Shown here piece by piece: positions 1 to 64,000 of a stretch of 64,000 nucleotides of DNA (position 1 is the stretch's first letter; each line of letters opens with the position of its first letter). The notes beneath the pieces are model-generated. The model was not told the origin of the DNA. It did no database searches and was given only the letters and a program-made list of their open reading frames with translations. A program made the position numbers and the translations under genes. Source of the stretch: Burkholderia multivorans ATCC BAA-247 (GTDB lineage: Bacteria > Pseudomonadota > Gammaproteobacteria > Burkholderiales > Burkholderiaceae); contig NZ_CP009830.1 of the NCBI RefSeq assembly GCF_000959525.1, positions 1 to 64,000 of the forward strand, written 5' to 3'.

Positions 1-854
1 ACACCACGCGCCCCGCCGATCGCTGGCGCGCGAAAAAGCATCTGTTCGCGGCGCTGCGCGCGTGGCCGTTCCTCGGCAAGGGGCTGCAGATGATGCGCGC
101 GCTGCGCGACGCGAACGTGCCGATCCACGAAGGCGCCGACGATCTCGCGATCGCGAGCCGCGCGGGCGACGACGGCCAGCCTCGCGCCGCCGCCCTGGCG
201 TTTACGGCGCAGGGCCGCGCGCACCGCATCGAGGCGGACGTGATCCTGCTGCATCAAGGCGTCGTTCCGAACACGCAGTTCACGCATGCCCTGCGCGCCG
301 CGCACCGCTGGGACGACGCGCAGCTCTGCTTTACGCCGCAGGTCGACGCCTGGGGCGAACTCGACGTGCCGGGCATCTTCGTCGCCGGCGACGGCGCCGG
401 AATCGGCGGCGCACAGGCCGCGGCGCAACAGGGCACGCTCGCCGCCCTCGCAGTCGCCGCGCAGCTCGGTGCGCTCGACGAGGCGGCGCGCGATCGCGAA
501 GCGGCGGCGCATCGCGACGCGCTTTCCCGCGCGCTGCGGATCCGGCCGTTCCTCGACAGCCTGTACCGGCCGCGCGACGCGAACCGCATTCCCGCCGACG
601 ACACGATCGTCTGCCGCTGCGAGGAAGTGACGGCCGGCGAGCTGCGCGGCTTCGTCGCGCTCGGCTGCGTCGGCCCGAACCAGGCGAAATCGTTCGGCCG
701 TTGCGGAATGGGGCCGTGCCAGGGACGCCTGTGCGGGCTGACCGTCACCGAAGTGATCGCCGATGCGCGCCGCGTCGCGCCCGACACGGTCGGCTACTAC
801 CGGATCCGGCCGCCGATCAAGCCGATCACGCTCGGCGAGCTGGCCGGTGAGTGA
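1..854 (+). CDS. FAD/NAD(P)-binding oxidoreductase with C-terminal BFD-like [2Fe-2S] domain (5' truncated by window)
   Basis: Open from the window edge in frame 3; the N-terminal FAD Rossmann motif is outside the window. What remains is the second half of a pyridine nucleotide-disulfide oxidoreductase fold (VPGIFVAGDGAGIGG is the second FAD contact) and a C-terminal BFD-type [2Fe-2S] domain with CRC and, about 33 residues later, CGMGPC. This architecture is that of the alpha/A subunit of opine oxidases, HcnB and bacterial hydroxyproline/octopine dehydrogenases. The downstream DAO-family gene begins 1 nt after this stop codon, so the two probably form one heteromeric amine dehydrogenase that passes electrons to the respiratory chain. 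The substrate cannot be named. Confidence 0.85.
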   Translation, partial: TTRPADRWRAKKHLFAALRAWPFLGKGLQMMRALRDANVPIHEGADDLAIASRAGDDGQPRAAALAFTAQGRAHRIEADVILLHQGVVPNTQFTHALRAAHRWDDAQLCFTPQVDAWGELDVPGIFVAGDGAGIGGAQAAAQQGTLAALAVAAQLGALDEAARDREAAAHRDALSRALRIRPFLDSLYRPRDANRIPADDTIVCRCEEVTAGELRGFVALGCVGPNQAKSFGRCGMGPCQGRLCGLTVTEVIADARRVAPDTVGYYRIRPPIKPITLGELAGE

Positions 855-855
855 C

Positions 856-2016
856 ATGGCCGGCACACACGAGGCGATACGCGACGAAGCCGATGCGATC
901 GTGATCGGCGGCGGCCTGCACGGCACGAGCAGCGCGTGGCAGCTCGCGCGGCGCGGCGCGCGCGTGATCGTGCTCGAGGCCGACTACGTCGCGCGCCATG
1001 CGTCGGGCGTCAACGCCGGCGGCGTGCGTACGCTCGGCCGGCCGCTCAAGGAGATTCCGCTTGCGCTGCTGTCGCGCGAGCTGTGGCACACGCTGCCCGA
1101 TCTGATCGGCGATACGGGCGGGTTCGTGCCGTCCGGCCAGCTGAAGATCGCCGAAACCGAGGCGGAGCTCGACGAATGCCGTGCGCGCGTCGCGCTGCTC
1201 GAAGCGCACGGCTACACGCACGAAACGCTGATCGACCGCGCGCGCGTGCGCGAACTCGAGCCCGCGCTCGCGCCGCACGTGACGGGCGGCATCTGGGTCG
1301 AGCGCGACGGCTACGCGCTGCCGTTTCGCACGACCGCCGCGTTCCGGATCGCCGCGCAGCGACACGGCGCGCGCTTTCATGAACGCACGCCGGTCACGCA
1401 TCTCGAGCGGCGCGGCACGCGCTGGATCGCGCAGTCGCCGCGCGGCGCGTTCGCGGCCCGCAAACTGCTGATCGCGGCCGGTGCGTGGTCGGGCGAATTC
1501 GCGCGCGCGGCCGGCGAACCGGTGCCGCTGCATGCGGAAGGACTGATGCTGATGGTCACGCAGCGCGTCGCGCCGTTTTGCCGCGCGACGCTCGGCGCGA
1601 CCGGGCGGCCGCTGTCGTTCAAGCAGTTCGACAACGGCACGGTCGTGATCGGCGGCAAGCTGATCGGCCATGCGGATCTGCAGGCGCGGCACGGCGAAGT
1701 CGACTTCATGCGGCTCGCGCGCAGCGCGCGCACCGTCGTCGATCTGTTTCCGCATCTGCGCGATCTCGGCATCAACCGCGCGTGGGCCGGTGTCGAGGCA
1801 TTCACCGACGATGCGCTGCCGGTGATCTCCGCGAGCCGCACGGCCGACGATCTCTACTACTCGTTCGGCTATTGCGGCAGCGGCTTCCAGCTCGGCCCCG
1901 GCTGCGGGCAGGTCGTCGCCGAACTGATGCTCGACGGCACGCCGTCCGTGGCGCTCGACGCATTCGCGATCGATCGCTTCGCGCACGTACGTGGCGCGGC
2001 GCCTGCGACTCACTGA
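856..2016 (+). CDS. FAD-dependent oxidoreductase, DAO family (amine/D-amino acid dehydrogenase catalytic subunit)
   Basis: 386 aa. The ATG at 856 was chosen because it follows the upstream TGA (852-854) by one base and sits 12 codons before the dinucleotide-binding motif (residues 15-23, IVIGGGLHG). The DAO fold is complete, with a C-terminal FAD-contact block (YYSFGYCGSGFQLGPGCG). The family oxidises the C-N bond of an amino or imino acid with FAD. Pairing with the BFD-containing subunit upstream and a RidA downstream fits an opine oxidase or hydroxyproline dehydrogenase beta subunit that releases a reactive imine. The substrate is inference only. Confidence 0.85.
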   Translation: MAGTHEAIRDEADAIVIGGGLHGTSSAWQLARRGARVIVLEADYVARHASGVNAGGVRTLGRPLKEIPLALLSRELWHTLPDLIGDTGGFVPSGQLKIAETEAELDECRARVALLEAHGYTHETLIDRARVRELEPALAPHVTGGIWVERDGYALPFRTTAAFRIAAQRHGARFHERTPVTHLERRGTRWIAQSPRGAFAARKLLIAAGAWSGEFARAAGEPVPLHAEGLMLMVTQRVAPFCRATLGATGRPLSFKQFDNGTVVIGGKLIGHADLQARHGEVDFMRLARSARTVVDLFPHLRDLGINRAWAGVEAFTDDALPVISASRTADDLYYSFGYCGSGFQLGPGCGQVVAELMLDGTPSVALDAFAIDRFAHVRGAAPATH

Positions 2017-2057
2017 ATCTTTCCACCTGCCGTCATGGCGAAGGAGCGTTTGTCATC

Positions 2058-2414
2058 ATGTCCGAAATCGTTCGCATCGAAACCAATGCGCGCATGAGCC
2101 GCGTCGTCAAGGCCGCCGGCCTCGTCTTCATCGGCGGCCAGACGTCCGCCGATCCGTCGCCCGACGTCAAGGTGCAGACCGCGAAGGTCCTCGAGAAGAT
2201 CGACGGCTTTCTCGAACAGGCCGGCATCGACAAGACGCGGCTCGTGTCCGCGCAGGTCTGGCTCGCCGACATCGCGCGCGATTTCGCCGGCATGAACGAG
2301 GTGTGGGACGCGTGGGTGCCGGCAGGTCATGCACCGGCACGCGCGACCGTCGAGGCAAAGCTCGCGGCGCCGCATCTGCTGGTCGAGATCGCGGTCGTCG
2401 CCGCGCAAGGTTGA
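2058..2414 (+). CDS. RidA family (YjgF/YER057c) enamine/imine deaminase
   Basis: 118 aa, the usual size. An AAGGAG stands 11 bases ahead of the ATG at 2058. The family signature and catalytic Arg are in HAPARATVEA (Arg95), with Glu110 in the last strand (LLVEIAVVAA). RidA proteins are cytosolic trimers that hydrolyse enamine/imine intermediates to keto acids and ammonia. It lies 41 nt after the flavoprotein gene on the same strand, so the likely job is to clear the imine made by that enzyme. It is probably a paralogue specific to this operon rather than housekeeping RidA. Confidence 0.88.
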   Translation: MSEIVRIETNARMSRVVKAAGLVFIGGQTSADPSPDVKVQTAKVLEKIDGFLEQAGIDKTRLVSAQVWLADIARDFAGMNEVWDAWVPAGHAPARATVEAKLAAPHLLVEIAVVAAQG

Positions 2415-2476
2415 GCGCTGCGTTCGACGGCATGGCGCGTGCAGCAGCACGCGTGTGCGCCTTAAGGTAGCGAGCG

Positions 2477-3646
2477 CTAGCGATCGCCGCCGAGCGACGC
2501 CAGTATCCGGTACGCGATCTCGACGCGGACTTCGTTCGGCACGCGGCGATTGGCGAGCATCACGAAACCGATCCGCTTCGCCGGCACGAACGCGACATAC
2601 GTGCTGAAACCGTTGGTCGATCCGGTCTTGTTGATCCAGACGTTGCGCTGCGGCGCGAGCGGCGGCGTCAGTGCAACGGCCGGCACCGCGTCCGACAGCA
2701 TCTTCGACGCGTTGCCTTCGAGCAGCGTCGACAGCGCGACCGGATACGGATACTGCTCCCAGATCAGGTCCTGCGTGAGCGGACCGGCCCGGAAGTAGCC
2801 GGTGTGCGTCCGCTCGATCGCGCGCCGCAGCCGCGGCGCAATGTCGATCGCGCCCATGTTCGCCTGCACGAAGCGCAGCAGATCGGCGGCCGTCGTGCGC
2901 ACGCCGTACGCCGGCTGCCACAGCCCGCCCGGCTTCATCCGGATCGGCGTGCCGTCGGCCGTATAGCCCTGCGCGTAGTCGGCGCGGCGCGCGGCCGGCA
3001 CGTCGATATACGTGTGCGTCATGCCGAGCGCCGGAAACAGCCGTCGCTCCATCAGCTCGGCGAAGTCGCGCTTCATCGCCTTCGCGGTGATCCAGCCGAG
3101 CGTGCCGATGCCGACGTTCGAATACACGCGCTGCGTGCCCGGCACCGATACCGGACGCCATGCGTCGAAATAGCCGATCAGCGTCGCGTCGTCGTGAATT
3201 GCGTCCGGCACCTGCTGCGGCAGGCCGCCGGCCGTATGCGTGCCGAGTTCGAGCAGCGTCAGCGCGCCGGCCGGCTTGCCGTTCAGCGCCGGCACGTAGC
3301 GCGCGACGGGATCGGACAGCGACAGCTCGCCGCCCTCCTGCGCATCGGCCGCCAGCGTCGCAGTCAGCGTCTTGCTGACCGAGCCGATCTCGAACAGCGT
3401 GTCGGCCGTCACCGGCTTGCCGGTGTCCTTCGCCATCACGCCGTAGTCGAACACGTAGCGCTTGCCGTCGACGATCACGCCGATCGCAACGCCGGGAATC
3501 GCGTACTGCTTCATTGCGGGCGCGACCTGCTGCGTGACGATCTGGCGGACGCGCGCCTGCGTGAGTTCGGCCGCGCGACCGGTCGTGGCAATTGCGGCGG
3601 TCGCGACGAGCAGCGTTGCGACGACGCGCGTGACGGTAATTCGCAT
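2477..3646 (-). CDS. ampC: class C beta-lactamase (AmpC family)
   Basis: 389 aa with a signal peptide to about residue 25 (cleavage near GRA-AEL). All three serine beta-lactamase signatures are present: Ser89-Val-Ser-Lys92 with the nucleophile Ser89, Tyr175-Ser-Asn177, and Lys340-Thr-Gly342. AmpC-specific blocks (GYTADGTPIRMKPG, WEQYPYP) argue against the related esterases and DD-peptidases. It should be exported to the periplasm and hydrolyse cephalosporins and penicillins. No ampR-like LysR gene is next to it, so induction may be absent or act in trans. The ATG at 3646 was preferred over upstream starts because it begins the signal peptide. Confidence 0.9.
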   Translation of the reverse strand: MRITVTRVVATLLVATAAIATTGRAAELTQARVRQIVTQQVAPAMKQYAIPGVAIGVIVDGKRYVFDYGVMAKDTGKPVTADTLFEIGSVSKTLTATLAADAQEGGELSLSDPVARYVPALNGKPAGALTLLELGTHTAGGLPQQVPDAIHDDATLIGYFDAWRPVSVPGTQRVYSNVGIGTLGWITAKAMKRDFAELMERRLFPALGMTHTYIDVPAARRADYAQGYTADGTPIRMKPGGLWQPAYGVRTTAADLLRFVQANMGAIDIAPRLRRAIERTHTGYFRAGPLTQDLIWEQYPYPVALSTLLEGNASKMLSDAVPAVALTPPLAPQRNVWINKTGSTNGFSTYVAFVPAKRIGFVMLANRRVPNEVRVEIAYRILASLGGDR

Positions 3647-3887
3647 GGGTTCGGATTCCTGTCGGACGGTGGAACGGACGGCTTCGGCGCACGCAGCCGC
3701 GCGCGGCAACGGCAACGGCGACGGACAGGCGACGCGACGTGGCGCGCCGGCCGGCTGCCGATGCAGGACTATCCGCTGCCGGCCGCGTGCCGACAATCGA
3801 CGATATGTTGCGCGAGCAGAAAGAAAAACTAATGGACGGGCAACGCGCGAACGCGCCCGCGTGCGCGCTGCGTCGCGCGGCGGCCTG

Positions 3888-4331
3888 TCACGCCTGCGTC
3901 GACACGAGCGCGCCGGCCGACGATGCGCCCGACTGCTGCAGCACCTGCGCAAGTTGCCCGATCGCCGCGGACAGCGCGGCCGACACCGCGCTCGCTTCCG
4001 CGCTCAGCGCCTGCTGTTCGACCGCTGTGGCCGGGTCGGTCTTCGCGCGTTGCGCGGCGCGCGCGATCTGCTGCTGCAGCTGCGCGAGCTGCTTCTGCAA
4101 ACGCTCGATCAGCTGCTTCAGTTGCTTGAGGGCCGGGTTGTCGGCATCGCTGCCGGCCGCGCCGAGCGTCGGTCCCGTCGGCGTTGCGCCGGTGGACGTC
4201 GTGTCGCTCGACGCGCCGGCCGCCGACGCAGCACCGGCGGGCGCGGTCGATGAAGTAGGCAAGGCCGCGTCCGCGGAGCCGCCGGCGGCGGGCAACGCAG
4301 ACGCATGGGTCGCGGAAAGATCGATCTGCAT
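3888..4331 (-). CDS. FlxA-like coiled-coil protein, function unknown
   Basis: 147 aa from the ATG at 4331 (MQIDLSATH). The first 65 residues are Ala/Gly/Thr/Ser-rich and low in complexity. Residues about 68-100 form a Leu/Gln heptad coiled coil (LKQLKQLIERLQKQLAQLQQQ), followed by an Ala/Ser/Gln-rich helix. Composition and layout resemble the FlxA family, whose function is poorly defined. No signal peptide or membrane segment is visible. It stands alone between ampC and a small membrane protein gene. An upstream in-frame ATG at 4403 is possible but adds a non-conserved-looking extension. Confidence 0.6.
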   Translation of the reverse strand: MQIDLSATHASALPAAGGSADAALPTSSTAPAGAASAAGASSDTTSTGATPTGPTLGAAGSDADNPALKQLKQLIERLQKQLAQLQQQIARAAQRAKTDPATAVEQQALSAEASAVSAALSAAIGQLAQVLQQSGASSAGALVSTQA

Positions 4332-4686
4332 CGTGTCGGTCCGGAATGAATGAACGCGTCGTATCGGTTGATCGGTGCGTGGCTTACAACCGGTTGACGG
4401 CATTCGTCACACGAAACTTGAGGGTCCGGCCGCGGCAGACGGGCCACGCGAATGCCGCATCGAAGGGCCGGATGACCACCGCGACGACGCTGGTAAAATC
4501 GCGCTTTTCGCCGGCCGCCCGCACGCCGCACGCCGATCGTGCCGCGCAACGCGCGCCGTCACCGCGGCCGCACCGGTCGCCCGTTGTTCATCCCCGCGTC
4601 ATCCGCCGATTCGAGCAACGCACCAGGCCGCAGGTCCGGCGCCGGCGATCGCCCATTCAACCGATTCTCGATTCGAGGAACCCACG
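4332..4686. other. 355-nt intergenic stretch
   Basis: Separates the divergent FlxA-like gene and the 44-aa membrane protein gene. The only signal I can point to is a TAAAAT hexamer at 4494-4499 in the context TGGTAAAATCGCGC, a common beta-proteobacterial -10 shape, but no good -35 lies 17 nt upstream. I see no gene, repeat or terminator here. Confidence 0.4.
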
Positions 4687-4821
4687 ATGGCCCGCATCGG
4701 CGCCTTCTGCATCACGACGTGGCTTGCGGCCGCGATTCTGTATTTCGGCCAGCATTCGGTCGCGATGATCGCGCTCAGCGGGGTCGTCGTGTTCGGCGGC
4801 TTCGATCTGCTGCGTCCGTGA
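4687..4821 (+). CDS. small hydrophobic membrane protein
   Basis: 44 aa, MARIGAFCITTWLA through GGFDLLRP. The ATG at 4687 is preceded by GAGGA about 8 nt upstream. Residues about 5-40 form one long or two short hydrophobic helices, broken by GQHS. No family is recognised. Start context, ribosome binding site and hydrophobic pattern support a real small gene, but there is no functional evidence. Confidence 0.5.
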   Translation: MARIGAFCITTWLAAAILYFGQHSVAMIALSGVVVFGGFDLLRP

Positions 4822-4890
4822 TCGGCATGGCTGGCGCGTGCCGCGCGCACATCGGCGCCTGCGCGCCGCGTCGCGCGACAGGCGCATGCG

Positions 4891-6078
4891 TCAGCGCGGC
4901 AGCGTCCTCAGCGACGACGGCCCGCCCGACAGCGCGATCCGCCGGCCCGTATCGCGCAGCTTGCCGCCCTCGACCGCATAAAGCGCGAGCTGCCGCTCGA
5001 CGTTGAACTGCACGATCACGTGCCGGCTGTCCGCGGTGAACACGATGCCCTGCGACGCCTCGCCGCCCGGCACTTCGCTCGTCTGCACCGCATGGCCGTC
5101 GCGGATTTCGAACAGCAGCACCTTGCCGCGCTTGTGCCGGCCCGGATTGTCGGCCGTCAGGTTCGACCCGTCCATCGCCTGCACGGCGATCCATTTGCCG
5201 TCCGGCGAAATCGCGACGCCTTCGGGCAGCGACGGGACGGTCAGATACTGGACGGTGCGAAACGGCACGCGCGACACGTCGATCAGCGCGATCGTGTCCG
5301 CATCGCCGGCCAGCGTACCCGTATAGCCGGGCAGCCCCGCGAGCCCGACGTTGCTGACGACGGCCCAGCGGCCGTCGCTCGACACGTCGATCGTGTACGG
5401 CGCGACGCCCGTGCTCAAACGTGCCCCGCTGTCGGTCACCTTGCCGTCGTCGACGTTCAGCACCGCGATGCCCTGCTCGTCGCGCAGCGACACGAGCGCA
5501 TGCTTGCCGTCGTGCGTGAAGCTGATGCCGGCCAGCCGCTTTTTGCCGATCTTCAGATTGCCGTCGAGCGTGACCTGCGTGCCGTCGATGCGCAGGATCG
5601 ATACGCTGCCGTCGACGTTCGCGACGAGCGCGAGCCGGCCCGAGCGATCGATCGCGATTCCTTGCGGATGGGTGCCGAGATCGATCCGCGCGATGCTCGG
5701 CGGCGACGCGCCGAGATTCACGACCTGCACGAACGTGTCGTACACGAGCTGCTTCGCGGCCGTGTCGTAGCGCGTCGGCGCGCCGACGAGCGCGAGCTTC
5801 GCGTCGGGCGCGATCGCGACGGCCTGCGGCGGCCCCTGAATGCCGTTCTCGACGTCGACGGTCTGCGCGACCTTCGGCGGAAACGTGCTTGCGTCGAGCA
5901 GCGTCAGCGTGTCGGCGGGCGGCGACGGCAGATACGTGTCGCGGCCTTCGACGCGCTGATACTTGCCGTCGTTGCCGGACACGATCCAGTCGGCGGCATG
6001 CACGGCGGCGGTAGCGGAGGCCAGCGCGAGCGCGACGAGCGCGCGCGTGCGGCGCAGGCGGAAGGAATGCGTAGGCAT
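4891..6078 (-). CDS. secreted YVTN-type beta-propeller (lactonase-fold) protein
   Basis: 395 aa with a signal peptide (residues 1-26, ending AAVHA-ADWIV). The body contains repeated blade motifs of the type D-G-x-x-A-(L/V)-V-x-(L/N) (for example DAKLALVG, SGRLALVANVDGSVS, DGKHALVSLRDEQG, DGRWAVVSNVGLAG, DGKWIAVQAMDGS), as in seven-bladed YVTN/6-phosphogluconolactonase-like propellers. It should be periplasmic or extracellular. No catalytic site can be assigned, and such proteins often have binding or unknown roles. It is monocistronic by spacing. Confidence 0.75.
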   Translation of the reverse strand: MPTHSFRLRRTRALVALALASATAAVHAADWIVSGNDGKYQRVEGRDTYLPSPPADTLTLLDASTFPPKVAQTVDVENGIQGPPQAVAIAPDAKLALVGAPTRYDTAAKQLVYDTFVQVVNLGASPPSIARIDLGTHPQGIAIDRSGRLALVANVDGSVSILRIDGTQVTLDGNLKIGKKRLAGISFTHDGKHALVSLRDEQGIAVLNVDDGKVTDSGARLSTGVAPYTIDVSSDGRWAVVSNVGLAGLPGYTGTLAGDADTIALIDVSRVPFRTVQYLTVPSLPEGVAISPDGKWIAVQAMDGSNLTADNPGRHKRGKVLLFEIRDGHAVQTSEVPGGEASQGIVFTADSRHVIVQFNVERQLALYAVEGGKLRDTGRRIALSGGPSSLRTLPR

Positions 6079-6210
6079 GAGCGGTCGGTTCTCCGGGTCG
6101 GTGCGGATGCAGGAAACGCGCGACCCGGCGCCATCGCGGGTCGCGCCTTCGCATGATGCACGAAACGAGGCAATGCCGGCGTTCGGCACGTCACCGCGCA
6201 CGCATGCCGC

Positions 6211-7701
6211 TTACGCCGCGGGCGCCCATCGATCGATCGCGTCGAGCGGATAGACGGGACGGGCGAGCCGCGCGTAGCGGAACAACGCGTAGTCGGAGCT
6301 CGTCACGCCGCGGCTGTCGCATTCGACGAGCGCGGCGGCGATCGGCACGAACACCGGCCGGCAATACATCCGCGACTTCAGCAGCAGGAATCGCGCGCGA
6401 CGCGGGTCGATCCCGACGCTCTCGAATACGCCGAGATCCCACGGCTCCTGCGTGCGCTCCGAGATCACGAGCGTGGCCGCGCCGATGTCGAACACGGCCG
6501 TGCGGCCCATGTACGCGCGCTGGCCCGTATACGTCGGCCCCGCGATCACGTATTCGCCGTCGGTCAGCGCGCGCACGATGCCGGTCGCGACGAACGGCTC
6601 GCGCTGCACGCCGCCGTGCGACGGCCGCTTGTTGCCGACCGGCACGGTGACCGTCGCGCCGACACCGGCGGCGATCAGCTGCGCGACGGCGTCCGGGTCG
6701 CACAGCGGGCCGCTGACGATGCCGTCGAGCCGCTGCGCGAGCGCTTCCTCGAGCACGTCCATCGTGTCGCACGGGCCGCCCGACATGCAGTTGTCGCCGT
6801 GATCGAGCATCAGCACCGGCCGCTGCGCACCGCGCGCGAGCGCCGCCGCCTGCGCGACCGATTCCGCGAGCGGCGCGCTGCGATACACGAATGCGTCGCG
6901 CGCCTCCCAGATCTGGCGCGCGATGCGTGCCGCCACTGCGTCGGCCGCGGCGCGGTCGCCGTCGCCGACCACGACGACGCTGATACACGGCGCAGGAATA
7001 TCGGCGAGCGAGAAGCCGGGCAGCACCGACACGGCGAGCATCCCGTCCGCTTCCGCCGCGCGCGCGGCCTCCACCGCACGCCGCATCGCGCCTTCGGCGC
7101 TCGCGCTGCACAGCGTCGAGGTCATCAGCGGCGGCTGGCGCCACGCGAGCACCGGCCGCGCGCGGCCGTGCAGCCGGTCGAACAGCAGGCGCGCTGCATG
7201 CTCGCCCGTCTCGTACATGTCGACGTGCGGATAGGTCTTGAAGCTGACGATCACGTCCGCATGATCGATCATCTTCTGCGTGACGTTCGCATGCAGATCG
7301 AGCGCGACCGCGATCGGCGCGCCGGGCAGCACCGCGCGCACGCGTTCGAGCAGATCGCCCTCGCCGTCCGCGCTCTGCTCGGCGACCATCGCGCCGTGCA
7401 GATCGAGCATCACCGCGTCGCAGCCGGGCGCGGCCGCGACGATCGCCTCGCAGATCGCCGCATACGCGTCGGCCGAGACGGGGCCGCTCGGATTCGCGGC
7501 GGCCGACACCGGCGTGACGACGTCGGCGCGCTCGCGCGCGGCGGCGTCGAGAAACGCAGCCATCGCGGTGCGCATGCCGCGGTTCGCGCGCGCCGCGTCG
7601 TCGCCCCAGTCGGGGCCGTCGCGGCCGAAGGCCGCAAGCGGCGTCGGCACCGGCGAAAACGTGTTCGTCTCGTGATTCATCCGTGCGATCAGGATCTTCA
7701 T
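6211..7701 (-). CDS. M81 family metallopeptidase-like hydrolase (MlrC/microcystinase C type)
   Basis: 496 aa from the ATG at 7701. It starts with the family signature KILIARMNHETNTFSP, followed by the N-terminal M81 domain (metal-site-like MLDLHGAM at residues 98-105 and ALDLHANV at 133-140) and the MlrC C-terminal domain beginning near LDHGDNCMSGGPCDT. MlrC cleaves linearised microcystin fragments, but most homologues sit in amine or amino acid catabolic operons and have no known substrate. Here it is the last gene after a permease, aminotransferase and aldehyde dehydrogenase, suggesting hydrolysis of an amide or peptide-like compound in that pathway. No signal peptide, so cytosolic. Confidence 0.85.
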   Translation of the reverse strand: MKILIARMNHETNTFSPVPTPLAAFGRDGPDWGDDAARANRGMRTAMAAFLDAAARERADVVTPVSAAANPSGPVSADAYAAICEAIVAAAPGCDAVMLDLHGAMVAEQSADGEGDLLERVRAVLPGAPIAVALDLHANVTQKMIDHADVIVSFKTYPHVDMYETGEHAARLLFDRLHGRARPVLAWRQPPLMTSTLCSASAEGAMRRAVEAARAAEADGMLAVSVLPGFSLADIPAPCISVVVVGDGDRAAADAVAARIARQIWEARDAFVYRSAPLAESVAQAAALARGAQRPVLMLDHGDNCMSGGPCDTMDVLEEALAQRLDGIVSGPLCDPDAVAQLIAAGVGATVTVPVGNKRPSHGGVQREPFVATGIVRALTDGEYVIAGPTYTGQRAYMGRTAVFDIGAATLVISERTQEPWDLGVFESVGIDPRRARFLLLKSRMYCRPVFVPIAAALVECDSRGVTSSDYALFRYARLARPVYPLDAIDRWAPAA

Positions 7702-7879
7702 CGTGTCGCGTCCTCGTTGTCGCGTGCGGCCGGTCCGCGCGCGATCGTCGGTTTCGTTGCGCGGCGACCGGCCGCGCGCGGCATCGTCATGGCCGTCCGC
7801 ATCGACCGAACGGCGCGCGGCGATCGCGCACGGCGACGCCGCGACGATGCGCGTCGGCGTGCGCGGATCGACATGGCGC

Positions 7880-9304
7880 TCAAGCGTAGCCGGTCGTGCC
7901 CTTCGTTTCCAGATACTCGGCGAGGCCAAATTCCGCATACTCGCGCCCGTTGCCCGATCGCTTGTACCCGCCGAACGGCGCGGCCGGATTCCACGGCGGA
8001 TAGTTGATGTGCACGTTGCCGACGCGCAATCGCGCGGCCACGCGCCGCGCGCGTTCGAGATCCTTCGACTGCACGTAGGCGGCGAGCCCGTACACCGAAT
8101 CGTTCGCGAGCGCGATCGCCTCGTCCTCGGTCCGGTACGTGATGATCGACAGCACGGGCCCGAAGATTTCCTCGCGCGCGATCGTCATGTCGGGCGTCAC
8201 GTTCGAGAATACCGTCGGCCGCACGTAGAACCCGTCGCCGAGCCCCTCCGGCCGACCGGGGCCGCCCGCGATCAGCGTCGCGCCTTCGTCGATGCCGAGC
8301 CGGATGAACTGCTGGATCCGCTCGAACTGCGTGCGGCTCACGACCGGCCCGATCGTCGTCTCGGGCGAGCGTGGATCGCCGACGATCGTGCGCCGCGCCT
8401 CGTCGCGCGCGGCCGCTTCGGCGTCGGCCAGCCGATCGACGTGCACCAGCATCCGCGTCGGCGCGTTGCACGACTGGCCGCTGTTGCTGAAGCAGCTGCG
8501 CACGCCGCGCGCGACCGCGTCGGCAATGTCCGCATCGGGCAGGATCAGGTTCGGACTCTTGCTGCCGAGCTCCTGATGCACGCGCTTGACGGTATCGGCC
8601 GCGGCCTTCGCGACCTCGATGCCTGCGCGCGTCGAGCCCGTGAACGACACCATGTCGACGTCCGGATGCCGCGCAAGCGCATCGCCGACGACGTGTCCGT
8701 AGCCGTGCACGAGATTGAACACGCCGGGCGGCACGCCCGCTTCGTCGAGGATCTCCGCGAACAGGATCGCGCTGAACGGCGCGATCTCGCTCGGCTTCAG
8801 CACCATCGTGCAGCCGGCCGCAAGCGCAGCTGCCACCTTGCAGACGATCTGGTTGATCGGCCAGTTCCACGGCGTGATCAGCGCGCAGACGCCGATCGGT
8901 TCGTGCGAGACGAGCAGCGAATCGGTCTGCGTAGCGAAGCGGAACGATTGCAGCGCGCGGATCGTCTGCTCGAGGTGCGCGGTGCCGACCGCGGCCTGCA
9001 TCGCACGCGCGAACGCGATCGGGGCGCCCATTTCCTGACTGATCGTCTGCGCGACTTCGTCGTAGCGGCGCCGGTAAATGTCGAGCACGCGCGACAGCAA
9101 CGCAACGCGCGCGTCGACCGGCCAGCGCGCATACGCATCGAACGCCTGCTTCGCGGCGGCGACCGCGCGATCGACCTCGGCCGTGCCGCCGATGCCGAGC
9201 CGCGCATACGGCCTCGCCGTGGCCGGATCGATCACGTCGATCGATCGCTCGTCCGCCGGGTCGAGCCATTGTCCGGCGATGTAGGTTTGTCGGGACGTAC
9301 GCAT
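7880..9304 (-). CDS. aldehyde dehydrogenase family protein
   Basis: 474 aa, full length for the family. Visible residues are the oxyanion-hole motif PWNWP, general base Glu245 (HQELGSKSP) and nucleophile Cys279 (NSGQSCNAPT). It oxidises an aldehyde to an acid with NAD(P)+. It lies 39 nt downstream of the class III aminotransferase gene in the same operon, so the likely substrate is the aldehyde made by transamination of an omega-amino compound brought in by the neighbouring permease. Substrate chain length cannot be read from sequence. Confidence 0.88.
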   Translation of the reverse strand: MRTSRQTYIAGQWLDPADERSIDVIDPATARPYARLGIGGTAEVDRAVAAAKQAFDAYARWPVDARVALLSRVLDIYRRRYDEVAQTISQEMGAPIAFARAMQAAVGTAHLEQTIRALQSFRFATQTDSLLVSHEPIGVCALITPWNWPINQIVCKVAAALAAGCTMVLKPSEIAPFSAILFAEILDEAGVPPGVFNLVHGYGHVVGDALARHPDVDMVSFTGSTRAGIEVAKAAADTVKRVHQELGSKSPNLILPDADIADAVARGVRSCFSNSGQSCNAPTRMLVHVDRLADAEAAARDEARRTIVGDPRSPETTIGPVVSRTQFERIQQFIRLGIDEGATLIAGGPGRPEGLGDGFYVRPTVFSNVTPDMTIAREEIFGPVLSIITYRTEDEAIALANDSVYGLAAYVQSKDLERARRVAARLRVGNVHINYPPWNPAAPFGGYKRSGNGREYAEFGLAEYLETKGTTGYA

Positions 9305-9343
9305 CGAATGCTCCTGTGGGTTTGGTGCGTGCGGCTCGTGCGC

Positions 9344-10732
9344 TCAGCGCGTCGCGCGCGCATACGCGTCGGCGACGACGTCGCGAATCTGCGCGACGAA
9401 CCATGTAATCTCGTCGCGCGTCATCACGAGCGGCGGCGAGAACTGCACGATCGGCGTGCCTTCGTGATCGACGCCGGCGCGGCACAGCAGCCCCGCATCG
9501 AAGATCGCCGGCGCGAGCACGGTCGACACGAAGGTCCGCGCGTCGACGCCGCCGGTCCAGCGGCGTGCCTGCTTGTCGGTCACGAGCTCGAGCGAATAGT
9601 GATAGCCGTCGCCGCGCACGTCGCCGACGCACGGCAGCTCGAGCAGCGCATCGAGCGTCGCGCGGAAATACGCGGCGTTGTCGCGCACGTTGTCGAACAC
9701 GCGCTCGCGCTCGATGATCGCGAGGTTCGCGAGTGCAGCCGCGCAGGCAACCGGATGGCCGCCGTAGGTCGCGCCGTGCAGGAACATCTGCTGCGGGCCT
9801 GCGAGTACCGCGTCGACCACCGCGTCGCTCGCGATCACGCCGCCGAGCGGCACGTAGCCCGATGCGATTCCTTTCGCGAACGTGATGATGTCCGGTTTCA
9901 ACCCGTAGCGCGTCGAGCCGAAATACTCGCCGACGCGGCCGAACCCGCTGATCACCTCGTCGGCGACGAGCAGCACGCCATGCCGGTCGCAGATCTCGCG
10001 CAGCCCGGCCGTGTAGCCGGCCGGCGGCGTCAGGCTGCCACCCGCGTTCTGCAGCGGTTCGACGACGATCGCCGCGACCGTGTCCGGTCCTTCCTGCACG
10101 ATGAGCGACTCGATCTCGTCGAGCAGATGACGCGTGAACCGCGCTTCCGTCTCGTCGACCGGACGGCCGTAGCGCTTCGTGTTGCCGACGTGCCGCACGC
10201 CCGACATCAGCGGCTCGAAGTGCTTGCGGAACGCCGTCATGCCGTTCAGCGCGAGCGCGCCGAACGACGTGCCGTGATACGCGACGCGCCGCGCGATGAA
10301 CTTGCGCCGCTGCGGCTCGCCGCGCGCCTGGTGATACTGGCGCACGAGCTTGATCGCCGATTCGTTCGACTCCGATCCGCTCGACGTGAAGAACACGCGA
10401 TTGAGCCCCTCCGGCGCCAAGGTCGCGAGCCGCTCTGCGAGCCGGATCGCCGGTTCGTGCGCGTAGCTCCAGTTCGTCGCGAACGGCAGCCGCGTCATCT
10501 GCTCGCGCACCGCGTCGCCGATCTCCGCGCCGTGGCTGTAGCCGACCTGCACGCAGTACAACCCGGCCAGCGCATCGAAGTAGCGCTTGCCGTCGCGATC
10601 GACGAGCCAGCATCCTTCGCCGCGGTCGAAGACGGTCAGCGCCGCGTCGCCGTATGCGTCGGCATGCGTGAAGTGCATCAGCAGATGGCGCTTCGCGAGC
10701 GCCTGCAGATCGGTATCGGGATTGACGTTCAT
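9344..10732 (-). CDS. class III aminotransferase (omega-amino acid/amine:pyruvate type)
   Basis: 462 aa. The PLP Schiff-base lysine is Lys287 in DIITFAKGIASGY, with the cofactor-nitrogen aspartate Asp258 in LLVADEVISGFGRVG; the GSESNESA phosphate-cup motif lies at 119-126. This is a class III omega-transaminase similar to putrescine, beta-alanine or taurine:pyruvate enzymes. With the adjacent aldehyde dehydrogenase it would convert a primary amine to an acid. It is the second gene of the operon after the APC permease (43-nt gap). Confidence 0.88.
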   Translation of the reverse strand: MNVNPDTDLQALAKRHLLMHFTHADAYGDAALTVFDRGEGCWLVDRDGKRYFDALAGLYCVQVGYSHGAEIGDAVREQMTRLPFATNWSYAHEPAIRLAERLATLAPEGLNRVFFTSSGSESNESAIKLVRQYHQARGEPQRRKFIARRVAYHGTSFGALALNGMTAFRKHFEPLMSGVRHVGNTKRYGRPVDETEARFTRHLLDEIESLIVQEGPDTVAAIVVEPLQNAGGSLTPPAGYTAGLREICDRHGVLLVADEVISGFGRVGEYFGSTRYGLKPDIITFAKGIASGYVPLGGVIASDAVVDAVLAGPQQMFLHGATYGGHPVACAAALANLAIIERERVFDNVRDNAAYFRATLDALLELPCVGDVRGDGYHYSLELVTDKQARRWTGGVDARTFVSTVLAPAIFDAGLLCRAGVDHEGTPIVQFSPPLVMTRDEITWFVAQIRDVVADAYARATR

Positions 10733-10775
10733 AGCCTCGTTCCTCCTTATCAGTGCCGGTGCGACGACCGGCCGT

Positions 10776-12167
10776 TCAATTCATCGTCAGCGTCGGCGCG
10801 GGGCGCGTGAAGCCGCGCGTGAGCCAGACGAGCTGACAGAGCCCGACCGCGAGCCACGCGATGCCGACGTAGAACGTCTGGCGCGACAGCCCCGACCACA
10901 GCCAGACGTTGAGCGCGAAGCCGATCGCGGGCATCGCGCCGAACCGGATCCAGCCTGCCGCCGTGCGATGTTCAGGCCGCGACAGATAGCTGCGCATCAC
11001 GCACAGGTTCACGACCGCAAACGCGACGAGCGCGCCGAAGCTGATCATCGTCGACGCGAGATCGAGCGTGATGAACAGCGCGGACAGCGACACGGCGCCG
11101 ACCGCGAGCGTCGCGCGCACCGGCGTGCGCAGCCGTACATGCAGACGGCCGAACACGCATTCGGGCAGCACGCGGTCGCGTCCCATCGCGAACAGCACGC
11201 GCGTGACGCTCGCCTGCCCGGCCATTGCGCTCGCGAAACAGCCGGCCACGTAGACCGCGACGAAAAACGCGGACAGCGCGCCGCCGCCGATATGCCGCAT
11301 CAGCTCGAGACTCGCCGAATCGAGATCGCGAAACGCGTGCCAGTCCGGAAACGCGGCCTGCCCCGCGTACGCGATCAGCATGAACAGCACGCCGCTCGCC
11401 AGCGTGCAGAGCAGGATCGCGCGCGGCACCGTGCGCCGCGGCTCGCGCGTTTCCTCGGACAGCGTCGACACCGCGTCGAAGCCGAGAAACGACAGGCAAA
11501 GAATCGCGGCGCCGGAGAAGATCGCGTGCGCGTCGTCCGTGGCGGGCAGTGCGAGCGTCGTCGGCAGCACGTCGCCGCCCGCCACGCGCACGGCTGCAAC
11601 GAGAAACACGGCGATGAACACGAGCTGGCTCGCGATCAGGATCAGATTCACGCGATTGACGAGCCGGATGCCGATCACGTTCAGCGCCGTGATGAACGCG
11701 ATGCTCGCGACGATCCAGACGGCGGGCGGCACCGCAGGGACGATCTGCTTCATGTAGATGCCGATCGCGAGATAGCTGATCATCGGGATGAACAGGTAGT
11801 CCATCAGCAGCGCCCAGCCGACCATGAAGCCGGCCGACGTGCCGAAATTGCGGCTCGCGAACGTGTACGCGGACCCTGCGCTCGGCATCAGACGCGTCAT
11901 ATGTCCGTAGCTGCGCGCGGTAAACAGCATCGCGACCAGCGTGACCGCGTAGGCGGCGACGAGGTGGCCGTTCGTCTCGCGCGTGACGAGGCCGTACGTC
12001 GTGAACACCGTCATCGGCAGCATGTAGGCGAGACCGAAGATCACGAGCGTGAACAGGCCGAGCGGACGCGCGTGCCGCGACGCGAAGGCGTCGCGCGCGT
12101 CGGCGTCGGAAGCGGAATCGTCGAACGCGGCGTGCGGCGCGCGTCGAGCGGATGTGCTGTCTGTCAT
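10776..12167 (-). CDS. APC superfamily amino acid/amine permease
   Basis: 463 aa with about 12 hydrophobic segments starting near residue 36 (LFTLVIFGLAYMLP). GSAYTFASRNFG is the conserved APC unwound-helix region, as in the polyamine/amino acid permease branch. The ATG at 12167 has GAGGAC 5-6 nt upstream. It is the promoter-proximal gene of an operon with aminotransferase, aldehyde dehydrogenase and M81 hydrolase genes, so it probably imports the amine that they degrade. Regulation is likely by the divergent AraC-type protein. Confidence 0.85.
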   Translation of the reverse strand: MTDSTSARRAPHAAFDDSASDADARDAFASRHARPLGLFTLVIFGLAYMLPMTVFTTYGLVTRETNGHLVAAYAVTLVAMLFTARSYGHMTRLMPSAGSAYTFASRNFGTSAGFMVGWALLMDYLFIPMISYLAIGIYMKQIVPAVPPAVWIVASIAFITALNVIGIRLVNRVNLILIASQLVFIAVFLVAAVRVAGGDVLPTTLALPATDDAHAIFSGAAILCLSFLGFDAVSTLSEETREPRRTVPRAILLCTLASGVLFMLIAYAGQAAFPDWHAFRDLDSASLELMRHIGGGALSAFFVAVYVAGCFASAMAGQASVTRVLFAMGRDRVLPECVFGRLHVRLRTPVRATLAVGAVSLSALFITLDLASTMISFGALVAFAVVNLCVMRSYLSRPEHRTAAGWIRFGAMPAIGFALNVWLWSGLSRQTFYVGIAWLAVGLCQLVWLTRGFTRPAPTLTMN

Positions 12168-12420
12168 GCTGTCCTCACGTGTATGTCGTCCGTCGTGTCG
12201 TGTCGCGCCGCTCGCGGCCGTCGACGGCCCCAGCGCGATGTCGGACAGAGTGTGGTGCGCCAAAAACGCGAGGACGAATGACAAATGCGGACGTAATCGA
12301 GGGATATTTCCGGACAGGCAGGCATGCGCGGCCGCGCCGGCGCGCGACGCGTGCGACGCCTCTGGCGCCGCGCGCACATTCCGGCTATGTTCTACGCGAT
12401 CCCGTCGCCGCCTCATTGCC

Positions 12421-13515
12421 ATGGACAGCCGGTCTCACCGACATCAAAGCAGCGCCGAACGCAGCCTGCGTTCGTCTCCCGATCTCGCGCGTCCGGCCGG
12501 ACGCCAGGAAGACATTCCCGCGACCGTCCACGCGATCGCGGTCGCGCTCGACGAATGCCGCGTCAGACACATCGACAGTGCCGCGCTGCTCGAAGGCACG
12601 GGGCTCGGCGCCGACGAGGTCGCGTCGCCTAACCTGTACGTGAACCGCGCGCAGGAGCAGCGCTGCTTCCGCAATCTGCTGCGATGCAGCGGCGTGCCGT
12701 CGATCGGGCTGTGGATCGGCGCGCGGCTGCACGTGTCGACGCTGGGCCTTGCCGGCTACGCGATGCTGATCAGCGGCTCGGTGATGCAGGCGTTTCGCTG
12801 CATGAGCCAGTTTCCGCTGTTCATGGGGCTGTACTTCGACGTGCGCGTGCACGCGCATGCGGACGGCATGACGGTGGCGATCGAGCGCTACAACGGCGAG
12901 CCCGATCTCGAGGTGTTCCAGACCGACATGTGCCTGTCGAGCCTGCGGCTGATCGTGTCCGATCTCGTCGGCAAGCCGGTCTGGCCCGACCAGTTGCTGC
13001 TCGCGCGCCGCACGCCGCGCCATGCGGCCGATTACGTGCGGCATTTCGGCTGCAAGGCGGTTTTCAATGCGGGCGAGAACAGTCTCGTGTTTACTGCCGT
13101 GAACGGCACGGAAACGCCGCGGCTCGCGAACGAGGTCAGCTTCAATGCGCTGCACGGCCAGTGCGAGGCGCTCGAGCGGCAATGGGCCGCGTCGGTCGGC
13201 ACGCGCTTCGCCGATCGCGCGAAGGCGCTGATGACGCGCGACCTGTCGCGTTTCAAGTCGATGACGTCGCTCGCCGATGCGCTGCACATGACGGAGCGCA
13301 CGCTGCGCCGGCGGCTCGAGAAGGACGGCGTCACGTTCCAGTCGCTGCTGGACACCGTGCGTCATGAAGAGGCAGTGCGGCTGCTCGGCGACGACGCGCT
13401 GACGGTCGCGGCAGTCGCCGAGCACCTCGGATACAGCGAGCCGCGCAGCTTCCGTCATGCGTACCGGCGCTGGACCGGCCGCGCGCCGCGCGACAGCCTC
13501 GACGGCGATGCGTGA
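12421..13515 (+). CDS. AraC family transcriptional regulator (arabinose-binding-like N-terminal domain)
   Basis: 364 aa. The central region (about 60-240) matches the N-terminal ligand-binding domain of the OruR/ArgR-type AraC subgroup (GYAMLISGSVMQAFRCM). The C-terminal 90 residues hold two helix-turn-helix motifs (SLADALHMTERTLRRRLE and TVAAVAEHLGYSEPRSFRHA). It is divergent from the amine-catabolism operon with a 253-nt shared upstream region, so local activation of that operon is the likely role. ATG 12421 was chosen; the open frame continues upstream but runs into the region between the two genes. Confidence 0.85.
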   Translation: MDSRSHRHQSSAERSLRSSPDLARPAGRQEDIPATVHAIAVALDECRVRHIDSAALLEGTGLGADEVASPNLYVNRAQEQRCFRNLLRCSGVPSIGLWIGARLHVSTLGLAGYAMLISGSVMQAFRCMSQFPLFMGLYFDVRVHAHADGMTVAIERYNGEPDLEVFQTDMCLSSLRLIVSDLVGKPVWPDQLLLARRTPRHAADYVRHFGCKAVFNAGENSLVFTAVNGTETPRLANEVSFNALHGQCEALERQWAASVGTRFADRAKALMTRDLSRFKSMTSLADALHMTERTLRRRLEKDGVTFQSLLDTVRHEEAVRLLGDDALTVAAVAEHLGYSEPRSFRHAYRRWTGRAPRDSLDGDA

Positions 13516-13640
13516 CAATCGTGTGCGTTGAGATCTGCTGCGCAAACGGGCACGACATGCGGAAACGGACAATCGGCGGGCGATCCGATCCGGTGGCCGT
13601 CAGCGAAGACGCCATCGCCCGCCAATGCGATTCCACAACG

Positions 13641-14378
13641 CTAGAACGTATAAGCCAGGTCGAGATGCGTCACGAGCGGATTCACCTTGATGCGCATTTT
13701 TGTCACGATATCGACACCCGTTGCGGTGGTGGCATGCGTCGTCAACGTGGTCGACAACGGGATATAGGACAGCGACGCGTTGATCGACCAGTGCTTGCCG
13801 AGTGCATAGTTCGCGCCAAGCTCGAACGTCGGGTTCCACGAAGCGCTCAACGATGCACGGGTCGAACAGCCCGGTCCGCACGTCGCGTTACGGAACGCGT
13901 CATTGACGATGCGCGTGTCCGAATACCACGTGTAGTTGACGCCCAGCCCGACGAACGGCCTGAACTTCGCGTCGGCCGCAAGGAAGTGATATCTCACTTC
14001 GAGGACGGGCGCCAGCGGTTTCGTCTTGCCGATCACCGCGAACGAGGCCAACGCATTGTTACCGATCAGGTCGGTCGTAAACGGCGTGCCAGCCAGGAAC
14101 GCGACGCCGATACTGTCGGTCACGAAGTACTCCGCCATCAGGCTCGCGGCGTCCGCCGCACCGGCATGCGCACCCGTCCCGCTCTGTTGCCGATTGACCG
14201 GCGCTCCCGCGATACTGTCGACGACAATCGGATCTGCATGTCCCTGCGGCATGACATGCAGCCAGCCGACGCCTAGTTGCATACTGCCGCTCGATTGCGC
14301 GTTCGCGCGGCCGGCAATCGATGCGGTACACACGAGTACCGCGATGCCGGACAATCCTAATTTCTTCGTGAATTTCAT
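13641..14378 (-). CDS. OmpW family outer membrane protein
   Basis: 245 aa with a signal peptide (MKFTKKLGLSGIAVLVCTAS, cleavage after GRANA). The mature start QSSGSMQLGVGWLHVMP and the last strand HLDLAYTF, ending in Phe, are typical of eight-stranded OmpW/AlkL barrels that admit hydrophobic small molecules. ATG 14378 is preceded by GGAG, which decides against the ATG five codons upstream. It follows the acyl-CoA synthetase gene on the same strand after 275 nt and may have its own promoter in that AT-rich gap. A role in uptake of an aromatic or aliphatic substrate for the neighbouring pathway is inference. Confidence 0.88.
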   Translation of the reverse strand: MKFTKKLGLSGIAVLVCTASIAGRANAQSSGSMQLGVGWLHVMPQGHADPIVVDSIAGAPVNRQQSGTGAHAGAADAASLMAEYFVTDSIGVAFLAGTPFTTDLIGNNALASFAVIGKTKPLAPVLEVRYHFLAADAKFRPFVGLGVNYTWYSDTRIVNDAFRNATCGPGCSTRASLSASWNPTFELGANYALGKHWSINASLSYIPLSTTLTTHATTATGVDIVTKMRIKVNPLVTHLDLAYTF

Positions 14379-14653
14379 CCCGTCTCCTTCCATTGGCGAA
14401 TCGACCTGTGTGCGGCATGGCCCTGTCCGATCTCCGCTGCCGGTGCTGTTTGGCCTTTCTCTCGTTCCAACATGTCACGCGCTATATTTCTGTCCACCTC
14501 CCGTATACATTTGAACTACTAAATTAAGCAGGCCGGTAACGAATCGATTCAATCGACGATCTGCATCCCTTAACGAAATATCGAAACGCCGCCGGTGCAT
14601 GCGGTTCGGCGGCTTCAGCCTTCAGTCAGCCGTTGCGAGCGCGCGCGTCGGTT

Positions 14654-16663
14654 CTATGGAGTCCGCGCACGCTCGTCCCGTCCGTCTTCACCGTCCGCAT
14701 CGACCGGCGCCTGCGCTGTCGTATCGATCGTGAAAGCGAACGGAAAACGTCCAAGAACCGCACTCGCGTGGGTATGCAGTGCAGGGTCAGTCAGTGCGAC
14801 CTGGGCCGACACACCGCGCGATGCATCGTTTTCGACCGTGACGCGCGCATGCGGCATACCGGCTTCGTGGAGTGCCGAGCGAAGCGCGTCGGCCGTTTCC
14901 CGGCGCTTCAACTCCGGCTTGAATATCTTCCCGACGGCCGTCAATGGCATCGCGTCCACGATGCGGATCTGCTTCGGCAGAGCGGCGCGCTCGCCGATCT
15001 GCCCGCGCACGAATTCCGCGAGATCGTCCTCGGTCGCATGCGCGCCCGCCTTCAGCTGGACATACGCGACCGGCAACTCGCCGGCATGCGCGTCGGGTCG
15101 ACCGATGGCTGCCGCGATCTGCACCGCAGGATGACGATGTAGCGGCTCCTCGATCGTTGCCGGATCGATGTTGTGGCCGCCCCGGATAATCAGGTCCTTT
15201 TTGCGGCCGGTGAGGCGGAAATAACCGTCTTCGTCGCAGCATCCGAGGTCGCCCGTATTCAGCCAGCGGCGACCGTCGCCCAGTTCCAGCCAGAGATCCC
15301 GGTTCTGCTCCGGCTGGACATAGCCGGCAAAGACGTTCGGACCGGCGATCACGAGCAGGCCGATTTCGTCCGCGACGCAGTCGCGGATGTATCGGCCGCC
15401 GTCGTCGACGACCACCGCCTTCATCAGCTGCCCCGGGACACGTAGCCCGATCGAGCCGAGGCGGCGCTCGCCGAACGGCGGGTTGACGCTGCTCACACAC
15501 GTGCCTTCGGTGAGTCCGTAGCCTTCGAGAATCCGGATGCCGGTCCGCTCCTGGAACGTTCGAAACACTTCGACCGGCATCGGCGCCGCGCCGCACAGCC
15601 CGTATTCGAGCGAACCGACGTTCCTCTCGCCGATCGGTACGTCGAGCAGTGACGCATAGAGCGTCGGCACGCCGCTGAAGAAGTTGATGCGATGGTGCTC
15701 GACCAGCTCCCAGAAGCGCTTGAGGACGCCGTCGCCGCGATAGCCTTGCGGTGTGCCCAGCACGACGTGGGCCCCGCGCGAAAACGGCACGAGCCCGGTT
15801 GCCAGGACCGCATTGACGTGGAATAGCGGCAGGCCGCAGAAGATCGTCTTGCCGGGGCCGATGCCCGCGCCGAAAAACTGTCCGACGCTCCACGCGTTGG
15901 CCACTTCGTTGCCGTGGCGGCGCATAGCGATCTTCGGCAGGCCGGTCGTGCCGCCTGTACAGAAGAACGACGAAAGATCGTCTGGATCGAAGCGGCGGTC
16001 GCTGTCGAGCGCCGCCCCCGACTCACGCGCGATCGCGCGGCCGAAATCGTGAAGTCCGATGCGCGCGGGCACCGCACTTCGCACCCCGCCCCGGCCGTGC
16101 AACCTGACGCATTCCCGCCACTGCAACAGCCGTGCGACGAATCGCTTCGGCATGCGCACGCGATCGGCAGGATTCACCAGCACCAGATGTCGCAGCGTGC
16201 CGACCCGGTTGAGCACCGACTGCACCTTCGGCCACAGATCGGTGCCGGGAAACGGCGCGAGCGTCACCAGGACTTCCACCTTCGCCGCGTTCAGCAATTC
16301 GGCAATGGCGGCCGATTCCAGCAGCGGATTGATCGCGCAGACGATGCCTGCCGCCTCGCCGCCCCAGATCACGAAATGCGTTTCGGGCAGGTTCGGCAGG
16401 ATATAGGCGATCACCGTGTCTCGACGCACGCCGACGCGCGTGAAGAAATTCGCGGTACGCGTGATGTCGCGGACCAGTTCGCGATAGCTCCAGCGCACCG
16501 CGTGCCGATGATCGTCGACATGCAGGAAGAACGACAGTGCAGGCGCCGACGGATCGAGCGCGGCGCCGCGGCAAATCATTTCGTATGTGCTTGCCGGCAA
16601 ATCCGCGGACGGGCCGTTCGCTTCGATCGCAGCGACGTCCGCTTGAGTGGAGATTCCGTTCAT
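14654..16663 (-). CDS. acyl-CoA synthetase / AMP-dependent ligase
   Basis: 669 aa. Adenylate-forming motifs are complete: P-loop CTGGTTGLPK (235-244), YGLTEGT, GDLGCCDEDGYFRLTGRKKD, and the C-terminal catalytic Lys in AVGKIFKPEL. About 75 residues follow that motif, making it longer than the usual 500-550 aa. It activates a carboxylic acid to its CoA thioester using ATP. Its ATG overlaps the stop of the FAH hydrolase gene (ATGA at 16663-16660), so translation is coupled and it probably acts on the acid released by that hydrolase or on the pathway substrate itself. Confidence 0.87.
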   Translation of the reverse strand: MNGISTQADVAAIEANGPSADLPASTYEMICRGAALDPSAPALSFFLHVDDHRHAVRWSYRELVRDITRTANFFTRVGVRRDTVIAYILPNLPETHFVIWGGEAAGIVCAINPLLESAAIAELLNAAKVEVLVTLAPFPGTDLWPKVQSVLNRVGTLRHLVLVNPADRVRMPKRFVARLLQWRECVRLHGRGGVRSAVPARIGLHDFGRAIARESGAALDSDRRFDPDDLSSFFCTGGTTGLPKIAMRRHGNEVANAWSVGQFFGAGIGPGKTIFCGLPLFHVNAVLATGLVPFSRGAHVVLGTPQGYRGDGVLKRFWELVEHHRINFFSGVPTLYASLLDVPIGERNVGSLEYGLCGAAPMPVEVFRTFQERTGIRILEGYGLTEGTCVSSVNPPFGERRLGSIGLRVPGQLMKAVVVDDGGRYIRDCVADEIGLLVIAGPNVFAGYVQPEQNRDLWLELGDGRRWLNTGDLGCCDEDGYFRLTGRKKDLIIRGGHNIDPATIEEPLHRHPAVQIAAAIGRPDAHAGELPVAYVQLKAGAHATEDDLAEFVRGQIGERAALPKQIRIVDAMPLTAVGKIFKPELKRRETADALRSALHEAGMPHARVTVENDASRGVSAQVALTDPALHTHASAVLGRFPFAFTIDTTAQAPVDADGEDGRDERARTP

Positions 16664-17616
16664 GCGCGTTCGTCCACGATGCGATTGCGTTGCACGCCGA
16701 GATCGATCCGCCCGTCCGCGCTGGCGATGCGTGCCTCGACGATGTCGCCGGGCCGCAGATACTGGCTTCTTCCCGCCTGGATTTTCATGAACATGCGCCA
16801 TTTGGCGGCCTCGGGCAGCAACGCCGCGATGCGCTGCTTCGCCGGCGACGGAACGCTCAGCGCGCAGCCGGAGGGCGTACCGGTCGCAATCAGGTCGCCC
16901 GCATGCAGGTCGTGCACCGCCGACAGTTCGGCGAGCGTCTCGGCCGGCCCGTAGACGAGATTGGCCGTCGAATCCTTCTGCCGCACCTGTCCGTTGACCG
17001 TAAGCGTCAGGTCGAGTCCGCGCAGCGCCGCCATGTCGCTCGCCTCCAGCATGCACAGATAAGGGCCGACCGGCCCAAACGTCCGGTAGCTCTTGCCTTT
17101 GTAGAACTGCATCTGAGGGATCTGCACGTCGCGGGCCGAGTAGTCGTTCACGATGACGATGCCGGCGATGTATTCATGCAGATTTGCATCGGTGACCGTC
17201 TGGCGAGTGGAGATATCGCGCTTCATCACCAGCCCGAGCTCGATCTCGTAGTCGAGAAATCGCACATGCCGTGGCCGCACGACGTGCGAATCGGCGGCCA
17301 CGACGCAACTGGCCGCCTTCGTGAAGATCATGTTGAAGGTCTTCGCGTCCGGATCCATGCCGGATTCGATCATGTGCTGGCGATAGTTGGCGCCCTGACA
17401 CACGAATTGCTGATTGCGCGTGACGGGCGACAGCCACGTCACCTCCGATTCCGGTAGGGTCGGCCCGGACAGCGCGGCCAGTTCCTCGATCCGGTTCGCG
17501 CGCACGAAATCGGCCGTCGTCTCGAACTCGCCCGGGATCGGCGTGATCGCCCCCTGCCTGATCACGCCCCACCGGGCGCGTCCTCGATGCTGGTAATGCA
17601 GAACATGCAGTGACAT
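16660..17616 (-). CDS. fumarylacetoacetate hydrolase (FAH) family protein
   Basis: 318 aa. The divalent-metal ligands are visible as Glu124 and Glu126 in LDYEIELGLVM and Asp158 in VNDYSARD; Lys173/Lys175 in QFYKGKS and the TGTPSG loop complete the site. The family cleaves C-C bonds of, isomerises or decarboxylates ring-fission products such as fumarylpyruvate and 2-hydroxyhepta-2,4-dienedioate. Between an extradiol-type dioxygenase and a CoA ligase, the expected job is hydrolysis of the ring-cleavage product. Confidence 0.87.
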   Translation of the reverse strand: MSLHVLHYQHRGRARWGVIRQGAITPIPGEFETTADFVRANRIEELAALSGPTLPESEVTWLSPVTRNQQFVCQGANYRQHMIESGMDPDAKTFNMIFTKAASCVVAADSHVVRPRHVRFLDYEIELGLVMKRDISTRQTVTDANLHEYIAGIVIVNDYSARDVQIPQMQFYKGKSYRTFGPVGPYLCMLEASDMAALRGLDLTLTVNGQVRQKDSTANLVYGPAETLAELSAVHDLHAGDLIATGTPSGCALSVPSPAKQRIAALLPEAAKWRMFMKIQAGRSQYLRPGDIVEARIASADGRIDLGVQRNRIVDERA

Positions 17617-17654
17617 GAATGTGCCTCAGGATAGCTGAACGAATCGGCGCCGCG

Positions 17655-18725
17655 TCATGCGAACAGCCTGGCGAGCGTCTTCAGTTTGCCGACCGTGACA
17701 TCCGGACTGCGCCGCAGGCTGCGGATGAGCGCGGCAACGCTGGTCAACGTGAATTTGGGTTTCGTGAAGCTGCGCGGCATCGGCTGCCCCCACTGGGACA
17801 TCGCTTCGCGACTGACCGCATGCACGCCCATTGGCACGTCGGCTGTGAACAGGTCGCCGTCGCAGTAATGCTCGTGCTTGTCGGCCCACGGGTCCTGCCA
17901 GTAATCGAAGATCTGGCTGCCGAGGATGTGCCGCCCGATACCCCATGCATGCGTCCAGCCCTGGTCGCGCAATACGCGTTGGCCCATGCCGACCGCATCG
18001 GTATCCACGACCTCGTAGGCGCTATGGCTGTAGAGCGGTGCAAAGCCCTGGGCCAGCGCGAGCGTGTGATGGTCGGCCGGGACAGCACCGAGATCGAGAC
18101 GCAGGAACGCCACGGCGGGCGAACCGTCCGGCAGCACCTGCACGTCGCTCGGGATGAACCCGAAATGCTGCGTGTACCACGCGCAAGTTTGCTGGAAATC
18201 GGCCAGCTCCAGCACGACGTGGCCGAGCTTGATCACCTCCGGCGGACCCTGTGGCGGGCGTTGCGTGTCGTTGATGCGGGAGGCGCCGTCGATGGTGTTG
18301 AGCGGCAAAGGATGCCGGTGCGGCAGCGGGGCGGCCATCGCCTGGCCGCACACCGCATCGACGCGGAAACCGGACGGATCGACGAGACGCACACGACGGC
18401 CGCCGCCCGGCCAGTCCAGCGCCTCGACATCGGATGCGCCGGGCACGCGCGTCAGCGCATGCAGATCCTCGATCCGATTCACGCGCAGGCCGAAGCCGAC
18501 AAAGCGCGCTTTGGACGCCTTTCGGACGACATAGCAAAACGGGGTGGGCCCGGCGCCGCGCAGGAACATTTGCTCACTGTCGCGCGAAACGGTACGAAGT
18601 CCGAAGTCGTTCAGAAATTGCTCTGCCCTGGCAAGATCGGGGCGATCGAAAATCAGGTACGCCAGCGCGGATGCTTTCGTTGTCGGCCGCGCATGGCGAG
18701 CCGGTTGCGGTGTGGTCAGTTGCAT
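17655..18725 (-). CDS. VOC family extradiol-type ring-cleavage dioxygenase
   Basis: 356 aa made of two vicinal-oxygen-chelate modules (about 18-130 and 165-295). Candidate Fe(II) ligands in the second module are His169 (KLGHVVLEL), His219/220 (ADHHTLAL) and Glu285 (DPWADKHEHY), matching the His-His-Glu facial triad of type I extradiol enzymes. It would open a catechol-type ring next to the diol. It starts 10 nt after the FAD monooxygenase stop codon, so the two steps are co-expressed. The first module lacks obvious ligands, as is normal in this family. Confidence 0.83.
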   Translation of the reverse strand: MQLTTPQPARHARPTTKASALAYLIFDRPDLARAEQFLNDFGLRTVSRDSEQMFLRGAGPTPFCYVVRKASKARFVGFGLRVNRIEDLHALTRVPGASDVEALDWPGGGRRVRLVDPSGFRVDAVCGQAMAAPLPHRHPLPLNTIDGASRINDTQRPPQGPPEVIKLGHVVLELADFQQTCAWYTQHFGFIPSDVQVLPDGSPAVAFLRLDLGAVPADHHTLALAQGFAPLYSHSAYEVVDTDAVGMGQRVLRDQGWTHAWGIGRHILGSQIFDYWQDPWADKHEHYCDGDLFTADVPMGVHAVSREAMSQWGQPMPRSFTKPKFTLTSVAALIRSLRRSPDVTVGKLKTLARLFA

Positions 18726-18735
18726 GTCGAAGGCC

Positions 18736-20427
18736 TCAGACGGAAGATTGAACAGGTTCGGTGACGGAGGACGTTGTGCCGATCGGCATTCCGAGCAGGG
18801 CCAGACTCTCGGCAACGAGACGGTTGGCTTCGCTCGCCGGCCCGTCGTGAACGATCACCCGGTCGGGCCGGACCACCGCGGCCCACCCCAGCGGCACGGC
18901 GCGAGGCAGGAACACGCCCTCGAGATCCTCCCAGCTGCCGCTCGCCGTAAGATGCAGCCGCTGCCCGCGATGCGCGATCTGGACGACCGTTCCGCCGACG
19001 GCGGCAAAGGCCGCGGCCGTCCCGCTGTCGAGCGCCGCGGCGGCGTCGCGACCGAACCCGATCAACGTGAGGCCGGCGCCCTGTACATCGTCGCTCAGGC
19101 AGGTCCGGCCATCGGTTCCGCGCACCCAGCCCTGCGGCAGCACCGCCCCGCGCACCAGTCCGGACCTGGTGCGGCCCGGGACGAACAGCCCGCGCCGGCA
19201 TGCGTTGGCCGGCTTGATCTCCAGTTCTTCGAAATAGGCGCGCCACTTCGGCACGAGCCGGGTGGCGCGCATCAGGCCGTGCGTAAGCAATGCGACTCCG
19301 GCGTTACGCGGCATCACCAGCCGCCCCATGAGCTTCGCAAACCGGATCATCGCTTTCACGTGAGGCCGCCGTTCCTGGTCGTAAGTGGCGAGAATTCTCG
19401 GCGCTGCGCGCCCGTGGATTACCGACGCGAGCTTCCAGCACAGATTGGCGGCGTCGCGCAGCCCCGCGACCAGCCCTTGCCCGACAAAGGGCGGCGTAAT
19501 ATGCGCCGCGTCCCCCGCCAGAAAGACACGTCCCTGGCTGAACGCATTCACGGTCCGCGCGTGAAAGCGGTAGACCGCCTTGCGCTCGATCACCATGTCG
19601 TCGACGTTGCCCCACGGCGCAAGCAGTTCGCGAATGCGCGCGTCGGATTCCATCTCCTCGCGCGTTTCGCCGGGGCGCAGCATGAATTCCCAGCGCTCGC
19701 GCGCGCCGGGGGCCACCATGTGCGGCGTCGGCCGCCGGTGATCGCAAATGAATTCGACATGGTCGATCGGGCGGGGGACGTTGCGCGCGTCCACGATGAG
19801 CCAGTCCTCCATGAAGGTCTTGCCCTTGAACTCCTGCCCGATCAATTGACGGACGAGCGAACTCGCGCCGTCGGCGCCGATCACGTAACCGGCCCGGACG
19901 GTGTGGGTCCGTCCCTGCCCGAGATCCAGCGTTGCCGCGACCGCGTCGTGCCCGGCTTCGATGCCGAGCAGCGACACGCCGAGCGCCGTTTGCGCGCACG
20001 CGTATCGCTGCAGGCGGCGCCGCAGACAGCGTTCGAGGGTCGGCTGATAGAACGTCACGAGCTTGGGATGCCCGTCGATGCTGCCGAGCGTCTCGGCCTT
20101 GCCGAACTCTCCCAGCAGCGGCGAATGCATCCGCACACATGGGATCGCCACGGTTTCCAGTTCGTGCTCCGTCATACCGATGAGTTGCAGGATGCGCAAC
20201 GCTTCGTTATCGAGGGCGATCGCCCGGGGCGCCATATAGATGTCGGTCGCCTTGTCGATGACGAGCACGTTCACGCCGTCGCGCGCGAGCAGATTGGCTG
20301 CCGCCGCGCCGACCGGCCCGAAGCCGACGACGAGTACATCGACGCTCGACGGCAGCGCGTCGACGCTCTCCCGGTCGCGACCGAGCGGCGCGTCGACGCC
20401 GCCGTTCGTCTGCACATTTGTCTCCAC
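18736..20427 (-). CDS. FAD-dependent aromatic monooxygenase (MhpA/PheA-like)
   Basis: 563 aa from a GTG at 20427. That start has GGAG 5 nt upstream; the alternative ATG at 20478 would lie at or before the transcription start predicted from the -35 TTGACA (20505-20500) and -10 TTGAAT (20482-20477). Motifs: N-terminal FAD Rossmann VVGFGPVG (33-40), the GADGASS fingerprint, FLAGDAAHITPPFVGQG, and a C-terminal thioredoxin-like domain as in MhpA. It hydroxylates a phenolic ring with NAD(P)H and O2. It heads an operon with a ring-cleavage dioxygenase, FAH hydrolase and CoA ligase. The exact substrate is unknown. Confidence 0.87.
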   Translation of the reverse strand: METNVQTNGGVDAPLGRDRESVDALPSSVDVLVVGFGPVGAAAANLLARDGVNVLVIDKATDIYMAPRAIALDNEALRILQLIGMTEHELETVAIPCVRMHSPLLGEFGKAETLGSIDGHPKLVTFYQPTLERCLRRRLQRYACAQTALGVSLLGIEAGHDAVAATLDLGQGRTHTVRAGYVIGADGASSLVRQLIGQEFKGKTFMEDWLIVDARNVPRPIDHVEFICDHRRPTPHMVAPGARERWEFMLRPGETREEMESDARIRELLAPWGNVDDMVIERKAVYRFHARTVNAFSQGRVFLAGDAAHITPPFVGQGLVAGLRDAANLCWKLASVIHGRAAPRILATYDQERRPHVKAMIRFAKLMGRLVMPRNAGVALLTHGLMRATRLVPKWRAYFEELEIKPANACRRGLFVPGRTRSGLVRGAVLPQGWVRGTDGRTCLSDDVQGAGLTLIGFGRDAAAALDSGTAAAFAAVGGTVVQIAHRGQRLHLTASGSWEDLEGVFLPRAVPLGWAAVVRPDRVIVHDGPASEANRLVAESLALLGMPIGTTSSVTEPVQSSV

Positions 20428-20476
20428 ATGCACTCCAGTAATCGATCCGCCCGGCTCGGTTCGGCCGGTAAATGAC

Positions 20477-20527
20477 ATTCAACTCATAATTGATAACTTT
20501 GTCAATCATGATGTTTGAGTCTATACT
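20477..20527. promoter_or_regulatory. divergent promoters with a 28-bp palindromic operator (probable TetR site)
   Basis: Palindrome TCATAATTGA (20484-20493) - 8 nt - TCAATCATGA (20502-20511), arms matching at 9 of 10 positions. Plus-strand promoter for the TetR gene: TTGTCA (20499-20504), 17 nt, TATACT (20522-20527). Minus-strand promoter for the monooxygenase operon: TTGACA (20505-20500), 17 nt, TTGAAT (20482-20477). The palindrome covers the -35 of both, so a bound repressor would block both directions. Binding by the adjacent TetR protein is inference from position and symmetry. Confidence 0.7.
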
Positions 20528-20536
20528 CGGGCTTCG

Positions 20537-21301
20537 ATGCACGACCGTGATGCCATGCCGAATTCACCGAAGTCCCGCCTGGACAAGCGCCCTGCAGAGG
20601 GCACCTCCGACCTCGCCACCCCGGAACGCGAGCCGCGCGGCGCCCGCCGCAAGCGCGAAACGCGGGCGCGGCTGCTGGAAGCCGCGCTCGGGCTGATGGC
20701 GGAAAAAGGGGCGGAAGGCGTGGCGATCAACGAGATCACCGAGGCGGCCGACGTCGGATTCGGCTCGTTCTACAACCACTTCGAATCGAAAGAAGCGATC
20801 TATGCAGCGCTCGTGGACTGGGTATTCGAGGAATTTGCCGATACGCTCGACCGCGCCGCGGCAGACCTGTCGGATCCCGCCGAAGTCATTTCGGTATCGG
20901 TTCGACACACGTTGCTGCGCGCGCGGCGCGAACCGGTCTGGGGGCAATTCCTGATCCGCGAGGGTTTATCCGCGCGTGCGTTGAGCCACGGGCTCGGACA
21001 GCGGCTGCTGCGCGACGTGCAGAAAGGCGCGTCCGCCGGACGGTTCGATGTCGCCGATCCGCTGATGTCCGTCCTTTCCGTCGGCGGCACGGTCCTCGCC
21101 GCGATTGCCGCGGACTTGCAATTCGCCATCCCGTCCAGCCCCATGACGCGTGGATTCGGAACACGCGGATTCGGCAACGAAGACTTTCCGGAGCGGGCCG
21201 CGACCGTCCTGCTGCAAGGGCTCGGGCTCTCGCGCGCCGACGCGGAAGAGATCGCGCACCGGCCGTTGCCGGCCGTCTCGACGGACGCGCATGCGCGTTG
21301 A
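20537..21301 (+). CDS. TetR/AcrR family transcriptional regulator
   Basis: 254 aa. The TetR DNA-binding domain is at about 38-85 (RARLLEAALGLMAEKG, then the HTH EITEAADVGFGSFYNHFESK). The C-terminal ligand domain is not assignable. It is divergent from the monooxygenase operon and most likely its repressor, with an operator in the 109-nt gap. The predicted transcription start is within a few bases of ATG 20537, so translation may be leaderless; an in-frame ATG at 20555 is an alternative. Confidence 0.88.
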   Translation: MHDRDAMPNSPKSRLDKRPAEGTSDLATPEREPRGARRKRETRARLLEAALGLMAEKGAEGVAINEITEAADVGFGSFYNHFESKEAIYAALVDWVFEEFADTLDRAAADLSDPAEVISVSVRHTLLRARREPVWGQFLIREGLSARALSHGLGQRLLRDVQKGASAGRFDVADPLMSVLSVGGTVLAAIAADLQFAIPSSPMTRGFGTRGFGNEDFPERAATVLLQGLGLSRADAEEIAHRPLPAVSTDAHAR

Positions 21302-21437
21302 GGCAACGTGCAGCGGACAACGCCGCGGTGACGCGCTCGCGTCGACACACCTTCTACGGCAGACCGCTGCGGCACCTGCGGCATAGGTGGAGCAAGGTTC
21401 CCGCAACGAAAAATTCAACGCTGCGTAACCCGCACCC

Positions 21438-22340
21438 CTATGCCCCGAGCCTGTCCTTCAGAAACTCGACGCACGCGCGCACCTTCGCGGACTGCGCGAG
21501 CCGCGCCGGATAGACGGCCCAGACGTTCGCGGGCTGCGTGACGCCCGGCAGCACACGCTGCAGCCGGCCCGCATCGAGCAGCGGCTGCACGTCCCACACC
21601 GAGCGCAGCACGATCCCGCGCCCGGCGAGCGCCCACTGCACGGCCACCTCGCCGTGATTGCTCGACAGCGGCCCCGTCACCTGCACGGACACCGTCTCGC
21701 CGCGCGCGTCGAGCCGCCACACGCCGAACGGATGGTCGCGCTCCTTGATCGCGAGACAGGCGTGCGACGCGAGATCGCCGACCTGCTTCGGCGTGCCATG
21801 CCGCGCCAGATAGTCGGGCGACGCGCACAGCACGCGATGGTTCGTCGCAAGCTGCTTCGCGATCAGATGGCCGGCGATCTCGTCGCCGATGCGAATGTCG
21901 ACGTCGAAGCCCTCGGCCGCGACATCGACGATCCGGTCGAACAGTTCCAGCCGAACGTTGAGCTGCGGATGACGATCCGACAGCTCGGCCAGCGCCGGCG
22001 CGACCACGTTGCGGCCGAAGCCGAAGCTGCTCGACACGCGCAACGTGCCGCGCGGCACGCGGCGCGTGCTCGACACATCCTCGACCAGATGCTCGACGTC
22101 GTCGAGGATCTTCTCGGCCCACGCGTAGACGCGCTCGCCGGCGTCCGTCACCGACACGCGTCGCGTCGAGCGATGCAGCAGGCGAATCCCGAGGCTCGTC
22201 TCGAGCATCCCGACGCGCTTGCTGACGTACGACGACGACATCGCGAGCGCGTCGGCCGCCGCGCTGAAGCTCGCCTTGCGCGCGACCATGCAGAACACGC
22301 GCAGGTCGCCGAGTTCGGGCATCGCGCTCGTCTCGTTCAT
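21438..22340 (-). CDS. LysR family transcriptional regulator
   Basis: 300 aa, usual length. The N-terminal winged HTH (about 8-67) contains FSAAADALAMSSSYVSKRVGMLE, then a LysR substrate-binding domain. Its ATG overlaps the TGA of the 71-aa ORF upstream (ATGA at 22340-22337), and that ORF follows the NCS1 permease gene by 32 nt, so permease, small ORF and regulator look like one transcript. This makes it a candidate regulator of the carnitine region, unusual in being distal to the transporter rather than divergent. Confidence 0.88.
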   Translation of the reverse strand: MNETSAMPELGDLRVFCMVARKASFSAAADALAMSSSYVSKRVGMLETSLGIRLLHRSTRRVSVTDAGERVYAWAEKILDDVEHLVEDVSSTRRVPRGTLRVSSSFGFGRNVVAPALAELSDRHPQLNVRLELFDRIVDVAAEGFDVDIRIGDEIAGHLIAKQLATNHRVLCASPDYLARHGTPKQVGDLASHACLAIKERDHPFGVWRLDARGETVSVQVTGPLSSNHGEVAVQWALAGRGIVLRSVWDVQPLLDAGRLQRVLPGVTQPANVWAVYPARLAQSAKVRACVEFLKDRLGA

Positions 22341-22552
22341 CGCGCGCTTCCGTTCGGGGCGAACTGCAGATGGCGGTGCGTGCGCCGGCGTACGTCTTCG
22401 TCGCCGCCTTTCGGCGCGCGCGCGCGGGCCACATCGAACGCACTGGCGAGCACGCCGCCTTGCATGACCGCGTCCTGCCCACGGCTATCGGCGGCCGCGC
22501 ATGCGGGACCCAGCGCCACCAGCGACAGCACCCGCTTCAACATGGGGTTCAT
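22337..22552 (-). CDS. small protein with possible signal peptide, function unknown
   Basis: 71 aa. Residues 1-22 (MNPMLKRVLSLVALGPACAA) look like a short signal peptide; the rest is charged and Ala/Arg-rich with no recognised domain. Support comes mainly from context: it lies 32 nt after the permease stop codon and its TGA overlaps the LysR start as ATGA. The Shine-Dalgarno is weak. It could be a degraded remnant or a coupling ORF rather than a functional protein. Confidence 0.4.
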   Translation of the reverse strand: MNPMLKRVLSLVALGPACAAADSRGQDAVMQGGVLASAFDVARARAPKGGDEDVRRRTHRHLQFAPNGSAR

Positions 22553-22584
22553 CGTTTCATCGCGAAGTCGACGATCCGTGCGGA

Positions 22585-24027
22585 TCAGTTCAGGCCGCGA
22601 TCGGCCGCCTCGACGAGCTTGCGCTCCGCTTCGGTATCGAGCGAGCGGCATGCCCACAAATAGACGAGCGCGGCAACCGGCAGGCCGACCAGCATCGCGA
22701 TATCGGTACCGCCGAGCGCACGTGCGACGGGGCCGCTGTACGTCTCGGTCTTGAAGAACGGGATCATCGCGACGAAGCCGACCGCATACGCGGTAAGGCC
22801 GCGCCAGTTCCAGCGGCCGTAGATGCCGCGCGGATTGAAGATCTCGCGCACCGAGTAATGCGTATGCCGCACGAAGAAGAAGTCGACGAGGTTGATCGCG
22901 GTCCACGGCGTGAACAGATAACCGAGAATGCCGAGGAAGTCGCCGAACTTGCCCATGAAATCGTCGGATGCCGCGAACGCGAGCGACGTCGCGACGACCG
23001 CAACGATCAGCAGGCTCACGACGCGCTTGCCCGCGCTCGACTTGAGCGGCCGAAACGAATCGGTGATGCTGAGCAGCGTGAGCGAAGCGCCGTAGAAATT
23101 CAGGCCCGTGATCGCGAGCAGCCCGAGCAGCGACAGCAGCAGCGTGACGGAGCCGAAACCGGGATGGATCGCGTCGCCCGCACGCTGCACGGCATCGGCA
23201 ATCTCGATCTTCGAGTTCAGCGCGGCCGCGGCCGTACCGACCAGCATCATCCACGCGCCGCCGATCAGCGCGCCGGTGAAGGTCCACCAGAACGTTGCGC
23301 GCACACCGGTCTTGGGCGGCAGATAGCGCGAGTAGTCCGACACGTAGATCGACCACGACAGCTGGTAGGCCGCCGCCGCGAACAGCTGCACGAGGAACGG
23401 CGTCGCCTTGAAGGCCGCGAACGACAGCTGTTCGGCCGGGAACGGCACCTTCACGCAGATGCCGACGCTGAACACGCTCAATGCAACCAGCAGCGCGATC
23501 GCGAGCCAGCGCTGCGCCTTGTGAATCAGGTCGTAGCCGAAGATCGCGAGCGCCACCGCGATCGCGGTAAACACGATATAGCTGACGTGCGGCTCCGTGC
23601 CGAGCAAGTGATGCGCGGTCTGGCCGGCCATCAGCTGGTTGAACGAGTTGTAGCCGACATACGTGACGAGCGCGACGACCCATACCAGCAGCGCACCCAT
23701 GTAGCCGAACTGCGGCCGCGACTGGATCATCTGCGGCAGCCCGAGCTGCGGGCCCTGGCTCGAATGGAACGCCATGAAGAACGTGCCGAGCAGATTGCCG
23801 ATCAGCACCGCGATTGCGCTCCACAGCAGATTCCCGCCCATGCTCACGCCGATCGCACCGCACGCGATCGTCGCGAGATTCGCGTCGCCGGTAAACCAGA
23901 CGGGCCACAAGTGCCAGGCCTTGCCGCGCCGCTCCGCGAGCGGCACATAGTCGATCGAACGCGCCTCGATGCGCGACTTGCCGCGACCTTCCATCGCGAG
24001 GCCGTCGGCCACTGCCTGCTGTCTCAT
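22585..24027 (-). CDS. NCS1 family (cytosine/allantoin permease-like) transporter
   Basis: 480 aa with about 12 transmembrane segments. NCS1 signatures include SQGPQLGLPQMIQSRPQFG, YVGYNSFNQLMAG and SIYVSDYSRYLP. Members take up nucleobases, hydantoins, allantoin or thiamine-type heterocycles with H+ or Na+. ATG 24027 has GGAGGAGA directly upstream. It is divergent from cntA and shares the repeat-rich 362-nt control region, so it is a candidate importer for carnitine or a related quaternary amine. That would be a new substrate for the family and is inference; carnitine loci usually encode a BCCT transporter. Confidence 0.82.
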   Translation of the reverse strand: MRQQAVADGLAMEGRGKSRIEARSIDYVPLAERRGKAWHLWPVWFTGDANLATIACGAIGVSMGGNLLWSAIAVLIGNLLGTFFMAFHSSQGPQLGLPQMIQSRPQFGYMGALLVWVVALVTYVGYNSFNQLMAGQTAHHLLGTEPHVSYIVFTAIAVALAIFGYDLIHKAQRWLAIALLVALSVFSVGICVKVPFPAEQLSFAAFKATPFLVQLFAAAAYQLSWSIYVSDYSRYLPPKTGVRATFWWTFTGALIGGAWMMLVGTAAAALNSKIEIADAVQRAGDAIHPGFGSVTLLLSLLGLLAITGLNFYGASLTLLSITDSFRPLKSSAGKRVVSLLIVAVVATSLAFAASDDFMGKFGDFLGILGYLFTPWTAINLVDFFFVRHTHYSVREIFNPRGIYGRWNWRGLTAYAVGFVAMIPFFKTETYSGPVARALGGTDIAMLVGLPVAALVYLWACRSLDTEAERKLVEAADRGLN

Positions 24028-24389
24028 GTCTCCTCCATTGCGTCTGTCGGCGGCGGTGGCGCGCGGCGCCGCTAGCCGATCGAGATCCGATCGCGCCGCG
24101 GCCGGCCACCGTACACCTGTGACGTTACCTTACAGTTAACGATGAACTCATGGTTAACAATGGTACGCACTTCGCCTCCGGCACCGTACTAGCGCAATCT
24201 CCTATTGACGCAAGGTCAAACCGACGTGCTCACGATGTTCGGCCCGCATCAGGCGAAATAGGCGCGTTAAAAGCCGCCAATCTCGGGATAACCCTGATCC
24301 AAAACCGGCTGCACATCTTCTATATTTCGTTAACCGTTAGTTTTATCGTAACCGTCAGTTAATCAAAGTACCGCACCGAGCACGACGCC
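24028..24389. promoter_or_regulatory. divergent control region with four TAACCGTTAGTT-like elements
   Basis: 362 nt without a gene and more AT-rich than its surroundings. Plus-strand elements: TAACCGTTAGTT (24331-24342) and TAACCGTCAGTT (24349-24360), starts 18 nt apart, ending 29 nt before cntA. Minus-strand elements: TAACCATGAGTT (24156-24145) and TAACTGTAAGGT (24138-24127), again 18 nt apart, pointing at the permease. Agreement with the first copy is 11/12, 10/12 and 9/12. The mirror arrangement looks like paired binding sites for one regulator serving both promoters. Confidence 0.65.
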
Positions 24390-25538
24390 ATGACCTACCT
24401 GCCGATCGAATTCCACCAGAAAGCCAAGCTGCCGCAACTGCCGGCCGATTTCTGCTCGAACCCGGAACTCGCGTGGACGATTCCGAAAACCTATTACACG
24501 TCGCAGGAGGTCTTCAAGGTCGAGGAAGAGAAAATCTTCGCCGACACGTGGATCTGCGTCGCGCATCGCAGCGAACTGGCCGACGCGAACCAGTATGTAA
24601 CGCGCGAAGTGATTGGCGAAAACGTGCTGATCGTGCGCGGCAAGGACAAGGTGCTGCGCGCGTTCTACAACGTCTGCCCGCACCGCGGGCATCAGCTGCT
24701 CGAAGGCAGCGGCAAGGCGAAGAACGTCATCACGTGCCCGTACCACGCGTGGACGTTCAAGCTCGACGGCGCGCTCGCGCACGCGAACAACTGCGATCAC
24801 GTGATGGCGTTCGACAAGGAGAACGCGAGCCTCGTGCCGGTCAAGGTCGAAGAATACGCAGGCTTCGTGTTCATCAACCTGAACCCGAACGCCGGCACGG
24901 TCGAGGCGCAGCTGCCCGGCATGGAGGCGCGCCTGCGCGCCGCGTGCCCGGTGATCGACGACCTGAAGCTCGCCGCGCGGTTCGTCAGCGAGACACCCGC
25001 GAACTGGAAGTCGATCGTCGACAACTATCTCGAGTGCTACCACTGCGGCCCCGCGCACCCCGGCTTCTCCGACTCGGTGAAGATCGACCAGTACACGCAC
25101 ACGCTGCACGGCAACTGGACGCTGCAGTTCGGACACGCGGAATCGTCGGAGCGTTCGTTCAAGCTCGACCCGTCGATCAAGGACGCGAGCTTCCAGGGCT
25201 TCTGGGCGTGGCCGTGCACGATGTTCAACGTGCCGCCGGGCGCGGATTTCATGACGGTGATCTATGAATTCCCGGTCAACGCCGAAGTGACGCTGCAGCA
25301 CTACGACATCTATTTCCTGAACGAAGAGCTGACCGACTATCAGAAGAACCTGATCGAGTGGTACCGCAACGTGTTCCGTCCGGAAGACCTGCGCCTCGTC
25401 GAGAGCGTGCAGAAGGGGCTGAAGTCGCGCGGCTATCGCGGCCAGGGCCGGATCATGGTCGACCAGCGACGCAGCGGCATCAGCGAACACGGCATCGCGC
25501 ACTTCCATCATCTGCTCGCACAAAAGTATCAGGACTGA
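24390..25538 (+). CDS. cntA: carnitine monooxygenase, oxygenase subunit (CntA/YeaW), Rieske non-haem iron
   Basis: 382 aa. Rieske ligands Cys96-x-His98 (CPHRGH) and Cys116-x2-His119 (CPYHAW); mononuclear iron site His218 and His223 in NYLECYHCGPAHPGF. The residue bridging the two metal centres is Glu215 where most ring-hydroxylating oxygenases have Asp; Glu here is characteristic of CntA. The C-terminal segment with SRGYRGQGRI is also strongly CntA-like. It oxidises L-carnitine to trimethylamine and malic semialdehyde using electrons from CntB. Followed after 24 nt by an aldehyde dehydrogenase gene. gamma-Butyrobetaine or choline as alternative substrates cannot be excluded. Confidence 0.85.
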   Translation: MTYLPIEFHQKAKLPQLPADFCSNPELAWTIPKTYYTSQEVFKVEEEKIFADTWICVAHRSELADANQYVTREVIGENVLIVRGKDKVLRAFYNVCPHRGHQLLEGSGKAKNVITCPYHAWTFKLDGALAHANNCDHVMAFDKENASLVPVKVEEYAGFVFINLNPNAGTVEAQLPGMEARLRAACPVIDDLKLAARFVSETPANWKSIVDNYLECYHCGPAHPGFSDSVKIDQYTHTLHGNWTLQFGHAESSERSFKLDPSIKDASFQGFWAWPCTMFNVPPGADFMTVIYEFPVNAEVTLQHYDIYFLNEELTDYQKNLIEWYRNVFRPEDLRLVESVQKGLKSRGYRGQGRIMVDQRRSGISEHGIAHFHHLLAQKYQD

Positions 25539-25562
25539 CACCCCGCACCAGGACGACATAAC

Positions 25563-27023
25563 ATGACTGCCCTTCAATCACCGAGCCTGCTGCGCGAGCA
25601 GGCCTACATTGCCGGCGCGTGGCGCGGCGCCCACGACGGCGCGGTGCTCGACGTCACCAATCCGTCGACCGGCGAGCGGATCGCACGCGTGCCGAACATG
25701 GGCGCCGGCGAGGCGCGCGCCGCGATCGAGGCCGCGCATACGGCGTTCGCGACGTGGCGCAAGACCACCGCGAAGGAGCGCGCGCGCCTGCTGCGCAACT
25801 GGTTCGAGCTCATCATGGCGCGCCAGGAAGAGCTCGCGGCGCTGATGACGCGCGAGCAGGGCAAGCCGCTCGCCGAAGCGCGCGGCGAGATCGCCTATGC
25901 GGCATCGTTCGTCGAATGGTTCGCCGAGCAGGCCAAGCGTATCGACGGCGACGTGATCCCGAGTCCGAACCCCGATCAGCGCCTCGTCGTGACGAAGGAA
26001 CCGGTCGGCGTCTGCGCGGCGATCACGCCGTGGAATTTCCCCGCGGCGATGATCACGCGCAAGGCCGCCCCCGCGCTCGCGGCCGGCTGCACGATCGTGA
26101 TCAAGCCCGCGAACGAGACGCCGCTGTCCGCGTTCGCGCTCGCGGCGCTCGCCGAGGAAGCCGGCATTCCGGCCGGCGTCGTCAACGTCGTGACCGGCAA
26201 GTCGCGCGAGATCGGCGCGGAAATGACCTCGAGCCCGCTCGTCAAGAAGCTGACCTTCACCGGGTCGACCGAAGTCGGCCGGCTGCTGATGCGCCAGTGC
26301 TCGGATACCGTGAAGAAGATGTCGCTCGAACTGGGCGGCAACGCGCCGTTCATCGTGTTCGACGATGCCGATCTCGAGCGCGCGGTCGAAGGCGCGCTGC
26401 TGTCGAAGTACCGCAACGCGGGCCAGACCTGCGTGTGCGCGAACCGCTTCTTCGTGCACGACGCCGTGTACGACGAATTCTGCCGCCGCTTCGCGGAGCG
26501 CGTCGCGGCGTTCCATGTCGGCGACGGTTTCGACGCCGGCGTCAACATCGGCCCGCTGATCAACGAAGCCGCGCGCGACAAGGTCGACGGCCTCGTACGC
26601 GACGCGGTCGCGCAAGGTGCGCGCGTGCTGGTGGGCGGCGCACCGCACGCGCGCGGCGGCAACTTCTACGCGCCCACCGTGCTTGCGGACGCGAAGCCCG
26701 GGATGGCCGTGCTGAGCGAGGAAATCTTCGGACCTGTTGCGCCGATCGTGCGCTTCACGAGCGACGACGAAGTCGTGCGTCTCGCGAACGACTCGATCTA
26801 CGGCCTCGCCGCGTACTTCTACAGCCGCGACATCGGCCGCGTGTGGCGCGTGGCCGAGCAGCTCGAATACGGGATCGTCGGCATCAACAGCGGGTTGATT
26901 TCGAACGAAGTGGCGCCGTTCGGCGGCGTCAAGCAATCGGGCATCGGACGCGAAGGCTCCAAGTACGGGATCGAGGATTTCCTGTCGATCAAATACCTGT
27001 GCATGGGCGGCGTGAGCGCCTGA
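25563..27023 (+). CDS. NAD(P)-dependent aldehyde dehydrogenase (probable malic semialdehyde dehydrogenase; SSADH-like)
   Basis: 486 aa. PWNFP motif at 156-160, general base Glu256 (LELGGNAPF), nucleophile Cys290 followed by Cys292 (GQTCVCANR), the double-Cys signature of GabD-type succinate semialdehyde dehydrogenases. Its position between cntA and cntB suggests the substrate is malic semialdehyde, a 3-hydroxylated analogue of succinate semialdehyde released from carnitine, giving malate. A rho-independent terminator follows the stop codon. Confidence 0.87.
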   Translation: MTALQSPSLLREQAYIAGAWRGAHDGAVLDVTNPSTGERIARVPNMGAGEARAAIEAAHTAFATWRKTTAKERARLLRNWFELIMARQEELAALMTREQGKPLAEARGEIAYAASFVEWFAEQAKRIDGDVIPSPNPDQRLVVTKEPVGVCAAITPWNFPAAMITRKAAPALAAGCTIVIKPANETPLSAFALAALAEEAGIPAGVVNVVTGKSREIGAEMTSSPLVKKLTFTGSTEVGRLLMRQCSDTVKKMSLELGGNAPFIVFDDADLERAVEGALLSKYRNAGQTCVCANRFFVHDAVYDEFCRRFAERVAAFHVGDGFDAGVNIGPLINEAARDKVDGLVRDAVAQGARVLVGGAPHARGGNFYAPTVLADAKPGMAVLSEEIFGPVAPIVRFTSDDEVVRLANDSIYGLAAYFYSRDIGRVWRVAEQLEYGIVGINSGLISNEVAPFGGVKQSGIGREGSKYGIEDFLSIKYLCMGGVSA

Positions 27024-27034
27024 TCTCCGTGACG

Positions 27035-27062
27035 GGCGCGCGCTTCGGTCGCGCGCCTTTTT
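27035..27062 (+). terminator. rho-independent terminator
   Basis: Stem GGCGCGCG (27035-27042) with CGCGCGCC (27050-27057), 7-nt loop CTTCGGT, followed by TTTTT (27058-27062). It lies 11 nt after the aldehyde dehydrogenase stop codon and 46 nt before cntB, so it should separate or attenuate transcription between the oxygenase and reductase genes. Confidence 0.85.
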
Positions 27063-27108
27063 CTGCTGTACCGAATCCCTGCTTTACCCGCCGGCAAAGG
27101 AATGCCTG

Positions 27109-28074
27109 ATGAACGCCCGTGAATCGATCTTCGTCGACGTTGTCGCCGTCGAAACCCTGACCCCGCTGATCAAGCGCTTCACGCTCGCGCTGCCCGACGG
27201 CGCGCCGTTGCCGCCGTTCAGCGGCGGCGCCCACGTGCTCGTGTCGATGCAAAACGGCGAGCGGTGGCACCACAACGCGTACTCGCTGCTGAGCTCGCCG
27301 CACGACACGCGCCAATACCAGATCGCGGTGCGTCGCGAGGAAGCGTCGCGCGGCGGTTCGGCGTTCATGCACGAGCATGTCGCGGCCGGGACGCGGCTCG
27401 CGATCGGCTCGCCCGCGAACCTGTTCGAACTCGCGCGCAACGCACGCCGCCATGTGTTCATCGCCGGCGGCATCGGCATCACGCCGTTCCTTGCGCAACT
27501 CGCCGAGCATGCGCCCGGCGGCGATGTCGAGCTCGAACTGCACTACGCGTACCGCAGCCCCGAACACGGCGCGTTCGTCGACGAGCTGAAGGCCGGCCCG
27601 CATGCGGCGAACGTGCATACCTACGTCGACAGCCTCGGCCAGCGCCTCGATCTGATGCGTCTGTTCAAGACGCTGCCCGCCGACGCGCACGTCTACGTGT
27701 GCGGACCGCAAGGCCTGAACGACGCCGTCTATGCGAATGCCGCGCTGCTCGGCTGGCCGAAGTCGCAGCTCCATGCCGAACAGTTCGCCGCGACCGATAC
27801 GGCCGGCCAGGCCTTCACCGTCGTGCTCGCGCGCTCGGGCATCGAGCTCGAGGTGCCCGAGGACACGACGATCCTGCAGGCGATCGAGCGCGCCGGCGTA
27901 AAGATCGACTCGCTGTGCCGCGAAGGCGTGTGCGGTACCTGCGAGGTCGCGATCCTCGAAGGCGAGGCCGATCACCGCGACCAGTATCTCGACGACGACG
28001 AAAAGGCCGCGCAGAAGACGATCCTGCTGTGCGTCTCGCGTGCGCGCACGCCGCGCCTCGTGATCGACCTGTAA
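27109..28074 (+). CDS. cntB: carnitine monooxygenase reductase (CntB/YeaX), FMN-[2Fe-2S]
   Basis: 321 aa in PDR/VanB order: FMN-binding barrel (about 8-105, with HHNAYSLLSSP), NAD-binding domain (GGIGITPF, CGPQGLN), then a C-terminal plant-type ferredoxin with Cys270, Cys275, Cys278 and Cys308 (CREGVCGTC ... LLCVSRA). It passes electrons from NAD(P)H to the Rieske centre of CntA. A terminator stands between it and the upstream gene, so it may have its own promoter or depend on read-through. Other aromatic demethylase reductases share this architecture; the CntB assignment rests on the neighbouring cntA. Confidence 0.83.
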   Translation: MNARESIFVDVVAVETLTPLIKRFTLALPDGAPLPPFSGGAHVLVSMQNGERWHHNAYSLLSSPHDTRQYQIAVRREEASRGGSAFMHEHVAAGTRLAIGSPANLFELARNARRHVFIAGGIGITPFLAQLAEHAPGGDVELELHYAYRSPEHGAFVDELKAGPHAANVHTYVDSLGQRLDLMRLFKTLPADAHVYVCGPQGLNDAVYANAALLGWPKSQLHAEQFAATDTAGQAFTVVLARSGIELEVPEDTTILQAIERAGVKIDSLCREGVCGTCEVAILEGEADHRDQYLDDDEKAAQKTILLCVSRARTPRLVIDL

Positions 28075-28090
28075 ATTTTCCCGCGCGCCG

Positions 28091-28113
28091 TATCCGGTAA
28101 ACTACGCCGGATA
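28091..28113. repeat. short perfect inverted repeat after cntB
   Basis: TATCCGG (28091-28097) and CCGGATA (28107-28113) with a 9-nt loop, 17 nt after the cntB stop. No T-run follows on either strand, so a rho-independent terminator is not supported. The centre GGTAAACT resembles a beta-proteobacterial -10 element, so it could belong to the promoter of the downstream regulator gene. Confidence 0.35.
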
Positions 28114-28235
28114 CAGGAACCCCGGCGCGCCGTTCCTTTTCGACGCGGCGGCATCGCCCGCGGCCCGCCCCTCGCGCGCCGCGGCCGATGCCGCCTTGTC
28201 GCCTGGCCGCGCGCCGCCGTCAGAAAGAGGAATGG

Positions 28236-29306
28236 ATGTCCGAGGATACGTTCGCGTTCCGTCTCAAGGTGCTCCTCGAGCACAAGAAGCTGAGCCTGCA
28301 GCAGGTGGCCGACGCGGTCGGCATTTCGCGGCCGGCCGTGCACAAGTGGACGCGCGGCGGCGAGATCGACTATTCCAACCTGCGCAAGCTCGCCGCGTTC
28401 CTCGACGTCAATTGGGTCTGGCTGCGCTACGGCGACGACGCGGTGAAGGATCTCGGCATCGGCGCGCAGCCCGAACTGCCGATGACCGACCTGCGCCGCC
28501 GCTATACCGCCGAAATCGTGTCGAGCGAAGCGCGCATGAAGCACGCGCAGGAAGCGGCCGGCATCGTCACCTGGGAATGGAATCTCGTGTCCGACGAGCT
28601 GATCTATTCCGACAACTGCGCGAAGCTGTACGGCCGCGAAATCCATAGCAACGAGGAGTTCTGGGACATCCTGCATCCCGACGAGCGCAGCTGGCTCAAC
28701 AGCCGCGCGCTGCGGGAAGCGATCGACGCACGCAAGCCGTACGTGTGGGAGTTCCGGATCGTGCTGCCGGACGGCACCGTGCGCTGGATCGAATCGCGCA
28801 CCGCGACGCTCGTCGACGATGCGGGCCGGCCGACGCGGATGGTCGGCACGACGATCGACATCAGCGCGCGCAAGTCGCTGGAACAGCAGCTGCGTGCGCA
28901 GATCGCGCTGCTCGCCGACGCCGAGCGCCTGGCCGGGCGCGGGGCGTGGCAATGGCGGCAGGCACCGGATGAAGTGATGGTCTCGGACGAATGGTGCCGG
29001 CTGTTCGGCGTCGAGCGTGACGATGCGCCGCATCGTCATGCGCAAGTGCAGGCACGCGTGCATCCGGACGATCGCGCCGCGCGCGATGCCGCACTGCAGG
29101 AAGCGATGGCGAAGCACGGCGACTATCGCGCGTTGTATCGCGCACTGCTGCCCGACGGCACCGTGCGGCTGATGCTCGAGCAGGGCCACGCGCGCCCCGA
29201 CGACGAAGGCGACGGCGTGCGGGTGACGGCCATGTGCCGCGCAGCGGAACCCGCCGACGCGATGGCTTTCGCCGCGCAACCGGCCGCGGCGACCACGCCG
29301 CACTGA
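28236..29306 (+). CDS. XRE-type HTH regulator with two PAS domains
   Basis: 356 aa from ATG 28236, preceded by AGAGG 5 nt upstream. Residues about 6-60 form a Cro/CI-type HTH (LSLQQVADAVGISRPAVHKWTRGG). Two PAS_3-type repeats follow, at about 100-215 (AAGIVTWEWNLVSDELIYSD ... GTTIDISARK) and about 228-330 (GAWQWRQAPDEVMVSDEW). PAS domains sense small ligands, redox state or cofactors. No kinase or other output domain is present, so DNA binding is the likely output. It follows cntB on the same strand and is a candidate regulator of carnitine use; that link is positional only. Confidence 0.8.
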   Translation: MSEDTFAFRLKVLLEHKKLSLQQVADAVGISRPAVHKWTRGGEIDYSNLRKLAAFLDVNWVWLRYGDDAVKDLGIGAQPELPMTDLRRRYTAEIVSSEARMKHAQEAAGIVTWEWNLVSDELIYSDNCAKLYGREIHSNEEFWDILHPDERSWLNSRALREAIDARKPYVWEFRIVLPDGTVRWIESRTATLVDDAGRPTRMVGTTIDISARKSLEQQLRAQIALLADAERLAGRGAWQWRQAPDEVMVSDEWCRLFGVERDDAPHRHAQVQARVHPDDRAARDAALQEAMAKHGDYRALYRALLPDGTVRLMLEQGHARPDDEGDGVRVTAMCRAAEPADAMAFAAQPAAATTPH

Positions 29307-29347
29307 CGTCCGTCTGCCCGCGCATCTCGCGTCGCGTACGGCCAGCG

Positions 29348-30427
29348 TCAGAGTGCGGCCGCGACCGCCTTGCCGAGCGCCGTCGTATCGGCCGTGCCGC
29401 CCATGTCGGGCGTGCGCGGCCCGCTCACGAGCACCGTCTCGATCGCGCGCATGATGGCGTCGTGCGCGTCCTTGAAGCGTGCGTCGCCATCGCCGAGGAA
29501 ATCCAGCATCATCGCGCCGGACCAGATCATCGCGATCGGGTTGGCGATGTTCTTGCCGAAGATGTCCGGTGCCGAGCCGTGCACGGGCTCGAACAGCGAC
29601 GGGAAGATGCGCTCCGGATTCAGGTTTGCCGATGCGGCAAGACCGATCGTGCCCGTGCATGCAGGACCGAGATCCGACAGGATGTCGCCGAACAGGTTCG
29701 AGGCGACGACCACGTCGAAGCGATCCGGCTGCAGCACGAAGCGCGCCGACAGAATGTCGATGTGCTGCTTGTCCCACGCGATGTCCGGATAGCCGGCCGC
29801 GATCGCGGCGACGCGCTCGTCCCAGTACGGCATGCTGACCGCGATGCCGTTCGACTTGGTCGCCGCCGTGAGCTTCTTGCGCGCACGCGTATTCGCCAGC
29901 TCGAACGCGTACTTGAGGATGCGGTCGACGCCGTGACGCGTGAACACCGACTCCTGCAGCACGAATTCACGATCGGTGCCTTCGAACATCCTGCCACCGA
30001 CCGACGTGTATTCGCCTTCGGTGTTCTCGCGCACCACATAGAAATCGATGTCGCCGGGCTTGCGATTCGCGAGCGGGCACGGCACGCCGGGCAGCAGGCG
30101 CACGGGACGCAGGTTCACGTACTGGTCGAATTCGCGGCGGAACTTCAGCAGCGAACCCCACAGCGAAATATGGTCGGGCACCTTGTCGGGCCAGCCGACT
30201 GCGCCGAAGTAGATCGCATCGTAGCCGCGCAGCGTTTCGAACCAGTCGTCCGGCATCATCTTGCCGTGCTGCAGGTAGTAGTCGCAGCTTGCCCACTCGA
30301 AATGCGTGAACTCGAGGTTCAGGCCGAACTTCGCGCATGCCGCTTGCAACACGCGCACGCCTTCGGGCATCACTTCCTGGCCGATGCCGTCGCCGGCGAT
30401 CGCGGCGATCTTGAATGTCTGGGTCAT
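29348..30427 (-). CDS. dmlA: D-malate/tartrate dehydrogenase (decarboxylating), DmlA/YeaU type
   Basis: 359 aa, member of the beta-decarboxylating hydroxyacid dehydrogenase family (IMDH/ICDH fold). Visible: nucleotide loop start GDGIGQEV, substrate-site blocks RENTEGEY and NLFGDILSDLG, and cofactor loop EPVHGSAPDIFGKNIANP. It oxidises D-malate, and often tartrate or 3-isopropylmalate-like acids, to pyruvate and CO2 with NAD+. Beside cntAB it would finish carnitine catabolism, as in E. coli where yeaU, yeaW and yeaX are neighbours. It is convergent with the XRE-PAS gene (41-nt gap). Confidence 0.85.
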   Translation of the reverse strand: MTQTFKIAAIAGDGIGQEVMPEGVRVLQAACAKFGLNLEFTHFEWASCDYYLQHGKMMPDDWFETLRGYDAIYFGAVGWPDKVPDHISLWGSLLKFRREFDQYVNLRPVRLLPGVPCPLANRKPGDIDFYVVRENTEGEYTSVGGRMFEGTDREFVLQESVFTRHGVDRILKYAFELANTRARKKLTAATKSNGIAVSMPYWDERVAAIAAGYPDIAWDKQHIDILSARFVLQPDRFDVVVASNLFGDILSDLGPACTGTIGLAASANLNPERIFPSLFEPVHGSAPDIFGKNIANPIAMIWSGAMMLDFLGDGDARFKDAHDAIMRAIETVLVSGPRTPDMGGTADTTALGKAVAAAL

Positions 30428-30839
30428 TTCCGGTTCTACCTGTGTGTCGTCGGTACGTCTTGCGTCTGCTTCGATGCGCCGGTGTGCGGCGCTCGGTCGG
30501 CGTGCGCGCGACATGCGCGGGTGCACGCAACGCATGGACGACAGGATGCCGGAAAGCGCGGCGCGGATAATCCGCTCAACCGGGGATTCGTCTTGCACGA
30601 ATCGTGGATAATCGCGGGGCGGCGAGCATCCCGCTCGCAGGAAGCGTTGCCGACCTTGGCGATCCGGTTGAAAACGCGCGCCTCGTCGGGCTCGTCGGGG
30701 GTGTCGAGCGGTTGCCGCTTTCCGTTGCGCGTGTCGGCATCGATTTGTCCGATCCACGGTCTGCGCGGGCAATCGATGACTACGCGGTCGATCTTCAAGC
30801 CGGTCGATCGCCGTCAGTTGCACAACGCAGGCCCGCCCA
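30428..30839. other. 412-nt stretch without a recognised gene
   Basis: Upstream of dmlA (minus strand) and downstream of the small secreted protein gene (minus strand). The dmlA promoter presumably lies here, but I cannot point to a confident -35/-10 pair. Open frames on the plus strand across it have no ribosome binding site or recognisable family. Confidence 0.4.
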
Positions 30840-31241
30840 TCATCGCGCCGGCGTGCGCACTTCCCCATCCACCCTCAACGTGCGCGCCCCTCGCGCGACG
30901 TCGTATTCGACCGTTTGCGCGGGCGTCACGGCCCCGTACGAAATGCCGTTCACGTACACCGTGCCCTGCTTCAATTCGATCTTGTCCCCGTCGACCGTCG
31001 CCGTTCCCCGCTCGCCCTTCAGCACGGCGCCGGCGCATCCCTGCGTCGAAAAGCTGCGAACCGTCGTGTCGGCGATCATCGACGCGCCCTGTCGATCCGG
31101 CAACATCGGCTGCATACCCGGCGGCGCAGCGTTCGCCGCACGACATGGCGACGCGTCCCCGCCGCCCGCGCCATACGCAGCGCCGCAGACGATGGCGCAT
31201 CCGACACACAGCATGGCCGCCGATGACTGCAGTCCGTTCAT
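30840..31241 (-). CDS. secreted hypothetical protein
   Basis: 133 aa with a signal peptide (MNGLQSSAAMLCVGCAIVCG, cleavage near AAYG-AGG). ATG 31241 has GGAGG about 5 nt upstream. Mature residues about 50-130 alternate short beta segments (TATVDGDKIELKQGTVYVNG, SYGAVTPAQTVEYDV), suggesting a small beta-rich fold. No family recognised. Several Cys residues in the signal region raise the possibility of a lipoprotein, but no clean lipobox is evident. No operon partners. Confidence 0.6.
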   Translation of the reverse strand: MNGLQSSAAMLCVGCAIVCGAAYGAGGGDASPCRAANAAPPGMQPMLPDRQGASMIADTTVRSFSTQGCAGAVLKGERGTATVDGDKIELKQGTVYVNGISYGAVTPAQTVEYDVARGARTLRVDGEVRTPAR

Positions 31242-31795
31242 GCCACCCTCCATTGCGTGCCCATCGATTCTTCGGATCCAAGCGCGATAGATCCTGAGCG
31301 CAAGTGTGCCTCGAATCGCGTCGAAGCGCTTTAAGTAGACACACTCACACAACAACGTTGCCAGGACGCACCACCGATTCTCACACCGGTCATTCGACGC
31401 TTTTTTCAAGAAAAGGGGCGCAACCGGGCTTGCCGAGTTCGCGGCCATGCTCCCGATCAAAGGCTGCGCTATGGCCGCGCACGAATGACGGACGTCGCCC
31501 CCCCCTGCCCGGCTCGGCGTGAATGACGCATGGCGCGGCACCGACATCGGACGGCAACTGACGACGCACACGATGCGCTTCATCGACGCCATGCATCGTC
31601 GCAAACGTGATTTTGGAATGCGAATCGATGGACTGAGCTCATGGTCGCGCGAGCTCGCTTGATGGTTGTGGAGGTTTCTCGCATCGCTGCCGGCACGGCG
31701 CTGCACGGCCCCGCGAATATTTTTCGGTGACAATGGTCGGCGTATCAAAATCCGTCGTCCAATGACGACCCGTTTGGAATTGATGCGGAAGCGCC
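31242..31795. other. 554-nt intergenic stretch between divergent genes
   Basis: Lies between the secreted hypothetical (minus) and the LysR gene (plus). Less GC-rich and less codon-structured than its neighbours; frames across it have no start signals or family resemblance. It may contain a decayed gene, but no fragment is identifiable. Confidence 0.4.
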
Positions 31796-32698
31796 ATGAA
31801 AGTAGAAAACTCGGAACTCGAAGCGTTTGTCGCCGTCGCGGAACTGGGGACGTTCCATCGTGCGGCGGAGAAGCTGCACCTCACGCAGCCGGGGCTTTCC
31901 CGTCGCATCCAGAAACTGGAGCAGGCGCTCGGCGTCGAGTTGTTCCAGCGCACGACGCGCAGCGTGACGCTCACCGGCGTGGGCCGCCAGTTCCTGCCGA
32001 TGGCGCGCGAGCAGATCGCGCAGCTCGGGATGATGCTGTCGTCGATCCAGGAAATCGCGGAGAAGCGCTACGGCAAGGTGCGCGTCTCGAGCATTCCGAC
32101 CGTCGTCGCGCAGCTGCTGCCGAAGGTGCTGCTTCAGTATGCAGAGAAATATCCGCTGATCGGCGTGCAGATCCTCGACGGCAATCACGACTTCGTGCTG
32201 TCGCAGGTGCGCGCGGGCATCGCGGAGTTTGGTGTGAGCCTGCATCCCGGCGACGACGAGGACCTGCTGTTCGAGCCGCTGTTTCCCGATCGCTACGTGC
32301 TGGCCGTGCATCGCGACGACCCGCTCGCACAGCTCGAGGGCGTGACGCTCGCCGAGCTGCGCCACGCGCGCCTCGTAATCGGCGGGCGCGACAGCGGCAA
32401 CCGGCTGCTGCTCGAAATGCTAATGGGACAGGAAGCCGTGCGCCTGCGCTGGTTCTACGAAGTCGAGCACATCTCGTGCGTCGCGGCACTCGTCGCGGCC
32501 GGTGTGGGCTGCGCGATCCTGCCGCGCAGCGCGGTCGACGGCATCGGCATGCTCGCGTCGCCCGACGTGCGTGCGGTGCCGATCACGAGCCCCGTCATCT
32601 CGCGCACGGTCGGCATCGTCCGGCATCGCGCGGTGTCGATGTCGAGCATGGCGAGCGATCTGTGCGCGCTGGTCAAGGCCGCCGCCGCGCGGGAATAA
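31796..32698 (+). CDS. LysR family transcriptional regulator
   Basis: 300 aa. The N-terminal winged HTH (3-62) contains FHRAAEKLHLTQPGLSRRIQKLEQ, followed by a LysR effector domain (about 90-295). It lies 139 nt upstream of the D-aminoacylase/MFS/amidase genes on the same strand, a tandem rather than divergent arrangement, so control of that operon is plausible. It could alternatively act on other loci; no operator was identified. Confidence 0.87.
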   Translation: MKVENSELEAFVAVAELGTFHRAAEKLHLTQPGLSRRIQKLEQALGVELFQRTTRSVTLTGVGRQFLPMAREQIAQLGMMLSSIQEIAEKRYGKVRVSSIPTVVAQLLPKVLLQYAEKYPLIGVQILDGNHDFVLSQVRAGIAEFGVSLHPGDDEDLLFEPLFPDRYVLAVHRDDPLAQLEGVTLAELRHARLVIGGRDSGNRLLLEMLMGQEAVRLRWFYEVEHISCVAALVAAGVGCAILPRSAVDGIGMLASPDVRAVPITSPVISRTVGIVRHRAVSMSSMASDLCALVKAAAARE

Positions 32699-32837
32699 GC
32701 GATGCGCATGCCGGTTTGATAGCGTTCGCGCATGAATCGCGAGCAGACTCGCATTGGACGGCCGGAAATTGGCCGCAGACGATAAGTGGCAGACAGTACC
32801 GGCCCACCCCACGGCCCGGCTGCAGCAAGGAGCCACC

Positions 32838-34313
32838 ATGCATTTCGACGTCATCCTGCGCCACGGCGAACTGATCGACGGGACCGGCGCCGCCCGCTTT
32901 GGCGCCGATCTTGGCGTGAGCGGCGCGCACATCGCCGCGATCGGCGACCTGTCGCACGCGTGGGCCGATCAGGTCATCGACGTCTCGGGCCGCATCGTCG
33001 CGCCCGGTTTCATCGACAGCCACACGCACGACGACGCGTTCGTGCTGACCGATCCCGATGTCGAGCCGAAGGTCGCGCAAGGCGTGACGACCGTCGTCGC
33101 CGGCAACTGCGGGATCAGCCTCGCGCCGCTGCTGGCCGAGCACGAGGTGCCGCAGCCGCTCGACCTGCTCGGCGCATGGCAGCGGTTCCGCTTTCCGAGC
33201 TTCGCCGCCTATCTCGACGCGCTCGACGCGACGCCCGCCGCGGTCAACACGGCCGCGCTGGTCGGCCACTCGACCTTGCGCGTGCGTCACGTCGCCGATC
33301 TGCAGCGCGAAGCCAATACGGCGGAGATCGCCGCGATGCGCGCCGACGTGCGCGAGGCAATGGCCGCAGGCGCGTTCGGCGTGTCGTCGGGCACGTTCTA
33401 CCCGCCCGCCGCCGCCGCGACGCAGGCCGAGCTGATCGACGTGTGCGCGCCGCTGCGCGACACCGGCGGCGTATTCGCGACGCACCTGCGCGACGAGACC
33501 GCGCAGATCCTCGCATCGCTCGACGAGGCCTTCGCGATCGGCCGCGCGCTCGGCGTGCGTGTCGTGCTGTCGCATCACAAGGTCGCCGGCAAGGAAAACC
33601 ACGGGCGCTCGGTCGAGACGCTCGCGCGCATCGACGCGCAACGCGCGCTGCAGCCGCTGTGCCTCGACTGCCATCCGTACACGGCCACGTCGACGATGCT
33701 GCGTGCGGATCGCATCCGCCAGTCGTCGCGCGTGATGCTCGCATGGTCGAAGCCGCATCCGGAGCTGGCCGGCCGCGATTTCCACGAACTGCTGCCGCTG
33801 TTCGGCGATTCCGTCGACGCGGCGATCGACGCGCTGCGCCCGGCCGGCGCGATCTACTTCGTGATGGACGAAGGCGACGTCGAGCGCATCTTCCGGCACG
33901 ACCTGACGATGGTCGGCTCGGACGGCCTGCCGAACGACACGCGCCCGCACCCGCGCCTGTGGGGCACCTTCCCGCGCGTGCTCGGCGAATTCTCGCGGCG
34001 GCGCGGACTCTTTCCGCTGGAGACGGCGGTGCACAAGATGACGGGACTCACCGCCGCGCAATTCGGTCTCGCCGGGCGCGGCGAGCTGAAAGTCGGTCAC
34101 TGCGCCGACCTCGTCGTGTTCGACCCCGAGCGCGTGCTGGATCGCGCGACCTTCGAGCATCCCACACTGCGCCCGGAAGGCATCGACCATGTTTTCGTCA
34201 ACGGCCGCGCGGTGCTCGCGCATGGGCAGCACACCGGCGCACGCCCGGGCCGCGCGCTGCGCCGTCAGGCCGCCACGCCGATTCGCCACAACGACCGCCT
34301 CGCGGGGAACTGA
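32838..34313 (+). CDS. D-aminoacylase (N-acyl-D-amino acid deacylase), amidohydrolase superfamily
   Basis: 491 aa. AAGGAG precedes ATG 32838. Metal-site residues match zinc D-aminoacylases: His62-x-His64 (FIDSHTHDD), Cys91 (VVAGNCGIS), the SHHKVAG block and the catalytic Asp in VGSDGLPND. It removes the acyl group from N-acyl-D-amino acids. First gene of a tightly packed operon: the MFS gene begins 2 nt after its stop, then the amidase 2 nt after that. D-glutamate-specific or hydantoinase-like activities cannot be excluded. Confidence 0.87.
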   Translation: MHFDVILRHGELIDGTGAARFGADLGVSGAHIAAIGDLSHAWADQVIDVSGRIVAPGFIDSHTHDDAFVLTDPDVEPKVAQGVTTVVAGNCGISLAPLLAEHEVPQPLDLLGAWQRFRFPSFAAYLDALDATPAAVNTAALVGHSTLRVRHVADLQREANTAEIAAMRADVREAMAAGAFGVSSGTFYPPAAAATQAELIDVCAPLRDTGGVFATHLRDETAQILASLDEAFAIGRALGVRVVLSHHKVAGKENHGRSVETLARIDAQRALQPLCLDCHPYTATSTMLRADRIRQSSRVMLAWSKPHPELAGRDFHELLPLFGDSVDAAIDALRPAGAIYFVMDEGDVERIFRHDLTMVGSDGLPNDTRPHPRLWGTFPRVLGEFSRRRGLFPLETAVHKMTGLTAAQFGLAGRGELKVGHCADLVVFDPERVLDRATFEHPTLRPEGIDHVFVNGRAVLAHGQHTGARPGRALRRQAATPIRHNDRLAGN

Positions 34314-34315
34314 TC

Positions 34316-35647
34316 ATGGCAAGCACCAACGACACGGCACGGATGCACGACATGCCATCCGAACGCGATGCCGGCACCGCCGCCGATATCGACGCCCTTT
34401 ACGGCAAGCTCACGCAACGCATCATTCCGCTGATTCTCGTGTGCTACTTCTTCGGCTATCTCGACCGCGTCAACGTCGGCTTCGCGAAGCTGCAGATGGC
34501 GGCCGACCTGCACCTGTCCGAAGCCGCATACGGCGTCGGCGCCGGGCTGTTCTTCGTCGGCTATCTGCTGCTGCAGGTGCCGGCCGGCTGGCTCGTGCAG
34601 CGCATCGGCGTGAAGAAATGCATCGCCGGTTCGATGCTCGCGTGGGGCGCCGTGTCGATCGGCACGCTCGCGACGACCGGCCAGACCAGCTTCTACGTGC
34701 TGCGTTTCCTGCTCGGCGTGACCGAAGCGAGCTTCTTCCCGGCGGTGATCGCCTATTTCAGCGTGTGGTTTCCGTCGCGACGCCTGTCGCGCGTGATGGC
34801 GCTGCTGTTTCTCGCGATGCCGCTCGGCGTCGTGATCGGCGGCCCGCTGTCGGGCTGGATCATGGACGCGACGCACGGCGGCTTCGGGCTGCGCGGCTGG
34901 CAATGGATGTTCCTGCTCGAAGGCCTGCCGGCCGTGCTGCTCGGCCTCTATCTGCTCGCGTCGGTCACCGAGCGCATCGATGACGCGCGCTGGCTGACCG
35001 ACGCCGAGAAGCGGATGATCCACGCGGAGATGGCGCAGGAAACCGAAGGCAAGCGCGCCCACCTCGGCGCCGCGCTGCGCGAGCCGACGCTGTGGCTACT
35101 GTTCGCGACGTCGTTCCTCTACAACGTCGGCAACTACGGGCTGATTTTCTGGATGCCGACGATGATCAAGGCGCTCGGCTCGCTCAGCAACTTCGCGGTC
35201 GGCGTCGTCAGCGCGGTCCCGTATCTCGTCGCCTCGATCGCGATGGTGCTCAACGCGCAGCATTCGGTACGCACCGGCGAGCGCCGCTGGCACACCGCCG
35301 CGCCCGTCATCGTCGGCGGCGTCGCGCTGCTCGCGAGCGTCGGCATGCGTGCGCACCCGCTGCTCGCGGTCGTGTGCCTGACCGTCGGCGTGGCCGGCAT
35401 CATGAGCACGCTCGCGATGTTCTGGAGCCTGCCGTCGCGCATTCTCGCCGGCGAGGCCGCCGCGGGCGGCGCGGGGCTCGTCAACATCGGCGCGGCCGTG
35501 GCAGGCTTCGTCGGGCCGTCGATCATGGGCTATCTGAAGGCGATGACGGGCAGCACCGAGATCGGTGTCGCGCTGCTCGCGCTCACGCTGTTCGGTGCGG
35601 CTGCGCTGATCCTGTCGATCCCGCGCCGCTTCATCGGCCGCGCCTGA
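34316..35647 (+). CDS. MFS transporter, anion:cation symporter (ACS) family
   Basis: 443 aa, about 12 transmembrane helices, with the ACS signature in helix 1 (YFFGYLDRVNVGFAKLQM) and the A-motif-like RIGVKK after helix 2. The family imports organic anions such as hydroxy acids, uronates and acylated compounds with H+. Sandwiched between D-aminoacylase and amidase genes with 2-nt gaps, it probably imports their acidic substrate, for example an N-acyl amino acid. Confidence 0.87.
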   Translation: MASTNDTARMHDMPSERDAGTAADIDALYGKLTQRIIPLILVCYFFGYLDRVNVGFAKLQMAADLHLSEAAYGVGAGLFFVGYLLLQVPAGWLVQRIGVKKCIAGSMLAWGAVSIGTLATTGQTSFYVLRFLLGVTEASFFPAVIAYFSVWFPSRRLSRVMALLFLAMPLGVVIGGPLSGWIMDATHGGFGLRGWQWMFLLEGLPAVLLGLYLLASVTERIDDARWLTDAEKRMIHAEMAQETEGKRAHLGAALREPTLWLLFATSFLYNVGNYGLIFWMPTMIKALGSLSNFAVGVVSAVPYLVASIAMVLNAQHSVRTGERRWHTAAPVIVGGVALLASVGMRAHPLLAVVCLTVGVAGIMSTLAMFWSLPSRILAGEAAAGGAGLVNIGAAVAGFVGPSIMGYLKAMTGSTEIGVALLALTLFGAAALILSIPRRFIGRA

Positions 35648-35649
35648 TC

Positions 35650-36999
35650 ATGCCGACCGATACGATCGACATGCGCGACGCACTCGGCATCGCGTGGGCG
35701 GTTCGGACGGGCCGGCTGAGTGCCGTCCAGGTCGCCCGGCAGGCGCTCGACGACATCGGCACGCGCCATGCGCAGTTCAACGCGATCAGCATGTGCTTCG
35801 ATACACGTGCGCTCGAGGCGGCGGCGCGCGTCGACGCGTGCGTGCGCGCCGGCCGCGACGCCGGGCCGCTCGCCGGTGTGCCGTTCGTCGTGAAGAGCAA
35901 TTTCGACGTCGCCGGCTATGCGACCGTCGCAGGTTCGCCGACCCGGCTTCGCGCGCCTGCGGCGCGCTGCGACGCGTCCATGGTCGATCGCCTCGTGCAG
36001 GCCGGCGCGGTGCCGGTCGCCGCAACGCATATGGACGAATTCGCGTGCGGCGCGACCGGCGTCAATCCGCATTTCGGTGCGGTGCGCCTGCCGGCCGACG
36101 CTTCACGCATGACCGGCGGCTCGTCGAGCGGATCGGCGGCCGCAGTGGCTGCCGGCCACGTGCCGCTCGCGCTCGGCAGCGACACGAACGGCTCGATTCG
36201 CGCACCCGCTGCGCTGTGCGGCGTATGGGCGATCAAGCCGACGCACGGGCGGCTGTCGATGGACGGTTGCGTGCCGTATGCGTCTTCGCTCGACGCGGCC
36301 GGCGGGTTCGCGGCGAACCTCGACGATCTTTGCGCGCTTTACGACGCGTTGTCCTGTACGAGCCGCGACGACGCACCGATCGGCCACGCGCCGCTGCGCG
36401 TCGGCGTGCTCACCGGGGAATTCGAACGCCGGGCGGATGCGCAGGTGCGCCGTGCGGTCGAGCGAGCGAGCGCGTGCTTCGCGCAACACGACCATGTGCA
36501 GGCCGTGCCGATCGATGAATCGGTGCTCGAGCCGATCCGCGCGAGTGCGCGCCTCGTGTCGAACTTCGAGGTCGCGCGCCGTCATCGCGCGCTGCTCGAT
36601 GCCGACGCGTCGCGCGTGTCCGCGCATCTGCGCGAGCGTATTCGCACCGGGCTCGCCATCGGCGATGCCGCGTACGCCGACGCGCTCGCCCATCGCGCCG
36701 AGTGGCAGGCACGCCTGGCTGCACTGTTCGAACGCTTCGACATCCTGATCGCGCCGGCAACGCCGTATGTCGCGCCGCGCTTCTCCGATGCAACGGTCGA
36801 CGTCAACGGCGAGGCGCTCGATCCGAAGACGACGCTCGGCATGTTCACGCAACCGATCTCGTTTGCCGGGCTGCCCGTGGTCAGCGCGCCGTGCCACGCG
36901 AAGGGCGAGCTGCCGGCGGGCGTGCAGTTGATCGGCCGGCCCGGCGACGAGCGGCGATGCCTGGCCGCCGCGCGGCGGCTCGTCAGTCCGAACCGGTGA
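35650..36999 (+). CDS. amidase signature family hydrolase
   Basis: 449 aa. The Ser-cisSer-Lys triad is visible: Lys82 (VVKSNF), Ser158 in the GGSSSGSAAA stretch, and nucleophile Ser182 (SDTNGSIRAP). Spacing of 24 residues between the two serines is canonical. Size and motif order resemble AtzF/biuret hydrolase or GatA-like amidases; GatA itself is excluded by context (no gatC or gatB). Last gene of the D-aminoacylase/MFS operon, converging on the IclR gene 33 nt away. Confidence 0.86.
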   Translation: MPTDTIDMRDALGIAWAVRTGRLSAVQVARQALDDIGTRHAQFNAISMCFDTRALEAAARVDACVRAGRDAGPLAGVPFVVKSNFDVAGYATVAGSPTRLRAPAARCDASMVDRLVQAGAVPVAATHMDEFACGATGVNPHFGAVRLPADASRMTGGSSSGSAAAVAAGHVPLALGSDTNGSIRAPAALCGVWAIKPTHGRLSMDGCVPYASSLDAAGGFAANLDDLCALYDALSCTSRDDAPIGHAPLRVGVLTGEFERRADAQVRRAVERASACFAQHDHVQAVPIDESVLEPIRASARLVSNFEVARRHRALLDADASRVSAHLRERIRTGLAIGDAAYADALAHRAEWQARLAALFERFDILIAPATPYVAPRFSDATVDVNGEALDPKTTLGMFTQPISFAGLPVVSAPCHAKGELPAGVQLIGRPGDERRCLAAARRLVSPNR

Positions 37000-37032
37000 G
37001 GTGCGGCGGTTTCCTGCCGTGCGCGTAACGCG

Positions 37033-37881
37033 TCAGTCGCACGTGCCTGCGGGCTCCGGCGCGCGGTAGTTCAACCGCTCGGACAGTTCGCCGGCGGCCT
37101 TCAGCACCTTGCCGACGAGCCCTTGGTCGAGCATCGACTTCTCGAGGAAAGGCCGCGCGACCGTCAGCGTGACCGCGGCGACGATCAACCCGCTGCCGTC
37201 GCGCACGGGCGCGCTGATCACCGAAATGCCGGGCTCGAACGACGACTCGCTCAGCGCATAGCCTTCCGCCGCGTATTTCTGCGCACGCGCATGGACTTCG
37301 GCGGCCGTGCGCGGCGTATGCGGCGTGTAGGTCGGCAGCATCGGTTCGGGAAACAGCGCTTCGAGCTCCGCCAGATCGAGATCGCCGAGCAGCACATGGC
37401 CGTGCACCGACGCATGCGCCGGAATCCGCGTGCCGATATTGACCTTGATCGCGCTCATCACGGAATCCTGCGTCCACGCCTTGGCGACGAACACGACGTC
37501 GCGTCCGTCGCGCACGACCAGATGACTCGCGAAACCGGTCTCGTCGCGCAGCCGCTCGATCACCGGCGTGCCGATATCGGTCAGCGCGAGCGAACTCAGA
37601 TAGTCGAAGCCGAGCTTCATCACGCGCGCGCCGAGCCGGTAGTCGCGGTCGCGATTCGCACGTTCGAGGTAGCCGAGCGTATGCAGCGTCTGCACGAGAC
37701 GCAGCGCGGTCGTACGCGGCAGGCCGAGGCGCTGCGCGATCACGTTGGGCGTCAGCACCGGCTCGCGCGCATTGAACAGTTCGAGCACCCTGAGGCCGCG
37801 CTCCAGCGCGGGTACCAGGTAAGTCTCGTCGTCGGCAGGCGTGCCGGTCGTATCGGGTGTATCGGGTGTATCCGGATTCAT
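37033..37881 (-). CDS. IclR family transcriptional regulator
   Basis: 282 aa. N-terminal winged HTH at about 22-80 (VIAQRLGLPRTTALRLVQTLHTLGYLER) and C-terminal IclR effector domain (about 95-270, HASVHGHVLLGDL). The N-terminal tail PDTPDTPDT is encoded by a 9-bp tandem repeat. It lies directly downstream of an MFS gene on the same strand and near a porin gene; an MFS/porin/IclR set suggests control of sugar acid or aromatic acid uptake. Confidence 0.87.
   Translation of the reverse strand: MNPDTPDTPDTTGTPADDETYLVPALERGLRVLELFNAREPVLTPNVIAQRLGLPRTTALRLVQTLHTLGYLERANRDRDYRLGARVMKLGFDYLSSLALTDIGTPVIERLRDETGFASHLVVRDGRDVVFVAKAWTQDSVMSAIKVNIGTRIPAHASVHGHVLLGDLDLAELEALFPEPMLPTYTPHTPRTAAEVHARAQKYAAEGYALSESSFEPGISVISAPVRDGSGLIVAAVTLTVARPFLEKSMLDQGLVGKVLKAAGELSERLNYRAPEPAGTCD
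37851..37877. repeat. 9-bp tandem repeat, three units (third imperfect)
   Basis: TATCGGGTG at 37851-37859 and 37860-37868, then TATCCGGAT at 37869-37877. It lies in frame at the start of the IclR gene and encodes Asp-Thr-Pro repeats, so copy-number changes would not shift the frame. Confidence 0.7.
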
Positions 37882-37895
37882 CGTGGGCTGGCGTG

Positions 37896-39242
37896 TCAGT
37901 CTTGCACGGTCGACTTCAGCGGTTCGGGCGAGCGGCCGCCGCGTTCGGGCGGATCGAGGTCGATGCGTTTGACCTCGCCGAGCAGGAACGTGTAGCACAG
38001 CGCGCCGATCACCGCGAACACGCTGATCAACCCGAGCGCCCACCCGAACGAACCCGTCTCGCGGACGATGAAGCCGATGGCGATCGGCGTAACGATACCA
38101 GACAGGTTGCCGACGAAGTTGACCGCGCCGCCCGTGATGCCGAGCATGCTGCGCGGCGCGATGTCGCCGATCAGCGACCACGACGCGGACGCGACGCCCT
38201 GCGCGAAAAACGCGAACGACATGATCGCGATCACGATCCAGTTCGTGTCGGTCAGCACCGTCAGCGTCATCGTCGGCACCAGCAGCAGGCCCGTGATGAT
38301 CGGCGTCTTGCGCGCGGTGCCGACGCTCGCGCCGCGTCGCAGCAGCCAGTCCGATAGCGCACCACCGGCGAGTACGCCGATCGACGCGGCCACGAACGGC
38401 ACCGAGGCGACGCCGCCTGCCTTGAGCACCGTCATGTGCCGCTCGCTGATCAGGTAGCTCGGGAACCAGGTGAGGAAAAAGTACAGCGACGACAGCGAGG
38501 CGAACTTGCCCGCGCAGATCGCGACGATCTGCCGGTTGCTGAACACGATCGCGAGCTTGCGCCATGGAAACGGTTCGCCGCGCGCGGGCTTGCCGGTCTC
38601 GACGACGGCGCCGCCGCGCCGGATGTGATCGAGCTCGGCCTGGTTCACCCATCGGCATTGCTCGGGATCGCGGTACAGCAGATACCAGATGCCGGCCCAC
38701 ACGATGCCGACGAGGCCCGTCGCGAAGAAGATCGCGCGCCAGCCGAACGTGCCGGCGATCCAGAACAGCACCGGTGTCAGCGCCGCCATGCCGATGTACT
38801 GGCCGACCAGATAGACGCTCGTCGCGCTGCCGCGTTCGCGCTGCGCGAACCAGATCGACACGACGCGGTTGTTGATCGGGAAGGTCGGCGCCTCGGCGAC
38901 GCCGACGCCGAGCCGCAGCCCGAACAGCGTCGCGAAGCGGCCGGCGAAGCCCTGCAGGAACGTGAAGCTTGACCAGATCAGCAGCGCCAGCGCATACATC
39001 GCGCGCGAGCCGAAGCGATCGACGACCCAGCCGCCGGGCAGGTTCGCCAGCACGTACGTCCACGAATACGCGGAGAACAGCACGCCGATCGCCACCGGGT
39101 CGAGCCCGAACTCGTGCTTGAGCAGCGGCGCGGCGACCGACAGGTTCGCGCGGTCGACATAGTTGACGACGGTGCCGACGAACACGAGAAACAGCATCAG
39201 GAAGCGGACGCGCGTGGGTTTCCGGGCAGCGGTGTCAGGCAT
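37896..39242 (-). CDS. MFS transporter, ACS family (GarP/ExuT/D-galactonate-like)
   Basis: 448 aa with 12 predicted helices; helix 1 carries the ACS motif (GTVVNYVDRANLSVAAP) and the loop after helix 2 has WVVDRFGSR. Closest in pattern to glucarate/galactonate/hexuronate importers. It precedes the IclR gene by 14 nt on the same strand and is divergent from a porin gene, so outer- and inner-membrane uptake plus regulator form one unit. Substrate not assignable. Confidence 0.86.
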   Translation of the reverse strand: MPDTAARKPTRVRFLMLFLVFVGTVVNYVDRANLSVAAPLLKHEFGLDPVAIGVLFSAYSWTYVLANLPGGWVVDRFGSRAMYALALLIWSSFTFLQGFAGRFATLFGLRLGVGVAEAPTFPINNRVVSIWFAQRERGSATSVYLVGQYIGMAALTPVLFWIAGTFGWRAIFFATGLVGIVWAGIWYLLYRDPEQCRWVNQAELDHIRRGGAVVETGKPARGEPFPWRKLAIVFSNRQIVAICAGKFASLSSLYFFLTWFPSYLISERHMTVLKAGGVASVPFVAASIGVLAGGALSDWLLRRGASVGTARKTPIITGLLLVPTMTLTVLTDTNWIVIAIMSFAFFAQGVASASWSLIGDIAPRSMLGITGGAVNFVGNLSGIVTPIAIGFIVRETGSFGWALGLISVFAVIGALCYTFLLGEVKRIDLDPPERGGRSPEPLKSTVQD

Positions 39243-39283
39243 TCGGTCGTCTCTCGTCGGTGTCGTCGGCTTGGCTCTTGAAT

Positions 39284-39297
39284 GACCATATATGGAC
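39284..39297. promoter_or_regulatory. palindrome in divergent MFS/porin promoter region
   Basis: CCATATATGG (39286-39295) is a perfect 10-bp palindrome inside GACCATATATGGAC, 44 nt upstream of the MFS start and about 185 nt upstream of the porin. It is AT-rich against a GC-rich background and is a candidate site for the neighbouring IclR protein; binding is not shown by sequence alone. Confidence 0.4.
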
Positions 39298-39480
39298 ATT
39301 TCGACCATCGGAGCCGCGATCATCGCGTGGTCAAAAATGCCGGTCAAGCAGCACCTGAGTATTTTTCCGCTTGCACGGCGTCGAGCGGCAGTCCTATGAT
39401 TTTTCCACGTAATAACGAAACGACCACCTATGGTCAATTAGACACAGATCTGCCCTCACTCCACTTCCGAAATCCGACAC

Positions 39481-40569
39481 ATGAAAATCCTGCCTCGCAC
39501 GCTTCTGATCGCCGGCTGCGGCGTCTCGCTGGTTTCGCTCGCCCATGGGCAAAGCAGCGCGTTGACGTTATGGGGGCAGGTCGATTCCGGCATCACGTAC
39601 ATCAGCAACAAGCGTGGCGGTTCGTCGTGGGGCACCGCCTCGGGCATCGGTTCGCCGACGCGGTGGGGGTTGCGCGGCAACGAGGATCTCGGCGGCGGCT
39701 ATCGCGCCGTGTTCGCGCTCGAGAGCGGCTTCAACGTCAACACGGGCGCACTGATCAAGACCAATACGCTGTTCGACCGGCAGGCCTACGTCGGCCTCGA
39801 CGGGCCGCTCGGCACACTGACGCTCGGCCGCCAGTCCGATCTGATGGACGACGTCGCGATCCGCTATTCGAATGCGTTCTGGAACCGCAGCCTGTACTCG
39901 TTCCATGCGGGCAATCTGGACAGCCTGACCAACGGCTACCAGATCGAGAACGCCGTCAAGTACCGCAGCCCCGACTGGTACGGCGTGCGGGTCGGCGCGC
40001 TATACGGCTTTGCGGGCTCGGATGCGAGCGGGCACAGCGCGGGCGCGTACGCAACGTACGATCGCGGACCGCTGTCGGCCGGCGTCACCTACATGACGAG
40101 CAAGCGCCGCGTGCTCGATCTCTACAACTACTTCGGCTGGACACGCTTTCTCGGGCAGACGCTGTCGGCGCAGCAGACGTTCCAGTCCAACGCGGTCGAC
40201 AATCTCGGCATCGGACTCACATACCGGGTCGTGCAGCCGTGGACGATCAACTTGCTGTACACGCGTACCGACATCAAGGCTGCGCGGGCGGCCACGCACA
40301 TGCAGAACATCGATGCGGGCACGCTCTATCAGTTCACGGCGGCGGAGGCCGTCACGCTCGACTACACGTATTCGCGCATGGAACGCATGCACTGGAACAC
40401 GTTGGAAGCCGGCAACCTGTATTCGCTGTCGAAACGCACGCAGCTGCAGGCGACGCTGACGTGGCAGCTCGCGTCGGGCAACGGCGCGACGGCCGCGACC
40501 TATCCGAACGGGCCGTCGTCGGGCAGGTCGCAGTTGCTCGCGCATGTTGGGATCACGCATTCGTTCTGA
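39481..40569 (+). CDS. Gram-negative porin (OmpC/OpcP family)
   Basis: 362 aa. Signal peptide residues 1-23 (cleavage after LAHG), mature start QSSALTLWGQVDSGITY and C-terminal Phe (VGITHSF) as in Burkholderia 16-stranded trimeric porins. The eyelet-region signature RWGLRGNEDLGGGYRAVFALE is present. It is divergent from an ACS-type MFS gene and probably provides outer-membrane passage for the same solute. Confidence 0.9.
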   Translation: MKILPRTLLIAGCGVSLVSLAHGQSSALTLWGQVDSGITYISNKRGGSSWGTASGIGSPTRWGLRGNEDLGGGYRAVFALESGFNVNTGALIKTNTLFDRQAYVGLDGPLGTLTLGRQSDLMDDVAIRYSNAFWNRSLYSFHAGNLDSLTNGYQIENAVKYRSPDWYGVRVGALYGFAGSDASGHSAGAYATYDRGPLSAGVTYMTSKRRVLDLYNYFGWTRFLGQTLSAQQTFQSNAVDNLGIGLTYRVVQPWTINLLYTRTDIKAARAATHMQNIDAGTLYQFTAAEAVTLDYTYSRMERMHWNTLEAGNLYSLSKRTQLQATLTWQLASGNGATAATYPNGPSSGRSQLLAHVGITHSF

Positions 40570-40625
40570 ACGCGCGTTCCATACCGGGCGATCGGCCGAA
40601 TGCGCGCAGCAGTCGCACGACCATG

Positions 40626-40648
40626 AAAAACGGGCCTGTCGGCCCGTT
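40626..40648 (-). terminator. rho-independent terminator of the tannase-porin transcript
   Basis: On the minus strand AACGGGCC (40648-40641), loop GACA, GGCCCGTT (40636-40629), continuing into a T-run (40630-40626). It lies about 40 nt after the stop of the minus-strand porin and on the plus strand about 60 nt after the other porin, where it could also act as a weak stem without a T-run. Confidence 0.8.
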
Positions 40649-40687
40649 CACGCCCCTCCATGAAATCGGCGTTGCTTCCCGTTCGTC

Positions 40688-41905
40688 TCAGAACCGGTGA
40701 ATGATCCCGGCACCGAACGCGAACTGATTGCCGGTCGACGACGGCGCCGTGTTCAGCCCGTCGCCGAGCGTCGCGGTCGCATTGACGATATTGCCGGCGC
40801 CGTTCGTACCGAGCGTCTTGCCCTTCGCATGCTGATACGCTTCGAGCAGATACAGCCCGGTGCGCTTCGACAGCGAGTAGTACTGCGACAGGTTGAACTG
40901 ATGATATTGCGCGCTATCGGTGATGCCGTTCGATTCCGTCGCGCGCGTATACGCATAGCCCGCACCGAAATCCCACACCGCCGACGGCTTCCAGTGCAGC
41001 ACCGCGCCCGCCGTATTGAAGATCGCCGTATTGAAGAACTTCGATGCGGCGCCCGGAAGGTACTGCGTGTTCGTGTACGTCGCCGTTGCATCCCACGCGT
41101 CGCTGAACCGGTAGCTGAGGCCGGCCGCGAAGCGCTGCTGCGCCTTCGCCGTCTGATAGCCGTTCGTAACCGCCGACACGCCGATCTGCGAGCCGCCGTT
41201 CGACGTCGTCGAATTCGCGCCCCACGCGCCGCCCGCGGTATTCGAGTTGTTGACGCGCTCGAACGCGACGCCGACGCCGAGCGGGCCGGCCGCATACTGA
41301 ATGCCGGCCGCCCAGGTCGAGCCGGCGTTCGTGCTGCCCGCGACGCCGCCGAGCGAGTACGAGCCGCTCAGCGTCAGGCCGTACCATTTCGGCGACGTGT
41401 ATTCGATCGTGTTGTTCGCACGGTAGATGGTGTCGAGCCCGTCGACGTCGCCCGGGTGCGCGCCGTAGTAGCCCGTGATCCACGTGATCGGGCTGAACGG
41501 CGCCATCGTCTGGTAGTACGACGCGTACTGCCGCCCGGCGGTCAGCGTGCCGTACGTCGCGTTGGTGAGCCCGACCCACGCCTGCCGGCCGAACATCGCG
41601 TCGGTGTACTGCGCGGCGCCGGTGCCCGAATTGAATCCGGATTCGAGCGTGAAGATCGCCTTCGTGCCGCCGCCGAGATCCTCCGTGCCCTTCAGGCCGA
41701 ACCGGCTGCCGGCCCACACGCCCTGATTCATCTTGACGAGCGACTTGCCGCCGGACGTCGAGCCGACCGTCGTCGCGCTGCTCTGGTAGCCGATGCCGTT
41801 GTCGACGATCCCGTACAGCGTGACGCTGCTTTGCGCGAATGCCGGGGCAGCGACCGCGAACGCGACGCCGGACGTCAGCGCCGTCCGCCATGCCTGCTTC
41901 TTCAT
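40688..41905 (-). CDS. Gram-negative porin (OmpC/OpcP family)
   Basis: 405 aa. Signal peptide MKKQAWRTALTSGVAFAVAA (cleavage after APAFA), mature start QSSVTLYGIVDNGIGYQ, constriction-loop block SRFGLKGTEDLGGGTKAIFTLESGF, and C-terminal Phe (GAGIIHRF). A typical Burkholderia general porin. It starts 73 nt after the tannase stop codon on the same strand and ends at a terminator, so it is probably expressed with the tannase/gallate genes. Confidence 0.9.
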   Translation of the reverse strand: MKKQAWRTALTSGVAFAVAAPAFAQSSVTLYGIVDNGIGYQSSATTVGSTSGGKSLVKMNQGVWAGSRFGLKGTEDLGGGTKAIFTLESGFNSGTGAAQYTDAMFGRQAWVGLTNATYGTLTAGRQYASYYQTMAPFSPITWITGYYGAHPGDVDGLDTIYRANNTIEYTSPKWYGLTLSGSYSLGGVAGSTNAGSTWAAGIQYAAGPLGVGVAFERVNNSNTAGGAWGANSTTSNGGSQIGVSAVTNGYQTAKAQQRFAAGLSYRFSDAWDATATYTNTQYLPGAASKFFNTAIFNTAGAVLHWKPSAVWDFGAGYAYTRATESNGITDSAQYHQFNLSQYYSLSKRTGLYLLEAYQHAKGKTLGTNGAGNIVNATATLGDGLNTAPSSTGNQFAFGAGIIHRF

Positions 41906-41978
41906 CGATATGTCTCCTTCGTTGGTTTTGTCTGACAGGATTGAAATGGCGAGCGGCGCATCGACGCCGCTCGTTCGA

Positions 41979-43799
41979 TCAGGGGCGGTACGCGCGCCAG
42001 CCGTTGCCGCCCGTGCACGCGAGTTGCGAACCGTTCACGCGGCACGTCGCTTCGTAGCCCGGCGAGTACAGCCATTCGCCGGCCCAGTGCAGGTCGACGA
42101 ACGGATCGGCCTTCGGCGTGTCGGCGACGAAGTTTGCCGCGTCGTCGGTGCTGCCGCTGCCCGTGTAGCGCGCGGTGGCCGGGTACGGAAACACCGGCCG
42201 CGTGCGCGTCGTGTTGCCGCTCGCGTCGACGATCGACGCGACGATCCGGCCCGGCGTCGTGCCCGTCTCGGTCCACGCCATCAGCGGCGTCAGCACGTCG
42301 AACACGTTCGGCCCCTGGCCGCCGCCGCAGTGCGCGACGCCCGGGAACAGATAGAAGCGCGCGAAGCGGTCGACGTTCGCGTCGCCCATGTAGCGCTTCA
42401 TCGCTTCGTAATATTCGATGCTCGAACGCGGCGAGATATGCTGGTCCTCGAGCCCGTGCCAGAGCAGCAGCTTGCCGTTGCGGCCGGCGAAGCGGCTCAG
42501 GTCGGGATCGGTCGCGGCCAGGTAGTTCGACACGGGGACCACCGTCTTCAGGAAACCCGCGAGCGTGAACTTCAGATCGCCGATTGTCGCGGACGGATAC
42601 GACGCGTTGTAATAGTCGAGGTAGCGCAGGAACGGCAGCACGAAGCCGATCGTGCCGCTCTGCGCGGTGGCCGTCGCCGGCACGAACAGCGTCCAGTTCA
42701 GCTCCGAGCCCCACTCGCGCGATACGAACGGTTCGAGCCGCAGCCCGTCGGCCGTCGTCGCGCCGTCGTGAAGCCGGCGTACGACAGCCGCTTCCTGCGG
42801 CGTCAGGCAGGTCGCGTTCTCCTGGCCGGTTGCACACACGAGCGTCGCGGGATCGAAGCGGCACGCGCGCGGATTGTCGATCACGCCGTCGACGACACCG
42901 TCCAGCGCATCGCATGCTTTCAGCACGGCGGCATGCAGCATCGGCAGCTTGCCGGCGAGCAGGATCGCGTTGCCGGTCTTCGGATCGGTGTTCACGGCGG
43001 CGGGCCACGCGTGATGAAACGTGTTCTGCACGATCAGATCGTTCGCGGGCGCACCGGCGGCGATCCCGTCGAAATCGTCGGGGTAGCGCTGCGCTTCCAT
43101 CAACGCCTCGCGGCCGCCGTCCGAACAGCCGTCGAAGTACGCATAGCGTGCGGGCCGCGCATAGAAGCGCTGGATGATCGCCTTCGCGACCTGCGCGGTC
43201 GCATGCTCGGCGCGATACGCGAAGTCGAGCTTCGCGCGCGGGTCCAGCGCCCAGGCGCCGTCGTTGCCGCCTTCGTGCCCCATGTCGGTTGCGGCCATCG
43301 CGATCGTACCGTTCGTCACCGGCACGCAGGTCGACGCCATCGGCGCGTTGACCGACAGATTGCCGCACAAGCCGCCGCATCCGGTCTGCAGATAGCGCTG
43401 CGTCCAGCCCTGCGTCGGCAGCTGGAGCTCGAACAGCGATGCGCCGGGGCCGATCGTCCCCTTCACGTCGCACATCGGCGCGGCCAGCGTGTTGTTGCCG
43501 ACGACCGTGCCCGCGGGCAGCACGGTCGCGGACGTGATCGTCACGGGGCCATCGGTCACGCCGCTCAGGTCGAGCGATGCGATCGCCTGACACGACATCG
43601 CCGGCATCACGGCCGGCAGATTCGCGAGACCGCCGCTGCTCGCTGCACTTGCCGCGCTCGCCGCCAGCGGCCAGCCGATCATCACCGCGCAGAGCCATCC
43701 GATCGCGATCGCCAGCCGCCGCAGCAGCCGCTCCGTTCCGCTGCCCGTCTCGCGTCCACCCGTGCGCCGCGCGCACGTTGCGTTGCCGTTCGTCTCCAT
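41979..43799 (-). CDS. tannase/feruloyl esterase family alpha/beta hydrolase
   Basis: 606 aa with a signal peptide whose hydrophobic core is about residues 29-50 (cleavage near ASA). The nucleophile elbow is Cys225-Ser226 in DGCSDGG, the CS-D motif of fungal tannases and feruloyl esterases, and the catalytic His is in FPGVAHCGGG near another Cys, consistent with the disulfide linking the catalytic residues in this family. LLLWHGLEDQHISP supplies the acid loop. It hydrolyses galloyl or feruloyl esters in the periplasm or outside the cell. Lying downstream of gallate catabolic genes, gallate release is the likeliest role. AGGAG precedes ATG 43799. Confidence 0.88.
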   Translation of the reverse strand: METNGNATCARRTGGRETGSGTERLLRRLAIAIGWLCAVMIGWPLAASAASAASSGGLANLPAVMPAMSCQAIASLDLSGVTDGPVTITSATVLPAGTVVGNNTLAAPMCDVKGTIGPGASLFELQLPTQGWTQRYLQTGCGGLCGNLSVNAPMASTCVPVTNGTIAMAATDMGHEGGNDGAWALDPRAKLDFAYRAEHATAQVAKAIIQRFYARPARYAYFDGCSDGGREALMEAQRYPDDFDGIAAGAPANDLIVQNTFHHAWPAAVNTDPKTGNAILLAGKLPMLHAAVLKACDALDGVVDGVIDNPRACRFDPATLVCATGQENATCLTPQEAAVVRRLHDGATTADGLRLEPFVSREWGSELNWTLFVPATATAQSGTIGFVLPFLRYLDYYNASYPSATIGDLKFTLAGFLKTVVPVSNYLAATDPDLSRFAGRNGKLLLWHGLEDQHISPRSSIEYYEAMKRYMGDANVDRFARFYLFPGVAHCGGGQGPNVFDVLTPLMAWTETGTTPGRIVASIVDASGNTTRTRPVFPYPATARYTGSGSTDDAANFVADTPKADPFVDLHWAGEWLYSPGYEATCRVNGSQLACTGGNGWRAYRP

Positions 43800-44031
43800 G
43801 TCCGTCTCCTGTCGTTTTGATTGGCGAGCCGTACGCGCGTGTCGCGCGACGGCCGTTCGTGATAGCGTCGACACGCGGTTGAACGCCGTGCATCGACAGG
43901 CGCGACGTTCCGTGGTCAGCATAACGAGCGACGTCGTATCGCTGCGTTGCGAACCGCGCGCCGTGCCATCCGATCTGTTTATCGCTCGGATGCAGCCGAC
44001 GCGCGCCGCCATCCGGTCGCGTATTACGGCG

Positions 44032-44739
44032 TCACGCCGGCTCCATCCCGCACGCGCGCTTTGCCGCATCGTTGTGCGGCGACGCCAGATAGGCGAGAAA
44101 CTGCGCGGCCGAAGCCGGTTCGCGCGCCGCCGTGCAGACCGCCGCCGCGAACACCGTGATCGACTGAATCGTGTCGGGAAGCAGGCCCGCGACGTCGATA
44201 CCGTCGACGTTCGTCAGCTCGCTCAATTGCTGAAAGCCGAGCTCGACGTCGCCGGATGCGATCAGCGAGCCGACCGGTACGCCGGGCGGCGCCTGCACGA
44301 TGCGCGACGCGAGCGCATCGGCGATGCCCCAGCGCGCGAACAAGCGGTTCAGATGCACGCCGCTCGGCCCGGTGGAGTAGCCGATCCGGCGTGCGCACAG
44401 CACCGCGTCGCGCACTGCGGCTTCGGTGCCGAGATCGGGGCGCGGCGTGCCGGCCGGCACCGCCACCGCGATGGCCGAGCGCGCGACGTCGACGCGGCCT
44501 TCGATGTCGACCCGGCCCTCGGCCGCGAGCCGCTCGATCGCGTCGGCTGCGAGCACGACGAAGTCGAACGGCTCGCCGGCCTGCACGCGACGCGCGGCAT
44601 CGACACCGCCGATCGACGTGACGTCGACGCGCCCGCCCGTGTCGTGCGCATAGCACTCGACGAGCCGGGCGAGCAGCGGGCGCGTCGCCATCGACGAGAT
44701 GCCGGCGATCGCGGCCGGCGTGCGGGGCGCGTGTGCCAT
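44032..44739 (-). CDS. ModA/periplasmic-binding-type protein without signal peptide
   Basis: 235 aa. The sequence follows a type 2 periplasmic binding fold (GISSMATRPLLARLVECY, then GVDAARRVQAGEPFDFVVLAADAIERLAAEG, and the hinge block GPSGVHLNRLFARWGI), close to molybdate-binding-like proteins. It begins directly with MAHAPRTPAAIAG and has no signal peptide, so it should be cytosolic. It starts 13 nt after the aldolase stop codon as the last gene of the gallate block. It could be a ligand sensor, carrier or an enzyme built on this fold; no function is claimed. Confidence 0.65.
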   Translation of the reverse strand: MAHAPRTPAAIAGISSMATRPLLARLVECYAHDTGGRVDVTSIGGVDAARRVQAGEPFDFVVLAADAIERLAAEGRVDIEGRVDVARSAIAVAVPAGTPRPDLGTEAAVRDAVLCARRIGYSTGPSGVHLNRLFARWGIADALASRIVQAPPGVPVGSLIASGDVELGFQQLSELTNVDGIDVAGLLPDTIQSITVFAAAVCTAAREPASAAQFLAYLASPHNDAAKRACGMEPA

Positions 44740-44752
44740 CGTCGCCTCCGCG

Positions 44753-45436
44753 TCAGTCGATATAGCGCAGGCCGGCCTGCCGCAGCGGCTCGCGCATGTC
44801 GTACATGTCGAGGCCGAGCACGCCGGACGCGAGCGTCTCGCGCTTTTTCGCCTCGTTCGCTTCGCGCGCAAGCGCCTTGTCGAGCACGTCGGCCGCCTGC
44901 GCGGCCGGCACCGCGACGACGCCGTCGTCGTCGGCGACGATCACGTCGCCCGGATGCACGAGCGCGCCCGCGCAGACGACCGGCACGTTCACCGAGCCGA
45001 GCGTCGCCTTGATCGTGCCTTTCGCGGAGATCGCCTTGCTCCATACCGGAAACTGCATCGCCTCGAGCACCGCGACGTCGCGCACGCCCGCGTCGATGAT
45101 CAGCGCATGCGCGCCGCGCGCCTTGAAGCTCGTCGCGAGCAAATCGCCGAAATAGCCGTCCGTGCAGTCTGCGGTGATCGCCGCGACGACGACGTCGCCC
45201 GGCCGGATCTGTTCGGCCGCGACATGCATCATCCAGTTGTCGCCCGGATGCAGCAGCACGGTTACGGCCGTGCCCGCCGCATGCGCGCGAGGATAGATCG
45301 GACGCATGTACGGCTTCATCAGCCCCGTGCGCCCCATCGCCTCGTGCACCGTCGCGGTACCGAGTTCGCCGAGCCGTGCGGCGATCTGCGCGTCCGCGCG
45401 ATGGATCGTGCGGTAAACCACGCCAAGTTCGTTCAT
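44753..45436 (-). CDS. ligK: 4-carboxy-4-hydroxy-2-oxoadipate aldolase / oxaloacetate decarboxylase (LigK/GalC)
   Basis: 227 aa, a class II (metal-dependent) pyruvate aldolase of the RraA-like fold. Family blocks: [14 protein letters not shown], the loop [13 protein letters not shown] and [11 protein letters not shown] with the Arg-Asp pair used for pyruvate and metal binding. It cleaves 4-carboxy-4-hydroxy-2-oxoadipate to pyruvate and oxaloacetate, the last step of gallate and protocatechuate 4,5-cleavage degradation. It starts 2 nt after the ligJ stop codon. Confidence 0.88.
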
Positions 45437-45438
45437 CT

Positions 45439-46464
45439 TCACTTCCCCTTCGCTTTCAGTTGCGCATCCAGGCGCGGATACACGCGGCGCGCATTGCCCT
45501 CGTAGATCTTGTAGCGCGCCTGCGCGTCGAGTGCCGACGCTTCGATGTAGCGCTTCGTATCGTCGTAGTAGTGCCCGGTCTCCGGATCGATGCCGCGAAC
45601 GGCGCCGATCATCTCGCTCGCGAACAGGATGTTGTCGACCGGAATCACGCCGGTCAGCAGATCGATACCCGGCTGGTGATAGACGCACGTATCGAAGAAC
45701 ACGTTGTTCAGCAGATGCTCGGTCAGCAGCGGCTTCTTCAGTTCCTGTGCGAGGCCGCGAAAGCGCCCCCAGTGATACGGCACCGCACCGCCGCCGTGCG
45801 GAATCACGAAGCGCAGCGTCGGAAAGTCCTTGAACAGATCGGACGTCAGGCACTGCATGAACGCGGTCGTGTCCGCGTTCAGGTAATGCGCGCCGGTCGT
45901 GTGAAAGCACGCGTTGCAGCTCGTGCTCACGTGGATCATCGCGGGGATGTCGTACTCGACCATCTTCTCGTACAGCGGATACCAGTAGCGGTCCGACAGC
46001 GGCGGGCTCGTCCAGTGGCCGCCGGACGGATCGGGATTCAGGTTGACCGCGACGTTGCCGTACGCCTCGACGCACCGGACGAGCTCCGGAATGCAGGTCG
46101 CGACGTCGACGCCGGGGCTTTGCGGCAGCATCGCCGCCGGCACGAAGCGGTCGGGGTACAGCCGGTGCACGCGGTAGCACAGCTCGTTGCAGACGGCGGC
46201 CCACGTGCTCGACACGTCGAAGTCGCCGATGTGGTGCGCCATGAAGCTCGCGCGCGGACTGAAGATCGTCAGGTCGAGGCCGCGCTCGCGCATCAGCCGC
46301 AGCTGGTTCGGCTCGAGCGATTCGCGCAGCTCGTCGTCGCTGATGTTCAGTTCCGCGACCTTCGGCCGCTCGGACGGGCTGTGAATCGCCGCGATCTGGC
46401 GATTGCGCCAGGTCTCGAGCGCCTTCGGCGCGGTCGTGTAGTGGCCGTGAATATCGATGATCAT
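45439..46464 (-). CDS. ligJ: 4-oxalomesaconate hydratase, LigJ type (amidohydrolase superfamily)
   Basis: 341 aa, the same length as LigJ as I recall it. Metal ligands begin with His6-x-His8 (IIDIHGHY); further conserved positions are in [10 protein letters not shown] and [17 protein letters not shown]. It hydrates 4-oxalomesaconate to 4-carboxy-4-hydroxy-2-oxoadipate, the substrate of the adjacent aldolase. This amidohydrolase-type enzyme differs from Pseudomonas GalB, which has an unrelated fold. Related decarboxylases share the fold, so the call relies partly on the neighbours. Confidence 0.86.
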
Positions 46465-46513
46465 TGACACTCCTGTTGCATGACGGGCTGGCCGGATGCC
46501 GCGTGTCGGCGCC

Positions 46514-46542
46514 GTCCCGCGACGCGGGACGCGCGATCGCGC
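46514..46542. repeat. tandem GC-rich palindromes between transporter and ligJ
   Basis: GTCCCGC (46514-46520) pairs with GCGGGAC (46524-46530) over a 3-nt loop, followed directly by the palindrome GCGCGATCGCGC (46531-46542). No T-run, so probably an RNA structure within the operon transcript rather than a terminator. It lies between the MFS stop and ligJ start. Confidence 0.45.
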
Positions 46543-46550
46543 GGACGCGG

Positions 46551-47900
46551 TCAGTGCGCCGGTTTTTCCATTTCCTTCGGTTCGCGTGCGGCCGCGCGCT
46601 GTGTCGTGACGATCGCAATCGCCGCGAACGTGGCGGGCACCGCGAGCATCGACAGGATCGCGTCGAACTTCCAGCCGAGGCCGAGCAGCGCGCCGCCGAT
46701 CGCCGAACCGAAAATGCTGCCGAAGCGGCCCATGCCGAGCATCCAGCTCACGCCGGTTGCGCGCGCGACGGTCGGGTAGCGGCCCGGCGCATACGCGTTC
46801 AGCCCCGTCTGCGCGCCGCTCATGCAGAAGCCGGCCGCGAACACGAGCAGCGCGAGCGACGACGACAGCGCGCCGGCCCACGCGAGCACGGCCACGCACA
46901 GCGCGCCGCCGAGATACGCTGCGCCGATCACGGGTGCCGGCCGCACCTTGTCCATCAGCCAGCCGACGCCGATCGCGCCGATCGTCCCGCCGATCTGGAA
47001 CATCGCCGTCACGTTCGCGGCCGTGCTGACCGACAGGCCCGCGTCCTTGATCAGCGTCGGCAGCCAGCCGGTCAGCAGATAGATCACGAGCAGTCCCATG
47101 AAGTACGTGATCCACAGCGATACCGTGACGACGCCATAGCCTTGCGAGAACAGCACGCCGATCGGCTTGCGCGTCGGCAGCGGCGGCTCGTTCGAGACGA
47201 ACGTCTCGTTGCCGTCGAAGCGTGCGCCGCAGACGCGGTTCAGCAACGCGCCGATGCGCTGAGACGGCGCACCGCGCACGGCCAGCAGCCGCGCCGATTC
47301 GGGCAGCAGCCACAGTTGCAGCGGAATCAGCAGCAGCGGCAGCGCGCCGCCGAACAGCAGCACCGCGCGCCAGCCGTGCAGCGGAATCAGCCAGCCGGCG
47401 ACGAAGCCGATCAGCGCCGAGCCGAGATTGAAGCCCGTGAACATGATCGTGATCATCAGCGACCGCATCCGCTGCGGCGCATACTCCGACAGCAGCGTCG
47501 TCGTGTTCGGCATCGCCGCGCCGAGCCCGATGCCGGTCAGCAGCCGCAGCACGGCCATCTGAACCGGCGAGCCCGCATACGCGGTCGCGATCGTGAAAAG
47601 ACCGAACAGAAACACCGACGCGATCAGCACGCGCTTGCGCCCGAACCGGTCCGCGCTCGGGCCGGCGACGAGCGCACCGATCACGAGGCCGATCGGCGCC
47701 GCGCTCATCACGAGCCCGAATTCCGGACGCGAGATCGCCCAGTCGCGAATCACCGACGGCGCGACGAACCCCATGATCGCGACATCCATCCCGTCCGCAA
47801 TCACGACGAGGCAGCACAGCGCGACCAGCAGCCACTGGTAGCGCGACACCGGCCGGTCGTCGATGAACGACTTGATGTCGATTGTCTTTCCACTTGCCAT
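46551..47900 (-). CDS. MFS aromatic acid:H+ symporter (AAHS; PcaK/gallate transporter-like)
   Basis: 449 aa, 12 helices. Helix 1 carries the AAHS DGxD motif ([18 protein letters not shown]), the loop after helix 2 has DRFGRKRV, and LLPESARLL ends the first half. AAHS members import benzoate-type acids with protons. It lies between gallate dioxygenase and ligJ, so gallate import is the likely role. Confidence 0.88.
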
Positions 47901-47986
47901 CCTGTTTCTCCTGTCTCCTTGGCGGCGATCCGTGCTTCGCTTCGCCATCCTATTTATCTGAGCCGATCTCCTGCGGAGGCCGGCGA

Positions 47987-48013
47987 CGCACGCGGCAAAC
48001 GTTGCCGCGTGCG
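47987..48013. repeat. perfect 12-bp stem-loop between gallate dioxygenase and transporter genes
   Basis: CGCACGCGGCAA (47987-47998), loop ACG, TTGCCGCGTGCG (48002-48013), 6 nt after the dioxygenase stop codon (minus strand). No T-run follows, so it may stabilise the upstream mRNA end or mark a processing site rather than terminate. Confidence 0.65.
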
Positions 48014-48019
48014 CATTCG

Positions 48020-49324
48020 CTAGCTTTCGTTGCCCTCCGTGCCGGCGTCCCAGCCGAGCGGCCCCGCGCTCTTGCCGGCGACCGAATACAGCGCGCCGGG
48101 CGCATTGCGCGTGCGCTGAAAATCCTCGAGCGATTCGCCGCGCATCGCCGCATAGATGTGCAGGTTCGACACGCCCGTCACCGCGCCGAGTTTTTCCAGC
48201 AGGAAAAAGATCACGCCGTAGCGCAGCAGGCCGGCCCAGTCGCGCCGGCGGATCAGGTCGCGCTCTTCGTCGCTGAGGCCCGCCGCCGCAAAGCTCGCTT
48301 CGGGGTCGGCGAGGAACTGCGCGCGATGGGCGGGCTCGATCATCCGGTGCAGATAGTCGTTGATCCGGTAAGCACGCACCGCACGCGCGATCGTGAACGG
48401 ATACGTGCCGGGCAGGCGCTCGACGCCGTCGAGCTCGGCCGCGATGCGCCGACGGTGCCGTTCGACGGCGGCCGTGTCGACGTCCGGGTCCGCACTTTCG
48501 TAGATCGCGGTCGCGATGCCCGTCATCGACGGCAGGTAGTAGCTGCGATGCCGGCACACGACGCCGGCCGGCAGCGCGCCGCGCATCGTGAGCCACATCA
48601 CGACCTCGGCGCCTTCGAAGCCGCCGAGCGTCGCGTATTCGGCCAGCGTCATGCCGGCGAGACGTTCGGGATCGCGCTCGAACAGATCGAGAAAGCGCCG
48701 GTCCCATTCCGGATCGTTGAAGCCCGCGCGTTCGCCGTGCACCTGGTGCGACAGCCCGCCGGTCGCGACGATCGCGACGCGCAGGTCTTCCGGATAGCTC
48801 TCGATTGCGCGGCGCAGCGCCTGCCCGAGCCGGTAGAAGCGGCGCGCGGACGGCACGGGCAGCTGCAGCACGCCCATCTGCAGCGGCACGAGGCGCACCG
48901 GCCAGTCCGGGCGATGCGGACACAGCACCGACAACGGCGAGAAACAGCCATGATCGAGCGGCTTGTTCTGGAAGAACGACATGTCGAACTCGTCGGCCAT
49001 CAGCGACTGGCCGATATGCGCGGCGAACGCCGGATCGCCGGCGATCGGCGGCAGGTCGCGCGCACCGCCGCCTTCGTCGGCCGGATGCCATTGCGGCCCG
49101 ACGCCGAGCGCGAATGCCGAGTAGTGATCGAAGAAGAACGACGTCACATGGTCGTTGTAGATGAACAGCAGCACGTCCGGGCGCTGCGCGTCGAGCCATG
49201 CGGCGAGCGGCGCGAAGTTCTCGAAGATCGGCGCCCAGACCGGATCGTCGCGCTTGTTCTTGTCGAACGCGAACCCGATCGTGGGCGTGTGGGAGGCCGC
49301 GATGCCCCCGATAATCCGTGCCAT
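48020..49324 (-). CDS. galA: gallate dioxygenase (GalA/DesB; LigB-LigA fusion type extradiol enzyme)
   Basis: 434 aa. The N-terminal part (1-285) is LigB-like, with Fe(II) ligands His12 (ASHTPT) and His59 (YNDHVTSFF), catalytic His193 (GGLSHQVHG) and the Glu in GGFEGAEVVMW. The C-terminal part (about 300-434) is LigA-like (RINDYLHRM, GLSDEERDLIRRRDWAGLLRYG). One polypeptide containing both subunit types is the hallmark of gallate dioxygenases, against separate LigA and LigB for protocatechuate. It opens gallate between C4 and C5 to 4-oxalomesaconate. First gene of the minus-strand gallate block and divergent from a LysR regulator. Confidence 0.88.
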   Translation of the reverse strand: MARIIGGIAASHTPTIGFAFDKNKRDDPVWAPIFENFAPLAAWLDAQRPDVLLFIYNDHVTSFFFDHYSAFALGVGPQWHPADEGGGARDLPPIAGDPAFAAHIGQSLMADEFDMSFFQNKPLDHGCFSPLSVLCPHRPDWPVRLVPLQMGVLQLPVPSARRFYRLGQALRRAIESYPEDLRVAIVATGGLSHQVHGERAGFNDPEWDRRFLDLFERDPERLAGMTLAEYATLGGFEGAEVVMWLTMRGALPAGVVCRHRSYYLPSMTGIATAIYESADPDVDTAAVERHRRRIAAELDGVERLPGTYPFTIARAVRAYRINDYLHRMIEPAHRAQFLADPEASFAAAGLSDEERDLIRRRDWAGLLRYGVIFFLLEKLGAVTGVSNLHIYAAMRGESLEDFQRTRNAPGALYSVAGKSAGPLGWDAGTEGNES

Positions 49325-49872
49325 GGCCTGTGTGCTCCTTCGCGATGTTCGAATGCGGATCGTCGACTCGACGGTCCGGCAGAGTGGATGCGCGTGTGCG
49401 GTGTGCGCGTCGCCACCGTCGCGGCGGACGGTGCGCGGCGCGCGTGTCGCCGCTCGCCGTTGCCGCCCGATGTCCCGTTTCGATCGGACGAACAACGGAT
49501 CAGATGGCCCGCCCGGTCGCCGGCAACGGCGCTCACGCTGCTGACCAGGCCGAAATTACCCATTGCGCATCGTCGCCACCCAGTCGGGGTAAACCCTTGG
49601 TTTTGAGCGGAAAGTCGCGCGCAGTACACGTTCGGCGAGCGGGCCGCAGGCGTGCCGCACATGCCGCAGGCCCGCGGGACAGGGCTTCCGCCCGCGGCCG
49701 TCGCGCGCCGCCCGGCACGCGTGCCGCCGTCGCCCGATTCATTTCCGATAAATAAAACAGATAGGTCGATAAGCACGACGCAAGTTCGGGCGCCGCCGTT
49801 CCGGTAAAGTCGATCGTCATTGGCGCGCGGCCGCGACGACGCGCGTCCGTCCTCCATCGAACTTCCGCGACC
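49325..49872. promoter_or_regulatory. 548-nt divergent region between gallate dioxygenase and its probable regulator
   Basis: No gene recognised. A small AT-rich island lies at about 49738-49778, unlike the flanks. GGTAAAGT at 49802-49809 resembles a beta-proteobacterial -10 for the LysR gene. TTACCC (49556-49561) and GGGTAA (49587-49592) form a widely spaced inverted pair. None is strong enough to name an operator. Confidence 0.4.
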
Positions 49873-51132
49873 ATGGATTCCAACGATCTGCCGAACCTTG
49901 CGTGTCTGTATGCCGTCCAGCGCGTTGCCGAAACGGGCAGCGTCAGCCGCGCGGCCGCCGCGCTGTTTCGTGCGCAATCGGCCGTCACGCGTGCCGTGCA
50001 GGAAGTGGAAGCGGCGCTCGGCGAACCGCTGTTCGATCGCAAGCCGTCCGGCATGCTCGCGACGCCGGTCGGACGCGCGGTGCTGAAACGCAGCGAGCGC
50101 GTCTTCGCCGAGCTCGGCGAACTCGCGAACTGGTGTGCGTTGCGGCAGTCGCGCCGCCGTGCGCCCGGCGAAGGCGGGCTGCCGGCGTATCTGCTGAACA
50201 CGCGGCGGCTGCAGCTGTTCTCGACGCTCGCTCGGCACCGTCACATGCCGAGCGCGGCCCGCGCGCTCGGCGTGACGCAGCCGGCCGTCAGCAGCGCGAT
50301 CCGGATTCTCGAAAGCGGCGCCGGTTTCGCGCTGTTTCATCGCCATCCGCGCGGCCTGCTGCTGACGGCCGACGGCGAAACGTTTCTGCTGCACGTGCGG
50401 CGCGCGCTGAACGAGTTGCGGCATGTCGCCGACGACGTCGCCGCATTGCACGGCAGCATCCAGGGCGTGGTGACCGTCGGCGCGCTGCCGCTCGGCCGCA
50501 CGCTGATCCTGCCGGAAGCGCTCGCGCGCGTCGTCACGCGTTTCCCGAAAGTGCGCGTGATCACCGACGAAAGCGCGTACGAAGCGCTCGTCGCGGGCGT
50601 GCGCGCGGGCGACATCGACTTCATCCTCGGCGCGTTGCGCGCGAACGATGCGGCCGGCGACCTCGAGAACGAACGATTGATGTCGGAGAATCTCGTCGTG
50701 CTGGCGCGCCGCGATCATCCGCTCGCGCGCGTGCGCAATCTCGGGCTGCGCAGCCTCGCGGCCGCGCAATGGATCCTGCCGCGCAGCCATGCGCCCGCAC
50801 GCGGCCTGTTCGATGCGCTGTTCCGGCGCATGAAGCTCAAGCCGCCGATGCCGACCGTCGAAAGCGCCGATCTCGCGGTGATCCGCGGGCTGCTGCTGCA
50901 TAGCGACATGCTGGCGGTGCTGTCCGCGCAGCAATTGCATTACGAATGCGAGTCGGGGTTGCTCGCGGTGCTCGACGTGCCGATGCACGATACGACGCGC
51001 GACATCGGGCTGATCACGCGCAGCGGCAGCCCGCCGTCGCCGGCGGCGCGCGCGCTGATCGACGCGATACGCGTCGTCGCGACCGACATTGCGCGCGGGC
51101 CGCGCATCGTCGCACGAAAAGCCGCGCATTAG
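49873..51132 (+). CDS. LysR-type regulator with duplicated winged HTH domains
   Basis: 419 aa, about 120 longer than a standard LysR protein. Two LysR-type wHTH domains in tandem: residues about 6-75 (VSRAAAALFRAQSAVTRAVQEVE, LFDRKPSGMLATPVG) and about 108-176 (MPSAARALGVTQPAVSSAIRILE, LFHRHPRGLLLTADG), joined by a basic linker (RQSRRRAPGEGG). A single effector domain follows from about 195. It is divergent from gallate dioxygenase, so it is the probable activator of the gallate operon. Confidence 0.85.
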   Translation: MDSNDLPNLACLYAVQRVAETGSVSRAAAALFRAQSAVTRAVQEVEAALGEPLFDRKPSGMLATPVGRAVLKRSERVFAELGELANWCALRQSRRRAPGEGGLPAYLLNTRRLQLFSTLARHRHMPSAARALGVTQPAVSSAIRILESGAGFALFHRHPRGLLLTADGETFLLHVRRALNELRHVADDVAALHGSIQGVVTVGALPLGRTLILPEALARVVTRFPKVRVITDESAYEALVAGVRAGDIDFILGALRANDAAGDLENERLMSENLVVLARRDHPLARVRNLGLRSLAAAQWILPRSHAPARGLFDALFRRMKLKPPMPTVESADLAVIRGLLLHSDMLAVLSAQQLHYECESGLLAVLDVPMHDTTRDIGLITRSGSPPSPAARALIDAIRVVATDIARGPRIVARKAAH

Positions 51133-51142
51133 CGCGCGTGCG

Positions 51143-52390
51143 CTACTCGAGTTCGACGCCCTTCAGTTCGGGAATCAGGAACACCGTCGCGACCATGTCG
51201 AGCACGTACAGGCCCGCAAGCAGTGCAATCGCCGTCTGGAACGAGTAGCGCGCGGCGAGCGCGCCGACCGTCATCGGGCCGAAGCCGCCGATCGCGCGGC
51301 CGATATTCCACAGCACGTTCTGCGCGGTCGCGCGCGCCGCGGTCGGATAGCCTTCGGACATCAGCGTGCCGTATCCGCCCACCATTCCGTTCACGAACAT
51401 GCCCATCAACGCGCCGGCCCACAGCATCGCGGTCGGATTCGACAGCTGCGCATAGGCGATGACGGTCGCGACCGAGCCGAGCTGATAGATCAGGAACGTC
51501 GGCTTGCGGCCGATGCGGTCCGCGAGCTGTCCGAACACCCAGACGCCGAGCATCATCCCGACGACGGTCGCCGCGGTCCACAGCCCCGACTTCGTCAGCG
51601 AGAAGCCCATCTGCTTCGACAGGAACGTCGGCAGCCAGATCATAATGCCGTAGTAGCCGAAGTTCTGAACCGCGCACAAGATCACGATGCCGGCGCTCGT
51701 ACGCGCGGTGCGGCCGTCGGCGACGAGCATCCGGAACGCATTGGACCTCGGCTGCGCGGCGCGTTGCACGAACACCTCGGGCTCGTGCAGCCGGTTGCGC
51801 AGCACCCAGGCGAGCAGCGCGGGCGCCACGCCGACGACGAACATCCCGCGCCAGCCGATATGCGCGAGCAGCCACGGCGTGAGCAGCGCCGCAAGCAGCA
51901 CGCCGACCTGCCAGCCGAGCGCGACGTAGCACGACACGCGTGCACGCCGGTTCGCCGGCCACGCTTCGGCCGCGAGCGCCATGCCGATGCCGAACTCGCC
52001 GCCGAGGCCGATCCCTGCGACGGTCCGGTAGACGAGCAGATCCCAGAAGCCGCGCGCGAACGCGCACAGGCCCGTGAAGATCGCGAACAGCATGATCGTC
52101 CACGTGAGCACGCGCACGCGTCCGTAGCGATCGCTCAGTGCGCCGAACAGAATGCCGCCCGCGACCGCGCCGATCAGCGTCCATGTAACGAGCGCGCCGC
52201 CCTCGCCGGGCGTCAGCCGCAGCGTCGCCGTGATCGCGGGCAGCATGAAGCCGAGAATCAGCAGATCGAAGCCGTCCATCGCATAGCCGATCGCCGAGCC
52301 GGCGAGCGCCTTCCACGCGTAGGGACCGACCTGCTGCACAGGCGGCGTCGACGAATCGCCGAGCGCCGAAGAAGGGATGTCTGCTGCCAT
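51143..52390 (-). CDS. MFS transporter, AAHS/metabolite:H+ symporter family
   Basis: 415 aa, 12 helices. Helix 1 carries the DGFD motif (GYAMDGFDLLILGFMLPAI), the cytoplasmic loop SDRYGRVRV and GIGLGGEFGIGMALAAE in helix 4. Similar to aromatic acid and sialate-type transporters. It converges on the dual-HTH LysR gene (10-nt gap) and may supply another aromatic acid. Substrate unknown. Confidence 0.85.
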   Translation of the reverse strand: MAADIPSSALGDSSTPPVQQVGPYAWKALAGSAIGYAMDGFDLLILGFMLPAITATLRLTPGEGGALVTWTLIGAVAGGILFGALSDRYGRVRVLTWTIMLFAIFTGLCAFARGFWDLLVYRTVAGIGLGGEFGIGMALAAEAWPANRRARVSCYVALGWQVGVLLAALLTPWLLAHIGWRGMFVVGVAPALLAWVLRNRLHEPEVFVQRAAQPRSNAFRMLVADGRTARTSAGIVILCAVQNFGYYGIMIWLPTFLSKQMGFSLTKSGLWTAATVVGMMLGVWVFGQLADRIGRKPTFLIYQLGSVATVIAYAQLSNPTAMLWAGALMGMFVNGMVGGYGTLMSEGYPTAARATAQNVLWNIGRAIGGFGPMTVGALAARYSFQTAIALLAGLYVLDMVATVFLIPELKGVELE

Positions 52391-52442
52391 CGTGTTCTGC
52401 CGAAAAATGTTCGCGACATTCTAGGCGAATCGGCAGCCGCAG

Positions 52443-52482
52443 AAAAAAGGAAAGCCGGCCGTCGAACCATCGACGACCGGCT
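52443..52482 (-). terminator. rho-independent terminator downstream of the H-NS gene
   Basis: On the minus strand AGCCGGTCGTCGA (52482-52470), loop TGGT, TCGACGGCCGGCT (52465-52453), one mismatch in a 13-bp stem, followed by a T-rich run (TTCCTTTTTT). It ends the transcript of the H-NS family gene. Confidence 0.82.
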
Positions 52483-52592
52483 GAACAGGATGCCGCGGTG
52501 AAACCGCAGAAGAACGGCGACGCCACATATCGCCGGAAAAACCTGCTCGCGCAACGCGAGCGGCGCCGGCCTGCCGTCCGGCGCGACCTGCA

Positions 52593-52922
52593 TCAACCCT
52601 GATCGTCGCCGGGCCACCACGTCTTCGCTTCGCGATCGACGAGCAGCGAATCGAGATCCTTGCCTTCGAGCCATTTCGGCTTCGGGCCGCGGCCGGACCA
52701 CGAGCGGCCGGTCGTCGGATCGTAGTACTTGGCCGGCGCCTTGCGCTTGCGCTGGACGATATAACCGAGCGCGCTCAGCACTTCCTGTTGCGTGATGCCG
52801 TACAGCTCGACTTGCTGCTTGAATGCCGCGAGTGCGGCCTGCTTCTCCTTCTGCTTGGCTTCCGACAGCTTGATGTTCAGGTCTCGAAGCTGCGCTTCGA
52901 GATCCCGCAGGGCCTGGGTCAT
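52593..52922 (-). CDS. H-NS family nucleoid-associated protein
   Basis: 109 aa. Coiled-coil oligomerisation region (about 1-50, LRDLEAQLRDLNIKLSEAKQKEKQ split over heptads), then the Burkholderia/Bordetella-type DNA-binding hook YYDPTTGRSWSGRGPKPKWL at about 66-85 with the core GRGPKP. Binds AT-rich DNA and silences accessory genes. A strong terminator follows. The C-terminal 20 residues are acidic and unusual. Confidence 0.9.
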   Translation of the reverse strand: MTQALRDLEAQLRDLNIKLSEAKQKEKQAALAAFKQQVELYGITQQEVLSALGYIVQRKRKAPAKYYDPTTGRSWSGRGPKPKWLEGKDLDSLLVDREAKTWWPGDDQG

Positions 52923-53192
52923 TTATTCATCCTCTTTGGGCATGTTTTCTGAAAAACTCCGATGGCCGAACCTAACACGAAGTTCCGCCGATCCGTGTTG
53001 CAATCTGTGACGCGGCCGACCGAACGGGTCCGAACTTCGTCGAACGCCGGCGCGCCGTCCACACCACACCGTCGAACCGCAACACGCGCACGCGCACGAC
53101 GCACGCGGCCGGCAACGACCTCCTCGCCGCCGGCTCCGCCCCCTGGCACAGGCGGCATGGCGCGAATGATAGCAGTGCGCGGCCCGCGCGTT

Positions 53193-54194
53193 TCAGGACT
53201 TGTGAGGCGCAGCCGATGGCGACGGAAGCGACGGAAGCGGCGGTGCATCGCGCAGCACCTCGCGCAGCGCAGTGTCGAACGGCGTCGCATGATGAATGCC
53301 GAGCGCGTGCAACTGCGCCGCGTCGAGATGGCAGTCGTACGGACGCGGCGTCGCATCGGCCGGCGTGTCGATCGGTGCGAGCGATGCGCGCAGGCCCAGC
53401 GCGTCGGCGATACGCTGCGCGATCTCGTACTTCGTCATCGCTTCGTCGCCCGACCAATGGCGGATGCCGAGGACCGACGCACCGGCCAGATGCCGATGCA
53501 GGAGATCGCGGATCACGGCCGCGACGTCGGGCGTGTAGGTCGGATAGCGGATCGCCCATGCATCCATCCCGACCGCCTCGGCGCCCGCGCGCGCGGATGC
53601 GACGATCGCCGGCACGAGGCTCGTCACCGCCGACTCGCTCCAGTCGGCGATCGGTCCGTACAGCAGCGGCAAGCGCAGCACGCACGACAGCGGCGACGCG
53701 GCGAGCAGCGCCGCTTCGCCTTCCAGTTTCGTGCGGCCGTAGACGTTCAGCGGATTCGGCGTCGCGTCCTCGCGATAAGGTGCCGCGCGCCCGTCGAAGA
53801 CATAGTCGGTCGAGATGCCGAGCGTCCATGCGCCGTAGCGCGCGGCGAGCGCGCCGATGCGGGCCGGCGCGTCGACGTTGATGGCGCGCGCGCCGGCCGG
53901 ATCGCGCTCGCAGACATCCGGGCGCCGCTCGGCCGCGCAGACGACGACCGCCGCCGGCCGATGCAGGTCGAATGCGCGTTCGAGCGCCGGCCGATCGAGT
54001 ACGTCGAGCATCGCGATCTTGTCGGGCGGCAGCGCGAGCAGACGTGCGCCGCGTGTATCGCGGTTGCGGATCGTGGCGATCGTCCCGAATGCCGGATCGC
54101 GCGACAGCGACGCGACGACCGCGCGGCCCAGCAGGCCGGATGCGCCGATCACGAGAACGGTGGCGGGACGGGACGACGGGGAAGAGGCTGTCAT
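53193..54194 (-). CDS. RmlD-like NAD(P)-dependent sugar nucleotide/MAT2B-type reductase family protein
   Basis: 333 aa from ATG 54194. Extended SDR: Rossmann motif GASGLLG (17-23), STDYVFDG and the Tyr152-x3-Lys156 pair (YGRTKLEGE). The fold is that of dTDP-4-dehydrorhamnose reductase RmlD and of the MAT2B regulatory subunit. No rmlABC genes are nearby, so rhamnose synthesis is unproven. Upstream in-frame starts (54236, 54302) run toward or into the DoxX terminator and are less likely. Confidence 0.78.
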   Translation of the reverse strand: MTASSPSSRPATVLVIGASGLLGRAVVASLSRDPAFGTIATIRNRDTRGARLLALPPDKIAMLDVLDRPALERAFDLHRPAAVVVCAAERRPDVCERDPAGARAINVDAPARIGALAARYGAWTLGISTDYVFDGRAAPYREDATPNPLNVYGRTKLEGEAALLAASPLSCVLRLPLLYGPIADWSESAVTSLVPAIVASARAGAEAVGMDAWAIRYPTYTPDVAAVIRDLLHRHLAGASVLGIRHWSGDEAMTKYEIAQRIADALGLRASLAPIDTPADATPRPYDCHLDAAQLHALGIHHATPFDTALREVLRDAPPLPSLPSPSAAPHKS

Positions 54195-54261
54195 GTGCAG
54201 TGCGGGCGCAGGCCATAGCGGATTCCGGTCGCCCATCTTAGCGAAGCGCGGGCGTCCCATC

Positions 54262-54295
54262 AAAAAAGCCCGGCGCACTTGTCGCGCGCCGGGCT
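54262..54295 (-). terminator. rho-independent terminator downstream of doxX-like gene
   Basis: On the minus strand AGCCCGGCGC (54295-54286), GCGCCGGGCT (54276-54267), 9-nt loop, then a TTTTTT run (54267-54262). It lies 28 nt after the DoxX stop codon. Confidence 0.85.
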
Positions 54296-54323
54296 GCCGC
54301 ATCCGCGCGGATGCGCCGCTTCG

Positions 54324-54737
54324 TCATTGCCGGTCGAGCGAATACCGGCCGGGGCCCGTGAGCGCGAGCAGCAGGAACGCGCCGACGATGCTGATGTTCT
54401 TGTAGAAGTTGATCATCGCGAGGTACTGGTCCATGCCTTGGAGCGACCAGTAGCGGTGGCCGATGAACGCGGTCGCGAGCGTGTAGACGGCGAACGCGAG
54501 CGCGAGCGGACGCGTATAGAACCCGATCGCGATCAGCACGCCGCCGACCAGCTCGACGCCCACCGCGATCGCCGCCGACAGCTCCGGCGACGGCGAACCG
54601 GTCGACGCCATATACGCGACGGTGCCCGCAAAGCCGGTCAGCTTTTGCCAGCCGAACAGCACGAACAGGATCATCAACAGTACGCGAGCGGCCAGCAGCA
54701 GCTCGTCCTTCTTCGATTCCAGCGACAGGTAACGCAT
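54324..54737 (-). CDS. DoxX family integral membrane protein
   Basis: 137 aa with four hydrophobic segments; family pattern LLMILFVLFGWQKLTGF in helix 1 and the closing FYKNISIVGAFLLLALTGPGRYSLD. Linked in other bacteria to redox and thiol homeostasis at the membrane; mechanism unclear. ATG 54737 was preferred over 54746 because AAGGA is then about 8 nt upstream instead of abutting the start codon. Monocistronic. Confidence 0.83.
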   Translation of the reverse strand: MRYLSLESKKDELLLAARVLLMILFVLFGWQKLTGFAGTVAYMASTGSPSPELSAAIAVGVELVGGVLIAIGFYTRPLALAFAVYTLATAFIGHRYWSLQGMDQYLAMINFYKNISIVGAFLLLALTGPGRYSLDRQ

Positions 54738-55173
54738 GGCAGTCATCCTTCAATTGACGTTCGTTGCATCCGCAGCGAGCGGCCGCCGCGCAGGCGGCGA
54801 CGTCGACAACGGACCCTTTCCTCGCACGATCGATCCGTGCGCCGGTCGGCGCGCGTCACGTAGAACCGTCCCGGCCACACCTTCACGGCGCGGTTTCGGA
54901 GCGGTTTCGGTGAAGCACGGGTGCAGTCTACTGTCCCGCCGAAATTCATCAATTGGCTGGATTCGGATTGGCTGTCACGGTTTGGTGGACAATCGAACCG
55001 ATCGCCGGCACGCAAAATCGAGACGCCGCATGACGCGGCACCATGCGCCTCCCTCGCGGAACCGGGCTCACACGGCCGCATGCCTCAAGCTATCCACAGT
55101 TTTCGTGCATAACCCTGTGGACAACCTCCGTCCGAGCGGCACGCCGTCGGGCGCGCGTCGGTGTCGGTACCGA
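54738..55173. other. 436-nt intergenic stretch with DnaA-box-like inverted pair
   Basis: Upstream of DoxX and downstream of the ABC permease. TATCCACAG (55091-55099) and CTGTGGACA (55115-55123) are inverted copies with one mismatch, each one base from the DnaA box TTATCCACA when read with flanks. The region 54940-55010 is relatively AT-rich and probably holds the DoxX promoter. No gene is evident. Confidence 0.4.
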
Positions 55174-56052
55174 TCAGTGCTGGACGCCCCAACGCCGCAC
55201 GGTCACGCGTTCGAGCGTGTCGAACACGAGATGCTCGACGAGCAGCCCGATCACGATGACGGCCGCGAGGCCGGCGAACACGCGGTCCGTATAGAGCTCG
55301 TTGCGGTTCTGAAAGATGTACCAGCCGAGCCCGCCCTGCCCGGCGCTCGCGCCGAACACGAGTTCCGCCGCGATCAGTGTGCGCCACGCAAACGCCCAGC
55401 CGACGCGCAGTCCGGACAGGATCGACGGCAGCGCGGCCGGCACGAGGATCAGCAGCACCTGCCGCAGGCCAGTGAGGCCGTAGTTGCGGCCCGCCATCCT
55501 GAGCGTCGCCGGCACGCCGACGAAGCCGGTATACATGTTCAGCGCGAGCGGCCACAGCACCGCATGCACGAGGACGAACAGCAGGCTGCCGGTGCCGAGC
55601 CCGAACCACAGCAACGCGATCGGCAGCAGCGCGATCGACGGCAACGGATTGAACATCGACGTGAGCATCGCCAGCAGATCGCGGCCGAAGCGCGTCGACA
55701 CCGCCGCCGACGTCAGCACGAACGCGAGCAGCACGCCGAGCGCATAGCCGCGCAGCAGCACCGACATCGAGATGCCGGTCTTCACGAGCAGCTCGCCCGA
55801 CACGATGCCGTCGACGAACGCGGCCAGCGTCGCGCCGAAGGTCGGCACGAGCAGATCGTTCGCGACGACGCGCGCGACGATCTCCCATGCGGCGATCAGA
55901 ACGAACGCGATCGCCGCGCGGCGAAACCACGCCGCGTCGGCGACACGTCGCACCAACGGCAAAGGCGCCGCGCGCTCGGCATCGCGCGCCGGTTCGAGCT
56001 CGCGCTCGTATTCCGCGCGCACGGGCGGCAGGACAGGATCGAACGGTCGCAT
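55174..56052 (-). CDS. ABC transporter permease (SsuC/TauC family)
   Basis: 292 aa, about six helices with the BPD_transp_1 EAA loop region near LRVGWAFAWRTLIAAELVFG. Inner-membrane channel subunit of a nitrate/sulfonate/taurine-type importer. Its ATG overlaps the stop of the ATPase gene by one base (TGATG), indicating coupled translation. Last gene of the cluster. Confidence 0.88.
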   Translation of the reverse strand: MRPFDPVLPPVRAEYERELEPARDAERAAPLPLVRRVADAAWFRRAAIAFVLIAAWEIVARVVANDLLVPTFGATLAAFVDGIVSGELLVKTGISMSVLLRGYALGVLLAFVLTSAAVSTRFGRDLLAMLTSMFNPLPSIALLPIALLWFGLGTGSLLFVLVHAVLWPLALNMYTGFVGVPATLRMAGRNYGLTGLRQVLLILVPAALPSILSGLRVGWAFAWRTLIAAELVFGASAGQGGLGWYIFQNRNELYTDRVFAGLAAVIVIGLLVEHLVFDTLERVTVRRWGVQH

Positions 56053-56972
56053 CAGGCGGCCTCCCCCGTCTGCGATGTATCGGTGTCGAACAGCAGCCGA
56101 TGAATGCGCGCGACGCTCGCGCGGAAATCGCCGCTGCCGACGCTGTCGAGCCCATATGCGTGGCTGTTGAGCTCCGCGCGCACGCGGCCCGGATGCGGCG
56201 ACAGCAGCAGGATGCGGTTGCCGACGACGAGCGCTTCCTCGATCGAGTGCGTGACGAACAGCAGCGTGAAGCGCGCGTCGTCCCACAGCCGCAGCAGCTC
56301 TTCCTGCATCTTGCGGCGCGTCAGCGCATCGAGCGCGGCGAACGGCTCGTCCATCAGCAGCACGCGCGGCTGCATCGCGAGCGCGCGCGCAATGGCGACG
56401 CGCTGCTTCATGCCGCCCGACAACGTATGCGGATACGCATCGGCGAACGCGCCGAGCCCCACCTTGTCGAGATAGTGCAGCGCACGTTCGCGCGCTTCGG
56501 CACGCGTCAGCTTCGCGGCGACGCGCAGCGGAAACGCGACGTTCTCCACGACGGTCTTCCACGGCGGCAATTGATCGAACTCCTGAAACACGACCACGCG
56601 ATCCGGGCCCGGCCCGTGCACCGGCGCGCCGTCGAGCGAGATCGTGCCGGCGACCGGTTCGACGAAGCCGGCGATCGCCTTGAGCAGCGTCGATTTCCCG
56701 CAGCCGGACGGGCCGAGCAGCACGAAGCGGTCGCCGCCGTACACGTCGAAGCTGACCTGCTGCGTCGCACGCACGATGCGCGTGCCGGTGCGGTACTCGA
56801 GCGTCACGCGGTCGACCGCGAGCAGACGTGCGCTGTGCGCGGCGGACGGCGCGGCCTGCGGCGCCGCGCCATGGGCGTCACGCGACGCGGACGCAGGCGT
56901 GCCCGTATCGGACGACGCGCGATCGCGCGCCGCGAACGGCGGCAGCCAGGTGCGGGAAGAAGGGGCATTCAC
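56052..56972 (-). CDS. ABC transporter ATP-binding protein (SsuB/TauB family)
   Basis: 306 aa. Walker A GPSGCGKST (87-95), signature LSGGMKQ (184-190), Walker B LLMDEP (205-210), switch His in FVTHSIEEAL. The first 48 residues are Ser/Ala/Arg-rich and non-family, so translation may begin further in. Couples ATP hydrolysis to import with the adjacent permease and binding protein. Confidence 0.88.
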   Translation of the reverse strand: MNAPSSRTWLPPFAARDRASSDTGTPASASRDAHGAAPQAAPSAAHSARLLAVDRVTLEYRTGTRIVRATQQVSFDVYGGDRFVLLGPSGCGKSTLLKAIAGFVEPVAGTISLDGAPVHGPGPDRVVVFQEFDQLPPWKTVVENVAFPLRVAAKLTRAEARERALHYLDKVGLGAFADAYPHTLSGGMKQRVAIARALAMQPRVLLMDEPFAALDALTRRKMQEELLRLWDDARFTLLFVTHSIEEALVVGNRILLLSPHPGRVRAELNSHAYGLDSVGSGDFRASVARIHRLLFDTDTSQTGEAA

Positions 56973-57124
56973 GATCGAAGCTCTCGCGGATAAAACGTCG
57001 ATAACGCATCACGATACGGCTGCCCGATGCGCACACCAACCAACGATTGCGCATAACCTAATCCGGGCGATGCATAAGCGTGCATGCCGCCGCTGCAGCA
57101 GCGGCGACGCGTGCCTCGGCGCGC

Positions 57125-58180
57125 TCAGCTGCCGCCGGCCGTCGCCGGATCGTCGAAGAAATAGTCGCGCCACGAGGTCGGCTCGTGGCGAATCGCGCCC
57201 GTGCGATACATGAACTGCGCGAGCCGCAGCGTGTTCTGCGGCGCGATCTTGAATTGCACCTGCGGATTGCGCAGGATCTTCAGCAGCAACGCGCGATCGA
57301 TCTTCGAGCCGTTCGCACGAATGTAGACGTCCGCCGCACGCTCCGGGTCCGCTGCGATCTGCTGCGCGGCATCGGCGAGCGCGGCGACGAACGCGCGGTA
57401 CGTTTTCGGGTTGTCGCGGCGAAACGCCTCGGTCGCGTACAGCACGGTCGCAGAGCTCGGACCGCCGAGCACGTCGTACGAATTCAGCACGACATGCGCG
57501 TTCGGATTGCCGGCCAGTTCCTGCTCCTGAAACGGCGGGTTGCCGAAGTGGCCCGTGATCACGTTACTGTTCGCGACGATCGCCGCCGTCGCGTCCGGGT
57601 GCGGAATCGCCTGCGTCAGCGCGTCGAGCCGGTCGAACTGACGGTCGCCCCATTGCTTCGCGGCCGCATACTGCAGCACGCGCGACTGCACCGACACGCC
57701 GACGGCCGGCACCGCGATCCGGTCTTTCGCACTCAGGTCCGCGATCGTCCTGACGTTCGGATTGGTGCTGACGAGGTAGTACGGAAAATTGCCGAGCGAC
57801 GCGACGCCCTTCACGTTCTGCCGGCCGCGCGTGCGGTCCCACACGGTCAGCAGCGGGCCGACGCCCGCGCCGGCGATGTCGACCGCCCCGGACAGCAGCG
57901 CATCGTTGACGGCCGCGCCGCCCGACAACCGCACCCAGTCGACCTTGATGTCGAGCCCCGCCTTGCGCCCTTCCTTCTCGATCAGCTGCTGGTCGCGCGC
58001 GACGTTCAGCATCAGATAGACGACACCGAACTGCTCGGCGATGCGAATCCGGCCTTCGGCCTGCGCGGCCTGCGGCGCCGCAATGCCCACGAATGCGAGC
58101 GCGGCGGCGAACGTCGCGGCGAGCGCGCGACGCCGGCGCGATGCAGCGCCGGTCAGCGCGGACAGAAACGAAAACGACAT
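57125..58180 (-). CDS. ABC transporter periplasmic substrate-binding protein (SsuA/TauA-like)
   Basis: 351 aa with a signal peptide to about residue 41 (cleavage after QAAQA). NMT1/SsuA-type fold: IRIAEQFGVVYLMLNVARDQQLIEKEG, then DIAGAGVGPLLTVWDR. Binds a sulfonate-, nitrate- or pyrimidine-like ligand in the periplasm. 152 nt separate it from the ATPase gene, and a TauD-type dioxygenase lies just upstream, favouring an organosulfonate ligand. Confidence 0.86.
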   Translation of the reverse strand: MSFSFLSALTGAASRRRRALAATFAAALAFVGIAAPQAAQAEGRIRIAEQFGVVYLMLNVARDQQLIEKEGRKAGLDIKVDWVRLSGGAAVNDALLSGAVDIAGAGVGPLLTVWDRTRGRQNVKGVASLGNFPYYLVSTNPNVRTIADLSAKDRIAVPAVGVSVQSRVLQYAAAKQWGDRQFDRLDALTQAIPHPDATAAIVANSNVITGHFGNPPFQEQELAGNPNAHVVLNSYDVLGGPSSATVLYATEAFRRDNPKTYRAFVAALADAAQQIAADPERAADVYIRANGSKIDRALLLKILRNPQVQFKIAPQNTLRLAQFMYRTGAIRHEPTSWRDYFFDDPATAGGS

Positions 58181-58227
58181 CGGACCTCCGGTCGGAAATG
58201 AGTGGCGGAAACGGGTGCGGCGTGCGA

Positions 58228-59157
58228 TCAGAACGGTTCGTCGCCTTCGATCGTCGTGCGGTACAGCTTGCGGCGCAGATGGTCGGGCGTGCCGGCGGCC
58301 AGATGCAGCAGCGACCGGTTGTCCCAGAACACGAGGTCGTGGTCGCGCCAGCGATGCCGATACTGATGCTCGGCGCGCACGCTGTGCGCGAACAATTCGT
58401 CGAGCAGCGCACGGCTTTCATCGTCGGGCAGCCCGACGATGCGCGTCGTGAAATGCTCGCTGACGAACAGCGCGCGGCGGCCCGTCTCCGGATGCGTGCG
58501 CACGACCGGATGCACGACCGGCTCGACCTGCGCGATCTGCTCGGCGGACAGGTTCGGCCGCCACGGGCTGCGTGCCTGCAGCTCCGCATAGCGTGCGAGA
58601 TAGGTGTGCTCCGCGCGGCGCCCTTCGACGGCGCGCCGCAGCGCCTCCGGCAACGTGTCCCACGCGAGATGCATGTTCGCGAACAACGTATCGCCGCCTT
58701 CGGCCGGCAGCTCCTGCGCGTGCAGCAGCGAGCCGAGGCTCGGGCGGCGCTTGTACGACAGGTCGGAATGCCAGAAGTAGCCGGCGTCGCCAAGGCCGAT
58801 CGGCTTGCCGTTCTCGACGATGTTCGACACGATCAGCACTTCCGGATGGCCGGGCAGCGCGAACTGATGCAGCACATGTGTCTGCAGCGGGCCGAAGCGG
58901 CGGCTGAATGCGACGTGTTCGTCCGGCGTGATGCGCTGGTCGCGAAACACGAGCACATGATGGTCGAGATGAGCGCGCCGGATCCGCGCGAACGCGTCGG
59001 CGTCGAGCGGCTGCGACAAGTCGATGCCGACGACTTCGGCGCCGAGCGGCGCATCGAACGGCACGATCTCGAACCGCTGCGGCGCGGCCGACGCCTGCGA
59101 CACGGGCGGTCGCACGGCGGCATCCGGTGCCGCGTCGCGGGTGGCAGTGGTCGTCAC
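58228..59157 (-). CDS. TauD/TfdA family Fe(II)/2-oxoglutarate-dependent dioxygenase
   Basis: 309 aa from a GTG at 59157 (GGAGG about 8 nt upstream); an ATG-less longer start at 59211 is less likely. Facial triad His130-x-Asp132 (YFWHSDLSY) and His285 (RSLLHLAAGT); the 2-oxoglutarate carboxylate ligand is Arg300, 15 residues after the distal His as in TauD. It hydroxylates next to a sulfonate or ether group, releasing sulfite or a phenol. Together with the adjacent importer it suggests sulfur scavenging. Whether taurine is the substrate cannot be told. Confidence 0.85.
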   Translation of the reverse strand: MTTTATRDAAPDAAVRPPVSQASAAPQRFEIVPFDAPLGAEVVGIDLSQPLDADAFARIRRAHLDHHVLVFRDQRITPDEHVAFSRRFGPLQTHVLHQFALPGHPEVLIVSNIVENGKPIGLGDAGYFWHSDLSYKRRPSLGSLLHAQELPAEGGDTLFANMHLAWDTLPEALRRAVEGRRAEHTYLARYAELQARSPWRPNLSAEQIAQVEPVVHPVVRTHPETGRRALFVSEHFTTRIVGLPDDESRALLDELFAHSVRAEHQYRHRWRDHDLVFWDNRSLLHLAAGTPDHLRRKLYRTTIEGDEPF

Positions 59158-59294
59158 GGTGCAGCCCTCCGATTCGGTCAAAAACGCGAATCTACGAGCG
59201 CCGCAACACAAGCGTCAACGAAGCGATTTCGATACGTTTATCTGCTTTGACGATAAAGACCGACGCTCGGGCGTCGGCGCGCCATCGCCCGCCG

Positions 59295-60293
59295 TCAATC
59301 TACCGGCGACGGCGACGCCGCCACGCCCGACGCGCGGCATTGCGCGAGCCCGTCATGCAGCGCAGCCACCGTGCCGGCATCGAGAATGCCGATGAACACC
59401 ATCGCGCAGCGCCGGTCGGCTTCGGCTTCGGCTTCCGATTCGTGCGGCGTGAGGCGCACGCGCCGTGCCGCGACCTGACATACGCGCAGCGCGACGTCGT
59501 CGCCGTCCGCGACGCGCACGACGCCTTTCGCGCGCAGGATCGTGCGCGGCAGCGCCTTCAGCCACGCGCGCAGCCGCGCCTTGTCGAGCACCTGCGGCAG
59601 CGCGACCGTCACGCTCGCGAGCGCCGGCATCGCGTCGCTGCCGATCGGCCGGTGCCCGCGTGCGATGCGCAGCGTCGCGCGCCGATCGGGCACCGCGGCA
59701 TCGAACAGCAGCGCGAGCGGAATCGCGCCGTGCGACGCGGCAACGACGATGTCGGTCGACGCGCGCGCACGCACACGCGCCAGCGCCGCGTCGCGCTGCG
59801 GCGGCGCAAGCAGGTCGAGCTTCGTGACGACGAGCGCACTCGCGCCGTCGAGCTGCCGTTGCGCGATCGCGCCGACGTGCGGATCGGCGAGCGTATCGTC
59901 GAGCGCGAGCGCGTCGGCGACGACGAGCACCGATGTCAGCCGGAATGCGCCGTCGAGCATGCCGATCTGCGCGATCTTCGCGGGATCGGCGACGCCGCTG
60001 GCTTCGACGAGCAGCAGTTCGGGACGCAGATCGCGCGCCGCGACGCGTGTCAGCGCATCGACGAGCGCGCCGCCGATCGTGCAGCATATGCAGCCGTTGT
60101 CGAGTTCGATCACGTCGTCGCCGCGCGCACGCACGAGCCGCGCGTCGATGTTGACGGCGCCGAAGTCGTTGACGAGCACCGCGATGCGGCGGCCGTGCGG
60201 CGCCTGCAGGATCGCGTTCACGACGGTCGTCTTGCCCGCGCCGAGATAGCCGCCGACGACCGCGAGATCGATCGGCGCGGCGGCCGCGTTCAT
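59295..60293 (-). CDS. COG0523 (CobW/YjiA/ZagA-type) metal-chaperone GTPase
   Basis: 332 aa. Walker A GGYLGAGKTT (14-23), the family metal motif Cys68-x-Cys70-Cys71 (NGCICCTIGG), Glu/Ser-Gly-Val-Ala-Asp switch block (LLVEASGVADP) and guanine-specificity TKLD. A C-terminal CobW_C-like domain ends at about 320. These GTPases hand zinc or other metals to client enzymes. Its ATG overlaps the stop of the amidohydrolase gene (ATGA), so the metal-dependent amidohydrolase is the obvious candidate client. Confidence 0.87.
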   Translation of the reverse strand: MNAAAAPIDLAVVGGYLGAGKTTVVNAILQAPHGRRIAVLVNDFGAVNIDARLVRARGDDVIELDNGCICCTIGGALVDALTRVAARDLRPELLLVEASGVADPAKIAQIGMLDGAFRLTSVLVVADALALDDTLADPHVGAIAQRQLDGASALVVTKLDLLAPPQRDAALARVRARASTDIVVAASHGAIPLALLFDAAVPDRRATLRIARGHRPIGSDAMPALASVTVALPQVLDKARLRAWLKALPRTILRAKGVVRVADGDDVALRVCQVAARRVRLTPHESEAEAEADRRCAMVFIGILDAGTVAALHDGLAQCRASGVAASPSPVD

Positions 60294-61957
60294 TGCGGTG
60301 CGCGGAACACGCGTCCGCCCAGCACGGTGCCCCACACCCGCACGTCCTTGAGCCGCGCCGGCGCAACGCGCGACGGATCGTCGTCGAGCACGGCGAAATC
60401 CGCGAATTTGCCGACCTCGATGCTGCCGACGAGATGATCCATCTTCAGCGTATATGCGGCACCGAGCGTGATCGCGCGAAGCGCGTCATCGACGGAGATC
60501 CGCTCGTGCTCGCCGAGCACGCGGCCCGACGCGGTCTCGCGCTGCACCGCGCACCATGCGGTAAACAGCGGATTCAGCGGCGTGATCGGTGCATCCGAAT
60601 GCAACGCGTACGGAATGCCGAGCCGCTGCGCGGAGCCGGCCGCGTCCATCCGGTTCGCACGGTCGGGGCCGATCGTCTGCGCGTAATGCGCGTCGCCCCA
60701 GTAGTACAGATGGTTCGCGAAGAAGTTCACGCACATCCCGAGCGCGCGGATGCGCTCGAGCTGCGCGGCGTCCGCCATCTGGCAGTGCTGCAGCGTGTGG
60801 CGATGATCGGGGCGCGGATCGCGCGCGAGCAGCGTCGTCATCGCGTCGAGCACGACCTCGGTCGCCTCGTCGCCGTTCGTGTGGATATGCAGCTGCAATC
60901 CCGCGCGATGAAACGGCGCGAACACGTCGACGAGCTGCGCGGGCGGAATCAGCCACAGCCCGTTCGGCTGGCCGCCCGCGTAGCCGGGCCAGCGCACGCG
61001 CGCCGTGAAGCCCTGGATCGAGCCGTCGACGATGAACTTCACCGCGCCGAAGCGCAGCTTGTCGGTATTGCGCGCCACTTCGGCGAGCACGCTGTCGGCC
61101 GAGCGCGCGGGGCTGCGCTGCGGCGCGAACGCCGGCACGATGCGCACCGGATAGTCGACGTCGCCCGTCACGTCGCGCAGCGTGCGACTGCCTGCCGGCG
61201 AAAGATCGTTCACGAGATCGGTCGCCGTCGTCACGCCCGCGAGCTGCGCGACGCGGCCGAAATTGCGGATCGCATGCGGCTGCTCGCCGGCCGAAATCGC
61301 GAGCTTGCTGCCGATCGCCCGATAGACCGGAAACATCGCCGCAAACTCCTGCAATTCGCCGGTCGGACGCCCGTCGGCGTCGCGCGAGATGCCGTCGATG
61401 TCGGTGTCTTCGTCGATGCCCGCCCGCGCAAGCATCGCGCCGTTTACGTTCATCAGGTGCACGCTCGCATGCAGGATCGCGATCGGCCGGCGCGCGGACA
61501 CGCGATCGAGCTCGCGCACCGTCAGCCGCGACGTGCCGAAGAAGATCGGATCGAAGCACCAGGCGAGCAGCGGCCCGTCGTCGGTCATCGCGCGCTCGGC
61601 CTGCGCGAGCCGGTCGAGCACCGCGTCGAGCGAGCGCAGGCCCGGCCATAACGTGCCGTCCGGCCCGCGGCGATCGTAGTAGCCGACGTACACCGCATCC
61701 CACATCGCGCCTTCCATCAGATGGCAATGCCCTTCGACGAAACCCGGCATCAGCACCTGGTCGCGCAGCGTGTCGTCGGTCGCGCATGCGCCGAAGCGCG
61801 TGTGCCACGCGGCCGCGTCGTCGGCGTCGCCGACCGCGAGGATGCGGCCGTCGCGCACCGCGACGTGCGTGGCCGCCGGCTGCGCCGGATTCATCGTCAG
61901 GATGCGGCGCGCGGCGAAGATCGTCACGCGCGTGTCGGGGCTCGCGAATGCTTGCAT
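60290..61957 (-). CDS. amidohydrolase family protein (YtcJ/Amidohydro_3 type)
   Basis: 555 aa. Binuclear metal-site motif His77-x-His79 (GFVEGHCHLMEG), further metal positions in HIHTNGDEAT, HTLQHCQM and LHSDAPITPL. This long YtcJ branch contains N-substituted formamide deformylase and similar enzymes. Substrate unknown. It lies 36 nt after the sodium symporter gene and overlaps the COG0523 gene, making a likely unit of uptake, hydrolysis and metal supply. Confidence 0.86.
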   Translation of the reverse strand: MQAFASPDTRVTIFAARRILTMNPAQPAATHVAVRDGRILAVGDADDAAAWHTRFGACATDDTLRDQVLMPGFVEGHCHLMEGAMWDAVYVGYYDRRGPDGTLWPGLRSLDAVLDRLAQAERAMTDDGPLLAWCFDPIFFGTSRLTVRELDRVSARRPIAILHASVHLMNVNGAMLARAGIDEDTDIDGISRDADGRPTGELQEFAAMFPVYRAIGSKLAISAGEQPHAIRNFGRVAQLAGVTTATDLVNDLSPAGSRTLRDVTGDVDYPVRIVPAFAPQRSPARSADSVLAEVARNTDKLRFGAVKFIVDGSIQGFTARVRWPGYAGGQPNGLWLIPPAQLVDVFAPFHRAGLQLHIHTNGDEATEVVLDAMTTLLARDPRPDHRHTLQHCQMADAAQLERIRALGMCVNFFANHLYYWGDAHYAQTIGPDRANRMDAAGSAQRLGIPYALHSDAPITPLNPLFTAWCAVQRETASGRVLGEHERISVDDALRAITLGAAYTLKMDHLVGSIEVGKFADFAVLDDDPSRVAPARLKDVRVWGTVLGGRVFRAPQ

Positions 61958-61993
61958 CGATGGTTTTCCTCCATGAGACGCGCGACACGCGCG

Positions 61994-63388
61994 TCAGGAC
62001 ACCGCGTAGTGCTTGACCGGTCGCCCGCGCAGCGTCGCGTGCACGGCCGCGACGACCAGCATGTTGATGACGAGGCACACCAGGCCGAGATTGATGCCGC
62101 CGAAATCGACATGCAACAGGTAAAACAGCATCGCGAGCGCCTGCCCGCACAGCATGCCCGATGCCACGGCGACGGGTCGCACGCGACGCTGGGCGAGCAG
62201 GATCAGCACGCCGGGCAGAAACTGCGCGATGCCGTAGAACGTCGTGTTGATCAGCGTGAGCATCAGGTTCGGCGTCAGCATCGTCGTCGCGATCGACAGC
62301 AGCAGATAGCCGACGATCACGTATTTCGCCGCGCGCTTCTGGCGCGTCTCGGGCAGATTCGGCATCAGGTTGCGCGTGACGATCGGCCCGATCGCGAGAC
62401 AGATGCCGGCCAGCACGAGCAGCCCCGACAACGCGGCCCCCGCCGCGACGAGCCCGATCAGCCAGCCCGGCAGCAGATGGACGACGGCCGCGAAGAAGGC
62501 ATCGTTCGGCGACGCGAGCTTCAGGTTCGCGCTGATCGCGTAATACGACGCGACGACGAGGAACGGATACATCAACATGTACAGCGGCATCGCGACCTGC
62601 GTGCGGCGAATCGTGTTCGGCCCGCGCGCCGTGAAAAAGCCCTGCACCGCGAACGGCATGATGTAGAAGCCGAGCGACTGATAGAGCATCGTGCTCATCG
62701 AGAAGCGCAGCTGCGATGCGGTCATCGTGTTGCTCACGTGCCGGCTCGCGGCTTCGAATACGGGATGCACGCTGCCGACCTTCAATGCGACGGCCGTGCC
62801 CGTGACGACGATCGCGACCAGCATCAGGATGTCCTTCAGGATCGCGATATACGCGGACGCGCGCACGCCCGACATCGCGATATACGTGAACGCGAGCGCC
62901 GCGCAGACGAGAATCAGATACAGCGGATCGACGTGCCAGCCGAGTCCTTTCAGTGCGGCGGCGAGCCCCGTGAACTGCATCTGCCCCCACGGAATCAGGA
63001 ACACGATCGATGCGAGCGCAACGATCAGCTCGAGCGCGCGGCTGCCGTAATGGCCTTTGAACAGATCCGCGAGCGTAATCGCATGATGCCGGCGCCCGGC
63101 TTCCCAGATCTTCGGGCCGATGAAATAGCCGATCGGATAGGCGAGCAGGATATAGCCGAGAAACCATACGCCGTAGGTCGGCCCTTTCGCGTAGATCCCG
63201 CCGGGAAAGCCGACCATCGTGCCGATGCTGTAGATCTCGCCGGCGGTCAGGAAGAACAGCAGCGCCGTACCGAACTGGCCCGACGCGACGAAGAAGTCAT
63301 GCACGCTCTGCTTGCCGTGCCCGCGTCGCGAGTGGTAGGCCAGGTAAAGCGACAGCGCGATCAGCGCGGCGAAGACGACCGTGGACAT
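61994..63388 (-). CDS. sodium:solute symporter (SSF) family transporter
   Basis: 464 aa with 12-13 helices. SSF features: FFVASGQFGTALLFFLTAGEIYS at helices 1-2 and GVRASAYIAILKDILML in the middle. ATG 63388 has GAGG 5-6 nt upstream; a GTG two codons earlier is possible. Paired with a DUF3311 protein (78 nt upstream), as is common for this SSF branch. Presumably imports the amidohydrolase substrate with Na+. Confidence 0.86.
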   Translation of the reverse strand: MSTVVFAALIALSLYLAYHSRRGHGKQSVHDFFVASGQFGTALLFFLTAGEIYSIGTMVGFPGGIYAKGPTYGVWFLGYILLAYPIGYFIGPKIWEAGRRHHAITLADLFKGHYGSRALELIVALASIVFLIPWGQMQFTGLAAALKGLGWHVDPLYLILVCAALAFTYIAMSGVRASAYIAILKDILMLVAIVVTGTAVALKVGSVHPVFEAASRHVSNTMTASQLRFSMSTMLYQSLGFYIMPFAVQGFFTARGPNTIRRTQVAMPLYMLMYPFLVVASYYAISANLKLASPNDAFFAAVVHLLPGWLIGLVAAGAALSGLLVLAGICLAIGPIVTRNLMPNLPETRQKRAAKYVIVGYLLLSIATTMLTPNLMLTLINTTFYGIAQFLPGVLILLAQRRVRPVAVASGMLCGQALAMLFYLLHVDFGGINLGLVCLVINMLVVAAVHATLRGRPVKHYAVS

Positions 63389-63466
63389 GCGCACCTCGGC
63401 GAAAGAACGGGAACGAAGGGTTCGCCGGAAAGCGCAGGCGGCCGGCGGTCCGCGCGAACGAATCGG

Positions 63467-63661
63467 CTACGCGCCGGGTGCATGGCGGTCGAACAGCATC
63501 CAGCACGCGAACAGGCAGCCGGACGTCAGCACGAACCACGCGAAGATCCACATAAACAGAAACGGCACGCCGAACACGTAGCGGTCCTGCGACGCGACCC
63601 ACGGCAGCACGCCCATCACACCGAGATACGGAATACCGATGCCGATCAGATATCGGAGCAT
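63467..63661 (-). CDS. DUF3311 small membrane protein
   Basis: 64 aa, two hydrophobic helices (YLIGIGIPYLGVMGVLPWVA and FLFMWIFAWFVLTSGCLFACW). GAGGAGG precedes ATG 63661. DUF3311 proteins are typically encoded just before an SSF symporter and may act as its small subunit; this position is exactly so. Confidence 0.85.
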   Translation of the reverse strand: MLRYLIGIGIPYLGVMGVLPWVASQDRYVFGVPFLFMWIFAWFVLTSGCLFACWMLFDRHAPGA

Positions 63662-63858
63662 GCACGCCTCCTCGCTAACGGGTTCGTCGGGAACAGCGAT
63701 GCGAGCGCGCTGCGGCACGTCGCGCGCAATCGTCGAACCCAGTATTCGAAGCCAAAATGCGCGGCGATAGTGCCAGACGCGGGGAATCGTTTGGGCCAGC
63801 GGGCGCGCAGGCCAACGTGAACGCGAGCGCGACGCGCGCCGCACCGCGCCGCACCGCG

Positions 63859-64000
63859 TCACGCGCGCGGACCGAGGCGTTCGGCGAGAAATCCGATGAA
63901 CGTACGCAGCGTGACGAAGCCTTCGCGATGCTGGGGAAACACCGCGTTCAGCGTGATTGGCGCCGGCGCGTACGCGTCGAGCACCGGCACGAGCGCGCCG
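63859..64000 (-). CDS. LysR-type regulator, C-terminal end only
   Basis: The last 46 codons run off the window edge: DAYAPAPITLNAVFPQHREG and FVTLRTFIGFLAERLGPRA, a typical LysR effector-domain C-terminus. Transcribed toward the symporter genes on the same strand with a 197-nt gap, so it might regulate them or a gene outside the window. Confidence 0.75.
   Translation of the reverse strand, partial: GALVPVLDAYAPAPITLNAVFPQHREGFVTLRTFIGFLAERLGPRA

Follow-up and report, generated by a model that had tools for sequence, protein, structure and literature searches.

A CntAB-type carnitine operon of Burkholderia multivorans with an NCS1-family permease as the proposed importer in place of BCCT

Genes of the carnitine locus

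The stretch of DNA analysed here (64,000 nucleotides, hereafter the window) comes from the 550-kb replicon of a Burkholderia multivorans genome, and a complete carnitine operon of the CntAB type is encoded on it. The carnitine gene set of the original prediction, which had been read from the letters of this DNA, is real: ORFs for a permease, an oxygenase, an aldehyde dehydrogenase, a reductase, an HTH-PAS regulator and a tartrate/D-malate dehydrogenase are all intact and where they had been placed (Table 1). A public record is 100% identical to the region, and its annotation concurs with our gene calls. The activities assigned below to this strain are predictions drawn from gene content, residues, synteny and the distribution of a sequence element.

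Table 1. Coordinates of the genes and sequence elements in the window
Feature	Position	Strand	Evidence
LysR regulator, CarR/DmlR/TtdR-like	21438..22340	-	homology; just beyond the interval of the original prediction
Proposed carnitine importer, a permease of the NCS1 family that is annotated 'cytosine permease'	22585..24027	-	PF02133, synteny
Divergent promoter region, common to permease gene and cntA	24028..24389	.	GTTAAC content, conserved blocks
GTTAAC-N12-GTTAAC operator-like doublet, permease side	24135..24158	+	exact match
Degenerate doublet, cntA side	24329..24352	+	2 mismatches
cntA, predicted Rieske carnitine monooxygenase oxygenase subunit	24390..25538	+	PDB match, residues, tree
Predicted malic semialdehyde dehydrogenase, SSADH-type aldehyde dehydrogenase	25563..27023	+	homology, residues, TIGR01780
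cntB, predicted carnitine monooxygenase reductase subunit	27109..28074	+	homology, Fer2 domain
XRE-type HTH + PAS regulator, candidate GTTAAC doublet binder	28188..29306 (annotated CDS from 28236)	+	HTH_3, PAS_3
Predicted D-malate dehydrogenase, dmlA/TtuC type	29348..30427	-	TIGR02089, homology

For comparison, genome contigs were scanned for cnt loci: 596 stretches matched, 571 were confirmed, and the best 80 of these were compared, a sample that is not random and holds many close kin. Loci L018 and L136 come from the same genome (100% over 20,000 bases), and L020 is identical to G644 (100% over 4,443 bases) and was counted once. In a class-level search with cntA at E 1e-100, the only match among 369 sampled genomes was the B. 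multivorans genome itself.

The oxygenase is ~75% identical to the crystallised Acinetobacter baumannii enzyme, and its best PDB match is 6y8j, A. baumannii carnitine monooxygenase CntA (E 6.8e-206). All 17 metal, bridging, cysteine and substrate positions checked are the same in both proteins, including the Rieske ligands, the 2-His-1-Asp triad, Cys206/Cys209, Tyr203, the pocket residues and the bridging Glu205, to which Glu215 of B. multivorans corresponds in the alignment. Four of the 17, the Rieske ligands, were placed by motif and residue number; the other 13 are named in PMC7948474 and PMC10952381. In a tree of 33 rows (29 sequences of the CntA type and, as the outgroup, 4 less closely related Rieske oxygenases at 35-38% identity, GbcA and Stc2 themselves not being rows), the oxygenase groups among the CntA rows, as the original prediction expected. 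A GbcA-like enzyme was rejected on the NCBIfam GbcA model (156.7 bits versus a cut-off of 670), and GbcA- and Stc2-like enzymes alike on position 203, which is Tyr, as in group Va, and not Asn, as in group Vb (PMC7948474). The protein is thus predicted to be CntA, a group V Rieske carnitine monooxygenase, with Glu215 as the bridging residue that had been named. The CntB call likewise stands: the reductase is 53% identical to the A. baumannii and 55% to the Klebsiella protein and carries a Fer2 domain.

The permease divergent from cntA and its relatives

The permease scores 185.5 bits on Pfam PF02133 (cut-off 23.5), the sole Pfam family reported for it; the BCCT family PF02028 is absent. On the NCBIfam NCS1 model TIGR00800 (nucleobase:cation symporter) it reaches 128.9 bits, under the cut-off of 353.1. 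Its sole PDB matches are Mhp1 entries at E about 1e-4, and the weak alignment sets Tyr123 opposite Trp117 of Mhp1, the TM3 member of the two aromatics in TM3 and TM6 between which the nucleobase is bound, with the register in TM6 unsure.

In a family-level search, every genome having an orthologue of at least 86% identity carries it divergent from an adjacent cntA (9/9). Loci L019, L021 and L022 also have an NCS1 gene beside cntA; they were located through cntA and hence stand outside this count. Across the genus, an NCS1 orthologue (at least 95% identity) is found in 5 of 65 genomes, and cntA (95-100%) in exactly the same 5, whereas the order-level NCS1 search at E 1e-130 matched 1 of 399 genomes, the B. 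multivorans genome itself. Among the best 80 of 571 cnt loci, 67 contain a close BCCT (at least 50% identity), 5 contain NCS1 (at least 80%) and none contains both; 6 have no transporter match and 2 a weak BCCT match only, these 8 being pooled as transporter 'none' in the doublet count described below. Queries with cnt-type BCCT, hyd and choline-type ABC proteins gave no match within positions 17001-32000 of the window. Two Pseudomonas cnt loci (L056 and L057) combine a close BCCT with an NCS1 homologue of 38-40% identity.

Outside cnt loci, a homologue of 61-62% identity is encoded in Novosphingobium, where its cluster also has genes for a GlxA-family regulator, carnitine 3-dehydrogenase and a 3-keto-acid cleavage protein, and homologues of 66-67% lie in Paraburkholderia dddD-like clusters with acuI; in a tree, the members from both settings group with the cnt-linked ones (support 96/92). 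The label 'DddD-like' is taken from domain content and neighbours, because a PDB search at E 1e-40 gave no relative for the double CoA-transferase of these clusters. The same clusters encode a PotABCD-type ABC importer, and ABC import of this kind is reported for DMSP in Burkholderia ambifaria (PMC13270143). No such permease is among the annotated genes of a Paraburkholderia caribensis cluster whose CoA-transferase is 90% identical. NCS1 is absent from 9 of 10 carnitine-dehydrogenase neighbourhoods examined, and when the phylum was searched at E 1e-140 with the permease of Novosphingobium as query, the one match among 349 genomes was again B. multivorans itself. The 56% homologue of Rhodococcus has no clear onium context, and homologues of 37-46% adjoin unrelated genes. 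A neighbourhood is no proof of a permease's substrate.

The NCS1 family is known for nucleobases and hydantoins, and its family-level names are nucleobase-like. It is conceivable, if unlikely, that the operon is as described and that carnitine enters otherwise, through a choline-type ABC system or a lone BCCT, with the NCS1 permease transporting a nucleobase, some product of the pathway or an onium compound other than carnitine. The B. multivorans genome does hold a second carnitine route, with L-carnitine dehydrogenase genes adjoined by a choline-type ABC binding protein that scores above cut-off and is another possible carnitine importer; the sole BCCT found in this genome, on chromosome 2, is 28-30% identical to cnt-type BCCTs. 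Against such a division of labour stand the strict co-occurrence of NCS1 with cntA, the absence of a close BCCT from the NCS1-bearing cnt loci, the position of the NCS1 gene behind the operator-like element that precedes BCCT genes or cntA elsewhere, and the presence of an NCS1 relative within a second, unrelated carnitine pathway.

We propose that the NCS1 permease is the carnitine importer of this operon and replaces BCCT, in agreement with the different transporter that the original prediction had announced. We also consider a broader view somewhat more likely than not, in which an NCS1 subclade would have turned importer of zwitterionic onium compounds, serving CntAB operons of Burkholderia and Paraburkholderia, dddD-like DMSP clusters of Paraburkholderia and the Novosphingobium cluster for carnitine dehydrogenase. 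In the carnitine operon, the NCS1 gene would have taken over both the place of BCCT and its operator, GTTAAC-N12-GTTAAC, probably read by the XRE-PAS protein. Transport is the novel part here and the catabolic chemistry is already known; because degradation is settled elsewhere, the interest lies in transport and control. According to a 2026 paper on DMSP import, known importers belong to two families, BCCT and ABC (PMC13270143). If our proposal is correct, a family to which the label 'cytosine permease' is routinely given includes onium importers, and gene searches limited to BCCT and ABC may miss trimethylamine-forming or DMSP-using capacity.

The GTTAAC doublet and candidate regulators

The promoter region between the permease gene and cntA contains all 3 GTTAAC hexamers of the 64-kb window and, across 9 aligned loci, conserved blocks. 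The degenerate doublet on the cntA side, with 2 mismatches, shares the rank of second-best match in the window with another at 60150. A sigma-70 scan of this intergenic region gave no site. Among the best 80 of 571 cnt loci, all exact copies of the doublet (44/44) are found upstream of cntA or a transporter gene, at a distance of no more than 260 bp. In B. multivorans the doublet stands ahead of NCS1; in Pseudomonas and a few others it stands ahead of BCCT, cntA or both.

The XRE-PAS gene is present in 34 of these best 80 loci. A doublet with at most 1 mismatch occurs in 26 of the 34, versus 7 of the 46 loci without the gene (kinship uncorrected), and the two are discordant in 15 of 80. This distribution makes the XRE-PAS protein a candidate binder of the doublet. 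CarR as its reader is disfavoured, because even one GTTAAC is found in only 2 of 61 LysR-mdh intergenic regions. The doublet offers a testable putative operator for Pseudomonas and Burkholderia carnitine operons, with a candidate regulator encoded adjacent.

The LysR protein is 59% identical to the LysR of the Klebsiella cnt cluster and 43% to the carnitine-responsive CarR of A. baumannii; a paralogue on chromosome 2 is nearly as close. On the NCBIfam TtdR model it scores 346 bits, below the cut-off of 398. The gene is conserved next to NCS1-cntA in Burkholderia and Paraburkholderia loci (L017-L022, L134-L136, L150 and L152). The claim that the regulators differ from those of E. coli was therefore largely mistaken, given that this LysR, just outside the interval first considered, is close to those of other cnt clusters, and given the XRE-PAS genes of other cnt loci.

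Proposed pathway and comparison with known systems

The aldehyde dehydrogenase, 63% identical to A. baumannii malic semialdehyde dehydrogenase (MSA-DH), retains R166, N184, E256, R284, C290, C292 and S447 at the same numbering and scores 729.7 bits on the SSADH model TIGR01780 (cut-off 646.35). The checked residues are necessary and not sufficient for malic semialdehyde specificity; because succinic semialdehyde dehydrogenases share them, the name is taken from operon context. The dehydrogenase at the end of the gene set scores 565.6 bits on the NCBIfam tartrate dehydrogenase model TIGR02089 (cut-off 470.4) and is 76% identical to the mdh product of the A. baumannii cluster, a proven D-malate dehydrogenase (PMC11353897); the same activity is predicted here, as had been expected for a gene near cntA. 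The stereochemical argument that R-carnitine gives R-malate, which is D-malate, is correct but had already appeared in print: a 2024 study of A. baumannii demonstrated D-malate with chiral HPLC and also its further conversion into pyruvate (PMC11353897). The original route arrived at the right product and omitted the aldehyde dehydrogenase that would form it.

Free L-carnitine need not be the main substrate; an acylcarnitine, gamma-butyrobetaine or another trimethylammonium compound related to it could take that role. According to PMC9508527, CntA orthologues are highly active on L-carnitine and gamma-butyrobetaine alike, and the checked aldehyde dehydrogenase residues do not distinguish the two aldehydes. 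We consider this improbable, as a D-malate dehydrogenase in the cluster suits carnitine, whereas by pathway logic gamma-butyrobetaine would yield succinic semialdehyde and require no such enzyme. It is very improbable that the dehydrogenase serves general tartrate/D-malate use and owes its place beside the operon to chance: family models do label it a tartrate dehydrogenase, PMC11353897 describes its E. coli counterpart as a generalist, and dmlA was not found in the available stretch of L019, L020 and L022 (in L151 it is partial), but 62 of the best 80 of 571 cnt loci have a DmlA-type gene no farther than 9 kb from cntA, and mdh deletion abolished growth of A. baumannii on L-carnitine, as stated in the introduction of PMC11353897. 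Chance assembly of the whole set was rejected on the same sample, in which a related LysR (66/80), MSA-DH (55/80) and CntB (76/80) also occur at most 9 kb from cntA. Elsewhere, the B. multivorans genome has a second dmlA-like gene that is paired with a LysR of its own; together with the L-carnitine dehydrogenase route, this gene would confound the growth tests originally proposed.

We thus favour, at a probability of about 0.75, an aerobic carnitine operon of the Acinetobacter/Pseudomonas type in which an NCS1 importer replaces BCCT and XRE-PAS/GTTAAC control acts on both promoters. L-carnitine would enter through the importer, with the NCS1 permease in BCCT's stead; the permease gene is divergent from cntA and apparently preceded by an operator-like element of the kind found before BCCT genes. 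CntA/CntB, with NADH, would cleave L-carnitine to (R)-malic semialdehyde and trimethylamine. The aldehyde dehydrogenase, whose gene stands between cntA and cntB, would turn the semialdehyde into D-malate, which the DmlA-type enzyme would oxidise and decarboxylate to pyruvate. The XRE-PAS protein, possibly together with LysR, may govern both promoters via GTTAAC-N12-GTTAAC. The enzyme identities are predicted from the homology and residue identity of CntA, MSA-DH, CntB and MDH, and the same enzyme set was reconstituted in A. baumannii (PMC11353897).

The A. baumannii cluster, ordered carR-mdh-bcct-hyd-cntA-msadh-cntB (PMC11353897), shares cntA, msadh, cntB and mdh with the B. multivorans locus (53-76% identity), along with the expected reactions to trimethylamine, D-malate and pyruvate. 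It differs in having BCCT where B. multivorans has NCS1, and in its hyd gene, which has no match within 17001-32000; in B. multivorans, dmlA sits at the far end on the opposite strand and an XRE-PAS gene is present. In the cnt clusters of Pseudomonas (L043, L054 and L063, for instance), an XRE-PAS gene likewise follows cntB, and GTTAAC-N12-GTTAAC precedes cntA as well as the transporter gene, but the BCCT gene is codirectional with cntA, whereas the NCS1 gene is divergent.

The E. coli cluster, yeaT-yeaU-yeaV-yeaW-yeaX, had been named as the parallel. It shares carR, mdh, cntA and cntB orthologues but has a BCCT and lacks msadh, and E. coli is not known to grow when carnitine is its only source of carbon (PMC11353897). 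Because msadh is missing there, Acinetobacter and Klebsiella are the closer parallels. The original interpretation stands for CntA/CntB, Glu215, the stereochemistry, the nearby D-malate dehydrogenase and the transporter, and not for the regulators or the full E. coli parallel. With Mhp1 (hydantoins) and CodB (cytosine) the permease has Pfam PF02133 in common; it is very distant from both, with Tyr in place of Trp at the weakly aligned TM3 position, and, unlike theirs, its gene context is carnitine catabolism.

Transporter genes at carnitine loci

That the carnitine region carries a different transporter had been noted, but not taken further, in the original prediction, and the observation holds: an NCS1-family permease gene, divergent from cntA, stands in place of a close BCCT gene, and no match to BCCT, hyd or choline-type ABC sequences was found within positions 17001-32000 of the window. 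Among the best 80 of a larger number of cnt loci from GTDB genomes (1,615,961 bases in all), 67 carried a close BCCT (at least 50% identity), 5, all from Burkholderia or Paraburkholderia, carried an NCS1 gene (at least 80% identity), 2 had a weak BCCT match alone and 6 neither transporter; close BCCT and close NCS1 never occurred together (0/80). Besides their close BCCT, the Pseudomonas loci L056 and L057 contain a distant NCS1 gene (38-40%) further downstream. In the tree, CntA from the NCS1-type loci falls into a single clade (7 rows, support 96/100).

Within the genus, an NCS1 orthologue of at least 95% identity was present in 5 of 65 genomes (highest identity elsewhere, 42%), and the same five carry cntA at 95-100% (next best, 38%). 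At the family level, 6 of 299 sampled genomes contain an NCS1 copy of at least 86% identity and two contain copies of 66-67%; a single genome harbours both. Wherever the copy of at least 86% was found (9 distinct genomes), cntA adjoins it divergently. The sole BCCT found in the genome carrying the window (G000) is encoded on a different replicon. It shares 28-30% identity with the cnt BCCTs of A. baumannii and Klebsiella, which are 54% identical to each other. We consider the NCS1 permease a probable onium importer (probability about 0.65), a transporter exchange that sits on a known pathway; a search of the open-licence literature turned up no previous description of an NCS1 protein importing carnitine.

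A shared upstream element and the regulators

The 362-base gap between the permease gene and cntA contains all three GTTAAC hexamers of the 64-kb window, and these are invariant across 9 aligned loci. The exact doublet GTTAAC-N12-GTTAAC arose in none of 20,000 mononucleotide shuffles of this region. The best 80 cnt loci contain 44 exact copies, every one at most 260 bases upstream of where the match to cntA or to the transporter gene starts. With up to one mismatch, the doublet was found in 5/5 NCS1 loci, 28/67 BCCT loci and 0/8 others, and in 21 of the 80, all BCCT-type, it precedes both cntA and the transporter gene. Its retention before the transporter gene where the transporter differs is the strongest indirect sign that NCS1 does the job of the BCCT. 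A search of the open-licence literature found no earlier report of this element.

The claim of different regulators largely did not hold up. The LysR gene just outside the interval first assigned to the region resembles the LysR genes of other cnt clusters (see table) and is the best match in G000 to the Klebsiella cnt-cluster LysR, a chromosome-2 paralogue being almost equal; the XRE-PAS gene behind cntB occurs in 34 of the best 80 cnt loci. The doublet accompanies this gene in 26 of those 34 loci and is present in 7 of the 46 loci lacking it (Fisher p = 4e-8, ignoring kinship); a few of the 15 discordant loci lie on short contigs. There is about an even chance that the XRE-PAS protein reads the doublet.

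Features of the window and of related loci (L numbers, fetched loci; C2, another replicon of G000)
Feature	Location	Remarks
LysR regulator gene	21438-22340	outside the interval first assigned; 59% to Klebsiella cnt-cluster LysR, 43% to CarR (A. baumannii carnitine LysR)
NCS1 permease gene	22585-24027 (-)	
GTTAAC-N12-GTTAAC doublet	24135-24158	two of the three window hexamers; exact
GGGATAACCCTGATC	24285-24299	identical in 9/9 aligned Burkholderia/Paraburkholderia NCS1-cntA intergenic regions
Degenerate doublet	24329	cntA side; 2 mismatches
cntA	24390-25538 (+)	
Catabolic cluster	32754-37000	D-aminoacylase, MFS transporter, amidase (from annotation)
Gallate dioxygenase cluster	48020-49324	from annotation
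Paraburkholderia-type NCS1 cnt locus	L021:4639-8080	extra Rieske oxygenase and porin genes flank LysR; the B. multivorans record annotates neither there
D-malate dehydrogenase, Paraburkholderia cnt cluster	L151:1154-1658	matches residues 1-146 and 321-359 only; looks partial
Rhodococcus plasmid, 56% NCS1 homologue	L165:8001-9434	adjoins aldehyde dehydrogenase and acyl-CoA dehydrogenase/ligase genes
Carnitine dehydrogenase cluster, G000	C2, about 2.031-2.036 Mb (L182:6932-11432)	
Second DmlA-type gene, G000	C2, about 246983-249047 (L153:4984-7048)	73% to window copy; divergent LysR, 74% to window LysR

Relatives of the permease

On a Novosphingobium plasmid, a 61-62% homologue of the permease lies three genes from carnitine 3-dehydrogenase (above the NCBIfam cut-off); the genes in between encode a GlxA-family regulator (under the cut-off of the GbdR model) and a 3-keto-acid cleavage protein, and this gene set is the other known carnitine route. 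In two Paraburkholderia genomes (L148 and L149), 66-67% homologues are found amid a double CoA-transferase (838 aa; the L149 copy runs off the end of the stretch) and AcuI (above cut-off), together with a choline-dehydrogenase-like enzyme and a PotABCD-type ABC importer, with a methylmalonate-semialdehyde dehydrogenase also present in L149. From domain content, we take these to be DddD-type DMSP clusters. Linkage of dddD and acuI is described for other bacteria in PMC3338564. The Novosphingobium and Paraburkholderia homologues group with the cnt-linked permeases in the tree (96/92).

Several observations speak against an onium subclade, however. The annotated genes of a Paraburkholderia caribensis cluster whose CoA-transferase is 90% identical include no such permease, the Rhodococcus homologue branches outside the supported group in a gene context not clearly linked to onium compounds, and homologues at 37-46% have varied neighbours. 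NCS1 was absent from 9 of 10 carnitine-dehydrogenase neighbourhoods examined, that of G000 among the nine.

The encoded pathway and its A. baumannii counterpart

The window replicon is the smallest of three in G000 (550,289 bases), and positions 22585-30500 are 100% identical to Burkholderia multivorans NZ_CP020399.1 and 99.2% to NZ_CP143553.1. On C2, G000 appears from gene content to encode a second carnitine route. Its L-carnitine dehydrogenase scores 685 bits (versus 414) and its choline-type ABC binding protein 457 bits (versus 379). Also present are an esterase-like ORF, a homologue of the 3-keto-acid cleavage protein, which shares 65% identity with that of Novosphingobium and scores under the NCBIfam cut-offs, and an ORF, presumably a thioesterase, that aligns with the C-terminal portion of the carnitine 3-dehydrogenase model; a TGA in this cluster lies between two separate ORFs. 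The second DmlA-type gene may mask a single dmlA deletion. Because both the second route and this gene are encoded, growth of cntA or dmlA mutants on carnitine would not refute the pathway.

All six genes named in the original prediction are intact ORFs. Against the PDB, CntA matches A. baumannii carnitine monooxygenase best (E = 6.8e-206); the aligned CntA proteins are 75% identical and agree at 17/17 checked positions, including the predicted bridging Glu215 (Glu205) and Tyr213 (Tyr203). Four of these are what we take to be the Rieske ligands, from numbering and motif. Eleven others come from PMC7948474 and two (Cys206, Cys209) from PMC10952381. The aldehyde dehydrogenase is 63% identical to the A. 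baumannii malic semialdehyde dehydrogenase (MSA-DH) and retains, at the same numbers, R166, N184, E256, R284, C290, C292 and S447 (residue set from PMC11353897); since succinic semialdehyde dehydrogenase has equivalents of them, the name leans on the operon. CntB and D-malate dehydrogenase, likewise correctly placed in the set, share 53% and 76% identity, respectively, with their A. baumannii counterparts.

The priority order at C3 of (R)-carnitine is OH, CH2N+, CH2COO-, H, and that at the same centre of malate is OH, COOH, CH2COOH, H. No bond is broken at the stereocentre, so the R configuration is retained, and R-malate is D-malate; the CIP argument that L-carnitine yields D- and not L-malate is correct by textbook chemistry. 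It is not new, because it was shown experimentally in 2024: according to PMC11353897, the A. baumannii pathway was reconstructed in E. coli, the MSA-DH product was D-malate by chiral HPLC, and the D-malate dehydrogenase formed pyruvate from D-malate and did not turn over L-malate. Judging from the sequence comparisons, this known pathway, as in A. baumannii, is very probably encoded here and was correctly read.
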